From a virus, in the IMG/VR virus record IMGVR_UViG_3300031218_000003, positions 1-41,136 of that record: 41,136 bases of DNA. One strand, given 5' to 3'. Under the pieces are notes generated by a model. The model had not been told where the DNA came from. It made no database searches and saw only the letters and a list, made by a program, of their open reading frames with translations. Below, in pieces: positions 1-41,136 of the stretch (position 1 is its first letter; each line of letters opens with the position of its first letter). A program made the translations under genes and the position numbers.

Positions 1-799
1 TATTTTCAAATAAGGAAATTACTTGCTCGTGTAGAATTTGTAGTGGCCCTGGTCCTGAAGCTGTTCCTCCAAAAGTTTTTATCGGAGCTCCTTTTTTACG
101 CAACAGACTCACGTCCATTTGTGGTAAAGCTGTGGTTTTGGTAAAGAATGCTTTTAGTATAATTGATAAAGACTCTACCCATCCCTCTCTAGTATCCGGA
201 ATTACAAAAATACCTTCTCTTACTGGATCGTTTATTTTGATTTTACCTTCTCCCTTAACGTCAAATCCAACACCAACACCCAACATGCTCATGTCCATTA
301 AGAATTCGAATGGCTTAACGGCATCTTCAGTAGATGCTCCTATATTTTCTGTCGAAACGAACGCACAGTTATTCAACGCAGCGTACAGGCCTCTTTCTTC
401 TGTAAGATTAGTTCCCATTGCCCACAGTCCTCTTCCAGGTGGAAGAAATTTCATTGTGAACATTCTATCGTACATTTCTTGAGCAGATTTATGTGCTTTT
501 TTCTCACTCCATCCCAGTCCGTTTTCTGTGATGTGTCTTTTTTGCATGTTATACGTTCCTTCAACTACTCTTCTAATTGTCTGAAACCATTGCTCGTTGA
601 TCATCTCTTTTCCAGATTCGTCTGAGACATTTTTGCCTTGGTCATCTACTGTATAGTCGTACGTCTCTGTTTCTGGACAAATTAGCCTAGAATACGTTCT
701 CATATAAGTCAGTTCTCCAAGTCCATTGAATCCAAATGGAGGTGTCGCAGTTCGATAGCTGTCAATAAATTGCTGCTTTAACTTAAACTTTTTAATCAT
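1..799 (-). CDS. nrdJ: Adenosylcobalamin-dependent (class II) ribonucleoside-triphosphate reductase, N-terminal part
   Basis: Reduces ribonucleotides to deoxyribonucleotides, using adenosylcobalamin to start the radical. Only the first 266 residues are inside the window; the gene runs off the left edge with no stop. Translation of the minus strand shows motifs of the monomeric Lactobacillus-type RTPR: PPGRGLWAMGT (about 120-130), NNCAFVST (143-150, whose Cys145 matches the first redox cysteine), a glycine-rich MLGVGVGFD (172-180), PDTREGWVESL (201-211) and FGGTASGPGPL (243-253). The ATG start is 2 nt after the stop of the upstream helicase gene, so the two are probably co-transcribed. The radical-site cysteine and the C-terminal cysteine pair lie outside the window, so activity cannot be judged. 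Class Ia enzymes lack this motif order, so class II is favoured. Oxygen-independent dNTP supply fits the other nucleotide genes in this window. Confidence 0.9.
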   Translation of the reverse strand, partial: MIKKFKLKQQFIDSYRTATPPFGFNGLGELTYMRTYSRLICPETETYDYTVDDQGKNVSDESGKEMINEQWFQTIRRVVEGTYNMQKRHITENGLGWSEKKAHKSAQEMYDRMFTMKFLPPGRGLWAMGTNLTEERGLYAALNNCAFVSTENIGASTEDAVKPFEFLMDMSMLGVGVGFDVKGEGKIKINDPVREGIFVIPDTREGWVESLSIILKAFFTKTTALPQMDVSLLRKKGAPIKTFGGTASGPGPLQILHEQVISLFEN

Positions 800-801
800 A
801 A

Positions 802-2271
802 CTACTTGTTTTTTTGTTGTGAGTGTATAAAAATTAGTTTTGATTGACTTCTTGTAATTGCCACATACATCAGATTTAGCTCTTGCTTAATTTGATCTGG
901 CGTCTTTGCAAATTTTGAAGGAATCAGTTGTCTGTCCAATAAGAACACATTGGAACTTTCTAGCCCTTTTGATTTATGAACAGTCGATAACATTACTCCT
1001 TTCTTTTGATTGTCTTGAAATAATTTCTCAAAAAAATCAATAATTTGGCTTGCTCTTTCGAATTGTTCACCTACAAACGTGATCACTTCAATCTTTTCCT
1101 GCAAGTTGACGTATGAGGGGTGGTTTGAAGGGTTTTCTATCTCTCTTTTAATTAATTCTTGTCGCTTTTGATTCAGCTTGGACGATAGAGATGCCATTAA
1201 ATGTCCTACAGATTGATATTCAAATGGCTTAACCAATTTAATCAATCCTTTTCCTAAATCCTTCCCTCTAATCGAAGCCTTCTTCCCTTGCGCAAGTAGA
1301 TTAAAATACACTTTTACTAAAGGCTTAACATTTCTACAAAGAACCATGTCTCCTTCTTGAATTTCTGTTTGCTTTCCTAAACGAACTTCTCCAGGCTCAT
1401 TGCCTTCAAAAGGCTCCATTATGTTATGTACTTGATTAGCCTTATCCACAACTCTCGTCGGACATCTATAACATATTGACAATGGCATTTGTTTTACGTT
1501 TGGCTTGTCTAGAAACTGATTAAAAGAGTTACTGTCTGCTCCTGCAAATCCGTAAATCGATTGGTAAGGATCTCCACAAGCAACAAATCTAGAGTGGTTT
1601 TTCTTTATCATTCTATCAATCAATGCGTGTTGACAGGCATTGAGATCTTGACACTCATCAATGAATACAAGTTTAGGTCTTACTGTAAGTCCTATTTGTT
1701 TGTTGGTTGCTGGAATATAGATCATGTCAGTAAAATCAATCACTTCTGGATTTTGATTGTATACTTTATATTCAGCTAGAACTTCCATTGAATATCTAAT
1801 GTCGTCGTTGGTATAATCAATTCCTAAACCATCTGCAACTTCTCTGAGACGATCATCGGTTTCACACATTGTCAGCCTGTATATGTCAACTAGATTTTGA
1901 ATGGTGAGTACTGTCTGTACGTATTTGTTTTTAGGAATATCCCACTGTTTGTTCAACTTGTTAGTGAAATCCCATATCTTATTTGACTTGACCTCTAACT
2001 TTCTTCTAAAGTGTCTCATCAACGCTTTCATTCCTAATGAGTGAATCGTCATCACATCCACATTGGATTGTTGACCTACCTTAGCCTCTATCTCTTGCTG
2101 TATTGATTTGTTAAATGCAACAAAAGTGGTCTGTACGTGTGTCAATTTGAGTAGCTCTAATAATGTGGATGTCTTACCACTTCCAGCCACAGCAGAGATT
2201 AATATGTTTGTGTTGTTGTCTTGAAACTCTCGGTAAATATCGCTTTGATATTTGCTTGGCTTATATTTCAT
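802..2271 (-). CDS. UvrD/Rep-type superfamily 1A DNA helicase
   Basis: An ATP-driven 3'-5' DNA helicase of the UvrD/Rep/PcrA class by motif content, 489 residues. This is shorter than bacterial UvrD (about 720), so the 1B/2B insertions are reduced. Motif I is AVAGSGKT (27-34), motif Ia/Ib includes TIHSLG (75-80), motif II is IDECQ (204-208), motif III is GDPYQSIYGFAGAD (233-246), the motif V region is STVHKSKGLESSNVF, and motif VI is LMYVAITRSQ near the C-terminus. The start overlaps the RNase H gene by 11 nt, so it belongs to the same transcript as RNase H and the dNMP kinase. Likely roles are replication-fork progression, recombination or origin unwinding, as with T4 Dda or UvsW; the exact role is inference. 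Confidence 0.9.
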   Translation of the reverse strand: MKYKPSKYQSDIYREFQDNNTNILISAVAGSGKTSTLLELLKLTHVQTTFVAFNKSIQQEIEAKVGQQSNVDVMTIHSLGMKALMRHFRRKLEVKSNKIWDFTNKLNKQWDIPKNKYVQTVLTIQNLVDIYRLTMCETDDRLREVADGLGIDYTNDDIRYSMEVLAEYKVYNQNPEVIDFTDMIYIPATNKQIGLTVRPKLVFIDECQDLNACQHALIDRMIKKNHSRFVACGDPYQSIYGFAGADSNSFNQFLDKPNVKQMPLSICYRCPTRVVDKANQVHNIMEPFEGNEPGEVRLGKQTEIQEGDMVLCRNVKPLVKVYFNLLAQGKKASIRGKDLGKGLIKLVKPFEYQSVGHLMASLSSKLNQKRQELIKREIENPSNHPSYVNLQEKIEVITFVGEQFERASQIIDFFEKLFQDNQKKGVMLSTVHKSKGLESSNVFLLDRQLIPSKFAKTPDQIKQELNLMYVAITRSQSKLIFIHSQQKNK

Positions 2272-2749
2272 TTTTACGATCTGTTATTAGTTGCTGTTTC
2301 TTTCTACCTTGATTTGCTAGCTTATCTGCTAATTCATTTAACTCAATCCCTGCATGTCCTTTAATCCATATTAGCTCTACATTCTGCAATCCTCCATGTG
2401 ATTTGAAGATTGAATTGAATCTGTGCCACAAGTCCATATTGGCTTTGTTCTGTTGTGTAACTAGCCAATTTTCTAACCATCCACACATTACAGTCTTGAC
2501 TACGTATTGATTGTCGCTATGAATCTTGATTTTATACTTTCTGGTAGGCTTTATCAGCTCCAATGCTCTTATTGCAGCCAATATCTCCATTCGTGCACTA
2601 GATGTGTTTACAAACTGTCCTTCACAATAGTCTTTTTTGTATAGAGTTCCGTTAGCATTTTTGTATCGAATTACAACTCCAAGACCTCCATCTCTAGCAG
2701 TCTTTTTATTATTCGCACTCCCATCTGTGTATACGATTATTTCTCTCAT
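2261..2749 (-). CDS. rnhA: Ribonuclease HI
   Basis: Cuts the RNA strand of RNA-DNA hybrids, for example Okazaki primers or R-loops. All four catalytic acids of RNase HI can be placed: Asp9 in YTDGSAN, Glu55 in SSARMEIL, Asp79 in KIHSDNQYVV and Asp142 in NELADKLAN, with the conserved histidine at 132 in KGHAG. At 162 residues it is normal for the single-domain bacterial or phage family, and there is no N-terminal hybrid-binding domain. The start overlaps the stop of the dNMP kinase gene (ATGA type). Next to a helicase and with a DnaG-like primase elsewhere in the window, primer removal is the likely task. Confidence 0.95.
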   Translation of the reverse strand: MREIIVYTDGSANNKKTARDGGLGVVIRYKNANGTLYKKDYCEGQFVNTSSARMEILAAIRALELIKPTRKYKIKIHSDNQYVVKTVMCGWLENWLVTQQNKANMDLWHRFNSIFKSHGGLQNVELIWIKGHAGIELNELADKLANQGRKKQQLITDRKNEI

Positions 2750-3417
2750 CTACAGATTTTTAAAGCTATCTGCTTGCACTGATCCTCTAAGAATGATATG
2801 TCTTTGCTGTTATCTACTTCGTGTGTCCAATTTGTTTTTTTAGACAATTCCGTCTCTGATCGGTGATTAACATCTCTAGTGTTATGATATATTTCAGTTA
2901 ATGGTCTTTCGATTCTCATAGTTTGTTGATAGACTACACAACTGCTTGTGACGTAATCTATTAATTGCTCTTCATTGTTGAATCTGAAGTCTGGAATTAA
3001 AAACACTAATCTATCACAATCAGGACTATACTGTTTGGTGTCGCTAATCTGATCGTTAATTTCTTGAGCTAAACATTTGCACCAAATCAATTCATCGAAA
3101 TTGTCTCGACAAGCTTCAGTAGCAAACTTCTGCAATAGTTGACCTAACGTCATTTGCCACATTGTGCAGTACTGTTCTTTTTGTTCTTGAGTGAAGTCTA
3201 CAACTATATCATCGTAGTGTTCAAATGGTAGAATCTTTCTTTTGATTCCTGTCATTTGTTGTGCCCACTCTTTCAGCTTATCTGCAAATCTATAGCAAAA
3301 TATTTTTGTAGATTTTGATTGAGTCGATTGTTTGATTGACTTAGCAATTAAGTCACATGCAGTGTCTTTGCCTGCTCCGAATGTGTTGGCGCTAACCAAC
3401 AGTAATGTTACTTTCAT
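2746..3417 (-). CDS. Deoxynucleoside monophosphate kinase-like P-loop protein
   Basis: Probably phosphorylates dNMPs to dNDPs for phage DNA synthesis, as T4 gene 1 does. The P-loop is NTFGAGKDTACDL (11-23 from the chosen start), and a segment reading LLQKFATEACRDNFDELIW matches the typical LLQ-x-GT-E-GR-D pattern of phage dNMP kinases. An in-frame GTG start would add 29 basic residues from the preceding leader, but the ATG beginning MKVTLLLVS puts the first beta strand directly before the P-loop as in the family, so I chose it (223 residues). The gene follows a structured 119-nt leader and overlaps rnhA. Substrate specificity cannot be read from the sequence. Confidence 0.75.
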   Translation of the reverse strand: MKVTLLLVSANTFGAGKDTACDLIAKSIKQSTQSKSTKIFCYRFADKLKEWAQQMTGIKRKILPFEHYDDIVVDFTQEQKEQYCTMWQMTLGQLLQKFATEACRDNFDELIWCKCLAQEINDQISDTKQYSPDCDRLVFLIPDFRFNNEEQLIDYVTSSCVVYQQTMRIERPLTEIYHNTRDVNHRSETELSKKTNWTHEVDNSKDISFLEDQCKQIALKICR

Positions 3418-3432
3418 GTATTTTGAAAAAGA

Positions 3433-3528
3433 AAGACCGATGTGGTGTGATGTGATGTATCGTCTGTAAACACATCTTCTCTTCAAGGTCAGAATCCTTG
3501 TCACGGAATCAGACTTTAGATCGGTCTT
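3433..3528 (-). other. Possible structured RNA leader bounded by a 9-bp inverted repeat
   Basis: The 119-nt gap between the rIIB-like stop and the dNMP kinase start is one of the longest non-coding stretches here. Its ends are a perfect 9-bp inverted repeat (AAGACCGAT and ATCGGTCTT on the minus strand) 78 nt apart. Inside, two hairpins share bases and so exclude each other: CAAGG-7-CCTTG, and GTCTGATTCC with GGATTCTGAC (8 of 10 pairs). This could be an attenuator, a terminator-like element or a small structured RNA. No known RNA family is recognised, and a tRNA fold does not fit. Confidence 0.35.
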
Positions 3529-3536
3529 AGTTGTTA

Positions 3537-4835
3537 TTATCCTTTAACTTCGTACCCTGCTTCAGTGTATAATTCTCTTGCCTTCTTAACTATACTCTTA
3601 GTTGGAGCAAACTTACTCACTTGCTCGTTGAACTTAGATTTAATCAATTCGATCAATTCTTTTCTGTGCTTCTTGTCCTTACTGTACTTGGTCAAATCAA
3701 CAAACTTTCCTTGATCTTCGACTTGCTTGACTGGATGACAGTTAGATGGTAGAGCTTTTTGATCTTGAATCACATCTTGATCTTTGTAGTCGGTGTCCTT
3801 CAGTTCAAGTATTCTAACAGCTTTGTTTACTATTGAGGATTTGTTCTTTAGACTTCCCTCAACATTAACTCCTGTCTTCTGCAATACATATTCAATGATC
3901 TGTTTTGCAGTCTTTCCTTCAATTTCATTCATGTAAGGATTTTGTTCTACATTAACAGATTGCTTCACCGACTTGACTTTGTCATTGTCTGCTTTGTGAG
4001 AAGATCCTTTATCAGCTTTGATTTGAGTATTTATAGTTTTTTTAGCCTCTTCTGTAGGAGTTTTGAGAAACTCATTTAGATTGACAATCCTTTTGGGATT
4101 TCTTGATTTATCGCTATATCCCATCACTTGATATCTACACACTCTCATCTTTGTATTATTGTAGTCTTTAGGAACAGAAACTATATCTACTGGATTGACT
4201 ATGCAATCGACAATGATGTCGGAAGAATACCACTGTCTCACATATTTTGGAGCACCTACATGAAGTCCATAACTACACGTTTGTGCAGGATCGTCATTGA
4301 CTTTTTCTCTAGGCATTTCAACAATCATTCCTACACTATTGTCTACAGACCTAGAGTGGCAATCAACTAGCTCTCCTGGAAGTCCTTGATACTTTTGCCG
4401 AACTCCTTTCTCAACTACAATATCTCCTAGCACAGTTAGTGCTATATCGTTCGCAAGCATAAATCCATACAATTGTTCTCTAGAATTTTTAGATGGATTT
4501 TTTCTCAGTTTTTTCCAAAACCTAATTAGTGGAAGAAAGTCTTCACCCTCTTTTTCCATTTCAAGTAATTTTTTAGCAATTGCTTGTGGAATAGCTGTTG
4601 AATCGTCCTTCAATACTATCTTTTGATCTTTAACTGTGAAAGTATTTTCGCTGAAATTTTCGATCTTAGCTTTTATGTCTAAGAATTCACTAATCAACTC
4701 CTCTTGTTTTCCATCAATAAGTAATTGAGAGATTTTGAGGAATATTTTTTCATCTTGAGATCTCTGTATGTTGATCTCTTGACCGTCGTACTTCAATACG
4801 ACGGTTTTTTCACTAATCAATCCTTTGATTTTCAT
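3537..4835 (-). CDS. rIIB: rIIB-like protein
   Basis: A homologue of the T4 rIIB family, which acts with rIIA in lysis timing and resistance to exclusion; the biochemical role is unknown. The recognisable core is at residues 85-237: AIAKKLLEM followed by FLPLIRFWKKLRKNPS (100-115), ANDIALTVLGDIVVEKGVRQ (128-147), VEMPREKVNDDPAQTCSYGLHVGA (172-195) and VNPVDIVSVPKDYNNTKMRVCRYQV (213-237). This is the order seen in rIIB-like proteins of large phages. The C-terminal 190 residues are lysine-rich and low in complexity up to about 300, then a helical tail. It lies directly downstream of the rIIA-like gene, as in T4. The leader carries a promoter-like dyad site inside the 3' end of rIIA. Confidence 0.85.
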   Translation of the reverse strand: MKIKGLISEKTVVLKYDGQEINIQRSQDEKIFLKISQLLIDGKQEELISEFLDIKAKIENFSENTFTVKDQKIVLKDDSTAIPQAIAKKLLEMEKEGEDFLPLIRFWKKLRKNPSKNSREQLYGFMLANDIALTVLGDIVVEKGVRQKYQGLPGELVDCHSRSVDNSVGMIVEMPREKVNDDPAQTCSYGLHVGAPKYVRQWYSSDIIVDCIVNPVDIVSVPKDYNNTKMRVCRYQVMGYSDKSRNPKRIVNLNEFLKTPTEEAKKTINTQIKADKGSSHKADNDKVKSVKQSVNVEQNPYMNEIEGKTAKQIIEYVLQKTGVNVEGSLKNKSSIVNKAVRILELKDTDYKDQDVIQDQKALPSNCHPVKQVEDQGKFVDLTKYSKDKKHRKELIELIKSKFNEQVSKFAPTKSIVKKARELYTEAGYEVKG

Positions 4836-4865
4836 TTTACAGTGTTTTAAATTAATTTGTTTTTT

Positions 4866-4899
4866 TAAAGATACTTAAATGTTATCTTCTATCCTACAA
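4866..4899 (-). promoter_or_regulatory. Promoter-like site with GATA-N9-TATC dyad before the rIIB-like gene
   Basis: On the minus strand, GAAGATA is followed by 9 nt and TATCTTTA, the Bacteroidota -7 form TAnnTTTG with a final A. The nearest TTG lies 23 nt upstream rather than the usual 20, so the -33 element is weak while the dyad is intact. The site overlaps the last codons of the rIIA-like gene and would give a roughly 25-nt leader. Confidence 0.5.
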
Positions 4900-7102
4900 G
4901 CTCAATGTAATTTTTTATCACTTTTGAGTGATTCAACTTTTCCGTATGGAGCGTCGTTCTCCAATGATACCCTCTCAAATGTGCATCTACGTAAGATTCA
5001 AGCATTGGATACTTGTCTAACGACGCTTGAATTTTATCTTTCAATCCTTTAAAGTCGAATTTAACCTCTAACGTCTCTAATAGAGGAAATTCCTGTTGTT
5101 CTCCTTCGCTTGATCTTTGAACAAAGTCTTGAACAGTTTTCGGATATAATTTTACAAACTCCTCTCTCATAAGTTCAGGAATTGCAGATACGATTGCATT
5201 TAGCTTCTCGAAAAGCTTCGCTTGATTCAATTGCTTTCTGTATTTCTTAATCAACTGATCTCCTCTTTCTGACACTTCTACAAAATCGGTTATTTTATCT
5301 GCGTATCTGCTCTGTGTAGTTTTGTTGATCAATACCACAGTTCTTTTATCTATTGATTTAATCAATTTGATCTTGTCTCTAATTAATGAAGTATTTAGTC
5401 TGCTAGTATCGCTCAATTGATCTACTACTAAATATGCAAATTTCTCATCTAATGCCTTTTGATTGCTTACGTCCCAAAACTGCATCTTTTCTCTGTGTAG
5501 ATCAATTGATCTACTAGTACTCCACTCATACTTTCTGTGAAGATAGGCTGAGTCGTCTGTCCGAGTTCTTATTGTTACTGTCTCTGAAGGAGTGTATGCA
5601 GATCCGCTAATTGTGTTATTTTCTGCTTTCTCAACGTCACTATACATTTTGACATCAATATCATAATCCACACTCAACTTAATTCCATCATCAAGTAATT
5701 GATCTCTTGTTGCTTTACTGTTAGGAATGATCAATATGAATCCTTTCTGACTCTTCGGTCTATTGTTCCAGATTGTAATGTTTCTTCGAACGTTCTTTCT
5801 AGTGTCCAAGTAATATATTGGAGAGTCTGTTAGTAAACGATTTATGTGGTTGTTTGTTAATGTATCATAATTAACTTTTTCATTTAAAGGCTCTCTAACA
5901 TAGGCTATTGAGTGTGCATTTAGCACTAATCTATTCGTTAACGATCTTCCGTTCCACTTGATTCTGCTTTTAACTTGTTCGCTGTCTATTTCTCCTAGAA
6001 TTGTTGATGAATGCCGATCTCCAATTGCTGATGAAATTACTTTAAGATCGTCTCTACCTTCTTCTATACTGTTTCCTCGCTTTCCAATTATCGAGCTCAA
6101 GGCTTCACATGCAGCTAAATAAGTCTGACTCGACGATATTTGCTCACTCAATAGATCCAACAAGTGATGTTTCGCATCATTGAAAGTAGCCTTTATCTTT
6201 TCACTAGTCTGTTCGTCGTACTGCAAAGCTTCTCTATTGGCCGATATAGTTAGTTCACCGACATTAAACTTTGCAATCACCTTGTATCCGTCATTTATTC
6301 CTTGATCTCGAATCTTTAATGCTCCTCTGTCAATTTTGTAGCAAATCCCATCTATGTTAACGAAATATCCTTCATCACCAAGTCTGCATTCATCATCATC
6401 ATCTTTAACAATACTGAAAGTAGGCTGGTCAATTATCTTATCAATCACGTACTGATTGATATTGAAATTAATCATCTTTGGCTGTACTTCCCACAAACAT
6501 GTACTGTATAGACATTCTCTTTCAAATGTACCTCTATCTTTTTCTTGAATTGGAACAATGATTTGCGTTCCTGTAGATTGATCAGTTTCTTCACAATCGA
6601 ACAGTATCATTTTGCCCTTTCTACTGCTATCGATCATTGCAGTGTATGTGTATTTTTTACGAGAACCCTCGTAGTCACATATAGTAACTACGCTGAAAGT
6701 GTCAGTGTATGCAAATGGTGTCTTAGCTCCAAGGCCAAATCCTCCTGTTTGAGCATTTGAACTTCTCTTAGTTGACGACGCATACTTAACGAACACATTC
6801 ATCATACGATCAGGAGTAATTCCTATACCATAATCTCTAAAAACTACACACATATCGCTGATAAATGCAAGTTTATCTGGGTTAATTATTTCGATCTCAA
6901 TTGGAGTATCGTTCATTCCAGCTTCTCTATTCGCATCTCTTGAATTCGATGCAACTTCTCTACATAATGATCCTATTTTATTCGAATACATTTTGTCTCT
7001 AAGAATGTCAAAAATGATTGAATTGTTGTCGTCAATCGAAAAGCTCATTTCCGATTCTGCTCCAAATACCGAGTCTTTAAATGTGGTTTGATTAAGTTCC
7101 AT
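4889..7102 (-). CDS. rIIA: rIIA-like protein with GHKL ATPase domain
   Basis: Homologue of T4 rIIA, a membrane-associated lysis-timing protein whose N-terminal domain resembles GHKL (Hsp90/MutL/gyrase B) ATPases. Visible motifs are the N box REVASNSRDANREAG (about 48-62, with the ATP-Mg asparagine), the G1 box FRDYGIGITPDRM (about 88-100) and the G2 box KYASSTKRSSNAQTGGFGLGAK in two parts around 105-127, then PFAYTDTFSVVT. A transducer-like middle domain includes SANREALQYD (about 287-296). At 737 residues it is close to T4 rIIA (725). It is followed by rIIB with a dyad promoter between them. It could also have a role against host exclusion systems; that is inference. Confidence 0.88.
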   Translation of the reverse strand: MELNQTTFKDSVFGAESEMSFSIDDNNSIIFDILRDKMYSNKIGSLCREVASNSRDANREAGMNDTPIEIEIINPDKLAFISDMCVVFRDYGIGITPDRMMNVFVKYASSTKRSSNAQTGGFGLGAKTPFAYTDTFSVVTICDYEGSRKKYTYTAMIDSSRKGKMILFDCEETDQSTGTQIIVPIQEKDRGTFERECLYSTCLWEVQPKMINFNINQYVIDKIIDQPTFSIVKDDDDECRLGDEGYFVNIDGICYKIDRGALKIRDQGINDGYKVIAKFNVGELTISANREALQYDEQTSEKIKATFNDAKHHLLDLLSEQISSSQTYLAACEALSSIIGKRGNSIEEGRDDLKVISSAIGDRHSSTILGEIDSEQVKSRIKWNGRSLTNRLVLNAHSIAYVREPLNEKVNYDTLTNNHINRLLTDSPIYYLDTRKNVRRNITIWNNRPKSQKGFILIIPNSKATRDQLLDDGIKLSVDYDIDVKMYSDVEKAENNTISGSAYTPSETVTIRTRTDDSAYLHRKYEWSTSRSIDLHREKMQFWDVSNQKALDEKFAYLVVDQLSDTSRLNTSLIRDKIKLIKSIDKRTVVLINKTTQSRYADKITDFVEVSERGDQLIKKYRKQLNQAKLFEKLNAIVSAIPELMREEFVKLYPKTVQDFVQRSSEGEQQEFPLLETLEVKFDFKGLKDKIQASLDKYPMLESYVDAHLRGYHWRTTLHTEKLNHSKVIKNYIELVG

Positions 7103-7113
7103 AATACCTATCT

Positions 7114-7305
7114 TTATTTTGTTAACGTTTGAATTATTTGATCTCTTACATCACATATGATTGTAAAGTTTTCTGATATATTTTTATCAAGTTTGATGTT
7201 GATCACTTTTCCTTGTCTGAAAGTTTTGTGATCATTTACTTTAGAAAATTGTTTTTTGAATTCTTTAGCTTGATCTACTGATTGTAATAATACTGACTTG
7301 TACAT
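7114..7305 (-). CDS. Small hypothetical protein (63 aa)
   Basis: Not recognised. It is a short, lysine-rich protein with no membrane segment and a predicted helix in its first third (SVDQAKEFKKQFSKV). It begins with ATG right after the dyad promoter at 7331-7361 and ends 11 nt before rIIA, so it is the first gene of the rIIA-rIIB transcript. The position and clean spacing argue that it is real. Confidence 0.6.
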   Translation of the reverse strand: MYKSVLLQSVDQAKEFKKQFSKVNDHKTFRQGKVINIKLDKNISENFTIICDVRDQIIQTLTK

Positions 7306-7330
7306 GATATTGATGTTTTAGATTATATCA

Positions 7331-7361
7331 TAAAGATACCTAACCGTTATCTTTATAGCAA
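7331..7361 (-). promoter_or_regulatory. Bacteroidota-type promoter with GATA-N9-TATC dyad, driving the rIIA-rIIB unit
   Basis: On the minus strand TTG is followed by exactly 20 nt and TATCTTTA, matching the Bacteroidota -33/-7 consensus. Within the spacer AAAGATA sits 9 nt upstream of TATCTTT, making a perfect 7-bp dyad. It lies in the 69-nt gap between the macro-domain gene and the 63-aa gene, about 25 nt upstream of the ATG. Confidence 0.75.
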
Positions 7362-7374
7362 CCTTTTGGACCTA

Positions 7375-7833
7375 TTATTTTTTGAAATAAACGAACACAA
7401 TTTTTTCGCCAGCAAACTCTCTCAGTATAATTCTTTTAATCTTATTCCAATTGCCTCCAGCAATACCTGCTCCAATTTGCGGAAACCCAATAGTCCAGTC
7501 CTTTCCTTTTATCATTTTTGACATTTTTCTCAATGATAACGTCAATGCGTCGTAGTCTAAGTGCTTTCCTCCTTGATATTGCGTGTAAAGATTGTATATC
7601 ACACCATCATCTGTTGCTGCTAATGTCAATGATCCAAGTTTAAGTAAATCTCCTGAGGTCGTTAAGTTATCAGCGTCCATAGCCTCTCTATACCTAATTG
7701 AAATTTGAGCAGCCAATCCTGCTCCCATTCTATTGAAGCAATTGCATCCGTGTGCAATTGCATCAAATTCTCCTTGACTAAACATATCAATTAAGTTTCC
7801 GTTCTTTTCTATGTACTCGTGTTTCTTTGCCAT
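7375..7833 (-). CDS. Macro-domain protein (ADP-ribose binding/hydrolase)
   Basis: Macro domains bind ADP-ribose and many hydrolyse ADP-ribosyl esters or ADP-ribose-1''-phosphate. The whole 152-residue protein is one domain: GNLIDM (12-17), AIAHGCNCFNRMGAGLA (25-41, containing the ribose-contacting Asn and the glycine loop), LGSL, YNLYTQ and the second phosphate loop IGFPQIGAGIAGGNW (about 117-131). The shape is closest to the Poa1p/TARG1/DarG type. In a phage it could reverse ADP-ribosylation of DNA or proteins placed by host defences such as DarT, or recycle NAD-derived compounds; this is inference. It is 1 nt from the next gene upstream, so it is part of the same operon. Confidence 0.88.
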   Translation of the reverse strand: MAKKHEYIEKNGNLIDMFSQGEFDAIAHGCNCFNRMGAGLAAQISIRYREAMDADNLTTSGDLLKLGSLTLAATDDGVIYNLYTQYQGGKHLDYDALTLSLRKMSKMIKGKDWTIGFPQIGAGIAGGNWNKIKRIILREFAGEKIVFVYFKK

Positions 7834-7834
7834 A

Positions 7835-8263
7835 CTACTTCTTTGGTTTGACTGTTAGTAGTTTATATATTACTGCTGTAGGTTCTCCCATCATCGATTG
7901 CTCAATCTCCCAATCTGCTAGCTGTGCAATCGTTTTATGGCTACTAGTCAGTTTTTCAACAAATTCACGATTCATTCTGTCAACAACCGATGCTACTGAA
8001 TGAACTTGTTGAACGTTATCTTTCCACTCCCTCACAGCTTCTGCAGGACTACATCGGTTTGCTAACTCTACTAAAGGTCCAAATCCAAGAGATTCCGATT
8101 GCAAGATTCCTGCATCTTGAGCATTTAGATGCACTCTAACTGCGTACTGATTGATGTGTAGACCTTTGGTTGTTGTGCTTGTTAGAGACTCTTCTGTGAT
8201 TCCTAATTTGACTGATGAGAATTTGTACATCCACTTATACAGTCTGTTTAACAGTTTTTTCAT
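7835..8263 (-). CDS. Hypothetical protein (142 aa)
   Basis: Not recognised. It is a mixed alpha/beta protein with a basic first 15 residues (MKKLLNRLYKWMYKF), which could be amphipathic. A central LGFGPLVELANRCSPAEAVREWKDNV looks helical. No catalytic motif is visible. Its ATG overlaps the stop of the DUF2786 gene by one base (TAATG), so translation is probably coupled. Confidence 0.65.
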   Translation of the reverse strand: MKKLLNRLYKWMYKFSSVKLGITEESLTSTTTKGLHINQYAVRVHLNAQDAGILQSESLGFGPLVELANRCSPAEAVREWKDNVQQVHSVASVVDRMNREFVEKLTSSHKTIAQLADWEIEQSMMGEPTAVIYKLLTVKPKK

Positions 8264-9066
8264 TACGATAATTGTTTTGCAGTAGTTTCTCTTGACGATA
8301 TTGCTTTAGATAGATTGCTATTTCTTCCAGCAATCAGTCCCTTAGTATATGCACCGTGATCATCTTTTATTTTGCCTACAACTCTACCCTTTTTCAAGTT
8401 ACTATACTGCTGTTTTTTAAAGTTTTCAATCGCTACACTAGTGTTGGTGCACATTACTGCATACTTATCTCCACTGATATCTTTCTCGACCGATTTCTTC
8501 TCCAACTTCAATTTAGCGCTTAGTCCAAACACGCATCCTTTGAGATATGATCGTATCCAAGGCATACGATATCCTAAATGCTTTTGTTTCAAACAATCTC
8601 TCTCACTCAATCCTTCAGGTGTAAATTGCTCAAGTACTTGTTTTCTGTGTTTATTGTACTCTTGCTTACTTAATGATCTAAACATTTGTCGTGCAACGTC
8701 AAACAAATAAGTTACGATCTCCACATTATGCTTTTTGCCTATAATTGACAGCGATCCTTTACTGGAGTATATTGTCACATGCTTAATGCTGTGACATAGA
8801 TTGTAATAGCAAAGGACGTTGAGTAAATTAGCTTCCCATTGACCTTCTTCTCTGATGGATCCAAACGCAAGTTTAGATTTATCTGTTTCTACAATATCAG
8901 ATTGAATACTACTCACTTCAACGTCCGTCAAAGTCAGATTGTGTTGCAGTAGTAATTGATTTGCTTTTCTAAGTGCTGATTGTGCTTCTTGCTGAGTTGT
9001 GCTTAGATCGTTTCCTAATGCAAGTAGCTTTTTAATTTTGTCTAGTAACTTTTGTTCTTTACTCAT
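8263..9066 (-). CDS. DUF2786 domain protein
   Basis: The N-terminal 50 residues, LLDKIKKLLALGNDLSTTQQ then EAQSALRKANQLLLQHNL, match the DUF2786 pattern (K-I-x-K-LLALA then EA-x-A-x-KA-x-LL-x-x-H). The remaining 200 residues, with a tryptophan in GQWEANLLNVLCYYNLC and a long basic C-terminal half, resemble the domain that often follows DUF2786 in phage and bacterial proteins. The function is unknown. The gene lies in a chain of translationally coupled genes, starting at the stop of the 29-aa zinc-ribbon gene. Confidence 0.75.
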   Translation of the reverse strand: MSKEQKLLDKIKKLLALGNDLSTTQQEAQSALRKANQLLLQHNLTLTDVEVSSIQSDIVETDKSKLAFGSIREEGQWEANLLNVLCYYNLCHSIKHVTIYSSKGSLSIIGKKHNVEIVTYLFDVARQMFRSLSKQEYNKHRKQVLEQFTPEGLSERDCLKQKHLGYRMPWIRSYLKGCVFGLSAKLKLEKKSVEKDISGDKYAVMCTNTSVAIENFKKQQYSNLKKGRVVGKIKDDHGAYTKGLIAGRNSNLSKAISSRETTAKQLS

Positions 9067-9155
9067 TATACAGTCTTTTTACAAATTGAACATTTTCCTT
9101 GAGGTGTTACAATTACCATTGTACAACACCTTTTACAATACTTAAATTTTGCCAT
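9066..9155 (-). CDS. 29-aa zinc-ribbon miniprotein
   Basis: This short gene fills the gap between two longer genes exactly: its ATG overlaps the stop of the 195-aa gene and its stop overlaps the ATG of the DUF2786 gene, both as TAATG. The product has two cysteine knuckles, YCKRCC and CSICKK, about 14 residues apart, the classic spacing of a rubredoxin-like or zinc-ribbon fold. Such miniproteins often bind nucleic acid or a protein partner, but no function can be given. The double stop-start overlap and the cysteine pairs make chance unlikely. Confidence 0.7.
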   Translation of the reverse strand: MAKFKYCKRCCTMVIVTPQGKCSICKKTV

Positions 9156-9742
9156 TATTTCTTTTGTCTTGTAGTGGTTATGAATCTATAGTGTGGAGCC
9201 TTAATATCTCCTTCAACCCATATAGCACGTGCATGACACTCTGTAGTTTGATTAGATATTAGAAACTCTAGTTGAGATGCTGACGAAGCTACTAGCTCCA
9301 CTCTTAAATCTCTCGAAGTAAATCCAGCATCAACTAGCTTATCGATCATTGTATCAAACTTAACTTGATATGAATCGAAAGCCTCGTTAAACCATTCTCT
9401 ACAATTTATTGCAGATCTATCAAGTCTCTTAGCAATTGTCGAAGCAATTCTCTCAACTCTCTCAGCATCATGCTGATCAAACGTTTGATCAGCATTGTAT
9501 CTGTTTGGAGCGTAACCTAGTAAATTTCTTACTTGTACATTGTCGTGAATGTTGATTCCAATAAAGTCCTCCTTTCGAAAATCTTTAATCAAATCAAGTC
9601 TTCTTTGAATTTTCTTCTCATTCCAGTCAGCATACGACTGTAGGTACTTGTTTTGAAAGTCTAATAAGATTCTTCCTACATTTGACGAAAGTGCTGATTT
9701 AGCGTCTTTTCTTCTTTTTTGTTCTGCTTTTGAAATTGTCAT
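9155..9742 (-). CDS. Hypothetical protein (195 aa)
   Basis: Not recognised. It is a largely helical, highly charged protein with a basic start (KAEQKRRKDAKSALSSNVG) and an acidic/basic middle (HDAERVERIASTIAKRLDRS). It is the first gene after the dyad promoter at 9768-9798 and is coupled to the zinc-ribbon miniprotein gene. No catalytic motif or membrane segment is seen. Confidence 0.7.
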   Translation of the reverse strand: MTISKAEQKRRKDAKSALSSNVGRILLDFQNKYLQSYADWNEKKIQRRLDLIKDFRKEDFIGINIHDNVQVRNLLGYAPNRYNADQTFDQHDAERVERIASTIAKRLDRSAINCREWFNEAFDSYQVKFDTMIDKLVDAGFTSRDLRVELVASSASQLEFLISNQTTECHARAIWVEGDIKAPHYRFITTTRQKK

Positions 9743-9767
9743 TACCTATCTGTTTGTGATTACATGA

Positions 9768-9798
9768 TAAAGATACTCTAAACATATCTTTTAAGCAA
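9768..9798 (-). promoter_or_regulatory. Bacteroidota-type promoter with GATA-N9-TATC dyad
   Basis: TTG, 20 nt, TATCTTTA on the minus strand, with AAAGATA 9 nt upstream of TATCTTT. It sits in the 80-nt gap upstream of the 195-aa gene. The surrounding 39 bp (9769-9807) is repeated perfectly at 10038-10076, so this is one of a pair of twin promoters. Confidence 0.75.
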
Positions 9799-9822
9799 CT
9801 TTTTTTAAAGTCTATTTTTTTT

Positions 9823-10014
9823 TCATCTTACAAGGCTATCACTACCTACATAGCTAGGTCTACTGTGCATTTCTATATCGCTCATTTTTTGATTAAAAAC
9901 TATATAATCATTTTTAGAAAAGTTTTTCATTACAAATAAGTGATATTTGTTTTTAGTAGCGTTTGTTTTGTTTGCACATTTCTTAGCTAGTTGGTTTATT
10001 GTAAGATTTTTCAT
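9823..10014 (-). CDS. Small hypothetical protein (63 aa)
   Basis: Not recognised. It is a basic protein with an asparagine- and lysine-rich N-terminal half (INQLAKKCANKTNATKNKYH). It has its own promoter immediately upstream (10037-10067) and is followed by an identical promoter copy. The isolated single-gene unit suggests an early, host-directed or regulatory peptide, but this is inference. Confidence 0.55.
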   Translation of the reverse strand: MKNLTINQLAKKCANKTNATKNKYHLFVMKNFSKNDYIVFNQKMSDIEMHSRPSYVGSDSLVR

Positions 10015-10036
10015 GGCTTTATATTTTAATTATACT

Positions 10037-10067
10037 CAAAGATACTCTAAACATATCTTTTAAGCAA
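10037..10067 (-). promoter_or_regulatory. Bacteroidota-type promoter, exact TAnnTTTG -7 box, with dyad
   Basis: TTG, 20 nt, TATCTTTG on the minus strand. This is the only site here with the exact consensus TAnnTTTG. AAAGATA lies 9 nt upstream of TATCTTT. It drives the 63-aa gene with a leader of about 15-20 nt. Confidence 0.78.
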
Positions 10068-10076
10068 CTTTTTTTA

Positions 10077-10217
10077 TTAATTTAAACAAATTGGAAGTTC
10101 TACTGGATCGTTATAATAGTAGTTCTCTAACCTTTCCTTCATCATAGTGTTTCTAACAAACCTTATTGTCTGGTCATCAAGAATCATAAATATCCATTTG
10201 TAGTGAGTGTTATTCAT
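10077..10217 (-). CDS. Small hypothetical protein (46 aa, start uncertain)
   Basis: Not recognised. From the first ATG the product is 46 residues beginning MNNTHYKWIFMILDD. A GTG at 10316 would give 79 residues, but it overlaps the preceding DNA-binding-protein gene by 40 nt and adds a cysteine/asparagine-rich stretch that looks random. The stop lies directly at the twin-promoter repeat. It may be a real short protein or only the 3' trailer of the upstream gene. Confidence 0.35.
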   Translation of the reverse strand: MNNTHYKWIFMILDDQTIRFVRNTMMKERLENYYYNDPVELPICLN

Positions 10218-10276
10218 AACGTGTATAAGAGAGCTATAAGGGTTATTATTACAGGGAGGATAGTACTGTCTATTAT

Positions 10277-11140
10277 TTAGACACCAACAGATATCTTGTT
10301 TGGCAACCTCCTCCACAGAGCGCCATCCTTCAATATGTAACGATCAGCATATTCTTTACAGTATGTAGCGTAATCGATTGAGGTGGCTCCTAATCTCATC
10401 ATTCTATTCTTAACTTCAACTAATTGATTAGACTTCATTCGTTGAACAATTCTGTGTGCACTCGAGGTACTGGACAATCCTAAAACCTTACATATTCCTT
10501 TTAGAGATAGTGTTACGTCAGCATTACAATACACATTGGCCTTATTATGTTTACAATGTAATTCATCCATTTGGATTACCGTCATTGCTTCTTCATTTAG
10601 ATCTACCATACGTACAGTGTTTTTCGCTACAGATTCAAGGACTTGTTGCTTGAATTGTTTATTTGCGCAGTGCAGGTTGTTTTCGGTGTACTGGTAGCGT
10701 TTATCTTTGTGAAGATTATAATACGCTTTGTGAATTTGCTGATTGAGATTGTCTCTAACATCTATCAGTGCAATCCAGCTTTTAATGTCATTGATCTGAC
10801 TAACTGGTATTTTGTGAATTTTGAATTGACCTTTTCTGTGATCTGTTTTAGTTAAATCGTACCCAAGAACGCTGAACAACTTGTCGTAACTCACCAGTCT
10901 GTAACCTTGCTTGTGTTTGGCTAAAAGGTTACAGTTGGTCAGTTTACGAATTTTATTCCAAATCGTAGCTGATGCATACTTGGTGTGTTGTTGTATAGTT
11001 GACACAACGGTTCCGTGTCTGAAAAATCCATTTTGATCGATCGTCTTTAACGTATAGTAAAATTCTACGTCGTTAAGTAAGTTGCGACTAATCGACCTAC
11101 TGTAACATTGATGTGGTATTTTCAGACACTGTACTTTCAT
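10277..11140 (-). CDS. Probable DNA-binding protein with two winged-helix-like domains
   Basis: No family name is recognised. Residues about 30-95 read as a winged helix: YTLKTIDQNGFF, then HGTVVSTIQQHTKYASATIW (recognition-helix region), NKIRKLTNCNLLAKHKQGYR. A second HTH-like unit is DVTLSLKGICKVLGLSSTSS followed by AHRIVQRMKSNQLVEVKNRM (about 205-245). Two HTH units suggest a phage replication initiator or a transcription regulator. It lies immediately upstream of two copies of the dyad promoter, which makes it a candidate for binding that dyad; this is inference. The start overlaps the stop of the 87-aa gene (ATGA). Confidence 0.6.
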   Translation of the reverse strand: MKVQCLKIPHQCYSRSISRNLLNDVEFYYTLKTIDQNGFFRHGTVVSTIQQHTKYASATIWNKIRKLTNCNLLAKHKQGYRLVSYDKLFSVLGYDLTKTDHRKGQFKIHKIPVSQINDIKSWIALIDVRDNLNQQIHKAYYNLHKDKRYQYTENNLHCANKQFKQQVLESVAKNTVRMVDLNEEAMTVIQMDELHCKHNKANVYCNADVTLSLKGICKVLGLSSTSSAHRIVQRMKSNQLVEVKNRMMRLGATSIDYATYCKEYADRYILKDGALWRRLPNKISVGV

Positions 11141-11400
11141 TGAGTAATCAGTTGAGACTTGATGTAATCAAATCCTTGATGAAGCATTAACCTCTTCAAG
11201 TCTGTACTGTTGTAAGGTGGCATAATTTCTGGACGAACTCCCTCAGCGTATCCTTCCAAATATATCAAAGCATCTCTTAGTAGCTTTGAACTAATTGAGT
11301 TGGCATACTCAGGTGATGCATCAAACATTTTTCTTATACAGTACTTTCTCAAACTACTTCTAGTAACTGTCAATAACTTGCTTGCTTCTACTTTATCCAT
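11137..11400 (-). CDS. Hypothetical protein (87 aa)
   Basis: Not recognised. It starts MDKVEASKLLTVTRSSLRKY, which could be an HTH (E-A-x-x-LL-x-V-x-R-x-x-L-x-x-Y). A GTG further upstream would add 14 residues and overlap the previous gene by 50 nt, so the ATG with an 8-nt overlap is preferred. Its stop overlaps the start of the two-winged-helix protein gene, suggesting they act together. Confidence 0.6.
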   Translation of the reverse strand: MDKVEASKLLTVTRSSLRKYCIRKMFDASPEYANSISSKLLRDALIYLEGYAEGVRPEIMPPYNSTDLKRLMLHQGFDYIKSQLITQ

Positions 11401-11707
11401 TGAATAGGTATTTAACGTATTTGGTTGTTGGACTGAATACACGTCTACGATCTGTCATCACCTCAATCTTACTGACAATCTCTCTTTGACGTAAATTGTC
11501 TAGCCCTATTGTACTGGTTTGATTTTCAATAATGTTGGTAATGTTTTTTCCCGTCATACTTATTTCAGACATCGTGTCGTCTACTGGAATAAATTCTGAA
11601 AACGCATAGTACGTATTGTCTATGTGAACGATATTGAATCCTAAGTTGTTGAGAAGTTCAATAACTCCCAGGGATGTCTTTTGCGCTTCGTCAATTTGAT
11701 GCTTCAT
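11393..11707 (-). CDS. Hypothetical protein (104 aa)
   Basis: Not recognised. It is a mixed alpha/beta protein, with a helix followed by LGFNIVHIDNTYYAFSEFIP and a basic C-terminus (TDRRRVFSPTTKYVKYLFNG). It overlaps the preceding gene by 4 nt (ATGA) and the next by 8 nt. It is part of a run of five small genes downstream of ruvC. Confidence 0.6.
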   Translation of the reverse strand: MKHQIDEAQKTSLGVIELLNNLGFNIVHIDNTYYAFSEFIPVDDTMSEISMTGKNITNIIENQTSTIGLDNLRQREIVSKIEVMTDRRRVFSPTTKYVKYLFNG

Positions 11708-12036
11708 TCTGTTCGATTTTTTACTGAGTTGATTTCGTGCTTTAATCTTTTTGCCTTTCTGTCTTTTTCTTCGTCAGAGTTTGCATGATCCTTCGCTCTC
11801 TTTTTGAAATGTTTTTGATTCCTAGACATTCGTTGATTTGTGCTTGGAAGAAACATTGGAGCTTCAATAGGACCTTTTCTTTTAATTGGAACAAGGACCT
11901 CTCCACTGTCTGGATTGGTCAGTACTTTACCGTACGGATCCTTGTAGACCCATCCTAATTGTGTTTGAAACGATCTGTGACGTGGAATGTGAAATTCTTT
12001 GCCTGTCTTTTCGCACTTGAAATTATTAGTTGCCAT
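11704..12036 (-). CDS. Basic hypothetical protein (110 aa)
   Basis: Not recognised. The N-terminal half is beta-like (FKCEKTGKEFHIPRHRS, GWVYKDPYGKVLTNPDSGEV) and the C-terminal third is strongly basic and helical (RNQKHFKKRAKDHANSDEEK). It looks like a nucleic-acid- or ribosome-associated small protein, but no family is seen. The first 82 nt overlap the end of the preceding small ORF in another frame. Confidence 0.6.
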   Translation of the reverse strand: MATNNFKCEKTGKEFHIPRHRSFQTQLGWVYKDPYGKVLTNPDSGEVLVPIKRKGPIEAPMFLPSTNQRMSRNQKHFKKRAKDHANSDEEKDRKAKRLKHEINSVKNRTE

Positions 12037-12173
12037 ATGAGTTTTGCTTGATTGTATTTGTATTGAAAGTATAATGTTGCAGATCCTCCACCAACAATTA
12101 GAATATCGATTAGATCAGGATGTGTGTGAGCATCGGAACATAGTCTTAATGCATGTAATGTGGCCTCTATCAT
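11955..12173 (-). CDS. Possible small protein with a hydrophobic segment (72 aa)
   Basis: The ATG follows the RuvC stop codon directly and fills the 137-nt gap before the next gene, then overlaps that gene by 82 nt. The first 45 residues include LIDILIVGGGSATLYFQY, a hydrophobic stretch that could span a membrane or form a glycine-rich loop. The long overlap is unusual for this window, where overlaps are mostly under 30 nt, so either the C-terminal part is not real or the start of the next gene lies further in. Confidence 0.4.
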   Translation of the reverse strand: MIEATLHALRLCSDAHTHPDLIDILIVGGGSATLYFQYKYNQAKLIWQLIISSAKRQAKNFTFHVTDRFKHN

Positions 12174-12740
12174 TTAGTAAAAATTTCTTCTACAATATTC
12201 TGCCATTAAGTAGGCGTCCACGAATCCATCATCAATTTTAGTTGTTGGAGATCCTTTTTTTCCGATCACTCTCCATTCTTGCTGAGGCTGTAACATTTTT
12301 GCAGCTAGAAGTGAGGTTGCTTTAGTATCGACTTTTTTAACAAAAGTACCTTGCTTGGTTTTTCGCTTTGTCGCCATGTATTGAGTCTTAGCTCCTTGCC
12401 ACATCAATTTCTGCCATTCTTTTGGAGTGACCATCGTATGTGATATTTCTAACGCCATCAACGCCATTTCCCACAATCCCTTACCTCGACCAAAGTCGAA
12501 ATTTGAAGCTTTGCCTCCCATTTGTGTAGCGTGTACGTTCTCTAACAATACGTGTGCTCTAATTCTGTCAATATTGTATGGGGAGAACTTAAACAAGTTT
12601 GTACTCATTTGCTGTTTGTCGTACTCCTTACCAATTACTGGAGTAACATAATGATCTACAATCTTTCCACTATTGTCTAGTTCAACGACGTGCCCTGTCT
12701 TTCCTGGATCAATTCCTATAAATCTTTTATTCGATTCCAT
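12174..12740 (-). CDS. RuvC-like Holliday junction resolvase
   Basis: Cuts four-way DNA junctions made by recombination before packaging. It shows the RNase H-fold layout of RuvC: FIGIDPGKTG (Asp11), VLLENVHATQ (Glu67) and KIDDGFVDAYLMAEY (Asp171 and Asp175), with the helix TPKEWQKLM and the basic KRKTKQGTF loop between them. 188 residues is close to bacterial RuvC (173). It lies in a block with RecA and the SbcCD-like nuclease, which would create its substrates. It overlaps the upstream 93-aa gene by 14 nt. Confidence 0.88.
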   Translation of the reverse strand: MESNKRFIGIDPGKTGHVVELDNSGKIVDHYVTPVIGKEYDKQQMSTNLFKFSPYNIDRIRAHVLLENVHATQMGGKASNFDFGRGKGLWEMALMALEISHTMVTPKEWQKLMWQGAKTQYMATKRKTKQGTFVKKVDTKATSLLAAKMLQPQQEWRVIGKKGSPTTKIDDGFVDAYLMAEYCRRNFY

Positions 12741-13008
12741 AGTCTAAATTTCCCTGTTCATCATCTTGTGGGCTACTTGAAGAACTCTTGCTCCACAGAT
12801 CTTCGTGAATAGCAATCGACTCTTCAATTTCTTGTGCATTCCACTTTTCATAATGAGTTCCAATTCTAACCACAAGTCCTTGAGTTCTGCCTCTTAAAGT
12901 TTCTCCGTCTAAAATTTGGATACACTCGACTCCGTCAACTTGCTGCCTCTCATATTCTTGAAACTGCTGTAAGGTCCCAGCATGTACGTATAGATAACTT
13001 TTTTTCAT
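12727..13008 (-). CDS. Hypothetical protein (93 aa)
   Basis: Not recognised. It has a beta-rich core (SYLYVHAGTLQQFQEYERQQ, LVVRIGTHYEKWNAQ) and an acidic, serine-rich tail (KSSSSSPQDDEQGN). It is placed between the SbcC-like gene and ruvC and overlaps ruvC, so it may be a small accessory protein of recombination; that is inference from position only. Confidence 0.6.
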   Translation of the reverse strand: MKKSYLYVHAGTLQQFQEYERQQVDGVECIQILDGETLRGRTQGLVVRIGTHYEKWNAQEIEESIAIHEDLWSKSSSSSPQDDEQGNLDYGIE

Positions 13009-13017
13009 AATACTAAT

Positions 13018-14928
13018 CTACTGATTTATTATCGAAATTCCTTTAACCTTTTTCACTTCAGTTATGTTAGGATAATTTTTATTGAATGTTCCGTGAGTCA
13101 CCACAACAATGGTTTCTTCTAAGCCATTCAATGTGTTCATAATTCCTTCAATTCCTTCACTATCGACCGATTCAATTACTTCATCAAGAAAGCACAAATC
13201 TAATCCACCTCCTTCACTATTCATGTTAATCAATCTCTGCAATGAGAAGATCATAGCGATTTGAATTCTAGCCTTTTCTCCACTAGAAAACTTACCAAAC
13301 AGTCCGACTTCAATTCCGTCTCTCAAAACTTTTGCCGTGATGTTTTCTCTTATATCTCCAGATCTGTTGATTTTGTAACCTTCCAATTTGACTTGAAGAT
13401 TAGTTTTCATTCTTCCAAGGTACTCATTGCAATGTGCTTCTATTACAGCGATCGCCTTGTTAGATAGGTGTGTTTTAAACTTAGTCATCACACCATTCCA
13501 TTCTTTGTGTTGAAAAATTTCGTGATCTAAGTTTTCTAGTTGATCTTGATAAGTCTTTATCTGAACCTCTTGCTGTTCAATTTTTTCAGTAACCTCATCA
13601 CTCATATCTTTAACAACCTCTTCGTGAACGTTTTGAATGCTGTTTAGCCAATTACTGATCGACTGTAGTTGGCTAGCTATCGTAATCTCTTTGTTCTTTA
13701 TTTTGTGCTGAGCTTCAATTGTAGCAGTTTCTGCTTTCATTGCACTTTGCTTAGCGTTCGACGCTTCTTGCTGTAACTTTTCAATTTTACCGTCAATAGT
13801 ATTGTATTCGCTCACTTTTTCATCAATATCTCTCTCAACCTCTTTTATTGCTTTATCAAACTCATCTAAGTTTTCACGAGATTTTTTTACATCAAAGGAG
13901 TCGTCTGATATGCTGAATTCAGCCTTACATTCTGGACACTCCACCGCTCCGTGAATAGCTTTCTCTAGATCTAATTTGAGATTCTCAATCTCTTTCAATT
14001 CTTGCCTGAGCTCTTTCCCTTGACTTTTTATTAGCGCTCTATGCTTGTTTAATAGATTTATTTTTGCTGTATGATCCATTTTCTTCAACGCAGATTGCTT
14101 TTGTGCATATATCTCTTCTGCCTCTTTGAGAGTTGCTTGTAGCTCTGGCAACAGCTTTTTTTCTTGGTCTAAAACTTGATTTGCCTGTGAAATTTTTTCT
14201 CGATAAGAGTCAATTTTTTGCTGCTTCTTCTTCTCTTTCTCTTCAACATTCTCACTTTCAAGCTGCTCCTTATATACTTGAATTCTACTTTCACAAGCAA
14301 CAACTCCGTCCTGCAGATCTCTAATTTGCTTTTCGACCTTTGAGACCTTTTCACTAATCACGCCATAAACAGGATCCAATAAATTCGATTTGCTGAATCT
14401 GCCAATCACCTCTTTCTTAGGTCCGTCAGACATGTTGAGAAACGCAGTGTACTTTTCTTTACTGATCAAAAAGTAATTTAACAAATCTTCTTTTGACACT
14501 CCAATTGTGTATATGATCCAATCGTTTCCTTCACGAACATCTACCTTTTCTTCACTATTGACGCTTAGTTGTTTTGGAATCTCTCCATCAACTGTTATCA
14601 TCAACTCTGCACTTTTAGTATTAGAGAAGATCGTTCTTCTAATCTTCAACGTCTTTTGATCGATTGAATTTAGAAGCTCCATTTCTACAATGCACGATTT
14701 CTGTCCGTCTCTCACTAAATCCTTTGCTGAAATATCTCTTAGAGTGTTTCCTCTAATTGCAATAGAAATTCCTTCTAAAATTGCTGATTTTCCTGATCCG
14801 TTACTCAACTGACCATCGTCAGACAAGTTAATTCCTTGAACCATCACAGCCTTTCCATTCTCAAACACAAACTCACTATCTTTGTGAGACATTACGTTTC
14901 TTAACCACAGTCTTTTTGGTGTATACAT
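13018..14928 (-). CDS. SbcC/Rad50-like recombination nuclease ATPase subunit (T4 gp46-like)
   Basis: ATPase partner of the SbcD/Mre11 nuclease, processing DNA ends for recombination-dependent replication. The Walker A is SNGSGKS (42-48) after the N-terminal strand LWLRNVMSHKDSEFVF. Two long coiled coils (about 190-330 and 345-480) flank a zinc hook CPEC at 331-334. The ABC signature FSSGEKARIQIAM (about 562-574) and the Walker B with catalytic Glu, LCFLDEVIESVD (about 590-601), are near the end. 636 residues is shorter than E. coli SbcC (1048) but normal for phage gp46. It follows recA directly, and the gp47-like gene lies just before recA. Confidence 0.93.
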   Translation of the reverse strand: MYTPKRLWLRNVMSHKDSEFVFENGKAVMVQGINLSDDGQLSNGSGKSAILEGISIAIRGNTLRDISAKDLVRDGQKSCIVEMELLNSIDQKTLKIRRTIFSNTKSAELMITVDGEIPKQLSVNSEEKVDVREGNDWIIYTIGVSKEDLLNYFLISKEKYTAFLNMSDGPKKEVIGRFSKSNLLDPVYGVISEKVSKVEKQIRDLQDGVVACESRIQVYKEQLESENVEEKEKKKQQKIDSYREKISQANQVLDQEKKLLPELQATLKEAEEIYAQKQSALKKMDHTAKINLLNKHRALIKSQGKELRQELKEIENLKLDLEKAIHGAVECPECKAEFSISDDSFDVKKSRENLDEFDKAIKEVERDIDEKVSEYNTIDGKIEKLQQEASNAKQSAMKAETATIEAQHKIKNKEITIASQLQSISNWLNSIQNVHEEVVKDMSDEVTEKIEQQEVQIKTYQDQLENLDHEIFQHKEWNGVMTKFKTHLSNKAIAVIEAHCNEYLGRMKTNLQVKLEGYKINRSGDIRENITAKVLRDGIEVGLFGKFSSGEKARIQIAMIFSLQRLINMNSEGGGLDLCFLDEVIESVDSEGIEGIMNTLNGLEETIVVVTHGTFNKNYPNITEVKKVKGISIINQ

Positions 14929-15909
14929 CTATTTTTGAGTTTTTAGCAGTTCTAATGCTTTTAAAATTTTGTCTTCAATCTCATCACATAAATCAGGGTT
15001 CTCTAATAGTACCTCAAGTGATTTACTTTGGCCTTGGCCAATTTTAGCACCTTGATAACTGAACCAAGCTCCTGATTTTTCAATTATGTCTAAATCTACT
15101 CCTAGCTTTAAAAGCTCCATTTCTTTGACTAGACCTCTTCCGTATCTAATGAACGTCTCTGCAACTCTGTGAGGAATTCCGACTTTATTTTTAACCACTT
15201 TGACTTTAGTATCGTTTCCAATAACCACATCTCCATCTTTGACGGCCTTTCCTTTACGAATATCTAGTCTCTGACTGGCAGCAAATTTCAATGCGTTTCC
15301 TCCTGGCTGAGTTTCTGGATTACCAAACATTACTCCAATCTTCATTCTTATTTGATTGATGAAGATGATCGTACAGCTATTCTGCTTACTCGCTGGAACA
15401 AGTTTTCTCATTGCCTGTGCCATCAATTTTGCTTGCCTACCTACAGCATTGTCTCCCATCTCTCCATCCAATTCACTTTTAGGAGTTAGTGCTGCGACTG
15501 AATCTATCACAATCAAACCAACCTCTTCACTTCTAGCCAAATTGTCAGCGACCTCTAGTGCCTGTTCTCCGTTGTCTGGTTGAGAAAGTATCATTTCATC
15601 GATATCTACTCCAATTGCTGACGCATAGTGAGTGTCTAGTGCATGTTCAGCATCGATAAAGGCTGCTGTCTTTCCTTGACGTTGAACTTCCGCTATTGCG
15701 TGAAGAGCTAGTGTAGTTTTCCCTGAAGATTCCGGTCCGTAGATTTCAATAATTCTACCAACCGGATATCCACCTCCTAGCGCTCTATCTAGTTGCAGTG
15801 ATCCACTAGAAAACCTTTGTATTTCTAGCGATTCCAGGTCTTTAACTTTGTTTACAGTATTGATTCCATAAGTTTTATTCAACTTATCTAATGCTTTAGC
15901 TAAACTCAT
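14929..15909 (-). CDS. recA: RecA recombinase
   Basis: Strand-exchange protein. It is a full-length bacterial-type RecA rather than the T4 UvsX type: Walker [10 protein letters not shown] (58-66), FIDAEHALD with the catalytic glutamate, Walker [11 protein letters not shown], the L1 region [40 protein letters not shown] (L2 start) and [18 protein letters not shown]. The C-terminal acidic tail of host RecA is short here, as 326 residues ends in [15 protein letters not shown]. It lies between the SbcD-like gene (1 nt) and the SbcC-like gene (adjacent), so all three form one translated unit. A phage that carries RecA probably relies on recombination-dependent replication. Confidence 0.97.
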
Positions 15910-15910
15910 T

Positions 15911-16939
15911 TTATAATATTTGATTTAATAGTTCGGTTCCTTGCTCTTGATCTATGTCGTCATTATTTTGACAGAATTCGATCCACTCTTCTTTAATCTT
16001 ACTTTGGTCAAATCCTCCAAACTGTTCTGCTTGAGCGAAATCAACATCAACGTCAACGTTTTTATATTCACACTTTACGTTAATTCCAACAGCATCGAAT
16101 TTACTTTTGTCTAAAGAAGTGACCTTTTCTTTACTTCCAGTAAACTTGAATCGAACACTATCTTCAGAATCTTGATACTGCTTTCTCAAATTAGTCAACT
16201 CTTTATTGTCGACTTCATCCAAATCTATTTTGACTGTAACAAACTTTTTGAATTCACTAGGGATCATTTCGTGAGATCCGTCTTCATACAATACAGTGTA
16301 TCCTTTATACTCGTCCTCACCGTAGTTTTTCTGTCTCAATGAGCCTATATAGTAAATGTTGTCTCCTACTTGCTGTGCGTCGTGATAATGACCTATGAAT
16401 ACCTTGAAAAACTTATCGAACTTACTTGTAGAAAGCGATTCTTCTACCTCACTACCGTCATTATTTCGCACACCATTAACTGCAACGTGCGTTAGTAGAA
16501 TATCGTGCTTTCCTTCAGGCTTTGCTAGCTTTAGGTACTGACCATATGTTTGCTTTTCTTCAAAGAAAGGAACTAGATGTAGTGTAAACTTGCCTACCTG
16601 GAACTTTGCATGTGTTCTGACAAGAGTGAATGCTGAATGATCTTCATATACATCTAAATAGCTTTCTACAGAAGTATAGTCTGCTTTGTCGTGATTTCCT
16701 GGAATCGCAACGACATCTATTTGCTCCTCTTCGGCAAAATCTAAAACATCCATCCACGAAAGGAGAACTGCCAAGAATTGTGATTTTCTTGAGGTAAAAA
16801 TGTCTCCTCCAACGTAAATCCTGTCTAATCCTAACTCTTTCGCTTTGCTAATTGCGTCTTTAATCATTTTAGGGACGATGTCTAAGTTTGACACGTCGAT
16901 GTGTGGGTCAGTTATGACCATCAATAACGGTTTGCTCAT
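15911..16939 (-). CDS. SbcD/Mre11-like metallophosphoesterase nuclease (T4 gp47-like)
   Basis: Catalytic nuclease of the SbcCD/Mre11-Rad50 complex. The metallophosphoesterase motifs are all present: ITDPHID (Asp11, His13), YVGGDIFTS (Asp46), IPGNHDKAD (Asn82, His83), LLTHVAVNG (His151) and FIGHYHDAQ (His184, His186). 342 residues matches phage gp47 (339). The C-terminal 100 residues are probably the DNA-binding cap and the helix pair that holds SbcC. It starts directly after the tRNA gene. Confidence 0.93.
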
Positions 16940-16956
16940 TTTAACTGTCTTTAATT

Positions 16957-17033
16957 TGGTCTCACGACAGGATTCGAACCTATGACTTGCTCCTTATAAA
17001 AAAGAGCCACTCTACCAACTGAGCTACGTGAGA
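16957..17033 (-). tRNA. tRNA with an enlarged anticodon loop; isotype uncertain (Ile-UAU or Lys-UUU)
   Basis: The minus strand folds as a cloverleaf: acceptor stem TCTCACG/CGTGAGA, D arm GCTC-AGTTGGTA-GAGT, variable AAGTC, T arm ATAGG-TTCGAAT-CCTGT, and CCA following the acceptor. An extra G:C pair extends the acceptor. The anticodon stem GCTCT/GGAGC closes a 9-nt loop, TTTTTATAA, instead of 7 nt. Depending on how two extra T in the six-T run are placed, the anticodon is UAU (Ile), UUU (Lys) or UUA. It lies in a co-transcribed gap between the SSB and SbcD-like genes, so it must be processed from the messenger. Confidence 0.85.
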
Positions 17034-17047
17034 CTTTGGATGAGGAG

Positions 17048-18349
17048 TTATTTTTTAACTCTTCCCTTTAAATTAGCAAGTCTACTACCTGCTTTAGCCT
17101 TTTCTTGCTTAGGTTCTTGTGTAGCAGTCATTGCTTCTTCTGCAGCAATCAATGCTTCTTCTGCAATCAGCGCTTCTTCTTCTTTAACGAACTGACGTAC
17201 TTGATCTACCTTGTACGATGGAAGAACTCGAATGCTCAAACCGCTTTTTTTGATATGAGCTTTTAGTTGAGCCATGTCCATGTCGTCAACGTCATCGCTA
17301 TCTGATTCGAACGGAGCATCGTTATCATCTTCTTCGACATCATCACCCTCATCTTCTTCTAAAGAAAGAAATTCGTTCCCTGGCTTTTCGTTCTCTAATT
17401 CTTCATCGTCCTCTTCTTCAGAATAGTATTCACTAATCTCTTCTGCAGTGTCTAAGAAAGAATCGAACGTGAACACTTCGTATCCACTATCAAATCCCAT
17501 TTGTTGAAGTGTTTTTGCACTTTCTTCGTCAAATGTTTTTAGCCCTTCCATAGCCATCATGAAATCTCTTCTCTTGTACACTTTGCTGTACAGCTTTTCT
17601 AATGGCGTTTGGTCAACAAACTGTTCGAACTCTTTGTCTGTTAAAGGAGTCGATTTGTTTAGGTCAATTGCTGTGGAATATTTCTTTGCAGGATCCTTTT
17701 GATCCTTATCATAAGAAACAAACACTTTACGACCATCATCGATATCTGTGAACGGGTCAACTACAATTGATCCATCCTCATCGTCTTGTCCTGCGGCGAT
17801 TTCATTTAGACGATTCTTTACTGTAGTTGGAAGTTCTACTCTTCCGAAATCTCCATTAAGATTTCCGTAAACAATCCATCTACTTTGAGACTTGATTCCA
17901 GGATTCCACGTACCTCCAGCCTTCCAGCCTTCAATAGGTCTAAGGAACTTTTTACGAGTATCATCGTCTTGAATCTCATCATAAGCTCGCTTGTATACGA
18001 AATTGATATACTCGTCAATGATGTCTTTTTGAGTTGCTCCGTGAACTCGTGAATTGAAGATAGGTTTCTTTCCTACTTTAGGATTTCCCTTATCATCCTT
18101 GATTACATTACCGTCCTTGTCTGTGTAGGTAACTTTCAAGAAATGTACCGTTTTTGGATACGCCCATGACTTTGTGTCTGGATGTTTTGGAAAGATTCGT
18201 AGCTTGTTTTTACTACCATCTCTCTTTAGTTCTAGTACTTTTGCTCTATCACCAGAGCCTTTTCCAGTTAAAGAATCTACTGTTTTAGATTGCTGCTCTA
18301 GAGCATCTACTCTTGTTGCTTTGAACGCACTTCTGTCAAACTTTGCCAT
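17048..18349 (-). CDS. gp32-like single-stranded DNA-binding protein
   Basis: Probably coats single-stranded DNA during replication and recombination. The N-terminal 230 residues have the OB-fold-like composition of gp32-type phage SSBs, with many aromatic and basic residues: KLRIFPKHPDTKSWAYPKTV, then GWKAGGTWNPGIKSQSRWIVYG. The region at about 290-350 is extremely acidic (EEEDDEELENE, DEGDDVEEDDND), like the acidic partner-binding tail of SSBs. After it comes a SAP-like segment, MDMAQLKAHIKKSGLSIRV. The next 25 residues hold a glutamate/alanine repeat (EEALIAEEALIAAEEA) coded by imperfect tandem DNA repeats, then a basic end. The zinc ligands of T4 gp32 are not seen. Its position before SbcD, RecA and SbcC supports the role. 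Confidence 0.7.
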   Translation of the reverse strand: MAKFDRSAFKATRVDALEQQSKTVDSLTGKGSGDRAKVLELKRDGSKNKLRIFPKHPDTKSWAYPKTVHFLKVTYTDKDGNVIKDDKGNPKVGKKPIFNSRVHGATQKDIIDEYINFVYKRAYDEIQDDDTRKKFLRPIEGWKAGGTWNPGIKSQSRWIVYGNLNGDFGRVELPTTVKNRLNEIAAGQDDEDGSIVVDPFTDIDDGRKVFVSYDKDQKDPAKKYSTAIDLNKSTPLTDKEFEQFVDQTPLEKLYSKVYKRRDFMMAMEGLKTFDEESAKTLQQMGFDSGYEVFTFDSFLDTAEEISEYYSEEEDDEELENEKPGNEFLSLEEDEGDDVEEDDNDAPFESDSDDVDDMDMAQLKAHIKKSGLSIRVLPSYKVDQVRQFVKEEEALIAEEALIAAEEAMTATQEPKQEKAKAGSRLANLKGRVKK

Positions 18350-18407
18350 TTTTACTTAATGTTTATAATTATTATTGCGACCTTGTTAGATCTATTTTTG
18401 ATGTGTA

Positions 18408-18437
18408 GAACATAATACTTTTATATCTCACACACAA
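18408..18437 (-). promoter_or_regulatory. Probable promoter of the SSB gene, divergent member of the dyad family
   Basis: On the minus strand TTG, 20 nt, TATGTTC, with GAGATA in the same register 9 nt upstream of TATG. It lies in the 94-nt gap before the gp32-like gene. The -7 differs from the TATCTTT of the other sites, so timing or strength may differ. Confidence 0.45.
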
Positions 18438-18443
18438 CGATAT

Positions 18444-18995
18444 TTACTTAATTAACTTCTCTCTAGCCTTGATTAGAATTCCATTATACTTTCCTTCAAC
18501 TAATGATTTTTCAAAATCTTCTGGAGCAAATCCCATATTGTCGCTAATACGATTCAGCTTCATTTCTTTTGACTTCACTGCCCAGTATAGTGCATCCATA
18601 TATTCGGCCTCTTTTTTTAGTCTTAGCAGTTTTTTGTGCCTCAACTGAACTCCTTCGTCCATCAAAACCTCTTCTTCAATTTCAGGATTGCTTTTCGGCT
18701 TCTTACTATCCTTTCCAGCGCTACTAATTACTGTTTTAAACGTTCTTCTTAATCTATGAGCAGTTTGAGCCTTATAGATTTCAAATCCCATTTTTTGAGA
18801 AGAATGTGCATTTTCTGCTTCCGCCTTCCATATTCCTACACGATTCATCAACGCAGGGATTGTTACAATCTCTGCGTATAGATTCGTCCAATCGATTGTA
18901 GTTAATTGATCGATGTCTATATCGTCCTCAAACTCTTCGAAATGAAGATTGATTATTTTGTCCTTAAACGATATCTGTAGTGTTTCTGATGCCAT
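18444..18995 (-). CDS. Hypothetical protein; candidate UvsY-like recombination mediator
   Basis: No family is certain. It has 183 residues: a beta start (LQISFKDKIINLHFEEFEDD), a helix around IPALMNRVGIWKAEAENAHS, and a C-terminal helix AEYMDALYWAVKSKEMKLNR with ISDN after it. T4 UvsY has a similar layout: a central helix with conserved Trp/Lys, then a helix in which aromatic residues precede D-A-x-K-S-R and an I-x-D-M end. It lies directly upstream of the SSB gene in the transcript, near RecA and SbcCD, where a mediator that loads RecA onto SSB-coated DNA would fit. Without a profile search this remains inference. Confidence 0.5.
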   Translation of the reverse strand: MASETLQISFKDKIINLHFEEFEDDIDIDQLTTIDWTNLYAEIVTIPALMNRVGIWKAEAENAHSSQKMGFEIYKAQTAHRLRRTFKTVISSAGKDSKKPKSNPEIEEEVLMDEGVQLRHKKLLRLKKEAEYMDALYWAVKSKEMKLNRISDNMGFAPEDFEKSLVEGKYNGILIKAREKLIK

Positions 18996-19930
18996 TACGA
19001 AGTAGCTCTTTTCATTAAGGTTATACAGAAGCTACGGTGAATGTCTTCTCCATGTAACTCTTTTAATTTTTTCATTACAGTTCCAGAAGTGTATTTTTCA
19101 CCTTTTTTCTCTAAGTCCTTGACGATTTGAATTACTCGACTACTTTTAGACCCTTTTTTTGGCGTAGTGATTGAAGGTCTGTCTTGTTTTTGCTCAGGCT
19201 TGTCTTGTTTAGACAACTCTATTTTAGCAGACTCTAAATCATCAAATCCATAAGTAGACTTGAACTCAGAGTTTGATAATTTAGTGATTTCTGGCAAATC
19301 CTCTAAAAATCCATCCTCCTCTTCAGTGAGATAACCAAATCGTTGCATGGTCTCTTTGTAAATTTTAGAGTAAGCGTTGGTGGCTGCTTTAACGTTTTTT
19401 AGCGTTTTGTGCTCCTTTTCTTTTTCAACAGGCTCTTCAGATTCAGAAGCCTCTTCAGATTCAGAAGTCTTTTCTGGCATATTCTCATCGACCTCAGGTT
19501 CTTCAAGTGTAGGTACGTCTGAAATATCATCGTCTAAGATTTTCGGAGCTACGTAATTCTTGTCTGTGAATTCAGAATACTTCATTTGCTTATATTCTGA
19601 ATTAAAATCTTCAAGCATTTCATACGCCTTCTCTCCATCACCATCAATTAATACAATGCATTCGTCGAACTCATCAGTTTCGGGCTGAAACTTTGCTTTG
19701 AATTCTTTTCCGTCTTTCTTATAAATCAAATCTGGACGAACATTCTTGTTTGCTGATACTTCAGCCAACGCCCTTTCTCTGTTCTCAATGATTGAATCAA
19801 TAAGCTCTTGCTTTTCTAACTTTGAAATTCCTTTGGTTATTCCAAAGGCTCTCTGAAGAATAGTTCTTAGTCTGGACTCCTCTTTTTTCTCTAAGAATTC
19901 TTGTGTGTACTTTACTAATAAATCTGACAT
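18995..19930 (-). CDS. Acidic hypothetical protein (311 aa)
   Basis: Not recognised. Three regions can be seen: a helical N-terminus (about 1-60), a small beta domain (about 65-120), and an acidic linker with SESEEASESEEPVEKEKE (about 150-168). The C-terminal segment (about 255-311) could be a winged helix: SRVIQIVKDLEKKGEKYTSG, TVMKKLKELHGEDIHRSF. A TTG 9 nt upstream is open, but the ATG is preferred. It is the first gene after the dyad promoter at 19972-20002 and is coupled by TAATG to the possible UvsY-like gene, so it probably belongs to the recombination/replication unit. Confidence 0.65.
   Translation of the reverse strand: MSDLLVKYTQEFLEKKEESRLRTILQRAFGITKGISKLEKQELIDSIIENRERALAEVSANKNVRPDLIYKKDGKEFKAKFQPETDEFDECIVLIDGDGEKAYEMLEDFNSEYKQMKYSEFTDKNYVAPKILDDDISDVPTLEEPEVDENMPEKTSESEEASESEEPVEKEKEHKTLKNVKAATNAYSKIYKETMQRFGYLTEEEDGFLEDLPEITKLSNSEFKSTYGFDDLESAKIELSKQDKPEQKQDRPSITTPKKGSKSSRVIQIVKDLEKKGEKYTSGTVMKKLKELHGEDIHRSFCITLMKRATS
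19432..19467. repeat. 18-bp in-frame tandem repeat in the acidic linker
   Basis: Two 18-bp units with one difference code for the repeated serine/glutamate hexapeptide SESEEA/P in the acidic protein. This is typical slippage in a flexible linker. Confidence 0.8.
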
Positions 19931-19971
19931 AATTTCCAATGTTTAGTTTTTACAATTTGTTTTCTAGACCA

Positions 19972-20002
19972 TAAAGATACCTAACCATTATCTCTAGAGC
20001 AA
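19972..20002 (-). promoter_or_regulatory. Bacteroidota-type promoter with dyad, driving the recombination unit
   Basis: TTG, 20 nt, TATCTTTA on the minus strand, with AGAGATA 9 nt upstream of TATCTTT. The 9-nt centre (ATGGTTAGG) is nearly the same as that of the rIIA promoter (ACGGTTAGG). It lies in the 79-nt gap between the polymerase stop and the acidic-protein gene. Confidence 0.75.
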
Positions 20003-20009
20003 CTGTTTT

Positions 20010-23000
20010 TTAAAATATTTCGTACGTAGGTCCATTAATTCTATCGGACAGTACAATCTCATTGCCTTTGACGTAGTCATTGTATTCCATCACTCCTCTA
20101 AAAACACATAATTTGTTTTTGTCTTGTTCAATAAACTCTTTAAGGCCGTCAAATCTAACATCGAATTGGTCGTCATTAGGATTAAGTTGTTGTGGCCACA
20201 CTCTGACTTGCATTTGATATTGGTCTTGCATCAATCGTATTACAGCATATTCTGTTTTATCCTTTTTAGTCTTTCTAATTACAGCCTCAACTACCGTACC
20301 TGCTATCATAACGTTTTGCTTGACTTTACGCTCTAAAGGTTTCGACACCTCTTCACTACTAACGTATTCACTGGTGTAATTGGCAAACTGAGTTTGTCTA
20401 AACAGTTTGATGTAATCTAAATTTGATAATTTACTCACCTCTGCTTGTCTAATAGACCAATAATGATCCACTGCTCGATTGTCCTTATACTCTTTAGGCA
20501 ATTCCTCTTTTCTCAACTCATAGTATTCTTGGAGAATTTGTAGCCTATCACTAGACTGTCGAACTGAGTACATTTCATCAAAACATCCTGCTAAAATTAA
20601 GTGCTCTACAGTTCTTTTATTCACTGCTCTACTAGGAACCCTTTCGTTGAACTCTTCAATTGAAAAGAACTTTCCGTCCTTATCTCTACCTTCAATGATT
20701 GCACTTGCTGCAGCCTCTCCTACGTATTTAATTTGAGAAAGGTTCCAGTAGATTTTATATTGTTCTGGATCTGAATGAAATTCTAAGTGAGATTTGTTTA
20801 TGTCTGGAGCGACAATTCCTATATGTCCCATTCTTTTAATTTCTGCAACAAAGTCTTGAATCTTTTCATTCTTTGCATATTGAAAAGCTACTGTCCAGAA
20901 TTCCAATGGATAGTGATACTTTAACCAGTTACAGTAATATCCTATCACACTATACGCTGCTGCGTGAGATTTGTTGAATCCATAACCAGCAAACACTTCC
21001 ATCTTGTTCCAAATCTTTTCCGCCTCAAGCTTGTCACATCCTTTATTGACTGCTCCTTTAACAAATTGAACTTTGTACGAGTCCATTTTATCCTTGATCT
21101 TTTTACCCATTGCTTTTCTAACACCATCAGCTTCAGCTAAGCTAAAGTCTCCTAATGTCTGAGCGGCTTTCATAATCTGTTCTTGATAGATGTACAATCC
21201 ATAAGTTTCTGAAGTCACTGATTGTAGAAGATAATCGTGCGTCACCTCTTTTTCGCCTTTTTTAAGTTTAACAAAGTCCGTGTGTGCGTTGGATGCCATA
21301 GCTCCTGGACGATAAAGTGCAATACATGCAATTAATTCATCGATATTTTCTGGATGAACGTCCTTCAAGTAAATCGTCAATCCACTCGATCCGAAGTGAA
21401 ATACGTCTTGATTTAATCCTTTCTGAAACAGACGATACACGTTTTCATCATCGAGTGGAATCTCTTCCATATCTAATTGTATACCCTCTCTTTCCTTGAC
21501 TAAATCAAATATCGAACCAATCTTAGCCATCTGTTTGGTTGATAGAATGTCTTCTTTTAAAAATCCCGCATCGGCCATCACGTCTCCTTCCCACTCACTA
21601 ATCAAAGTTCCGTCAGAATCTTTTCTTACTGGAATTTGGTCGTAGATGTTTAACGAATTCCCCTCCTCGTCAGTGATTTTTGGAACTATAATAGTTGCAC
21701 ATGCATGTACTGAAGCTGATTTGATTGAGTTTAGTGCAATCCTAGCATCGTTTACGATTCTAGGATTGTCAATAACAAACTGCTTGAGCAAAGGCTCAGA
21801 AGCTGCGTCTTTAAATAAAGGTTCCCAAGTTCCGTTGTCTTGACTAATCAATTTCGTCACAAAGTTCATGTTATACTTGTCTCCTTGAACTCCGTAAGCT
21901 CTTGCAAGTTCTTTCAATACACCTCTCATCTGAAGAGTACCATACGTTCCTACTCTACAAACATAATCTTCACCGTACCTTTTTTTCATGTATTCAATCA
22001 CCTCATCTCTTCTGTCTGAAGCAAAGTCAATATCAATATCTGGAAGCTCTGATTGTATACGTGATTCATTGAGAAAGCGTTCAAAAATCAAGTCATATCT
22101 TAGAGGATTTATCTTTACGATTCCCAACAAATATGATATCAAACATCCCGCTGCAGACCCTCTTCCAGGTCCTGTCTGAATGTTTTGCGTTTTACACCAA
22201 TTTACAATGTCCCACAAAATTAAAAAATAATCAATAAAGCCACCTTTAACTATTACTGCACGCTCTGAATCTACTCTCTCCCACAGTTCGTTTTCAAAAG
22301 AATCTCCATTAGGACCCGATAGTTCTTTTTCAAACTTTCTCCTCATTCCATCAGCAATTAAATCGTCAAAGAAGTCTGAGGTCTCTCCATTATATTCGCT
22401 TTGCTCAGCCTCAGTCATTTCATACTTTGGTAAGAACAATTCTTTGGTGTTTATGTTAAATTTGCAATTTTCAATTACCCAATCTAGTGATTCAAAGGAA
22501 TCAATATATACGTCCTCTAACCTTCCGTCTTCAATTCTAAATAGCGGTTCTAATTCAACGAACTGCTCAGAAAGGCTTCTAAAATAGTGATTGGTTGTTG
22601 AGTGATTAAATTGAACTTTTCCTTGCTTATTTAATACAGTACGAATATGAGTGTCGTCTTTGTCGATACAATATGCGTCGCTAATTAGTATCGGATCTAC
22701 AATGCTTCGAAAATTGTCTAAATAGTTTTTGATTGAAGAGAGGATCTCTTTGTCTTTAACGTTTCCTGCATATTCATTAGTTGTGATTTGAAACATTGTC
22801 TTGTCGAAAGCTCTTTTATATGACGTAAGCATTAGCTTTGTTGCGTGCATTCCAGGAGAGATGCAACATAAAAGTCCTTCGCCATATTCAAGTAATTGCT
22901 TTTCGAACGCAAATCCTTCCTGATCGACATTTACTAGCTTGTTGATTCTCAAAAGATTTCTCCATCCTTTTGTATTGATACAATACAGTCTTAAATCAAA

Positions 23001-23558
23001 ATGCTCTCCTTTACCATTCTCCACTTCGACTGTGTATCCTATAATTGGTTGAAGCTTGTTCTTAACACACGCCATTTGAAACGGAAGAGTTCCTGCTAGA
23101 GTGTTCTTTTCACAAATTCCTAATGCTTTGAATTTTAGGAATTTTGCTTTATCACACCAATCTTGATAGTCTCTACTTCCGTTCATCATCTCATATCTTC
23201 CATGAACTCCTAGAAATGCTCTTCCAAAATCTGGAATCAACGAATCGTCATGACCTCCAACATTTTTAAGTAAAACCATTTGTGCATTTGCGATGTGAGA
23301 TATTGGTGTGTAGTAATGGTTACCTCCAAATTCATAAATCACGTGATCTACTTTATTGTCAATGATGTACTCAATCACTTGCTGGCCTATGTTCAGAGTG
23401 AACATTTTCCCTTGCACATCTATTGTGTTGCCAAATTCTCTTGGAATGAACTCTATTAGAGATCCCAGTCCTTTTACATGAACTCTACCGAATCCCAATT
23501 CTGCATAGTTTACTGAATTTTCTTTCAGCCATTGTTTTAGACTATCTGTAATTCCCAT
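20010..23558 (-). CDS. dnaE: C-family DNA polymerase (DnaE, Pol III alpha-like)
   Basis: Replicative polymerase of 1182 residues. After a unique N-terminal extension (1-113) comes a PHP-like domain from FLGVHGRYEMMNG (115-127) to LQPIIGYTVEVE (169-180). The palm has GPGRGSAAGCLISYLLGI (463-480), ELPDIDIDFASDRRDEV (504-520; Asp507 and Asp509) and GFLKEDILSTKQM (665-677; Asp670), the three catalytic aspartates. The fingers have YRPGAMASNAHTDF, IYQEQIMKAAQTLGDFSLAE and VFAGYGFNKSHAAAYSVIGY. An HhH-like stretch and an OB fold (VMIAGTVVEAVIRKTKKDKT) end the protein. The PHP metal site is degraded (GICEKNT where TDHGN is expected), so proofreading must come from elsewhere, perhaps the DnaQ-like protein at 36357-37019. 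It overlaps the 211-aa gene upstream by 17 nt. Confidence 0.97.
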   Translation of the reverse strand: MGITDSLKQWLKENSVNYAELGFGRVHVKGLGSLIEFIPREFGNTIDVQGKMFTLNIGQQVIEYIIDNKVDHVIYEFGGNHYYTPISHIANAQMVLLKNVGGHDDSLIPDFGRAFLGVHGRYEMMNGSRDYQDWCDKAKFLKFKALGICEKNTLAGTLPFQMACVKNKLQPIIGYTVEVENGKGEHFDLRLYCINTKGWRNLLRINKLVNVDQEGFAFEKQLLEYGEGLLCCISPGMHATKLMLTSYKRAFDKTMFQITTNEYAGNVKDKEILSSIKNYLDNFRSIVDPILISDAYCIDKDDTHIRTVLNKQGKVQFNHSTTNHYFRSLSEQFVELEPLFRIEDGRLEDVYIDSFESLDWVIENCKFNINTKELFLPKYEMTEAEQSEYNGETSDFFDDLIADGMRRKFEKELSGPNGDSFENELWERVDSERAVIVKGGFIDYFLILWDIVNWCKTQNIQTGPGRGSAAGCLISYLLGIVKINPLRYDLIFERFLNESRIQSELPDIDIDFASDRRDEVIEYMKKRYGEDYVCRVGTYGTLQMRGVLKELARAYGVQGDKYNMNFVTKLISQDNGTWEPLFKDAASEPLLKQFVIDNPRIVNDARIALNSIKSASVHACATIIVPKITDEEGNSLNIYDQIPVRKDSDGTLISEWEGDVMADAGFLKEDILSTKQMAKIGSIFDLVKEREGIQLDMEEIPLDDENVYRLFQKGLNQDVFHFGSSGLTIYLKDVHPENIDELIACIALYRPGAMASNAHTDFVKLKKGEKEVTHDYLLQSVTSETYGLYIYQEQIMKAAQTLGDFSLAEADGVRKAMGKKIKDKMDSYKVQFVKGAVNKGCDKLEAEKIWNKMEVFAGYGFNKSHAAAYSVIGYYCNWLKYHYPLEFWTVAFQYAKNEKIQDFVAEIKRMGHIGIVAPDINKSHLEFHSDPEQYKIYWNLSQIKYVGEAAASAIIEGRDKDGKFFSIEEFNERVPSRAVNKRTVEHLILAGCFDEMYSVRQSSDRLQILQEYYELRKEELPKEYKDNRAVDHYWSIRQAEVSKLSNLDYIKLFRQTQFANYTSEYVSSEEVSKPLERKVKQNVMIAGTVVEAVIRKTKKDKTEYAVIRLMQDQYQMQVRVWPQQLNPNDDQFDVRFDGLKEFIEQDKNKLCVFRGVMEYNDYVKGNEIVLSDRINGPTYEIF

Positions 23559-24177
23559 GTGTAATTATTTCACGATTAGTTAGTAGATCCATTAGTTCGG
23601 TAGTTGTTAAGTACCTAGCTTCTAGCCTGCTATATTTATTTCTTAGAGTTTTGAATGTCCACTTTTTATCCTCTAAATAGCTTTGAGGAATCAAGCTATT
23701 TCTATCTTCAAGGTTTTTAATTCTTGGAAAAACTACTGCTCCACTAAGTTCGTTAGGCATTCCCTCTATCGACCTTATCTGTTCAAAAGAAAATACTACA
23801 TTCACTTGATCGATAAACACAATTCCGTGCTGTTTAAATTCATAATGCAAGTCTGCATGAATGTCCACTATAACTTCTGCTACTTTTTTTAGTAAGCGTT
23901 TGTCAGTTTCTCTTTGAAGAGGAATCATTCTCGGACCAACTCTTTTGTAGAGCTCTTCTTTGTTTAATTCCTTAGATATGTTTTTGTTAATTAGCTGCTC
24001 AATTGGTATTTCGCTATAAATAGAACATAGCTCCAACAACATTTCTATGTCGTCGTCTACAATTAAATCTTCAGCATTGTTTATTTTAAGAAAAGCCATC
24101 AATTCAGCGCGAACTTCTTTGATTGTATTAGGCCTTCTTCCAACTAAAGCCTCCACTGCATTAATTACTACCTTCAT
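23542..24177 (-). CDS. Hypothetical protein (211 aa) coupled to the polymerase
   Basis: Not recognised. It is mostly helical, with an acidic middle (LIVDDDIEMLLELCSIYSEI) and a basic C-terminus (WTFKTLRNKYSRLEARYL). It overlaps the DNA polymerase gene by 17 nt and the HTH gene by 17 nt, so all three are translated together. It might be a polymerase accessory or loading factor; that is inference from position alone. Confidence 0.65.
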   Translation of the reverse strand: MKVVINAVEALVGRRPNTIKEVRAELMAFLKINNAEDLIVDDDIEMLLELCSIYSEIPIEQLINKNISKELNKEELYKRVGPRMIPLQRETDKRLLKKVAEVIVDIHADLHYEFKQHGIVFIDQVNVVFSFEQIRSIEGMPNELSGAVVFPRIKNLEDRNSLIPQSYLEDKKWTFKTLRNKYSRLEARYLTTTELMDLLTNREIITHGNYR

Positions 24178-24664
24178 TCTTTATTTGTTTGACTAGCCTC
24201 GCTACATAGCTAGCATTTGTACATAACTCTTCAGCAATTTTACTTGAAGAAGTTGTTCCCTGATCTAAGAGCTGTCTGACTTGATCTTTTCGCGTCAATT
24301 TAGATCCACTAGCTTTGGGTTGAGCCTTTGAGGTTTTGGCCTTAGTGGATTTCTTAGGAATTGGAGTTTTGTTGTCTACAATATACGATCTCAGTGCATC
24401 GTAATACTGTTTCGCAGTTAAAGGTGCTTGCTTATTCATTTCAGATGAATACTTATCACTGAACTGAGACTTAGACTTGTGTACTGCATCGTAAATCACC
24501 TGTTTGGTAACTGACATCGATTTTACGATCTCAGTGTCTTCTCCAATTAAAATTGTGTGTGCTCCTTTAGATCCTTCTTCCCCTACGTCGAAGAATCCAA
24601 TAACGTTTCCTTCGTCAGTTATCATGTAGCTGTTTTGTGAAATTGATTTACTTATTGTTTCCAT
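24161..24664 (-). CDS. Protein with C-terminal helix-turn-helix (167 aa)
   Basis: Residues 1-90 form an unrecognised domain. A lysine/alanine/proline-rich linker (KKSTKAKTSKAQPKASGSK) follows. The C-terminal 42 residues, RKDQVRQLLDQGTTSSSKIA then EELCTNASYVARLVKQIKNE, read as a helix-turn-helix of the MarR/sigma-region-4 kind. A linker plus HTH suggests a DNA-binding regulator or replication factor. It starts just after the dyad promoter at 24681-24710 and heads the polymerase unit. It is a second candidate for binding the dyad. Confidence 0.65.
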   Translation of the reverse strand: METISKSISQNSYMITDEGNVIGFFDVGEEGSKGAHTILIGEDTEIVKSMSVTKQVIYDAVHKSKSQFSDKYSSEMNKQAPLTAKQYYDALRSYIVDNKTPIPKKSTKAKTSKAQPKASGSKLTRKDQVRQLLDQGTTSSSKIAEELCTNASYVARLVKQIKNEGSN

Positions 24665-24680
24665 TCTTTTAGATTTTACC

Positions 24681-24710
24681 TAAAGATACTAAAAAGTTAT
24701 CTTTAATCAT
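24681..24710 (-). promoter_or_regulatory. Promoter-like dyad site before the polymerase unit
   Basis: AAAGATA, 9 nt, TATCTTTA on the minus strand, so the dyad is perfect. The -33 region has no TTG at 20 nt (ATG at 19 nt is the nearest), so the dyad may matter more than the -33 element. It lies in the 48-nt gap before the HTH gene. Confidence 0.55.
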
Positions 24711-24712
24711 AT

Positions 24713-25495
24713 CTAAACTACAGACTCTTTGAGAAAGTCTACGTTATTTTCAAAAACAGTTCTCTGTTTGTCGGTCAACTCGTCCCTATCAAAATAGTCT
24801 TTTGGAGTAGGTACTCTTTCGAACTTTTCCTCAGTCCAATCTAATTGATTGATTGCACTCCAAATAGAGTTGCAGCTATCTGAACTTCTAATGTAAGCAC
24901 CCTCTTCAAATTGTTGATAATATTGAAATTCTCTAGGATCGCCCATTCCTAATAGGTGCATTGGTTTTTGTATTAGTCCGTGCACTTTGAGATAGTTGAA
25001 ACAGTTGTGTCGTGCTTCCATAATGCCTACGTCTCCTTTCACTCCTAAAAACGCTTGAGGGACAGATATTTTGCTTAAACCAATTGTTTTTATCCAATCT
25101 CGCTCCAATGCCCACACATAAGATGTTAGCCAATCTAACTGATTTTTGCCTTGAGGACAGAAAAGCACTTCTATCTTATCGTCAAGCTCTTCTTTGACCA
25201 TTCTTTCATAAAACGCAAGTGCATTCTGTCTAGTTTTTGTATGATCAAATAATATGTCTGGTGGAATCACTTCGTTAGGAATCAACTCTTTCATTACTTT
25301 AAAGAGAGCGTCTTCAGTCACTAAATCATGATCGCCTGCGCCATTATCTAAAGTGACCCATGCATCGTCAGAAAGATTCTGAAAGAATGCTGCGTATTTA
25401 TCATCGCTAAGATACTGTTGTGCTAAACAGAAGTATCTGTCTCCATTGTGCATTAATTCGTTTTGCGATCTTGGTGGTATGTAATAAAAGTCCAT
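24713..25495 (-). CDS. TGT-superfamily transglycosylase, DpdA-like (7-deazaguanine insertion into DNA)
   Basis: Likely swaps guanine in phage DNA for a 7-deazaguanine base. The 260-residue protein has signposts of the tRNA-guanine transglycosylase TIM barrel in its short phage (DpdA2-like) form: WVTLDNGAGD (46-55; Asp50, substrate-binding), IPPDILFDHTKT (77-88), LFCPQGKNQLDW (111-122), IGLSK (138-142), HLLGMGDPREFQYY (180-193, like the LMGVG-x-P loop of TGT) and IRSSDSCNSIW (202-212), where Asp206 could be the nucleophile. The TGT zinc site is absent, as in the DNA-acting branch. FolE, QueD and QueE in the same window supply the precursor pathway, which makes DNA a more likely target than tRNA. 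Confidence 0.75.
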   Translation of the reverse strand: MDFYYIPPRSQNELMHNGDRYFCLAQQYLSDDKYAAFFQNLSDDAWVTLDNGAGDHDLVTEDALFKVMKELIPNEVIPPDILFDHTKTRQNALAFYERMVKEELDDKIEVLFCPQGKNQLDWLTSYVWALERDWIKTIGLSKISVPQAFLGVKGDVGIMEARHNCFNYLKVHGLIQKPMHLLGMGDPREFQYYQQFEEGAYIRSSDSCNSIWSAINQLDWTEEKFERVPTPKDYFDRDELTDKQRTVFENNVDFLKESVV

Positions 25496-25734
25496 TATGT
25501 GTGTGTTTTGTATTTGTATAAAATTTGTGTGTATTCTAGATCTCTTGATCTATATAACTCAACTCCCATAAACAGTCTGGACTGTTCTCCTGTACAAAAT
25601 TCTCGAACTTTTTCGTACAGATTAGGACTGATCGTCATCGCATTAGGCATTTCACCTTGATGCGCTAAGCAGTGATTCTTAATTTTTTCTACTAAAAAGT
25701 CACATGCATTAAACGTTGCTGATCTTCTTGACAT
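25495..25734 (-). CDS. Small hypothetical protein (79 aa)
   Basis: Not recognised. The central NAMTISPNLYEKVREFCTGE and MGVELYRSRDLEYTQ segments resemble short proteins seen in many tailed phages (P-N-x-M-x-x-x-x-x-x-Y then G-V-x-V). The stop overlaps the start of the DpdA-like gene by one base (TAATG), so the two are probably translated together and may work together. Confidence 0.6.
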   Translation of the reverse strand: MSRRSATFNACDFLVEKIKNHCLAHQGEMPNAMTISPNLYEKVREFCTGEQSRLFMGVELYRSRDLEYTQILYKYKTHT

Positions 25735-25756
25735 ATTAAATTAGTTTTCCCCTTTT

Positions 25757-25819
25757 TCAGGCATTAGAATTTAAACACTCTTTTACTTTGCTAGCGTCTT
25801 GATTAATTTTGCAGTCCAT
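25757..25819 (-). CDS. Possible 20-aa leader peptide
   Basis: A 20-codon ORF starting with ATG just after the hairpin at 25826-25856 and ending 23 nt before the next gene. The product, MDCKINQDASKVKECLNSNA, has no recognised family. It may be a leader peptide or chance; the gap it lies in has no other coding potential. Confidence 0.25.
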   Translation of the reverse strand: MDCKINQDASKVKECLNSNA

Positions 25820-25825
25820 TAATGA

Positions 25826-25856
25826 GTGTGAGGTTTCTTTTCAAAGAGCCTCACAC
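25826..25856 (-). terminator. Stable hairpin after the ligase gene (terminator or RNA processing site)
   Basis: A perfect 8-bp GC-containing stem (GTGTGAGG with CCTCACAC) closes a 15-nt loop that can pair further. It lies 12 nt after the ligase stop, in the longest non-coding gap of the window (134 bp). No U-run follows, so it may be a stabiliser or processing signal rather than a classic intrinsic terminator. Confidence 0.5.
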
Positions 25857-25868
25857 CGCTGCTTGTTC

Positions 25869-26993
25869 TTACTCATAGTCTCTTATCGCTATCATTACTG
25901 GAAATCTCGGCTTACCGTCTGGAGTTAAGTTCTGATATCTAACAGTAGCCATCTTTCCTATGTACTTGTCCTTGTTCTCCCACAATTCTTTGTAAAAGTC
26001 GTACCCTCCACGTGCATTAGAATTAAATCCATCAAATTTAACCCTTCCCATCATTCCACTACGATTTCCTGCTCCCTCTTCAATGTCGACTATTTGAAAT
26101 TCGCCATCTTCAAACTCTTTTCTCTTCAACAAATCTTTACTACGACCTGACTTGTACAAGCTATTTGCTCCACGAATCATCTGTCCTTCAAATCCTGCAG
26201 TTAAATATCCTTGATAAAGTGTCATTAAAGGCTCATTGTCTTCCGCATCGTTTCTTTCAATAAATACAGTATCAACTAGTTTGATTGGAGAATCTTCTTT
26301 CTGCTGATGCACTAGAATTTTCAGTGCAGAGAATCTTTGTGCGAACGTCTGTCTCTGATGGTCAATGTCATATACATGATATTGCAAAACTTGCTTAGAT
26401 TTTTCTAAATCTGCTTGCTTAGGCTTTTGCTTTCTTACAATTGAAGTTATTTCGTTGAAATTCTCTTTCAAGTCATGGTTGTAAAGCTCTCCGTCAAGAG
26501 TGACTCCTTTAGGAACTCCGTCAAGCATTTTAATTACTGCAGATTCAATGTGAGGTGCAGAAGTTATCTTTTTCCCTTGTCGAGTGAATAGTCCATTTAT
26601 TGTACCTACACAGCGAATTCCGTCAAGTTTTGGTTGACTCGCAAGAAGTCCTACAGTCTTGTCTTTATGATCTTTCCATTTGTATGCAAGCATCGGATCC
26701 ACTATCTCTACTTGATCAATGAAGGATATGTCCTCAACATATCCTCGATCCTTCTTTTTTTTAGCTCTTGAAATTGCTTGCTTAACTGCTTGTTCTGGAG
26801 CAGAAACTTCATTAGATCTACCTACGTTTTTAGGTTGACAAACTGTCCATTCAGACGTTGTTAGTTTTCCATCAACGTATCCTTCGGTAGCTCTGTACTT
26901 GTATCCTTCAGTAGTTCTGTACTTGTCTCCTTCAATTTCAACACTCCATTGTTGAATCTTTCCGTTTCTAGCTCTCTTGTATAATGTTTTCAT
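25869..26993 (-). CDS. ATP-dependent DNA ligase with WGR-like N-terminal domain
   Basis: Seals nicks in phage DNA using ATP. The adenylation motif is SQPKLDGIRCVG (119-130; nucleophile Lys122). Other nucleotidyltransferase motifs are VTLDGELYNHDLKENFNEI, GFEGQMIRG (motif IV-like) and KDLLKRKEFEDGEFQIVDIE (motif V). An OB-fold end is visible in GNRSGMMGRVKFDGF and TVRYQNLTPDGKPRFP. The first 88 residues resemble a WGR domain (LYKRARNGKIQQWSVEIEGD, TTSEWTVCQPKNVGRSN, GYVEDI), known in phage ligases. An 8-residue tandem duplication (KYRTTEGY/KYRATEGY) lies in this domain. The stretch after the gene has a hairpin. Confidence 0.93.
   Translation of the reverse strand: MKTLYKRARNGKIQQWSVEIEGDKYRTTEGYKYRATEGYVDGKLTTSEWTVCQPKNVGRSNEVSAPEQAVKQAISRAKKKKDRGYVEDISFIDQVEIVDPMLAYKWKDHKDKTVGLLASQPKLDGIRCVGTINGLFTRQGKKITSAPHIESAVIKMLDGVPKGVTLDGELYNHDLKENFNEITSIVRKQKPKQADLEKSKQVLQYHVYDIDHQRQTFAQRFSALKILVHQQKEDSPIKLVDTVFIERNDAEDNEPLMTLYQGYLTAGFEGQMIRGANSLYKSGRSKDLLKRKEFEDGEFQIVDIEEGAGNRSGMMGRVKFDGFNSNARGGYDFYKELWENKDKYIGKMATVRYQNLTPDGKPRFPVMIAIRDYE
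26877..26924. repeat. 24-bp in-frame tandem duplication in the ligase gene
   Basis: Two 24-bp units with two differences, coding KYRTTEGY and KYRATEGY in the WGR-like domain. The near identity points to a recent duplication that keeps the reading frame. Confidence 0.9.
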
Positions 26994-27017
26994 TTTACTG
27001 TCTTTTAAATTATATCA

Positions 27018-27048
27018 TAAAGATACCTCTTTATTATCTTACAGACAT
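27018..27048 (-). promoter_or_regulatory. Promoter-like dyad site before the ligase gene
   Basis: TAAGATA, 9 nt, TATCTTTA on the minus strand, with ATG in place of TTG at the 20-nt -33 position. The upstream part overlaps the end of the preceding kinase-fusion gene. The leader to the ligase ATG is about 20 nt. Confidence 0.55.
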
Positions 27049-28007
27049 CCGTTTCTTTTAAAAATGTATTGTTTTACATCGGCAATTCCTAAATCAAGGT
27101 CACCTAGATTTGCTTTGTGAAAAGATGCTTCGCCACTATTAGGGTCTTTTGCCGACTTATCATCTCTAAACCTTTGATATCTGACGTCGTTTGGCGTATC
27201 AATCCAGATAAACGTTGCTTCTGGAAATGCTTTCAGTAAAGTCAATTGACGTGCTCCGCTAACGATTACGTTTTCGTAATCCATGCTTGCTCTTAGTATT
27301 TCTTGATAAATCTGATCGCTGAGTTCTGGATGTCCTTGCAAATCAGATCTCTCACTCTTGTTGAGAAGCTTTTTCACAATTTCACTAACTTCGATCACCT
27401 TAATCTTATTTGCCACTGGCGATCTACAGTCCATTCCTTGAGCAAGTAGGTGAGAAAAGGTGCTCTTACCTCCTTTAAGATAACTACAAATGAATGTAAC
27501 GTTCTTTCCTCTAGTGTCTATGGGAGGCTCTATGCCAAAAACCATTCGATGTTCCATTTTTTTTATAATGTTGTCTCTAAAGTCTTCAGGTACCTCTTTT
27601 GCCTTAAAATAGTACTTTGGAGGAAAATCTTCTACACGATCTTCATAAACCACAGCACCATTTTCTCCATCTTCAAGAACTTCACATCTCTCTAACTTAA
27701 AATGTTTCACTAACTCTTCAGCAATCATTTCACAAGAATTAGTACCAAAATCATGGACAATGCCTGTAGAATTTACTCGTGAAGCGTCAGTGTACTTTTG
27801 TTTAAGATATATTAGGACTTGATGCTTTAAGTCGATGATTTCAATGTCTCTATCTGCGTGACTAACACTTTTCTCACACTTGAATTCAAACGTATGTCTG
27901 TGTGGAAATTGTAAATATCCTACTTTATTTACATATTTGGTTTCTGTGACTCCAGGCCATGCATGTATTCCTTCAACTTGGAGATTTATTACGACTCTAC
28001 TTTGCAT
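27039..28007 (-). CDS. Fusion of a T-fold-like (QueD/PTPS-like) domain and a P-loop nucleotide kinase-like domain
   Basis: Residues 1-120 match a phage protein type that I recognise by motif but cannot name: GIHAWPG (13-19), FPHRHTFEF (34-42), SHADRDIEIIDLK (49-61), TNSCEMIAEELVKHF (89-103) and CEVLEDGENGAVV (108-120). The order of His motif, conserved helix and terminal Glu resembles QueD/PTPS T-folds. Residues 168-322 form a P-loop kinase domain: VTFICSYLKGGKSTF (170-184), VIVSGARQLTLL (247-258), and FIWIDTPNDVRYQRF (266-280) with a lid-like RDDKSAKDPNSGE, as in dNMP or dephospho-CoA kinases. It lies between the dCTP-deaminase-like and ligase genes, so nucleotide metabolism or base modification is likely. 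The substrate is unknown. Confidence 0.6.
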   Translation of the reverse strand: MQSRVVINLQVEGIHAWPGVTETKYVNKVGYLQFPHRHTFEFKCEKSVSHADRDIEIIDLKHQVLIYLKQKYTDASRVNSTGIVHDFGTNSCEMIAEELVKHFKLERCEVLEDGENGAVVYEDRVEDFPPKYYFKAKEVPEDFRDNIIKKMEHRMVFGIEPPIDTRGKNVTFICSYLKGGKSTFSHLLAQGMDCRSPVANKIKVIEVSEIVKKLLNKSERSDLQGHPELSDQIYQEILRASMDYENVIVSGARQLTLLKAFPEATFIWIDTPNDVRYQRFRDDKSAKDPNSGEASFHKANLGDLDLGIADVKQYIFKRNGCL

Positions 28008-28536
28008 CCTTTACGTTTTTTGATTGATCTCTTTGCTTGTCTCCTTGGAACTGACCGTCATATAAATCTTCACTTGCGACCTCAGTGCATTCGTGAATGT
28101 ATGCTTGTGCAATTCTTGCTTTAAATTCGATTACGATTGGAGAAATTACTATGAGAACTGTTCCTACATTCTTTGTACTGAATCCTGGATCAAATACGCT
28201 GGAATGTAAGATTGATCCATTTCTTAACAAAGAGCTTCTTTGGCGAAGTAGCATTACTTTGTCTGCAGGAATGTCACATCCTTGCTCAAAGGTTACGTCG
28301 TATGCTCCTGGCTGTAATAGCCATACTGCATTTTCTAATCCAACCTCTCTTCCACCGTTTCTTTTAACAGGCTCTTTGTGAGCTAATTTAGTTTTGCCTT
28401 GTTGAGGAACTACTCCTCCCCCATAAATGCTCTTGATTTCAATTACTCGTAGGTCAACTCCTACTTGTGCTACCATATCGTCATCGATTGGTCCTGTGAT
28501 AATCTTTTGATCTAAAATCTGTCTTGAATTTAACAT
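27997..28536 (-). CDS. dCTP deaminase/dUTPase-family protein lacking the deaminase glutamate
   Basis: Belongs to the trimeric dCTP deaminase/dUTPase fold by VGVDLRVIEI (25-34), the signature RQRSSLLRNGSILHSSVFDP (98-117; Ser101, Arg105, Asp116) and the C-terminal beta strand with RIAQAYIHECTEV. In dCTP deaminases a catalytic Glu follows in a strand of the type G-x-x-x-LEF; here the strand reads GTVLIVISP (125-133), with no acid. It may be a dUTPase-like, binding-only or altered enzyme acting on a modified nucleotide. 179 residues is normal length. It overlaps the kinase-fusion gene by 11 nt. Confidence 0.75.
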   Translation of the reverse strand: MLNSRQILDQKIITGPIDDDMVAQVGVDLRVIEIKSIYGGGVVPQQGKTKLAHKEPVKRNGGREVGLENAVWLLQPGAYDVTFEQGCDIPADKVMLLRQRSSLLRNGSILHSSVFDPGFSTKNVGTVLIVISPIVIEFKARIAQAYIHECTEVASEDLYDGQFQGDKQRDQSKNVKDAK

Positions 28537-28546
28537 TGTTTTTGTT

Positions 28547-29062
28547 TTACGATTTAATCATTACTTCTGGAATGTTTCTGTCTAATTGGTCGTTGTCCAT
28601 TCCGTATCCATACAACCATAGTCCATCAGGAACTACGCGACCTAGGTGCTCTAAGTATAGATCACAACCATCTCTCTTAAATAACGAACACACCTCTATG
28701 CTACTGATCTCTTTATAGCTCTTGTTGAGATATTTTTTGATGGCAGTAATAGTTTCTCCACTATCAACGATGTCCTCAACAATAATCACTCGAAGTCCAT
28801 TCAAATCAAGATCTGGCTTTTTAGTTATCTTAACTTTTTCACGAACGAACATTCCACTGTAGCTCTTGCATTGAATTGTATCTATCTGCATGTCCATGTA
28901 AGGCAAGTTTCTAGTTAGGTCAGTTAAAAATGGCATTGCTCCATTCAACACTCCTAACATCACTACAGGAATTGGAGGATTTAACGTACGTGCCTGTATG
29001 CTACAGGCACACTTATGAACCATTTTCTTAATTGCCTTTTGAGTTGAAAATATACTATCCAT
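28547..29062 (-). CDS. Hypoxanthine/guanine phosphoribosyltransferase
   Basis: Joins a purine base to PRPP to make the nucleoside monophosphate. The PRPP-binding signature is VIIVEDIVDSGETI; before it come the flexible-loop residues KSYSGMFVREKV, and PVVMLGVLNGAMPFLTDL carries the pyrophosphate loop. The end KRDGCDLYLEHLGRVVPDGL then WLYGYGMD fits HPRT base recognition. 171 residues from the ATG is typical. A TTG start 18 nt further upstream is open, but the ATG with an 8-nt overlap of folE is preferred. Next to FolE, it could turn guanine released by base exchange in DNA back into GMP and then GTP, the FolE substrate; this is inference. Confidence 0.88.
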   Translation of the reverse strand: MDSIFSTQKAIKKMVHKCACSIQARTLNPPIPVVMLGVLNGAMPFLTDLTRNLPYMDMQIDTIQCKSYSGMFVREKVKITKKPDLDLNGLRVIIVEDIVDSGETITAIKKYLNKSYKEISSIEVCSLFKRDGCDLYLEHLGRVVPDGLWLYGYGMDNDQLDRNIPEVMIKS

Positions 29063-29702
29063 TGTGACGTGATTGATCAATTAAACTAAAAAATTCATGT
29101 CTAGTTCCTATACTGTTGTCGAAAAAGTACTTGCTCATTTGAGAAGTTTTCATCACACTACTATTCTTGATTCCTCTACATCTAACACAATTGTGTTGAG
29201 ATTCAATTACTACAGCCACTCCTCGATTACCGACACACAACTTGTCGATTTCGTCGTGAATTTGTTTCGTCAACGATTCTTGGATGTTCGGTCTTCTACT
29301 GTACCAATCTACGATTCGATTTAGCTTAGATAGTCCTACAACCATATCGTCTTTACTTTTACCTGGAATGTACGCTACGTGCGCTACTCCAATAAAACTT
29401 AGGTTGTGATGAGCACACATACTAATTACAGGAATTTGTGTTTGACAAATTAGTCCTGTATATCCTTCGTGATTCGGAAAAGCGGTGACTTTACACATTG
29501 GATTGATCGATCCGCTGATAAGATCGTTAATCCACGCTTTTGCAACTCTTTTCGGAGTGTCTACGGTGTGAGGATCCGCTTCCCAGTCAAATCCCATTGA
29601 TGTTAGGAATTTTCCGTAATGATACTGTGCCTTTTCTAGCATTTCAAGTTTTTCAACTTCTGTTCTAGCAACGTTTCCGTTAGCTCTCGATAGTAGTTTC
29701 AT
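29055..29702 (-). CDS. folE: GTP cyclohydrolase I
   Basis: Converts GTP to dihydroneopterin triphosphate, the first step to 7-deazaguanines and folate. The zinc site is visible: Cys96 and His99 in ISMCAHHNLSFIGVAHVAYI, and Cys172 in VIESQHNCVRCRGIKN. The GTP-binding VVGLSKLNRIVDWYSRRPNI (121-140) with ESLTKQI is typical. 215 residues equals the E. coli length (222). An additional Cys175 beside the zinc Cys is uncommon. It sits between the HNH gene (4-nt overlap) and the purine phosphoribosyltransferase gene, in the block with queE and queD. Confidence 0.97.
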   Translation of the reverse strand: MKLLSRANGNVARTEVEKLEMLEKAQYHYGKFLTSMGFDWEADPHTVDTPKRVAKAWINDLISGSINPMCKVTAFPNHEGYTGLICQTQIPVISMCAHHNLSFIGVAHVAYIPGKSKDDMVVGLSKLNRIVDWYSRRPNIQESLTKQIHDEIDKLCVGNRGVAVVIESQHNCVRCRGIKNSSVMKTSQMSKYFFDNSIGTRHEFFSLIDQSRHNG

Positions 29703-30073
29703 TTATTTGTTTTTATAGTTAATTTTGCTGCTTTTGATAAGTTTTGGCTTGCCCATAATGGCTGAAGGTTAGTGTAATGAAAACATCTCTTTTGATTTTC
29801 AATTATAGTGAGGTCGAACTTTGCGCAAGGAACTTTGTGATCTAAATGCCACTGCTTTCTATTTTCCCAGCACATTCCTGGCTTAAATTGAGACTCTATG
29901 TAGATGATCAGTTCAGTATAGCTACATCCTACGAGGATTTCTGCACTCTCTTTAGACATCTTGCCTTTTACTACTTGATAAAGTCTAGATCTGAGGAGAA
30001 TTCTCATTCGAAAATTCGGATCGCTCTTGTATCTATTCTTTTTATAAGCCCTCTCCCTATCTTGAACGGTCAC
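29699..30073 (-). CDS. HNH endonuclease
   Basis: A small nuclease with the beta-beta-alpha metal fold: QWHLDHKVPCAKFDL (about 74-88 from the chosen start; Asp and His of the HNH) and HYTNLQPLWASQNLSKAAK (about 99-117, with the two Asn). The N-terminal half (ERAYKKNRYKSDPNFRMRIL) is a basic DNA-binding region. No ATG exists near the start; a GTG overlapping the queE stop (TAGTG) is chosen, giving 124 residues, which matches the stop-start overlaps seen elsewhere. It sits between queE and folE, so it may be a homing nuclease within the operon or may cut DNA lacking the modification. Confidence 0.8.
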   Translation of the reverse strand: MTVQDRERAYKKNRYKSDPNFRMRILLRSRLYQVVKGKMSKESAEILVGCSYTELIIYIESQFKPGMCWENRKQWHLDHKVPCAKFDLTIIENQKRCFHYTNLQPLWASQNLSKAAKLTIKTNK

Positions 30074-30840
30074 TACACTTCTCTTTGATCTTGATAGGCT
30101 ATAATGTGCGGTCTTCCCGTAAAGTTCCAACCTTCCTCAATGCACTGTTCCATTACGACAGGATACATTTTAACTAGCTGTTCTCTAGTGTCTCCTGCAG
30201 GCATCATCCATACTTTATTGTTTGGAATACCTAATTCTTTAACCAAATCCCTAATCTCTTGCAAAGCTTCTTCTCCACCACCCCACACCGGCTTCAGCTG
30301 ATAGTCTGTGTGGTATTCCAGCATCTGCTTCATCGTGTCGATGTTCATTCTGAACTTATTGTGTTGCTTTATAAACTTCTCGTCTACTACCTTTCCTTTA
30401 GGAGTGACCGCTCCCAGCACTGGCACACTATTGCTTAATTTAGGAGATAGTGAAATCAAATCTATCGGATGATCGGTTTCTACGTAATGTGATCCTTCAG
30501 TTTCTATTGTAGTTACAATTCCGTTTTCTTTAGCAAACTGAGTTAGCTCTTGCAATAGTTTTGGATGCATTGTCGGAGATCCTCCTGTGATCATCATTTC
30601 TTTAATCTGAGGATTGTCTTTGTACATCTGCTTAACGTCTTCAATGTCATATAATGACTTCTCAGGATGAATCGAGGTGTACCATGAGTCACACCAACCT
30701 CCTTCGCCAAAATAACATCGATGAGTACATCCTGATGTACGTATCACCACTGTAGGCATTATTCGACTACCTTCACTCTGAACGGCTCTGTAAACCTCGA
30801 GAATAGTCTTCTTAGCTGGTTTTGAACTTGCTTTTTCCAT
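30073..30840 (-). CDS. queE: QueE, 7-carboxy-7-deazaguanine synthase (radical SAM)
   Basis: Radical SAM enzyme that turns 6-carboxy-tetrahydropterin into 7-carboxy-7-deazaguanine. The iron-sulfur cysteines are Cys38, Cys42 and Cys50 in SGCTHRCYFGEGGWCDSWYT, so the motif is CxxxCx7C rather than the usual CxxxCxxC. Other QueE features are EVYRAVQSEGSRIMPTVVIR (N-terminal strand), MMITGGSPTMHPKLL (SAM GGE-like), TIETEGSHYV, and DLISLSPKLSNS. A TTG start adds 9 residues; the ATG beginning MEKASS is preferred although it overlaps the previous gene by 29 nt. The HNH gene follows immediately. Confidence 0.93.
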   Translation of the reverse strand: MEKASSKPAKKTILEVYRAVQSEGSRIMPTVVIRTSGCTHRCYFGEGGWCDSWYTSIHPEKSLYDIEDVKQMYKDNPQIKEMMITGGSPTMHPKLLQELTQFAKENGIVTTIETEGSHYVETDHPIDLISLSPKLSNSVPVLGAVTPKGKVVDEKFIKQHNKFRMNIDTMKQMLEYHTDYQLKPVWGGGEEALQEIRDLVKELGIPNNKVWMMPAGDTREQLVKMYPVVMEQCIEEGWNFTGRPHIIAYQDQREV

Positions 30841-31168
30841 TTTGTAAATACTTTTTGAGTTTTTCAAATTCCTCTAGAATTTGAGTTTGTGAATCAATTC
30901 CTCCGCAATTACTTCCCTTGACTGTAGTTCCAAACTCCTGATTGCCAGGAAACTTCTCTCCTGGAGGAACTATTATTCCGCTAGGAGTTGTAATTGGCTT
31001 TTTTCGAATTGGGATAATAAAGGTCTCGTGTGCAATTAACTTTTCTTCGTCGTCGTTAGTATGCATGCTGTAAATAATAACTGATCTTCCAGAAACTGGA
31101 CAGTCATATCTTTGAGTCTGTTTGTAGACGTATCCATTCTTTGATACTCTTTTACTTAGCTTTTTCAT
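30812..31168 (-). CDS. Hypothetical protein (118 aa) between queD and queE
   Basis: Not recognised. It is beta-rich and basic: YVYKQTQRYDCPVSGRSVII, AHETFIIPIRKKPITTPSGI. The middle has PPGEKFPGNQEFGTTVKGSN and a cysteine in NCGG, and the C-terminus is a lysine-rich helix. Its position between queD and queE, with its own dyad promoter upstream, suggests a part in the 7-deazaguanine pathway, but it is not QueC, which is larger and has a P-loop. It could be a second accessory factor. Confidence 0.6.
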   Translation of the reverse strand: MKKLSKRVSKNGYVYKQTQRYDCPVSGRSVIIYSMHTNDDEEKLIAHETFIIPIRKKPITTPSGIIVPPGEKFPGNQEFGTTVKGSNCGGIDSQTQILEEFEKLKKYLQNGKSKFKTS

Positions 31169-31192
31169 TTTACGATCTTTTATGTATGTAGA

Positions 31193-31224
31193 TAAAGATA
31201 ACTACACATCATCTATTCAGCAAA
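31193..31224 (-). promoter_or_regulatory. Promoter inside the end of queD, driving queE and folE
   Basis: TTTG, 20 nt, TATCTTTA on the minus strand. The -33 TTTG lies within the last codons of queD. The upstream half-site is degraded (ATAGATG for AAAGATA), so this site may escape the regulator of the other sites. It would drive the 118-aa gene, queE, the HNH gene and folE. Confidence 0.65.
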
Positions 31225-31695
31225 CCAAATCGCTGAATTTTTTTCGTGCTCTCTAAATTCACATGAGATTAGCTTAGCACGTCCCATAGTTTCAGCAGTA
31301 CACCATTCTGCAAATCTGGTTCCAATGTATTCTGCAAACTTTTCACAACCTACACCGTCAATCGTTCTTAACTGAATCATTCCTTTGTCGCTCATCGCCT
31401 GAAACGTTTCAAGTTCTGGATCATCTTCAGCAACTACCATTGTGTGATCTAGTAGCCATGAAAGGTATTGTTTTGGTGGTAAGAAAACATCTTTTGTAGT
31501 TTCTATTCCTATTTTCGATCTCTTGAATCCTCCAAAATCAACTACCCAGTTTCGATTATCTAATTCTCCCTTAAAAATAAATTTCACACTGACTCCATAC
31601 CCATGTATGAATGAACAGTGAGTGTCTTTTGCTCTCCATTGACGAAAGCATGTACTGAATCCGTCAATTACTTTTGTTGATCTAAAATTTCCCAT
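31213..31695 (-). CDS. queD: QueD-like 6-carboxy-tetrahydropterin synthase
   Basis: Acts after FolE to make 6-carboxy-tetrahydropterin. The T-fold motifs are the active Cys27 in DTHCSFIHGYGVSV with His31, NWVVDFGGFK (49-58), the Asp83-His84 pair in LLDHTMVVAEDDPELETF and the terminal CEFREHEKNSAIW (145-157; Glu149). The usual HGH zinc pair reads HGY, and the first zinc histidine near FSTCFRQW is missing, so the metal site is altered compared with E. coli QueD. 160 residues is longer than E. coli QueD (121). It is the first gene of the deazaguanine block. Confidence 0.88.
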   Translation of the reverse strand: MGNFRSTKVIDGFSTCFRQWRAKDTHCSFIHGYGVSVKFIFKGELDNRNWVVDFGGFKRSKIGIETTKDVFLPPKQYLSWLLDHTMVVAEDDPELETFQAMSDKGMIQLRTIDGVGCEKFAEYIGTRFAEWCTAETMGRAKLISCEFREHEKNSAIWFAE

Positions 31696-31706
31696 TTGTT
31701 TAGTTT

Positions 31707-32228
31707 TTACAGTATTCTTGAAATGTGTTTAATTAAGTACGGCTTTTGAGCTGCCTCTCCTTTCACTTTGACGATTACTACATTTTTGTTATAGTCTATC
31801 ACATCAGTATGGTCGAAGAAAATTGCTGAGATGTCTGAGTTGTCGACGATAGTTCCTACAGAAACCTTGCCTTCACCTTCATCAAGCTTAACCTCAGCTT
31901 CTTTAGCAAAATAGTTTATGACGTCCCACTTTCTAAACTCCACGATCTCACTTTCGTTTCTGTAAAGAAAGTTTGGCAGTCCGTATTTGGTATACGTCTT
32001 TTCATATATGCGAGACTTCTCTTCGCTATTGGTGAAGATAGTAGGTAATTCATTTCTTTGAGCAATATCTTCAATCTTCTGCCTCTTCCACTTCATCGTT
32101 CTTTCGTAAAATCTTTTATCTTTTACGATTGGATAGATTTTCTTTCTCAGTTCGGCATTTATGTACTCTGTTTGTAAGCTCTCTAGATATTGAAATAGAG
32201 TTTGATTTCGAGTTTTTCTTTCGCTCAT
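31707..32228 (-). CDS. Hypothetical protein (173 aa)
   Basis: Not recognised. The N-terminal half is helical and basic (KIYPIVKDKRFYERTMKWKR), the C-terminal half beta-rich with acidic stretches (KLDEGEGKVSVGTIVDNSDI, DHTDVIDYNKNVVIVKVKG). It lies between the primase and queD genes with gaps of 11-12 nt. No catalytic motif is visible. Confidence 0.65.
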   Translation of the reverse strand: MSERKTRNQTLFQYLESLQTEYINAELRKKIYPIVKDKRFYERTMKWKRQKIEDIAQRNELPTIFTNSEEKSRIYEKTYTKYGLPNFLYRNESEIVEFRKWDVINYFAKEAEVKLDEGEGKVSVGTIVDNSDISAIFFDHTDVIDYNKNVVIVKVKGEAAQKPYLIKHISRIL

Positions 32229-32240
32229 TTTTTTTACGAT

Positions 32241-33263
32241 TTATTTTAAATTAAATTTTTGCACTCTCATAACATCGAAAGTTCCTGGAGTCTCTGCATT
32301 TTTAAGTACCTCTAAAAGTTCTTTTCTATCAACGTCTCCTGGATCGTTTGAATGTAAATATCCCACTTTCACATTATTAAACCACAATTTAAGTTGATAT
32401 GAATATTGTTTTGACGCATCGACAGCATCAGGATCGTATAGAACGACTATTTGCTCTACTCCTTTTTTCCATAATTTAAAGATTTGCTCTTCTGAAATCT
32501 TTTTTCCAAAACTACAACAGCATTTAGTTTTCTCATTTAGATTAAGTCTTAGCAATTTGTCTACGTTAGCCTTGTCCGTTACTCCTTCGACCAAAATCAC
32601 TCTTTTAGTTACTTCACTAACAATTTCGTCTATTCCGAATAAAAGTTTTCCAAAATCAACACCTCCTTCATTTTTATACCTCAACACTAACCTTCCTAAA
32701 TCTTCTTGCTGTTTGATTTTTTCTTTACTCCACGTAAGCCTAGCCACGTATCCTTTATTCTCTCTGTCTTCTTCTATTAGAAAAATCACGTAATCCTTTA
32801 AAGGATCGTACATTTTAGTTCTTCCAACATTATATGTTTGATATTGCCATGGCTTGAATCCTCTTCCATTTAAGTACGGATCGCTATCGACTCTACGATA
32901 TCCGAACGGCTTATGTTTTGTAGGAACCTCATCGTCAATGTCTACCTCTTCTGAAATAAAGGTTAGTTGCTCTAACTTGTCTTTTTCTCCAATAAACTCT
33001 CCGTCACTTATTAAGTGAAGAAGGCCTACCTCTTTCAATAGCTTGAACTCACTACCTTTTTCTTGACACGATCCGTGAAAGCAATTGAACGAGACGTGAT
33101 TCCTATACTTCCCTCTCTCATAGTTCAACTTTATTCCGAACTTATCGCTCCTATTACAGAACGGACACGTTCCTCCATAAATCCATCCTTTTGGAGATTT
33201 GTTTCTGAGATTGAGATTGAATGCTTCAGCTACCTTTTGCATTCTGTGAGTCATATCATTCAT
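32241..33263 (-). CDS. DnaG-like primase with zinc finger and TOPRIM domain
   Basis: Makes RNA primers for replication. The N-terminal zinc site is Cys33, Cys36, Cys61 and Cys66 (CPFC and CFHGSC; CHC2-like). The TOPRIM domain has RVILVEGVTDKANVDKLL (Glu226 in the numbering used) and VVLYDPDAVDA (Asp277, Asp279). The protein is 340 residues, shorter than bacterial DnaG (580): the C-terminal helicase-binding domain is missing and the central RNA polymerase domain is compact. The ATG beginning MNDMTHRM is chosen over a TTG three codons upstream. It overlaps the helicase gene by 8 nt. Confidence 0.85.
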   Translation of the reverse strand: MNDMTHRMQKVAEAFNLNLRNKSPKGWIYGGTCPFCNRSDKFGIKLNYERGKYRNHVSFNCFHGSCQEKGSEFKLLKEVGLLHLISDGEFIGEKDKLEQLTFISEEVDIDDEVPTKHKPFGYRRVDSDPYLNGRGFKPWQYQTYNVGRTKMYDPLKDYVIFLIEEDRENKGYVARLTWSKEKIKQQEDLGRLVLRYKNEGGVDFGKLLFGIDEIVSEVTKRVILVEGVTDKANVDKLLRLNLNEKTKCCCSFGKKISEEQIFKLWKKGVEQIVVLYDPDAVDASKQYSYQLKLWFNNVKVGYLHSNDPGDVDRKELLEVLKNAETPGTFDVMRVQKFNLK

Positions 33264-34623
33264 ACTCTCCAAAAGTTTTTACAGTTCGCTTGTGGTCGTA
33301 GAATCTTTCTACATTGAAATTAGTTACTATTGACATTGCTCTATCTTCGGCTCCATACTTTCTCAACTTATCCGCATAAAGTCTCATAATGTTATTTTGC
33401 TCCTCAGTAGTTGTTCTGTTTAATGTAAATAAATATGAAAACGGTTGAAGTAGTTTTTTGTTTTCTGACGTGTTTCCTCTCTTTAAAAAGAATTCTGGAT
33501 TTTCTTTGTCTGCATCTTTTATATCACTCGATTGTGTAGCTGTTGCTCCTGCACAATCAAATTCTACACATATGTTTTTAAACTTCTTAGCACTTGCACG
33601 TTTTGATAGTCTAGTTCCGTCTTGGTTTGAGAAGTATCTTTTACCATCTCCAGGTTCGACCTCGTCTAAATAATCCACTAACAGCAAATCGATTTCACCA
33701 TACTGATCTTGAATTACTTCACAAAAGGAATGAACGTCTCTCATACTACCACTATCGAACTGCTCAAACGCCTTAATATGAATCTCTCCTCCTTGACTCA
33801 TCAATACTGATAGTGCATTTTCGATTTTACCAAGCTCTTTGTCACTTAACGCACCCACCTCAACGTCGTGTACAGTTGCTCCCGCAATTGCTGCATCGTA
33901 GGCCTCTTCTGCTTCTTTTGCAGTTCCCTCAGCTTGTATGTGAACTACTCTATATCCTCTTCTAGCTGCGCTAAGTCCCATATGTTTCAACATCTTAGAC
34001 TTTCCTACTCCAGAATCTGCTAGAATTAAAAACGTATCTCCTTTATCGATTCCTCCTCGCAACAGTTTGTCTATTGGAAAGATTCCTGTAGGGACCTTTC
34101 TCTTAATCGCTGCTTGAATTTCTTGAACTTGAGCGTTATTAGTTACCCTTTCGTTATGTCTTTTCCCAAAATCTGCAAAGACTCTGTGTCCTTGAGACTT
34201 TTCTGTTATCTTAAATTCTTTGAGTTGTTCAGCAACTTCACCCATTAACTCAAACGCTCCATTTTTGTCGTCACGATTGAACTTGTCGTGAAGGTCTGAA
34301 TACGCCTCTATAAATATTTTGTTTTTGATGAATACCTCAAGCTGTTCGAGAACAGCTTGATCTTCTGGAACGTCTGCCTTCTTGACGTCATTAATTACAT
34401 CTATGACCTTTGGCCTATTTTCAAATTGTTGAGTTAGCAGTCCTATCGTCAATAACTTTTCCGCACTGTCATAGTACTTCGACATCGCTTGCCAAATTTC
34501 TTTGTACTGCTCTGATGGAAGGTAGTTAAATTTCAGATGTGTTTGCGCTATTTCAAATATCTGCTTTTTTCTAAGACAGATTTTGAACAACTCGTTGATA
34601 AAGTTGTCTGTAAGTACTTTCAT
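33256..34623 (-). CDS. DnaB-like replicative helicase
   Basis: Hexameric 5'-3' helicase of the replication fork. The N-terminal helical domain (1-140) has the layout of DnaB. The RecA-like core has PTGIFPIDKLLRGGIDKGDT (linker and lead-in, 178-197), Walker A ADSGVGKSKM (202-211; Lys208), VVHIQAEGT (H1a with Glu), Walker B IDLLLVDYLDEV (311-322; Asp317) and a DnaB motif H3-like CAGATATQSSD. The arginine-finger region lies in RLYADKLRKYGAEDRAM. It overlaps the primase gene, which matches the helicase-primase partnership. Confidence 0.9.
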   Translation of the reverse strand: MKVLTDNFINELFKICLRKKQIFEIAQTHLKFNYLPSEQYKEIWQAMSKYYDSAEKLLTIGLLTQQFENRPKVIDVINDVKKADVPEDQAVLEQLEVFIKNKIFIEAYSDLHDKFNRDDKNGAFELMGEVAEQLKEFKITEKSQGHRVFADFGKRHNERVTNNAQVQEIQAAIKRKVPTGIFPIDKLLRGGIDKGDTFLILADSGVGKSKMLKHMGLSAARRGYRVVHIQAEGTAKEAEEAYDAAIAGATVHDVEVGALSDKELGKIENALSVLMSQGGEIHIKAFEQFDSGSMRDVHSFCEVIQDQYGEIDLLLVDYLDEVEPGDGKRYFSNQDGTRLSKRASAKKFKNICVEFDCAGATATQSSDIKDADKENPEFFLKRGNTSENKKLLQPFSYLFTLNRTTTEEQNNIMRLYADKLRKYGAEDRAMSIVTNFNVERFYDHKRTVKTFGEYE

Positions 34624-34641
34624 ATTAAAATTTACAATCGA

Positions 34642-36357
34642 TTAAATAAATGAAAAGTCGAATTCTTCGAGGTCTCCTTTTGCTGCATTTACTGCATTCC
34701 ACAATGACATTCCACAGTCGTCATGTTGAGAGACCGACTCCAACTTTCCTGTGTCTTGAATATACGTTATACTGTTGAGTTCTCCAAAATATAGATCGGT
34801 CAAGTTTTTTGCTCTTTGGGTTCCGTATGGAAATTTAATTCGTCCAGTCTCGAACAGTACTGCAAGAGAAGGAATTCCTTTATATAGTGATTTCTTGTTT
34901 ATTGCATTAGTGGTTTTTCCTACAACTGGCAAGTTTGCATCTTCCATCATTTGAATGAAGATTTGTTGCATTCCATTGTCCTCTGCATACATTACGTCTG
35001 GTCTAAAGTCGTTGTTTATCTTTTTCAATGCTGCTATCTGCTGTCCGTAATTCGACCCAGCCTTTCTCCAACAATTCAATACATGAAAAATTCCTAACTC
35101 ATCAACTCCTAATATTGTGAACACACTAAAGTCAGCTCCAATGTTTGATGAAATAGCAAAATCACATCCGACAACAATTTTAGCGAACCTTCTTGCGCTA
35201 GAATCTATGTTTGGAGTCACATCTACCGAATCCTGTCCTTTGATTGCATTTCTCAAACTGTCGTAAGGAAAAATCGAAGCGCTGTCCGATATGGGCTTGA
35301 CTAGTATCTCTCTCGAAAATATTAGCGAACCGAGAATCTGTTTCTTTTCCATTAAGGAATCGAAGGTGTGTCTTTGAGGAAAGAGCAATTTTCCATTTGG
35401 AAATATTGCTGGATATTCAAAGACCCTATACTTTCCAGTATCTTTCAGATGTGCATATAGATCTTTTTCAAAAAATGGAGTACCTACAATCAACATCTGC
35501 CCTCCAGGAGATAGTGCTGGCAGAATCACAGCACTAAAAGTGTTCCAGTATTTGTCTCGTTGATCTTGACTGTACAAAGACGATTCGTTTAGAAAGTCGT
35601 CTAGTACGATATATGTGGGATGATAGCCTCTAATCTTGGATCCTGCAGACTTTATTGCCAATGAAGCTCCGTTCTTACAAACAATCTTCTCTGCTCCCCA
35701 ACCCTCTCTTTTGGAATCAGGCATCAGTCTATTTCTCAAGATATCGTTCGCTCCAATCTCTTCTTTGATCATAGCCAAAAAGTGACGAGCAAGTCCAAAT
35801 TCGTTAGTGATCAAAAGACCCTCTCTTGCCATTTGAAACTCTTTCGGTGTTGGATTTAGATGAGTTCCTTTGCGCTTATATCTGTACATCTGCCACAGAG
35901 GATATGCAAAGCTAAAGTGGTAAGACTTTCCGTGATCACGTGCTGCTAGTACACAAAGCAATCTGTTAATTTGAATTAGGTTTGACCACTCTATGTTATG
36001 CCAACCTAAAATAAATTCGGGCAAAACAGATATTATGAAATAGTTTAAGCTCTTACATCGCAAAGTCTCTTCGACTTCGTCAGTAAACTTCTCTAAATAT
36101 CCAAAAGATCCTGTTTGTAATGTTGAGTGTTTAGATGCAACGACTGCAGCGGTTTCGTCAATTAAAGTATCTATGATTTGATCAATGCTTAGATTCTGAC
36201 CTCCACTTAATTCACTAATTGCAGCCTCATCTAAGTTTTCAATCATTTCATGTACTATGGAGTACACGTCGTCAAGCTGATTTATTGATAGCGGGACTTG
36301 ATTGTCTACTGCGACAGGGGATGCTGGTATGTGTGCTTTGTTGTGTTTCTTTGCCAT
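34642..36357 (-). CDS. terL: Terminase large subunit
   Basis: Motor and nuclease that packages phage DNA. The ATPase domain has Walker A AARDHGKSYHF (138-148; Lys144), PTYIVLDDFLNES (247-259; Walker B Asp253/254) and the coupling motif LIVGTPFF (289-296). The nuclease domain has VVGCDFAISSNIGADFSVF (395-413; Asp399, Asp409), VMYAEDNG (455-462; acid pair) and SQHDDCGMSLWNAVNA near the end. 571 residues is normal for TerL. It overlaps the exonuclease stop by one base. No small terminase subunit is obvious; the 84-aa gene at 37038-37292 is a weak candidate. Confidence 0.95.
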   Translation of the reverse strand: MAKKHNKAHIPASPVAVDNQVPLSINQLDDVYSIVHEMIENLDEAAISELSGGQNLSIDQIIDTLIDETAAVVASKHSTLQTGSFGYLEKFTDEVEETLRCKSLNYFIISVLPEFILGWHNIEWSNLIQINRLLCVLAARDHGKSYHFSFAYPLWQMYRYKRKGTHLNPTPKEFQMAREGLLITNEFGLARHFLAMIKEEIGANDILRNRLMPDSKREGWGAEKIVCKNGASLAIKSAGSKIRGYHPTYIVLDDFLNESSLYSQDQRDKYWNTFSAVILPALSPGGQMLIVGTPFFEKDLYAHLKDTGKYRVFEYPAIFPNGKLLFPQRHTFDSLMEKKQILGSLIFSREILVKPISDSASIFPYDSLRNAIKGQDSVDVTPNIDSSARRFAKIVVGCDFAISSNIGADFSVFTILGVDELGIFHVLNCWRKAGSNYGQQIAALKKINNDFRPDVMYAEDNGMQQIFIQMMEDANLPVVGKTTNAINKKSLYKGIPSLAVLFETGRIKFPYGTQRAKNLTDLYFGELNSITYIQDTGKLESVSQHDDCGMSLWNAVNAAKGDLEEFDFSFI

Positions 36358-37019
36358 TAAAATTTGAAAGTTGCTCTAGCCCTTTCCTTTACAGTAGCCA
36401 TCACAGCTTCTCCAGACCGTCCATCCCCTCTCAATAATCTTAGAAAGAATCGAACTAGTTCTGTATTAGCTTCGACATCGTTCATTGCCCTGTGGGCATC
36501 TATTAACGGAACTCCAGCGGTTTCACAAGCAGTTCCTAATTTGTGATTCAAAATACTTCCGTCAGCAACCCATTTTAGTCTGGTCACCCATAACGTATCT
36601 AATGACCAAGTTTGAAATAGGTCACTGTACTTTATTTTAAATAAAGACAGAAAGTATTCGAAGAAAGGTATATCAAACGCTTCTAAATTGTGTCCTGCAG
36701 GAATTAATTTTCCATTACCTCCACGCAATCCTATTTTATGCTTTTTACATAAATCACGAACTGCTCTAGCTACTGTTTTAGGGTCTTCTCCAGCCTCAAT
36801 CCTTCTCATAGTCAGTCCGTTATAGTCTAACGCTCTTTGATCATACTGAACCATTTCTCCATTAGGCAATTCGTACGGTGCTATGATCGCTTCGTACCTA
36901 TCTACCTCTTCTAATGTTTCAGAATTGATGATGATGATGGCGATCTCTGCCACTGCATGTTTATCTTTTTTCAGTCCTCCAGTCTCTAGATCCCAGATAG
37001 CGATGTTTGCTACTTTCAT
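36357..37019 (-). CDS. DnaQ-like 3'-5' exonuclease (DEDDh)
   Basis: Proofreading-type exonuclease. The DEDD acids are Asp10 and Glu12 in IWDLETGGLKK, Asp115 in GHNLEAFDIPFFEYF (Exo II), and His-Arg-Ala-Met-Asn-Asp in DAHRAMNDVEANTEL (Exo III). 220 residues is a lone exonuclease domain. Because the phage polymerase has a degraded PHP domain and no exonuclease insert, this protein could supply proofreading as bacterial DnaQ does for Pol III, although it is coded next to the terminase rather than the polymerase. The one-base TAATG overlap couples it to TerL. Confidence 0.9.
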   Translation of the reverse strand: MKVANIAIWDLETGGLKKDKHAVAEIAIIIINSETLEEVDRYEAIIAPYELPNGEMVQYDQRALDYNGLTMRRIEAGEDPKTVARAVRDLCKKHKIGLRGGNGKLIPAGHNLEAFDIPFFEYFLSLFKIKYSDLFQTWSLDTLWVTRLKWVADGSILNHKLGTACETAGVPLIDAHRAMNDVEANTELVRFFLRLLRGDGRSGEAVMATVKERARATFKF

Positions 37020-37037
37020 TTACAATTGTTTATGTGG

Positions 37038-37292
37038 TTAGTCTTGCTTCAGCTTTCCCTTACTGTCAGGACGAAGTCTTATCAACTTCAATCCAACTTG
37101 AGCGTTTTCAATTCTCTCTAAAGTGTTGTTTCCATATTTTTTTGGAAGAAACCCTCTTCTCAAGTATTGTTGAACGTCTCCTAAAGTAAACAGCTCTCCT
37201 GTTTCCTTTGATCCAAACTCTTTGTTGAGGTGATCTACTAGCGCTGCAGTAGTGAAATCTGTTTTCTCATTGATATCTATTTTCTTGCTCAT
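37038..37292 (-). CDS. Small protein, possible DNA-binding (84 aa)
   Basis: Not recognised. The segment LFTLGDVQQYLRRGFLPKKYG could be a MerR-like or recombination-directionality-like helix-turn-helix (L-G-D-V-x-x-Y-x-x-x-G-x-L-P-x-x-Y). Placed upstream of the exonuclease and terminase, it might be a small terminase subunit or a regulator; neither is established. Confidence 0.5.
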   Translation of the reverse strand: MSKKIDINEKTDFTTAALVDHLNKEFGSKETGELFTLGDVQQYLRRGFLPKKYGNNTLERIENAQVGLKLIRLRPDSKGKLKQD

Positions 37293-37300
37293 AATACGTC

Positions 37301-37819
37301 TTATAAGAATACACAGTTAGAGTATTCAGTTAGCTTTTTTTTAATTGATTCTACTTCATTGTTTAATTGCTTTTCGGAGTAGTATTCTACGATGACGTTT
37401 GTTTTCTTTACACCTCTTATTGATGTCATGTTTTCGTCAACTCCATTAATGATTAGACAATATAATGATCGCCCATTTTTGTATGACGACTTTGTTTCTA
37501 TACTAAATAATTGATGTGCTTCAAAGATATGATTTTTTATTTGAATAAATGCTACTTTCGTATCTTTAAATTCTAAAATCTCACTATCTAGGGCACTTAA
37601 TTCCCCTTTAGACAAATCGACTATATGGTCTAATATTTCTTGATCATCAATAGCTTTCCATCGATCAAGAACTTTAGCTATGTCGCCCTGTCCCTTAACT
37701 TGTAAAAGTTCTATCAGTTCTGTAATGATCTGTCCATCAACTGAGCTAATTGGCCTTACTCCTCTACTATCAGAGTCTTGAGCATATTCTGCTGCTGCAT
37801 ATGTTAAATGTCCCTTCAT
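37301..37819 (-). CDS. Hypothetical protein (172 aa)
   Basis: Not recognised. It is helical in the first 100 residues (DGQIITELIELLQVKGQGDI) and beta-rich after (KVAFIQIKNHIFEAHQLFSI, SLYCLIINGVDENMTSI). It overlaps the HNH gene by 4 nt. No catalytic motif is visible. Confidence 0.65.
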   Translation of the reverse strand: MKGHLTYAAAEYAQDSDSRGVRPISSVDGQIITELIELLQVKGQGDIAKVLDRWKAIDDQEILDHIVDLSKGELSALDSEILEFKDTKVAFIQIKNHIFEAHQLFSIETKSSYKNGRSLYCLIINGVDENMTSIRGVKKTNVIVEYYSEKQLNNEVESIKKKLTEYSNCVFL

Positions 37820-38349
37820 TGATTCATCGTTTTTATTCTTAAATATTCTGGATCAATTTCTCTTAGCGAAAATACGATCGTCCATTTGTCATTAAGCTCT
37901 TCCCAATCTCCTGCCTCATACTTTGTATGACAACCTACCACACCATCTCCGTCCATACAGTGAATATGAATATTCCTTGGATCGTCAATTAAGTCAGGTC
38001 TTCTACTTCTAGGAGATAAGTGACTAAAGCTTAGCCTCTGATGCGTTCCACAACCTTCACACTCCATTCCTCTTTCTTCACCAATCTGCTCACACACTTT
38101 CTTGTAAGATGTATTTGTATCCTTCTTCTTTTTGGACAGCCCCAACCTCTTTTTGCCTGGAGAAAGTCCTTTGTTTGATGTGAGAGATTTGGCAGCGAGC
38201 TTTCGTTGAACGACCCTCTCTTCTCCGCTGTTATGATCCAGCCTCTCTCTATTTTTTTCTTGACAAAGACTGTGTCTTTTGTTAACAATCAACCTTTTCT
38301 CTCCACAATCACACTTTGCACATCGCTTCACTTCTCTACTACCTATCAT
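37816..38349 (-). CDS. HNH-type zinc nuclease-like protein (177 aa)
   Basis: C-terminal half shows a zinc-finger HNH layout: MECEGCGTHQRLSFSHL (95-111; Cys97, Cys100, His110), DDPRNIHIHC (122-131; Asn126, Cys131) and VVGCHTKYEAGDWEEL (137-152; Cys140, His141). The N-terminal quarter has a second cysteine cluster (CAKCDC at 10-15) and a long lysine-rich linker. The NinG/Rap-like order of C-x2-C then S-H-L then N-I then C-H suggests a DNA structure or homing nuclease. It overlaps the 172-aa and 196-aa genes, so it could also assist terminase. Confidence 0.7.
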   Translation of the reverse strand: MIGSREVKRCAKCDCGEKRLIVNKRHSLCQEKNRERLDHNSGEERVVQRKLAAKSLTSNKGLSPGKKRLGLSKKKKDTNTSYKKVCEQIGEERGMECEGCGTHQRLSFSHLSPRSRRPDLIDDPRNIHIHCMDGDGVVGCHTKYEAGDWEELNDKWTIVFSLREIDPEYLRIKTMNQ

Positions 38350-38929
38350 ATCCTCTATCGATATATATTCCTAAATAATTTTTCTTCAACAATTTTTTAC
38401 ATACGTCTCTAACTCTACATGTCGTACATGAAGGACTTCTATGGTTAAATAGCGTAGTTCCTTCAATGCAATTTCTTAGCCCTTCGTCTTGATTTAAGTG
38501 TCTTTGCTTCTCCATCTCTTCTTGTGGATCAAGCTCTGAAAAGTTTTTCAGCTTCTTGATTTGATATTGAGATATCATTGAAGGTTCGATTTGATATTGG
38601 CTAAGATTCAGTTCTGCATTGTACCAAGAAAAATTTACACTTCTCTCAAAATACCTTTTTAGTGAAGACTTTCCGAACACTCTCTTTAAAGTAATTTTGT
38701 CTCCAAACGAAACTTGTTTAGAGCTCCAGTAATCAAATTGAAATATTAGGTATCTGTAGATGTCCTTTACTCCAATCGATTGTAGCCCTATCTTTTTATG
38801 TAATTCAATCAAAAAGTCTGTAACGATAACGTCTCCAGACTTTGTATAATTATCTATCGAATCCTCTAGGCTATAAAACTTTACAACAAAGTCGCTATAT
38901 AATTGATAAACCACTGTCCTAATCTTCAT
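38339..38929 (-). CDS. Hypothetical protein with C-terminal cysteine cluster (196 aa)
   Basis: Not recognised. The chosen ATG (MKIRTVVYQLYSDF) is preferred to a TTG six codons upstream. The C-terminal 45 residues have four cysteines, Cys154, Cys168, Cys171 and Cys177, spaced C-x13-C-x2-C-x5-C, in NCIEGTTLFNHRSPSCTTC and VRDVCKKLLKKNY. This could bind zinc or an iron-sulfur cluster. The rest is helical. It overlaps the HNH gene by 11 nt. Confidence 0.65.
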   Translation of the reverse strand: MKIRTVVYQLYSDFVVKFYSLEDSIDNYTKSGDVIVTDFLIELHKKIGLQSIGVKDIYRYLIFQFDYWSSKQVSFGDKITLKRVFGKSSLKRYFERSVNFSWYNAELNLSQYQIEPSMISQYQIKKLKNFSELDPQEEMEKQRHLNQDEGLRNCIEGTTLFNHRSPSCTTCRVRDVCKKLLKKNYLGIYIDRGYDR

Positions 38930-38958
38930 TTCATAAATATAGAACAAATATCTTTTGA

Positions 38959-39864
38959 TTACAAATAATCTATGGTTATTTCTAAAGATTCTAAAGTTTC
39001 TTGAACTGACGACTGTCCTTGTTCTTGTGAAAGCATTATTGGTGAAGTTCCTACGTTAGGCTCCTCCACCTTTCCTGATTGAGTTTGCTTTATTGTTAAA
39101 GTGGTTCCTTGAACAGTGACTGTTGCTTCACCTCTTTCTTCAACAATTGACTGAAGAACTGTGAGAGTTTTTTGAGCAACTTGCTCTTCGGTGTCAGTTG
39201 ACGAAACCTTAACTCGAATGCCCTCTCTGTCAGCTACTTGTACTACTGAAGGATTACTCTCATCATCATACCATACATAAACTCTACTATCTACTGTATT
39301 AAACGTCCAGTAGGTTCCTATTACGTCACTATCTTGAATTGAAACTTCGATTTCTTGATTTACGTCTTCAGTGTTGAATTCTGCTATCATTTTCTCACAA
39401 CTCAATATCTGTGATCCTTTGAATTTGTTAATTGATCGCTCAATCCATATTCCTATAAACTGTTGAGGTTCGATACTAAATCTTAACGCATTTGCTTCAC
39501 CTCTATTGTCTGCAAATGATCCGCTTACAGGCTTGTTGTATATACTTGCTATCTTTTCCACATACAAGCCTTCACAATCATCCGTTGCTGGTGCAACCAA
39601 TCCCATCTTAAAGCTAGATACTGGATCCTTTGATAAATTGGAGTAGTATAGCGTTATCGCTTTACTTGACTCTGTTTCATTTTTTAAAGCAACAATTCTG
39701 TACTCCTTACTTCCCTCTCTAAGAAGTTTCTGTGAAATAGATCCGAAAATTGATGCAACTCCTCCATTTTTAACTGGAGATTTCGAAATGTATCCTCCTA
39801 AAGACTGAAGAGGATTTTCTTGCTCTTGTAAGAAGTCTGGAGCTCCTGTATAGTATAGTTTCAT
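38959..39864 (-). CDS. Putative virion structural protein (301 aa)
   Basis: Probably a tail or neck component. The start MKLYYTGAPDFLQEQENPLQ, then LGGYISKSPVKNGGVASIFG and EYRIVALKNET, is a pattern I recognise from Bacteroidota phage virion proteins. The remainder is beta-rich (IGTYWTFNTVDSRVYVWYDD). It is 3 nt from the tail-collar gene and in the same direction, consistent with a tail module. The exact position in the virion is unknown. Confidence 0.6.
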   Translation of the reverse strand: MKLYYTGAPDFLQEQENPLQSLGGYISKSPVKNGGVASIFGSISQKLLREGSKEYRIVALKNETESSKAITLYYSNLSKDPVSSFKMGLVAPATDDCEGLYVEKIASIYNKPVSGSFADNRGEANALRFSIEPQQFIGIWIERSINKFKGSQILSCEKMIAEFNTEDVNQEIEVSIQDSDVIGTYWTFNTVDSRVYVWYDDESNPSVVQVADREGIRVKVSSTDTEEQVAQKTLTVLQSIVEERGEATVTVQGTTLTIKQTQSGKVEEPNVGTSPIMLSQEQGQSSVQETLESLEITIDYL

Positions 39865-39867
39865 CTG

Positions 39868-41136
39868 TTAAAGTTTCATAATTTTATACATCACTATGTA
39901 CGGTTGTAGATTGTTGTGCGACTGACCTCCACCTTTATTTTCAATACTCAGTGTATGTTCGTGTTCTCCATTATTGTTCACTTGTATTGGCCTTTGTCTA
40001 AAAAGATTAGGTCCTCCGTCAAATCCTCCACTAAGTTCAGCTCCATCATAAGGTCCTACAGCAAATCCATCATGCGAGTGATTTCCTGCTCTATTTGTAT
40101 TTCCTTCGTGTGAGTGAGTAGGCATTTCGTCTTCCGTTAGTGTGTGTGACTTCTCTCCTCCAGACTCTTTTACTGTATCGAAATCGCTGTCAGAAGATTT
40201 TTGTCCTACAGTAACTTTCCCTTGTATGTCTGGAGCATTTTGTCCATTATAGATTGATCCTGGAGCATTTATTTGCTGTCCGTTACACAATACCCATCCG
40301 CTTGGAATGTTCGCTATGTCGCCAGAGTAATCCCACACTACTCCTGGAAACACAATGCTATTTAGAAGTTTGAACAACGAATTGTCAGCAACAGTAACTT
40401 CAACATCTCCATCAGTTGAAAATTTATTGACTTCACTTCCAGTAATTAAAAAGCCATTGTCATTGAAGCTTTTCTCTCCTAAATAACTGTTTTCTTTGAC
40501 GTTCCTGAAGCTAGTTATCTGTCTATCGTCAATTAGTCTATATTTAATGTTATAAGTCCCTGGAGGTAGCTGTATCTGTGCAAATCCTGCAAATCCTGGA
40601 ACAATTTTTTCAAACGTAACGTTCTTACTCTTATTTACCACTCTAAGTTCGATCAATCCTGCTGGACCAATTCTAATTGCTCCGTCACTTAAATAGCTTG
40701 ACTGATATTCTAGCTCTAATTCAATGTCTCCGTCAATTAGTTGACTTTCTAAAATTTCACAGCTCTGTCCGTTTTCGAAAACAACATATTGTCCTTGAAA
40801 ATCTCCTGCAGTGAATTCTGAAAAGTCGTCCCAGGAACCTCCTTTGCCATCGAAAATTCTTAATCTTCGTGTAGTCGGATTTACGCTCCAAGAAACGCTT
40901 CGAACTCCCCACTCAACTCTTACATCACTCGAATCGACTGCTCCTGCACTAGGTTTGAACTTAACTTCTGTACAGGCTATGTTCTCGCTTTCAAACTCAC
41001 TAGAGTTAGTTGCCTGCACGTCTTGGGTTAAGAAGTTGAAGATGTTGTCTAGTCTTTTATCTTCAACATTAACAATCGTACCGTTACGCGTTACAGTAGC
41101 TAATACAAACTCCTTTCCTTGAATTAGCTCAGATTC
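39868..41136 (-). CDS. Tail-collar domain fibre protein (5' end outside the window)
   Basis: The frame stays open to the right edge, so the gene starts beyond the window; a GTG at 41019 is only an internal codon, because the in-frame upstream sequence also reads as protein (ESELIQGKEFVLATVTRNGT). The last 150 residues form a phage tail-collar domain: GDIANIPSGWVLCNGQQINA (the P-x-GW-x-x-C-x-G motif), PDIQGKVTVGQ, a histidine-rich loop with EDEMPTHSHEG and GNHSHDG, GEHEHTLSIENKG and SHNNLQPYIVMYKIMKL. Such domains sit at the ends of tail fibres and help attach to the host. The visible N-terminal part is beta-rich. Confidence 0.88.
   Translation of the reverse strand, partial: ESELIQGKEFVLATVTRNGTIVNVEDKRLDNIFNFLTQDVQATNSSEFESENIACTEVKFKPSAGAVDSSDVRVEWGVRSVSWSVNPTTRRLRIFDGKGGSWDDFSEFTAGDFQGQYVVFENGQSCEILESQLIDGDIELELEYQSSYLSDGAIRIGPAGLIELRVVNKSKNVTFEKIVPGFAGFAQIQLPPGTYNIKYRLIDDRQITSFRNVKENSYLGEKSFNDNGFLITGSEVNKFSTDGDVEVTVADNSLFKLLNSIVFPGVVWDYSGDIANIPSGWVLCNGQQINAPGSIYNGQNAPDIQGKVTVGQKSSDSDFDTVKESGGEKSHTLTEDEMPTHSHEGNTNRAGNHSHDGFAVGPYDGAELSGGFDGGPNLFRQRPIQVNNNGEHEHTLSIENKGGGQSHNNLQPYIVMYKIMKL

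Follow-up and report, generated by a model that had tools for sequence, protein, structure and literature searches.

A 41-kb piece of a tailed phage, taken from a virus record and referred to here in its whole length of 41,136 nucleotides as the window, encodes a 287-residue protein, P0001, on its minus strand (10277..11140). The initial annotation proposed that P0001 has two winged helices and regulates nearby promoters that contain a short inverted repeat. The locus therefore raises two questions: which protein reads these dyads, and what does P0001 do for the phage?

The P0001 locus and its relatives

The long open reading frames of the window are nearly all on the minus strand. A genome of 95,137 bases (G001) represents the same phage, with 99.99% identity over window positions 12572–41136 and 100% over 1–9071. 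Both ends of G001 flank the P0001 segment, such that window positions 9072–12571 (3.5 kb) are the sole copy of it among the genomes compared; this segment is the exact gap between the G001 ends, and is perhaps a variable region or an assembly break point. By family searches, rIIA, rIIB, QueD and an SbcC-like protein were assigned, as were a RuvC-like Holliday junction resolvase (12174..12740, minus strand; phrog_1770, 3.2e-23) and a DUF2786 gene; the terminase was assigned by tblastn against annotated phages, and the RecA-, SbcD-, SSB-, polymerase-, primase- and helicase-like genes by eye. The host is probably a member of the Bacteroidota, judging from the promoter type described below and the kinship with Bacteroides phage DAC19.

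Relatives were collected by way of the RuvC-like neighbor, and among the best 80 of 122 RuvC relatives there are four loci (L132, L138, L136 and L139) with a nearby P0001 homolog. Phages G003 and G004 were reached through this neighbor and thus independently of the promoter motif, G009 was reached through the motif, and the P0001 homolog of G002 was recovered with a two-row profile. From 121 query proteins, DAC19 shares 32, the fragment G002 31, and G005 37; G006, G008, G020 and G022 share one or two and have few promoter sites, and are weak negative controls.

P0001 is a real gene, as homologs with 40–41% identity are found at the same place in two other phages, and three further phages have distant homologs. 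The start codon, ATG, overlaps the stop codon of the preceding reading frame (11137–11442) as ATGA. The homologs in L132 (40%) and L138 (41%) are related over nearly the full length; more distant are those of G002 (26%) and of L136 in G005 (28% over part), and the huge phage LR745206 (635 kb) has a homolog 52% identical to that of G002. Searches with P0001 or its close family revealed no close relatives in viral_contigs, plasmids or genome_contigs and one weak match among phages (LR745206, E 5e-3), and no homolog was found in DAC19. Gene order is shared by the window, L132 and L138, with SbcC followed by a small reading frame, RuvC, three small reading frames and P0001; a 104-residue protein encoded between RuvC and P0001 (11393..11707, minus strand) is kept in the relatives. 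The DUF2786 gene follows P0001 directly in L138, one reading frame later in L132, and two or three small reading frames later in the window.

Predicted structure of P0001

The two helix-turn-helix segments noted initially are seen as sub-cut-off matches at residues 46–83 (DeoR-type, E 0.22) and 211–243 (MarR_2, E 0.04), and a structural model built from five sequences agrees with them. AlphaFold gave no usable model from the single sequence without an alignment (pLDDT 32). The five-sequence model has a mean pLDDT of 61 and a pTM of 0.39, values at which it does not fix the placement of the heads relative to each other. A winged helix is predicted at residues 10–91 (10868..11113, minus strand; ten-residue blocks with pLDDT 75–89), and a second is predicted less confidently at residues 213–285 (10286..10504, minus strand), as a helix-turn-helix with strands (blocks with pLDDT 58–77) that contains an SSTSSAH-type helix kept across three close homologs. 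Helices at 119–148 and 161–197 are modeled with low confidence between them. Structure prediction, proposed at the outset as a check, thus favors a winged-helix fold for both heads, with less certainty for the second.

P0001 had also been described as unlike known families, and this holds: there is no Pfam or NCBIfam model at cut-off, and the best PHROG match has an E-value of 0.0019 over 33 residues. The MarR_2 model scores P0001 at 14.5 bits compared to a cut-off of 27, and no RepA_N or DnaD Pfam match is seen at E ≤ 1. Among the five members of the P0001 family the best Pfam match is to a DeoR-type regulator helix-turn-helix (two of five, best E 1.5e-4), which is better than the weak DnaD_N match of one member (E 0.023). 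A search of PDB structures with the P0001 model found nothing at E ≤ 0.001. Predicted viral proteins in BFVD include three full-length matches at E ≤ 0.001 with uninformative names, and weaker viral structure matches include some named as replication initiators (E 0.05–0.25) and one named MotA (E 0.16).

The closest structural neighbors of the first domain are the N-terminal domains of DnaD (2vn2_C, Z 7.6 over 98 residues with an rmsd of 4.2; 2v79_A, Z 7.5), followed by the plasmid initiators 4pql_B (Z 6.4), 4pta (6.1) and 5kbj_H (5.9), which we take to be RepA_N proteins. All of these Z-scores are below 8, with DnaD-N tied with SarX (Z 7.3) and MarR regulators, and a family absent from the VIA-align list is not thereby excluded. 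RepA_N initiators are outlined in PMC5703833 as starting with a winged helix of about 110 residues, which a linker joins to a C-terminal domain, and the modeled plan of P0001 resembles that of DnaD-N and the RepA_N proteins (pSK41/pSK1 Rep). However, these have a five-helix DnaD-like C-terminal domain where a second winged helix is modeled in P0001, whose model shows no evident C-terminal domain of the DnaD type; nor are there clear Rep boxes near P0001 as for RepA_N initiators. The winged-helix fold is shared with the MarR and SarX regulators, although that match is sub-cut-off and P0001 carries two unlike heads in a single chain, joined by long linker helices. P0001 is therefore a predicted protein of two winged helices and long helices that fits no curated family among those searched.

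A promoter class with an inverted repeat

The dyad AAAGATA-N9-TATCTTT (23 bp) is a real motif: it occurs seven times in the window with no more than one mismatch (four of these exact), compared to 0.03 expected, and none of 100 shuffles reaches seven. The arm centers are 16 bp apart, as claimed initially. Two copies are close to P0001, at 10038 and 9769, and have an identical 39-bp stretch in common; they had been described as lying directly downstream of the gene, and their proximity is borne out, in the sense that they follow its 3′ end at distances of 216 and 485 bases. Both are part of composite promoters on the minus strand, GTTG-N5-AAGATA-N9-TATCTTTG at 10037..10068 (core 10038–10060) and GTTG-N5-AAGATA-N9-TATCTTTA at 9768..9799 (core 9769–9791), the latter upstream of a 195-residue reading frame. 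The others, also on the minus strand, are at 7332..7354 (exact, with GTTGC at −33), 4867..4889 (one mismatch, no −33 TTG, upstream of the rIIB-like gene), 19973..19995 (one mismatch, with GTTGC), 24682..24704 (exact, no −33 TTG, upstream of a gene for a 167-residue helix-turn-helix protein) and 27019..27041 (one mismatch, no −33 TTG), and there is a weak site with two mismatches at 31194..31216 (TTTG at the −33 place), which is the same as the G001 site at 76509. There is no dyad with one mismatch or fewer between 10060 and 19973, and P0001 thus seems to be read from the dyad at 19973, the likely promoter of an operon in which P0001 is the last gene.

On the coding strand the dyads take the form GTTG-N5-AAGATA-N9-TATCTTT[A/G], which is also TTG-N20-TAnnTTT[A/G]; they are Bacteroidota-like promoters whose −7 box also serves as the right arm of an inverted repeat, and about a dozen promoters of the phage carry this motif. 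The −7 box of Bacteroidota sigma-A promoters is given in PMC9723704 as TAnnTTTG at −12 to −5; if the phage box has the same position, the left arm of the dyad would be at −28 to −22 and its center near −17. The phage form TTG-N20-TATCTTT[A/G] is close to this type, but the phage sites differ from TAnnTTTG in ending mostly in A (39 of 46, with G in the other 7), in having mostly TC at the variable positions, and in having AAGATA at a fixed place in the spacer.

Several patterns emerge from the promoters of the related phages. First, noncoding TTG-TAnnTTT[A/G] sites are concentrated at a single spacing, with 46 at N20, 10 at N19 and 4 at N21; the 46 were picked by TTG-N20-TAnnTTT[A/G] alone on the coding strand outside genes of G001, the window gap, G003, G004 and G009. 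Secondly, AGATA is located at spacer offset 6 in 34 of these 46, with four occurrences over all other offsets combined. Thirdly, the −7 box contains TC in 40 of 45 sites with an arm of at most one mismatch and in 10 of 86 with three or more (the two Fisher tests leave out 17 of the 148 sites, which have two arm mismatches). Finally, when each spacer was compared with the complement of its own −7 box, using permuted spacer columns as a control, four phages have the same best center, located 5 bases ahead of the box, with p-values for the shared center of 0.001 in G001 plus the window (14 sites), 0.019 in G003 (9), 0.001 in G004 (11) and 0.006 in G009 (9). Near-identical sites had been removed beforehand (from 10 to 9 in G003, 17 to 11 in G004, 10 to 9 in G009 and 21 to 18 in G005), and this test used both strands whereas the spacer scan used the main coding strand, hence the different site numbers for G001 and G009. 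At N20 the same comparison gives p 0.78 for DAC19, 0.27 for G020 and 0.78 for G022; at N19 the values are 0.038 for DAC19 (with only 0.50 of positions complementary), 0.066 for G020, 0.11 for G004, and 0.013 for G003 at another center (41). The sites of G002, G006 and G008 are too few for this test.

These conserved sites bear out the view of the dyads as genuine promoter elements. G003 and G004 have 12 and 16 composite sites, respectively, on the coding strand outside genes with at most two mismatches; G009 has five exact sites by a slightly looser pattern, although having been found by the motif it is not independent evidence for the dyad. The strict motif matches 22 stretches in viral_contigs, 14 of them in G001, G003, G004 and G009 and one each in eight other records, and a looser scan matches at least 118. 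The eight single-match records have at most two matches each at one mismatch and are taken as chance or unrelated; a P0001 search there was matchless but uninformative, and if their sites were real they would count against P0001 as the reader. Between 34,222 and 76,509 of G001, a region that probably holds the virion genes, sites that combine TC with two or fewer arm mismatches are absent. Among the matches listed in searches of the open-access literature for Bacteroidetes or Flavobacterium phage promoters, TAnnTTTG and TATCTTT, no title describes this element.

More distant phages differ. In G005 the motif AAAGATA-N9-TATCTTT is not above control, and the own-box comparison points to a different dyad center (p 0.004, 18 sites), a soft value because this dyad is pure A/T and several sites are near-copies. 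In G002 one site has a single mismatch among 11 with up to three. G002 has a dyad of its own, GACATAAA-N5-TTTATGTC, centered on the −33 element of two promoters (L009 8993–9023 and 13314–13344), one of which sits just behind its P0001 homolog. Two further arrangements were seen in the dyad phages. In L132 (12751–12793, near 31571 of G003) the dyad is within a palindrome with 17-nt arms that are 94% complementary and GTTGC on both sides, which could be a bidirectional promoter. G009 encodes a distant homolog (23%; 34755–35382, minus strand) of the 195-residue reading frame of the window (9155–9799) behind its own dyad promoter and on the strand opposite to the surrounding matched genes, perhaps as a portable promoter-plus-gene unit.

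The reader of the dyads and the role of P0001

A protein bound to the dyad would cover the bases contacted by sigma, as the −7 box itself forms the right arm, and repression by occlusion is the simplest reading, with activation by distortion also possible. We considered several readers. A phage sigma factor was set aside, as Sigma70_r2 was not found in G001, G003, G004 or G009, the control being positive in 11 of 14 genomes. The left arm might have no dedicated reader, with the host polymerase itself touching AAGATA in the spacer and the dyad appearance being a by-product. The arm does sit in a promoter that the host enzyme should recognize anyway, and LR745206 has a TATCTTT box without an arm, so that TC does not always go together with the arm. 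Nonetheless, we consider this improbable: the association of TC with the arm, the peak of own-box complementarity at one center in four phages, and the presence of three G001 dyad sites without a TTG at −33 all argue against it.

That P0001 is the reader was the initial proposal, which the comparison does not support: homologs also occur in phages without this dyad. As such a reader P0001, as a dimer or through both heads of one chain, would bind AAAGATA and TATCTTT and block or remodel polymerase at the −7 box, with negative feedback as P0001 is itself in a dyad-driven operon. In its favor, the dyad is present in all three phages with a close P0001 (window/G001, G003 and G004), a close P0001 is conversely encoded by each dyad phage for which that region is covered (3 of 3, leaving the eight single-match records aside), the helix of the second helix-turn-helix is nearly invariant in the three close homologs, and the phages with distant P0001 homologs have other promoter dyads, that of G002 on the −33 element and AAATATA-N5-TATATTT in G005; moreover DAC19, in which P0001 was not found, has no clear dyad in spite of the 32 shared proteins. 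However, the G002 dyad, looked for in LR745206 as possible support given the related P0001 homologs, is absent there at up to two mismatches across all 635 kb, and no arm is evident by eye at 14 TTG-N20 promoter sites in 200 of the 635 kb. By eye the sequences of the two heads are also unlike, which makes it less obvious that a single chain could read a pair of identical half-sites. The apparent lack of P0001 in the dyad phage G009 was discarded as a counterargument, since its contig breaks off within the SSB-like gene and the whole segment is absent. On balance we regard P0001 as a possible but rather unlikely reader.

The dyad distribution is matched better by the 167-residue protein (24161..24664, minus strand), which could act as a homodimer with one C-terminal helix-turn-helix head on each AAAGATA and, its gene being behind a dyad, would regulate itself. 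It is encoded by all four dyad phages (window/G001, G003, G004 and G009) with a dyad or degenerate dyad just upstream in each (by eye in G009), its helix-turn-helix segment is conserved and has weak matches to HTH_7 (E 0.0042) and MarR (E 0.0098), and a profile of four sequences has no match at E ≤ 10 in G002, G005, G006, G008, G020 and G022, in 169 of the 179 kb of DAC19 or in the 200 kb covered of LR745206 (635 kb). But G009 was itself found by the motif, and 31 of the 121 query proteins are present in both G003 and G004 and missing from G002, a fragment, and G005; a profile common to so many genes is weak evidence that ranks candidates without deciding. A 314-residue protein (18995..19939, minus strand) with a conserved C-terminal helix-turn-helix-like segment, seen by eye, has the same distribution in G002–G005 and G009 and is a further candidate. 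The 167-residue protein fits the dyads somewhat better than P0001 and is a possible, if doubtful, reader, which would be compatible with P0001 acting in replication.

For P0001 we tentatively prefer a role in the initiation of replication, as an origin-binding or helicase-loading protein, rather than as the dyad reader, and consider replication at least as likely as promoter control. It is favored by the position of P0001 as the last gene of an operon for replication and recombination, its retention alongside other promoters, and its weak likeness to DnaD and RepA_N, while the DeoR-type regulator match, the best Pfam match of the family, weighs against it; since homologs are kept in G002, G005 and LR745206, whose promoters differ, its job seems independent of the AAGATA dyad. 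A replication initiator with a nearby origin had been offered initially as an alternative, and the operon context and the DnaD-N and RepA_N neighbors (Z < 8) speak for it, whereas a clear iteron array near the gene does not appear: no clear iteron or Rep-box arrays were found in window 9100–12600, L132 11400–13700 or L138 11200–12300, the same scan giving scattered pairs and a three-copy 23-nt family (74–87%) behind the L132 gene that overlaps promoters. Both functions could reside in P0001 as a two-headed switch that starts replication and turns off early promoters through operators in the −7 box, the dyads drifting with the recognition helix between lineages (AAGATA/TATCTT, GACATAAA/TTTATGTC and AAATATA/TATATTT), but we think this very improbable.

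Taking the preferred replication role, we infer that P0001 would be a sequence-specific DNA-binding protein of the phage replication and recombination operon, whose N-terminal winged helix may contact DNA while the long helices oligomerize or bridge. The C-terminal winged helix, with a recognition helix among the best conserved parts, might read a second site or the same one, and the protein would act when replication begins, in the manner of DnaD or RepA_N initiators. The dyads are a separate element on this view, Bacteroidota-like promoters with the −7 box doubling as an operator arm, on which a phage-encoded dimer would presumably cover the box and shut the promoter off. With P0001 apparently read from the promoter at 19973, whichever protein binds the dyads would also control P0001.

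One known arrangement for comparison is that of T4 MotA, likewise a two-domain phage DNA-binding protein that serves a promoter class with an extra element (DNA binding by P0001 being predicted), and the MotA activation domain 1bja_A is a weak Foldseek match to P0001 (prob 0.94, E 0.21), although no relation in sequence was seen. In T4 middle promoters the MotA box takes the place of the −35 element, whereas the dyad element is in the spacer with the −7 box as its second arm. In the open-access literature searched we found nothing on gene timing in such large phages that seemingly use the host Bacteroidota-type polymerase. These phages offer a defined promoter class with about a dozen sites per genome, a built-in operator and two or three named candidate readers, such that the question of the reader is testable with a few purified proteins.

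Other features of the phage were noted in passing. A tRNA gene in the window (16958–17033, minus strand; Rfam tRNA, 55 bits) has the ARAGORN anticodon UUA, which would read the UAA stop codon, and its anticodon stem and loop are unusual by eye. A tmRNA (L005 6105–6457, G001 26105–26457; RF00023, 71 bits; ARAGORN tag AEYKLAA) is followed by a tRNA-Gln, and the same phage encodes a protein with a histone deacetylase domain (L005 1273–2244, G001 21273–22247; PF00850, 1e-20). The QueD-like gene lies beside genes assigned by eye as GTP cyclohydrolase and QueE (window 29055–31695), possibly a set for 7-deazaguanine DNA modification.
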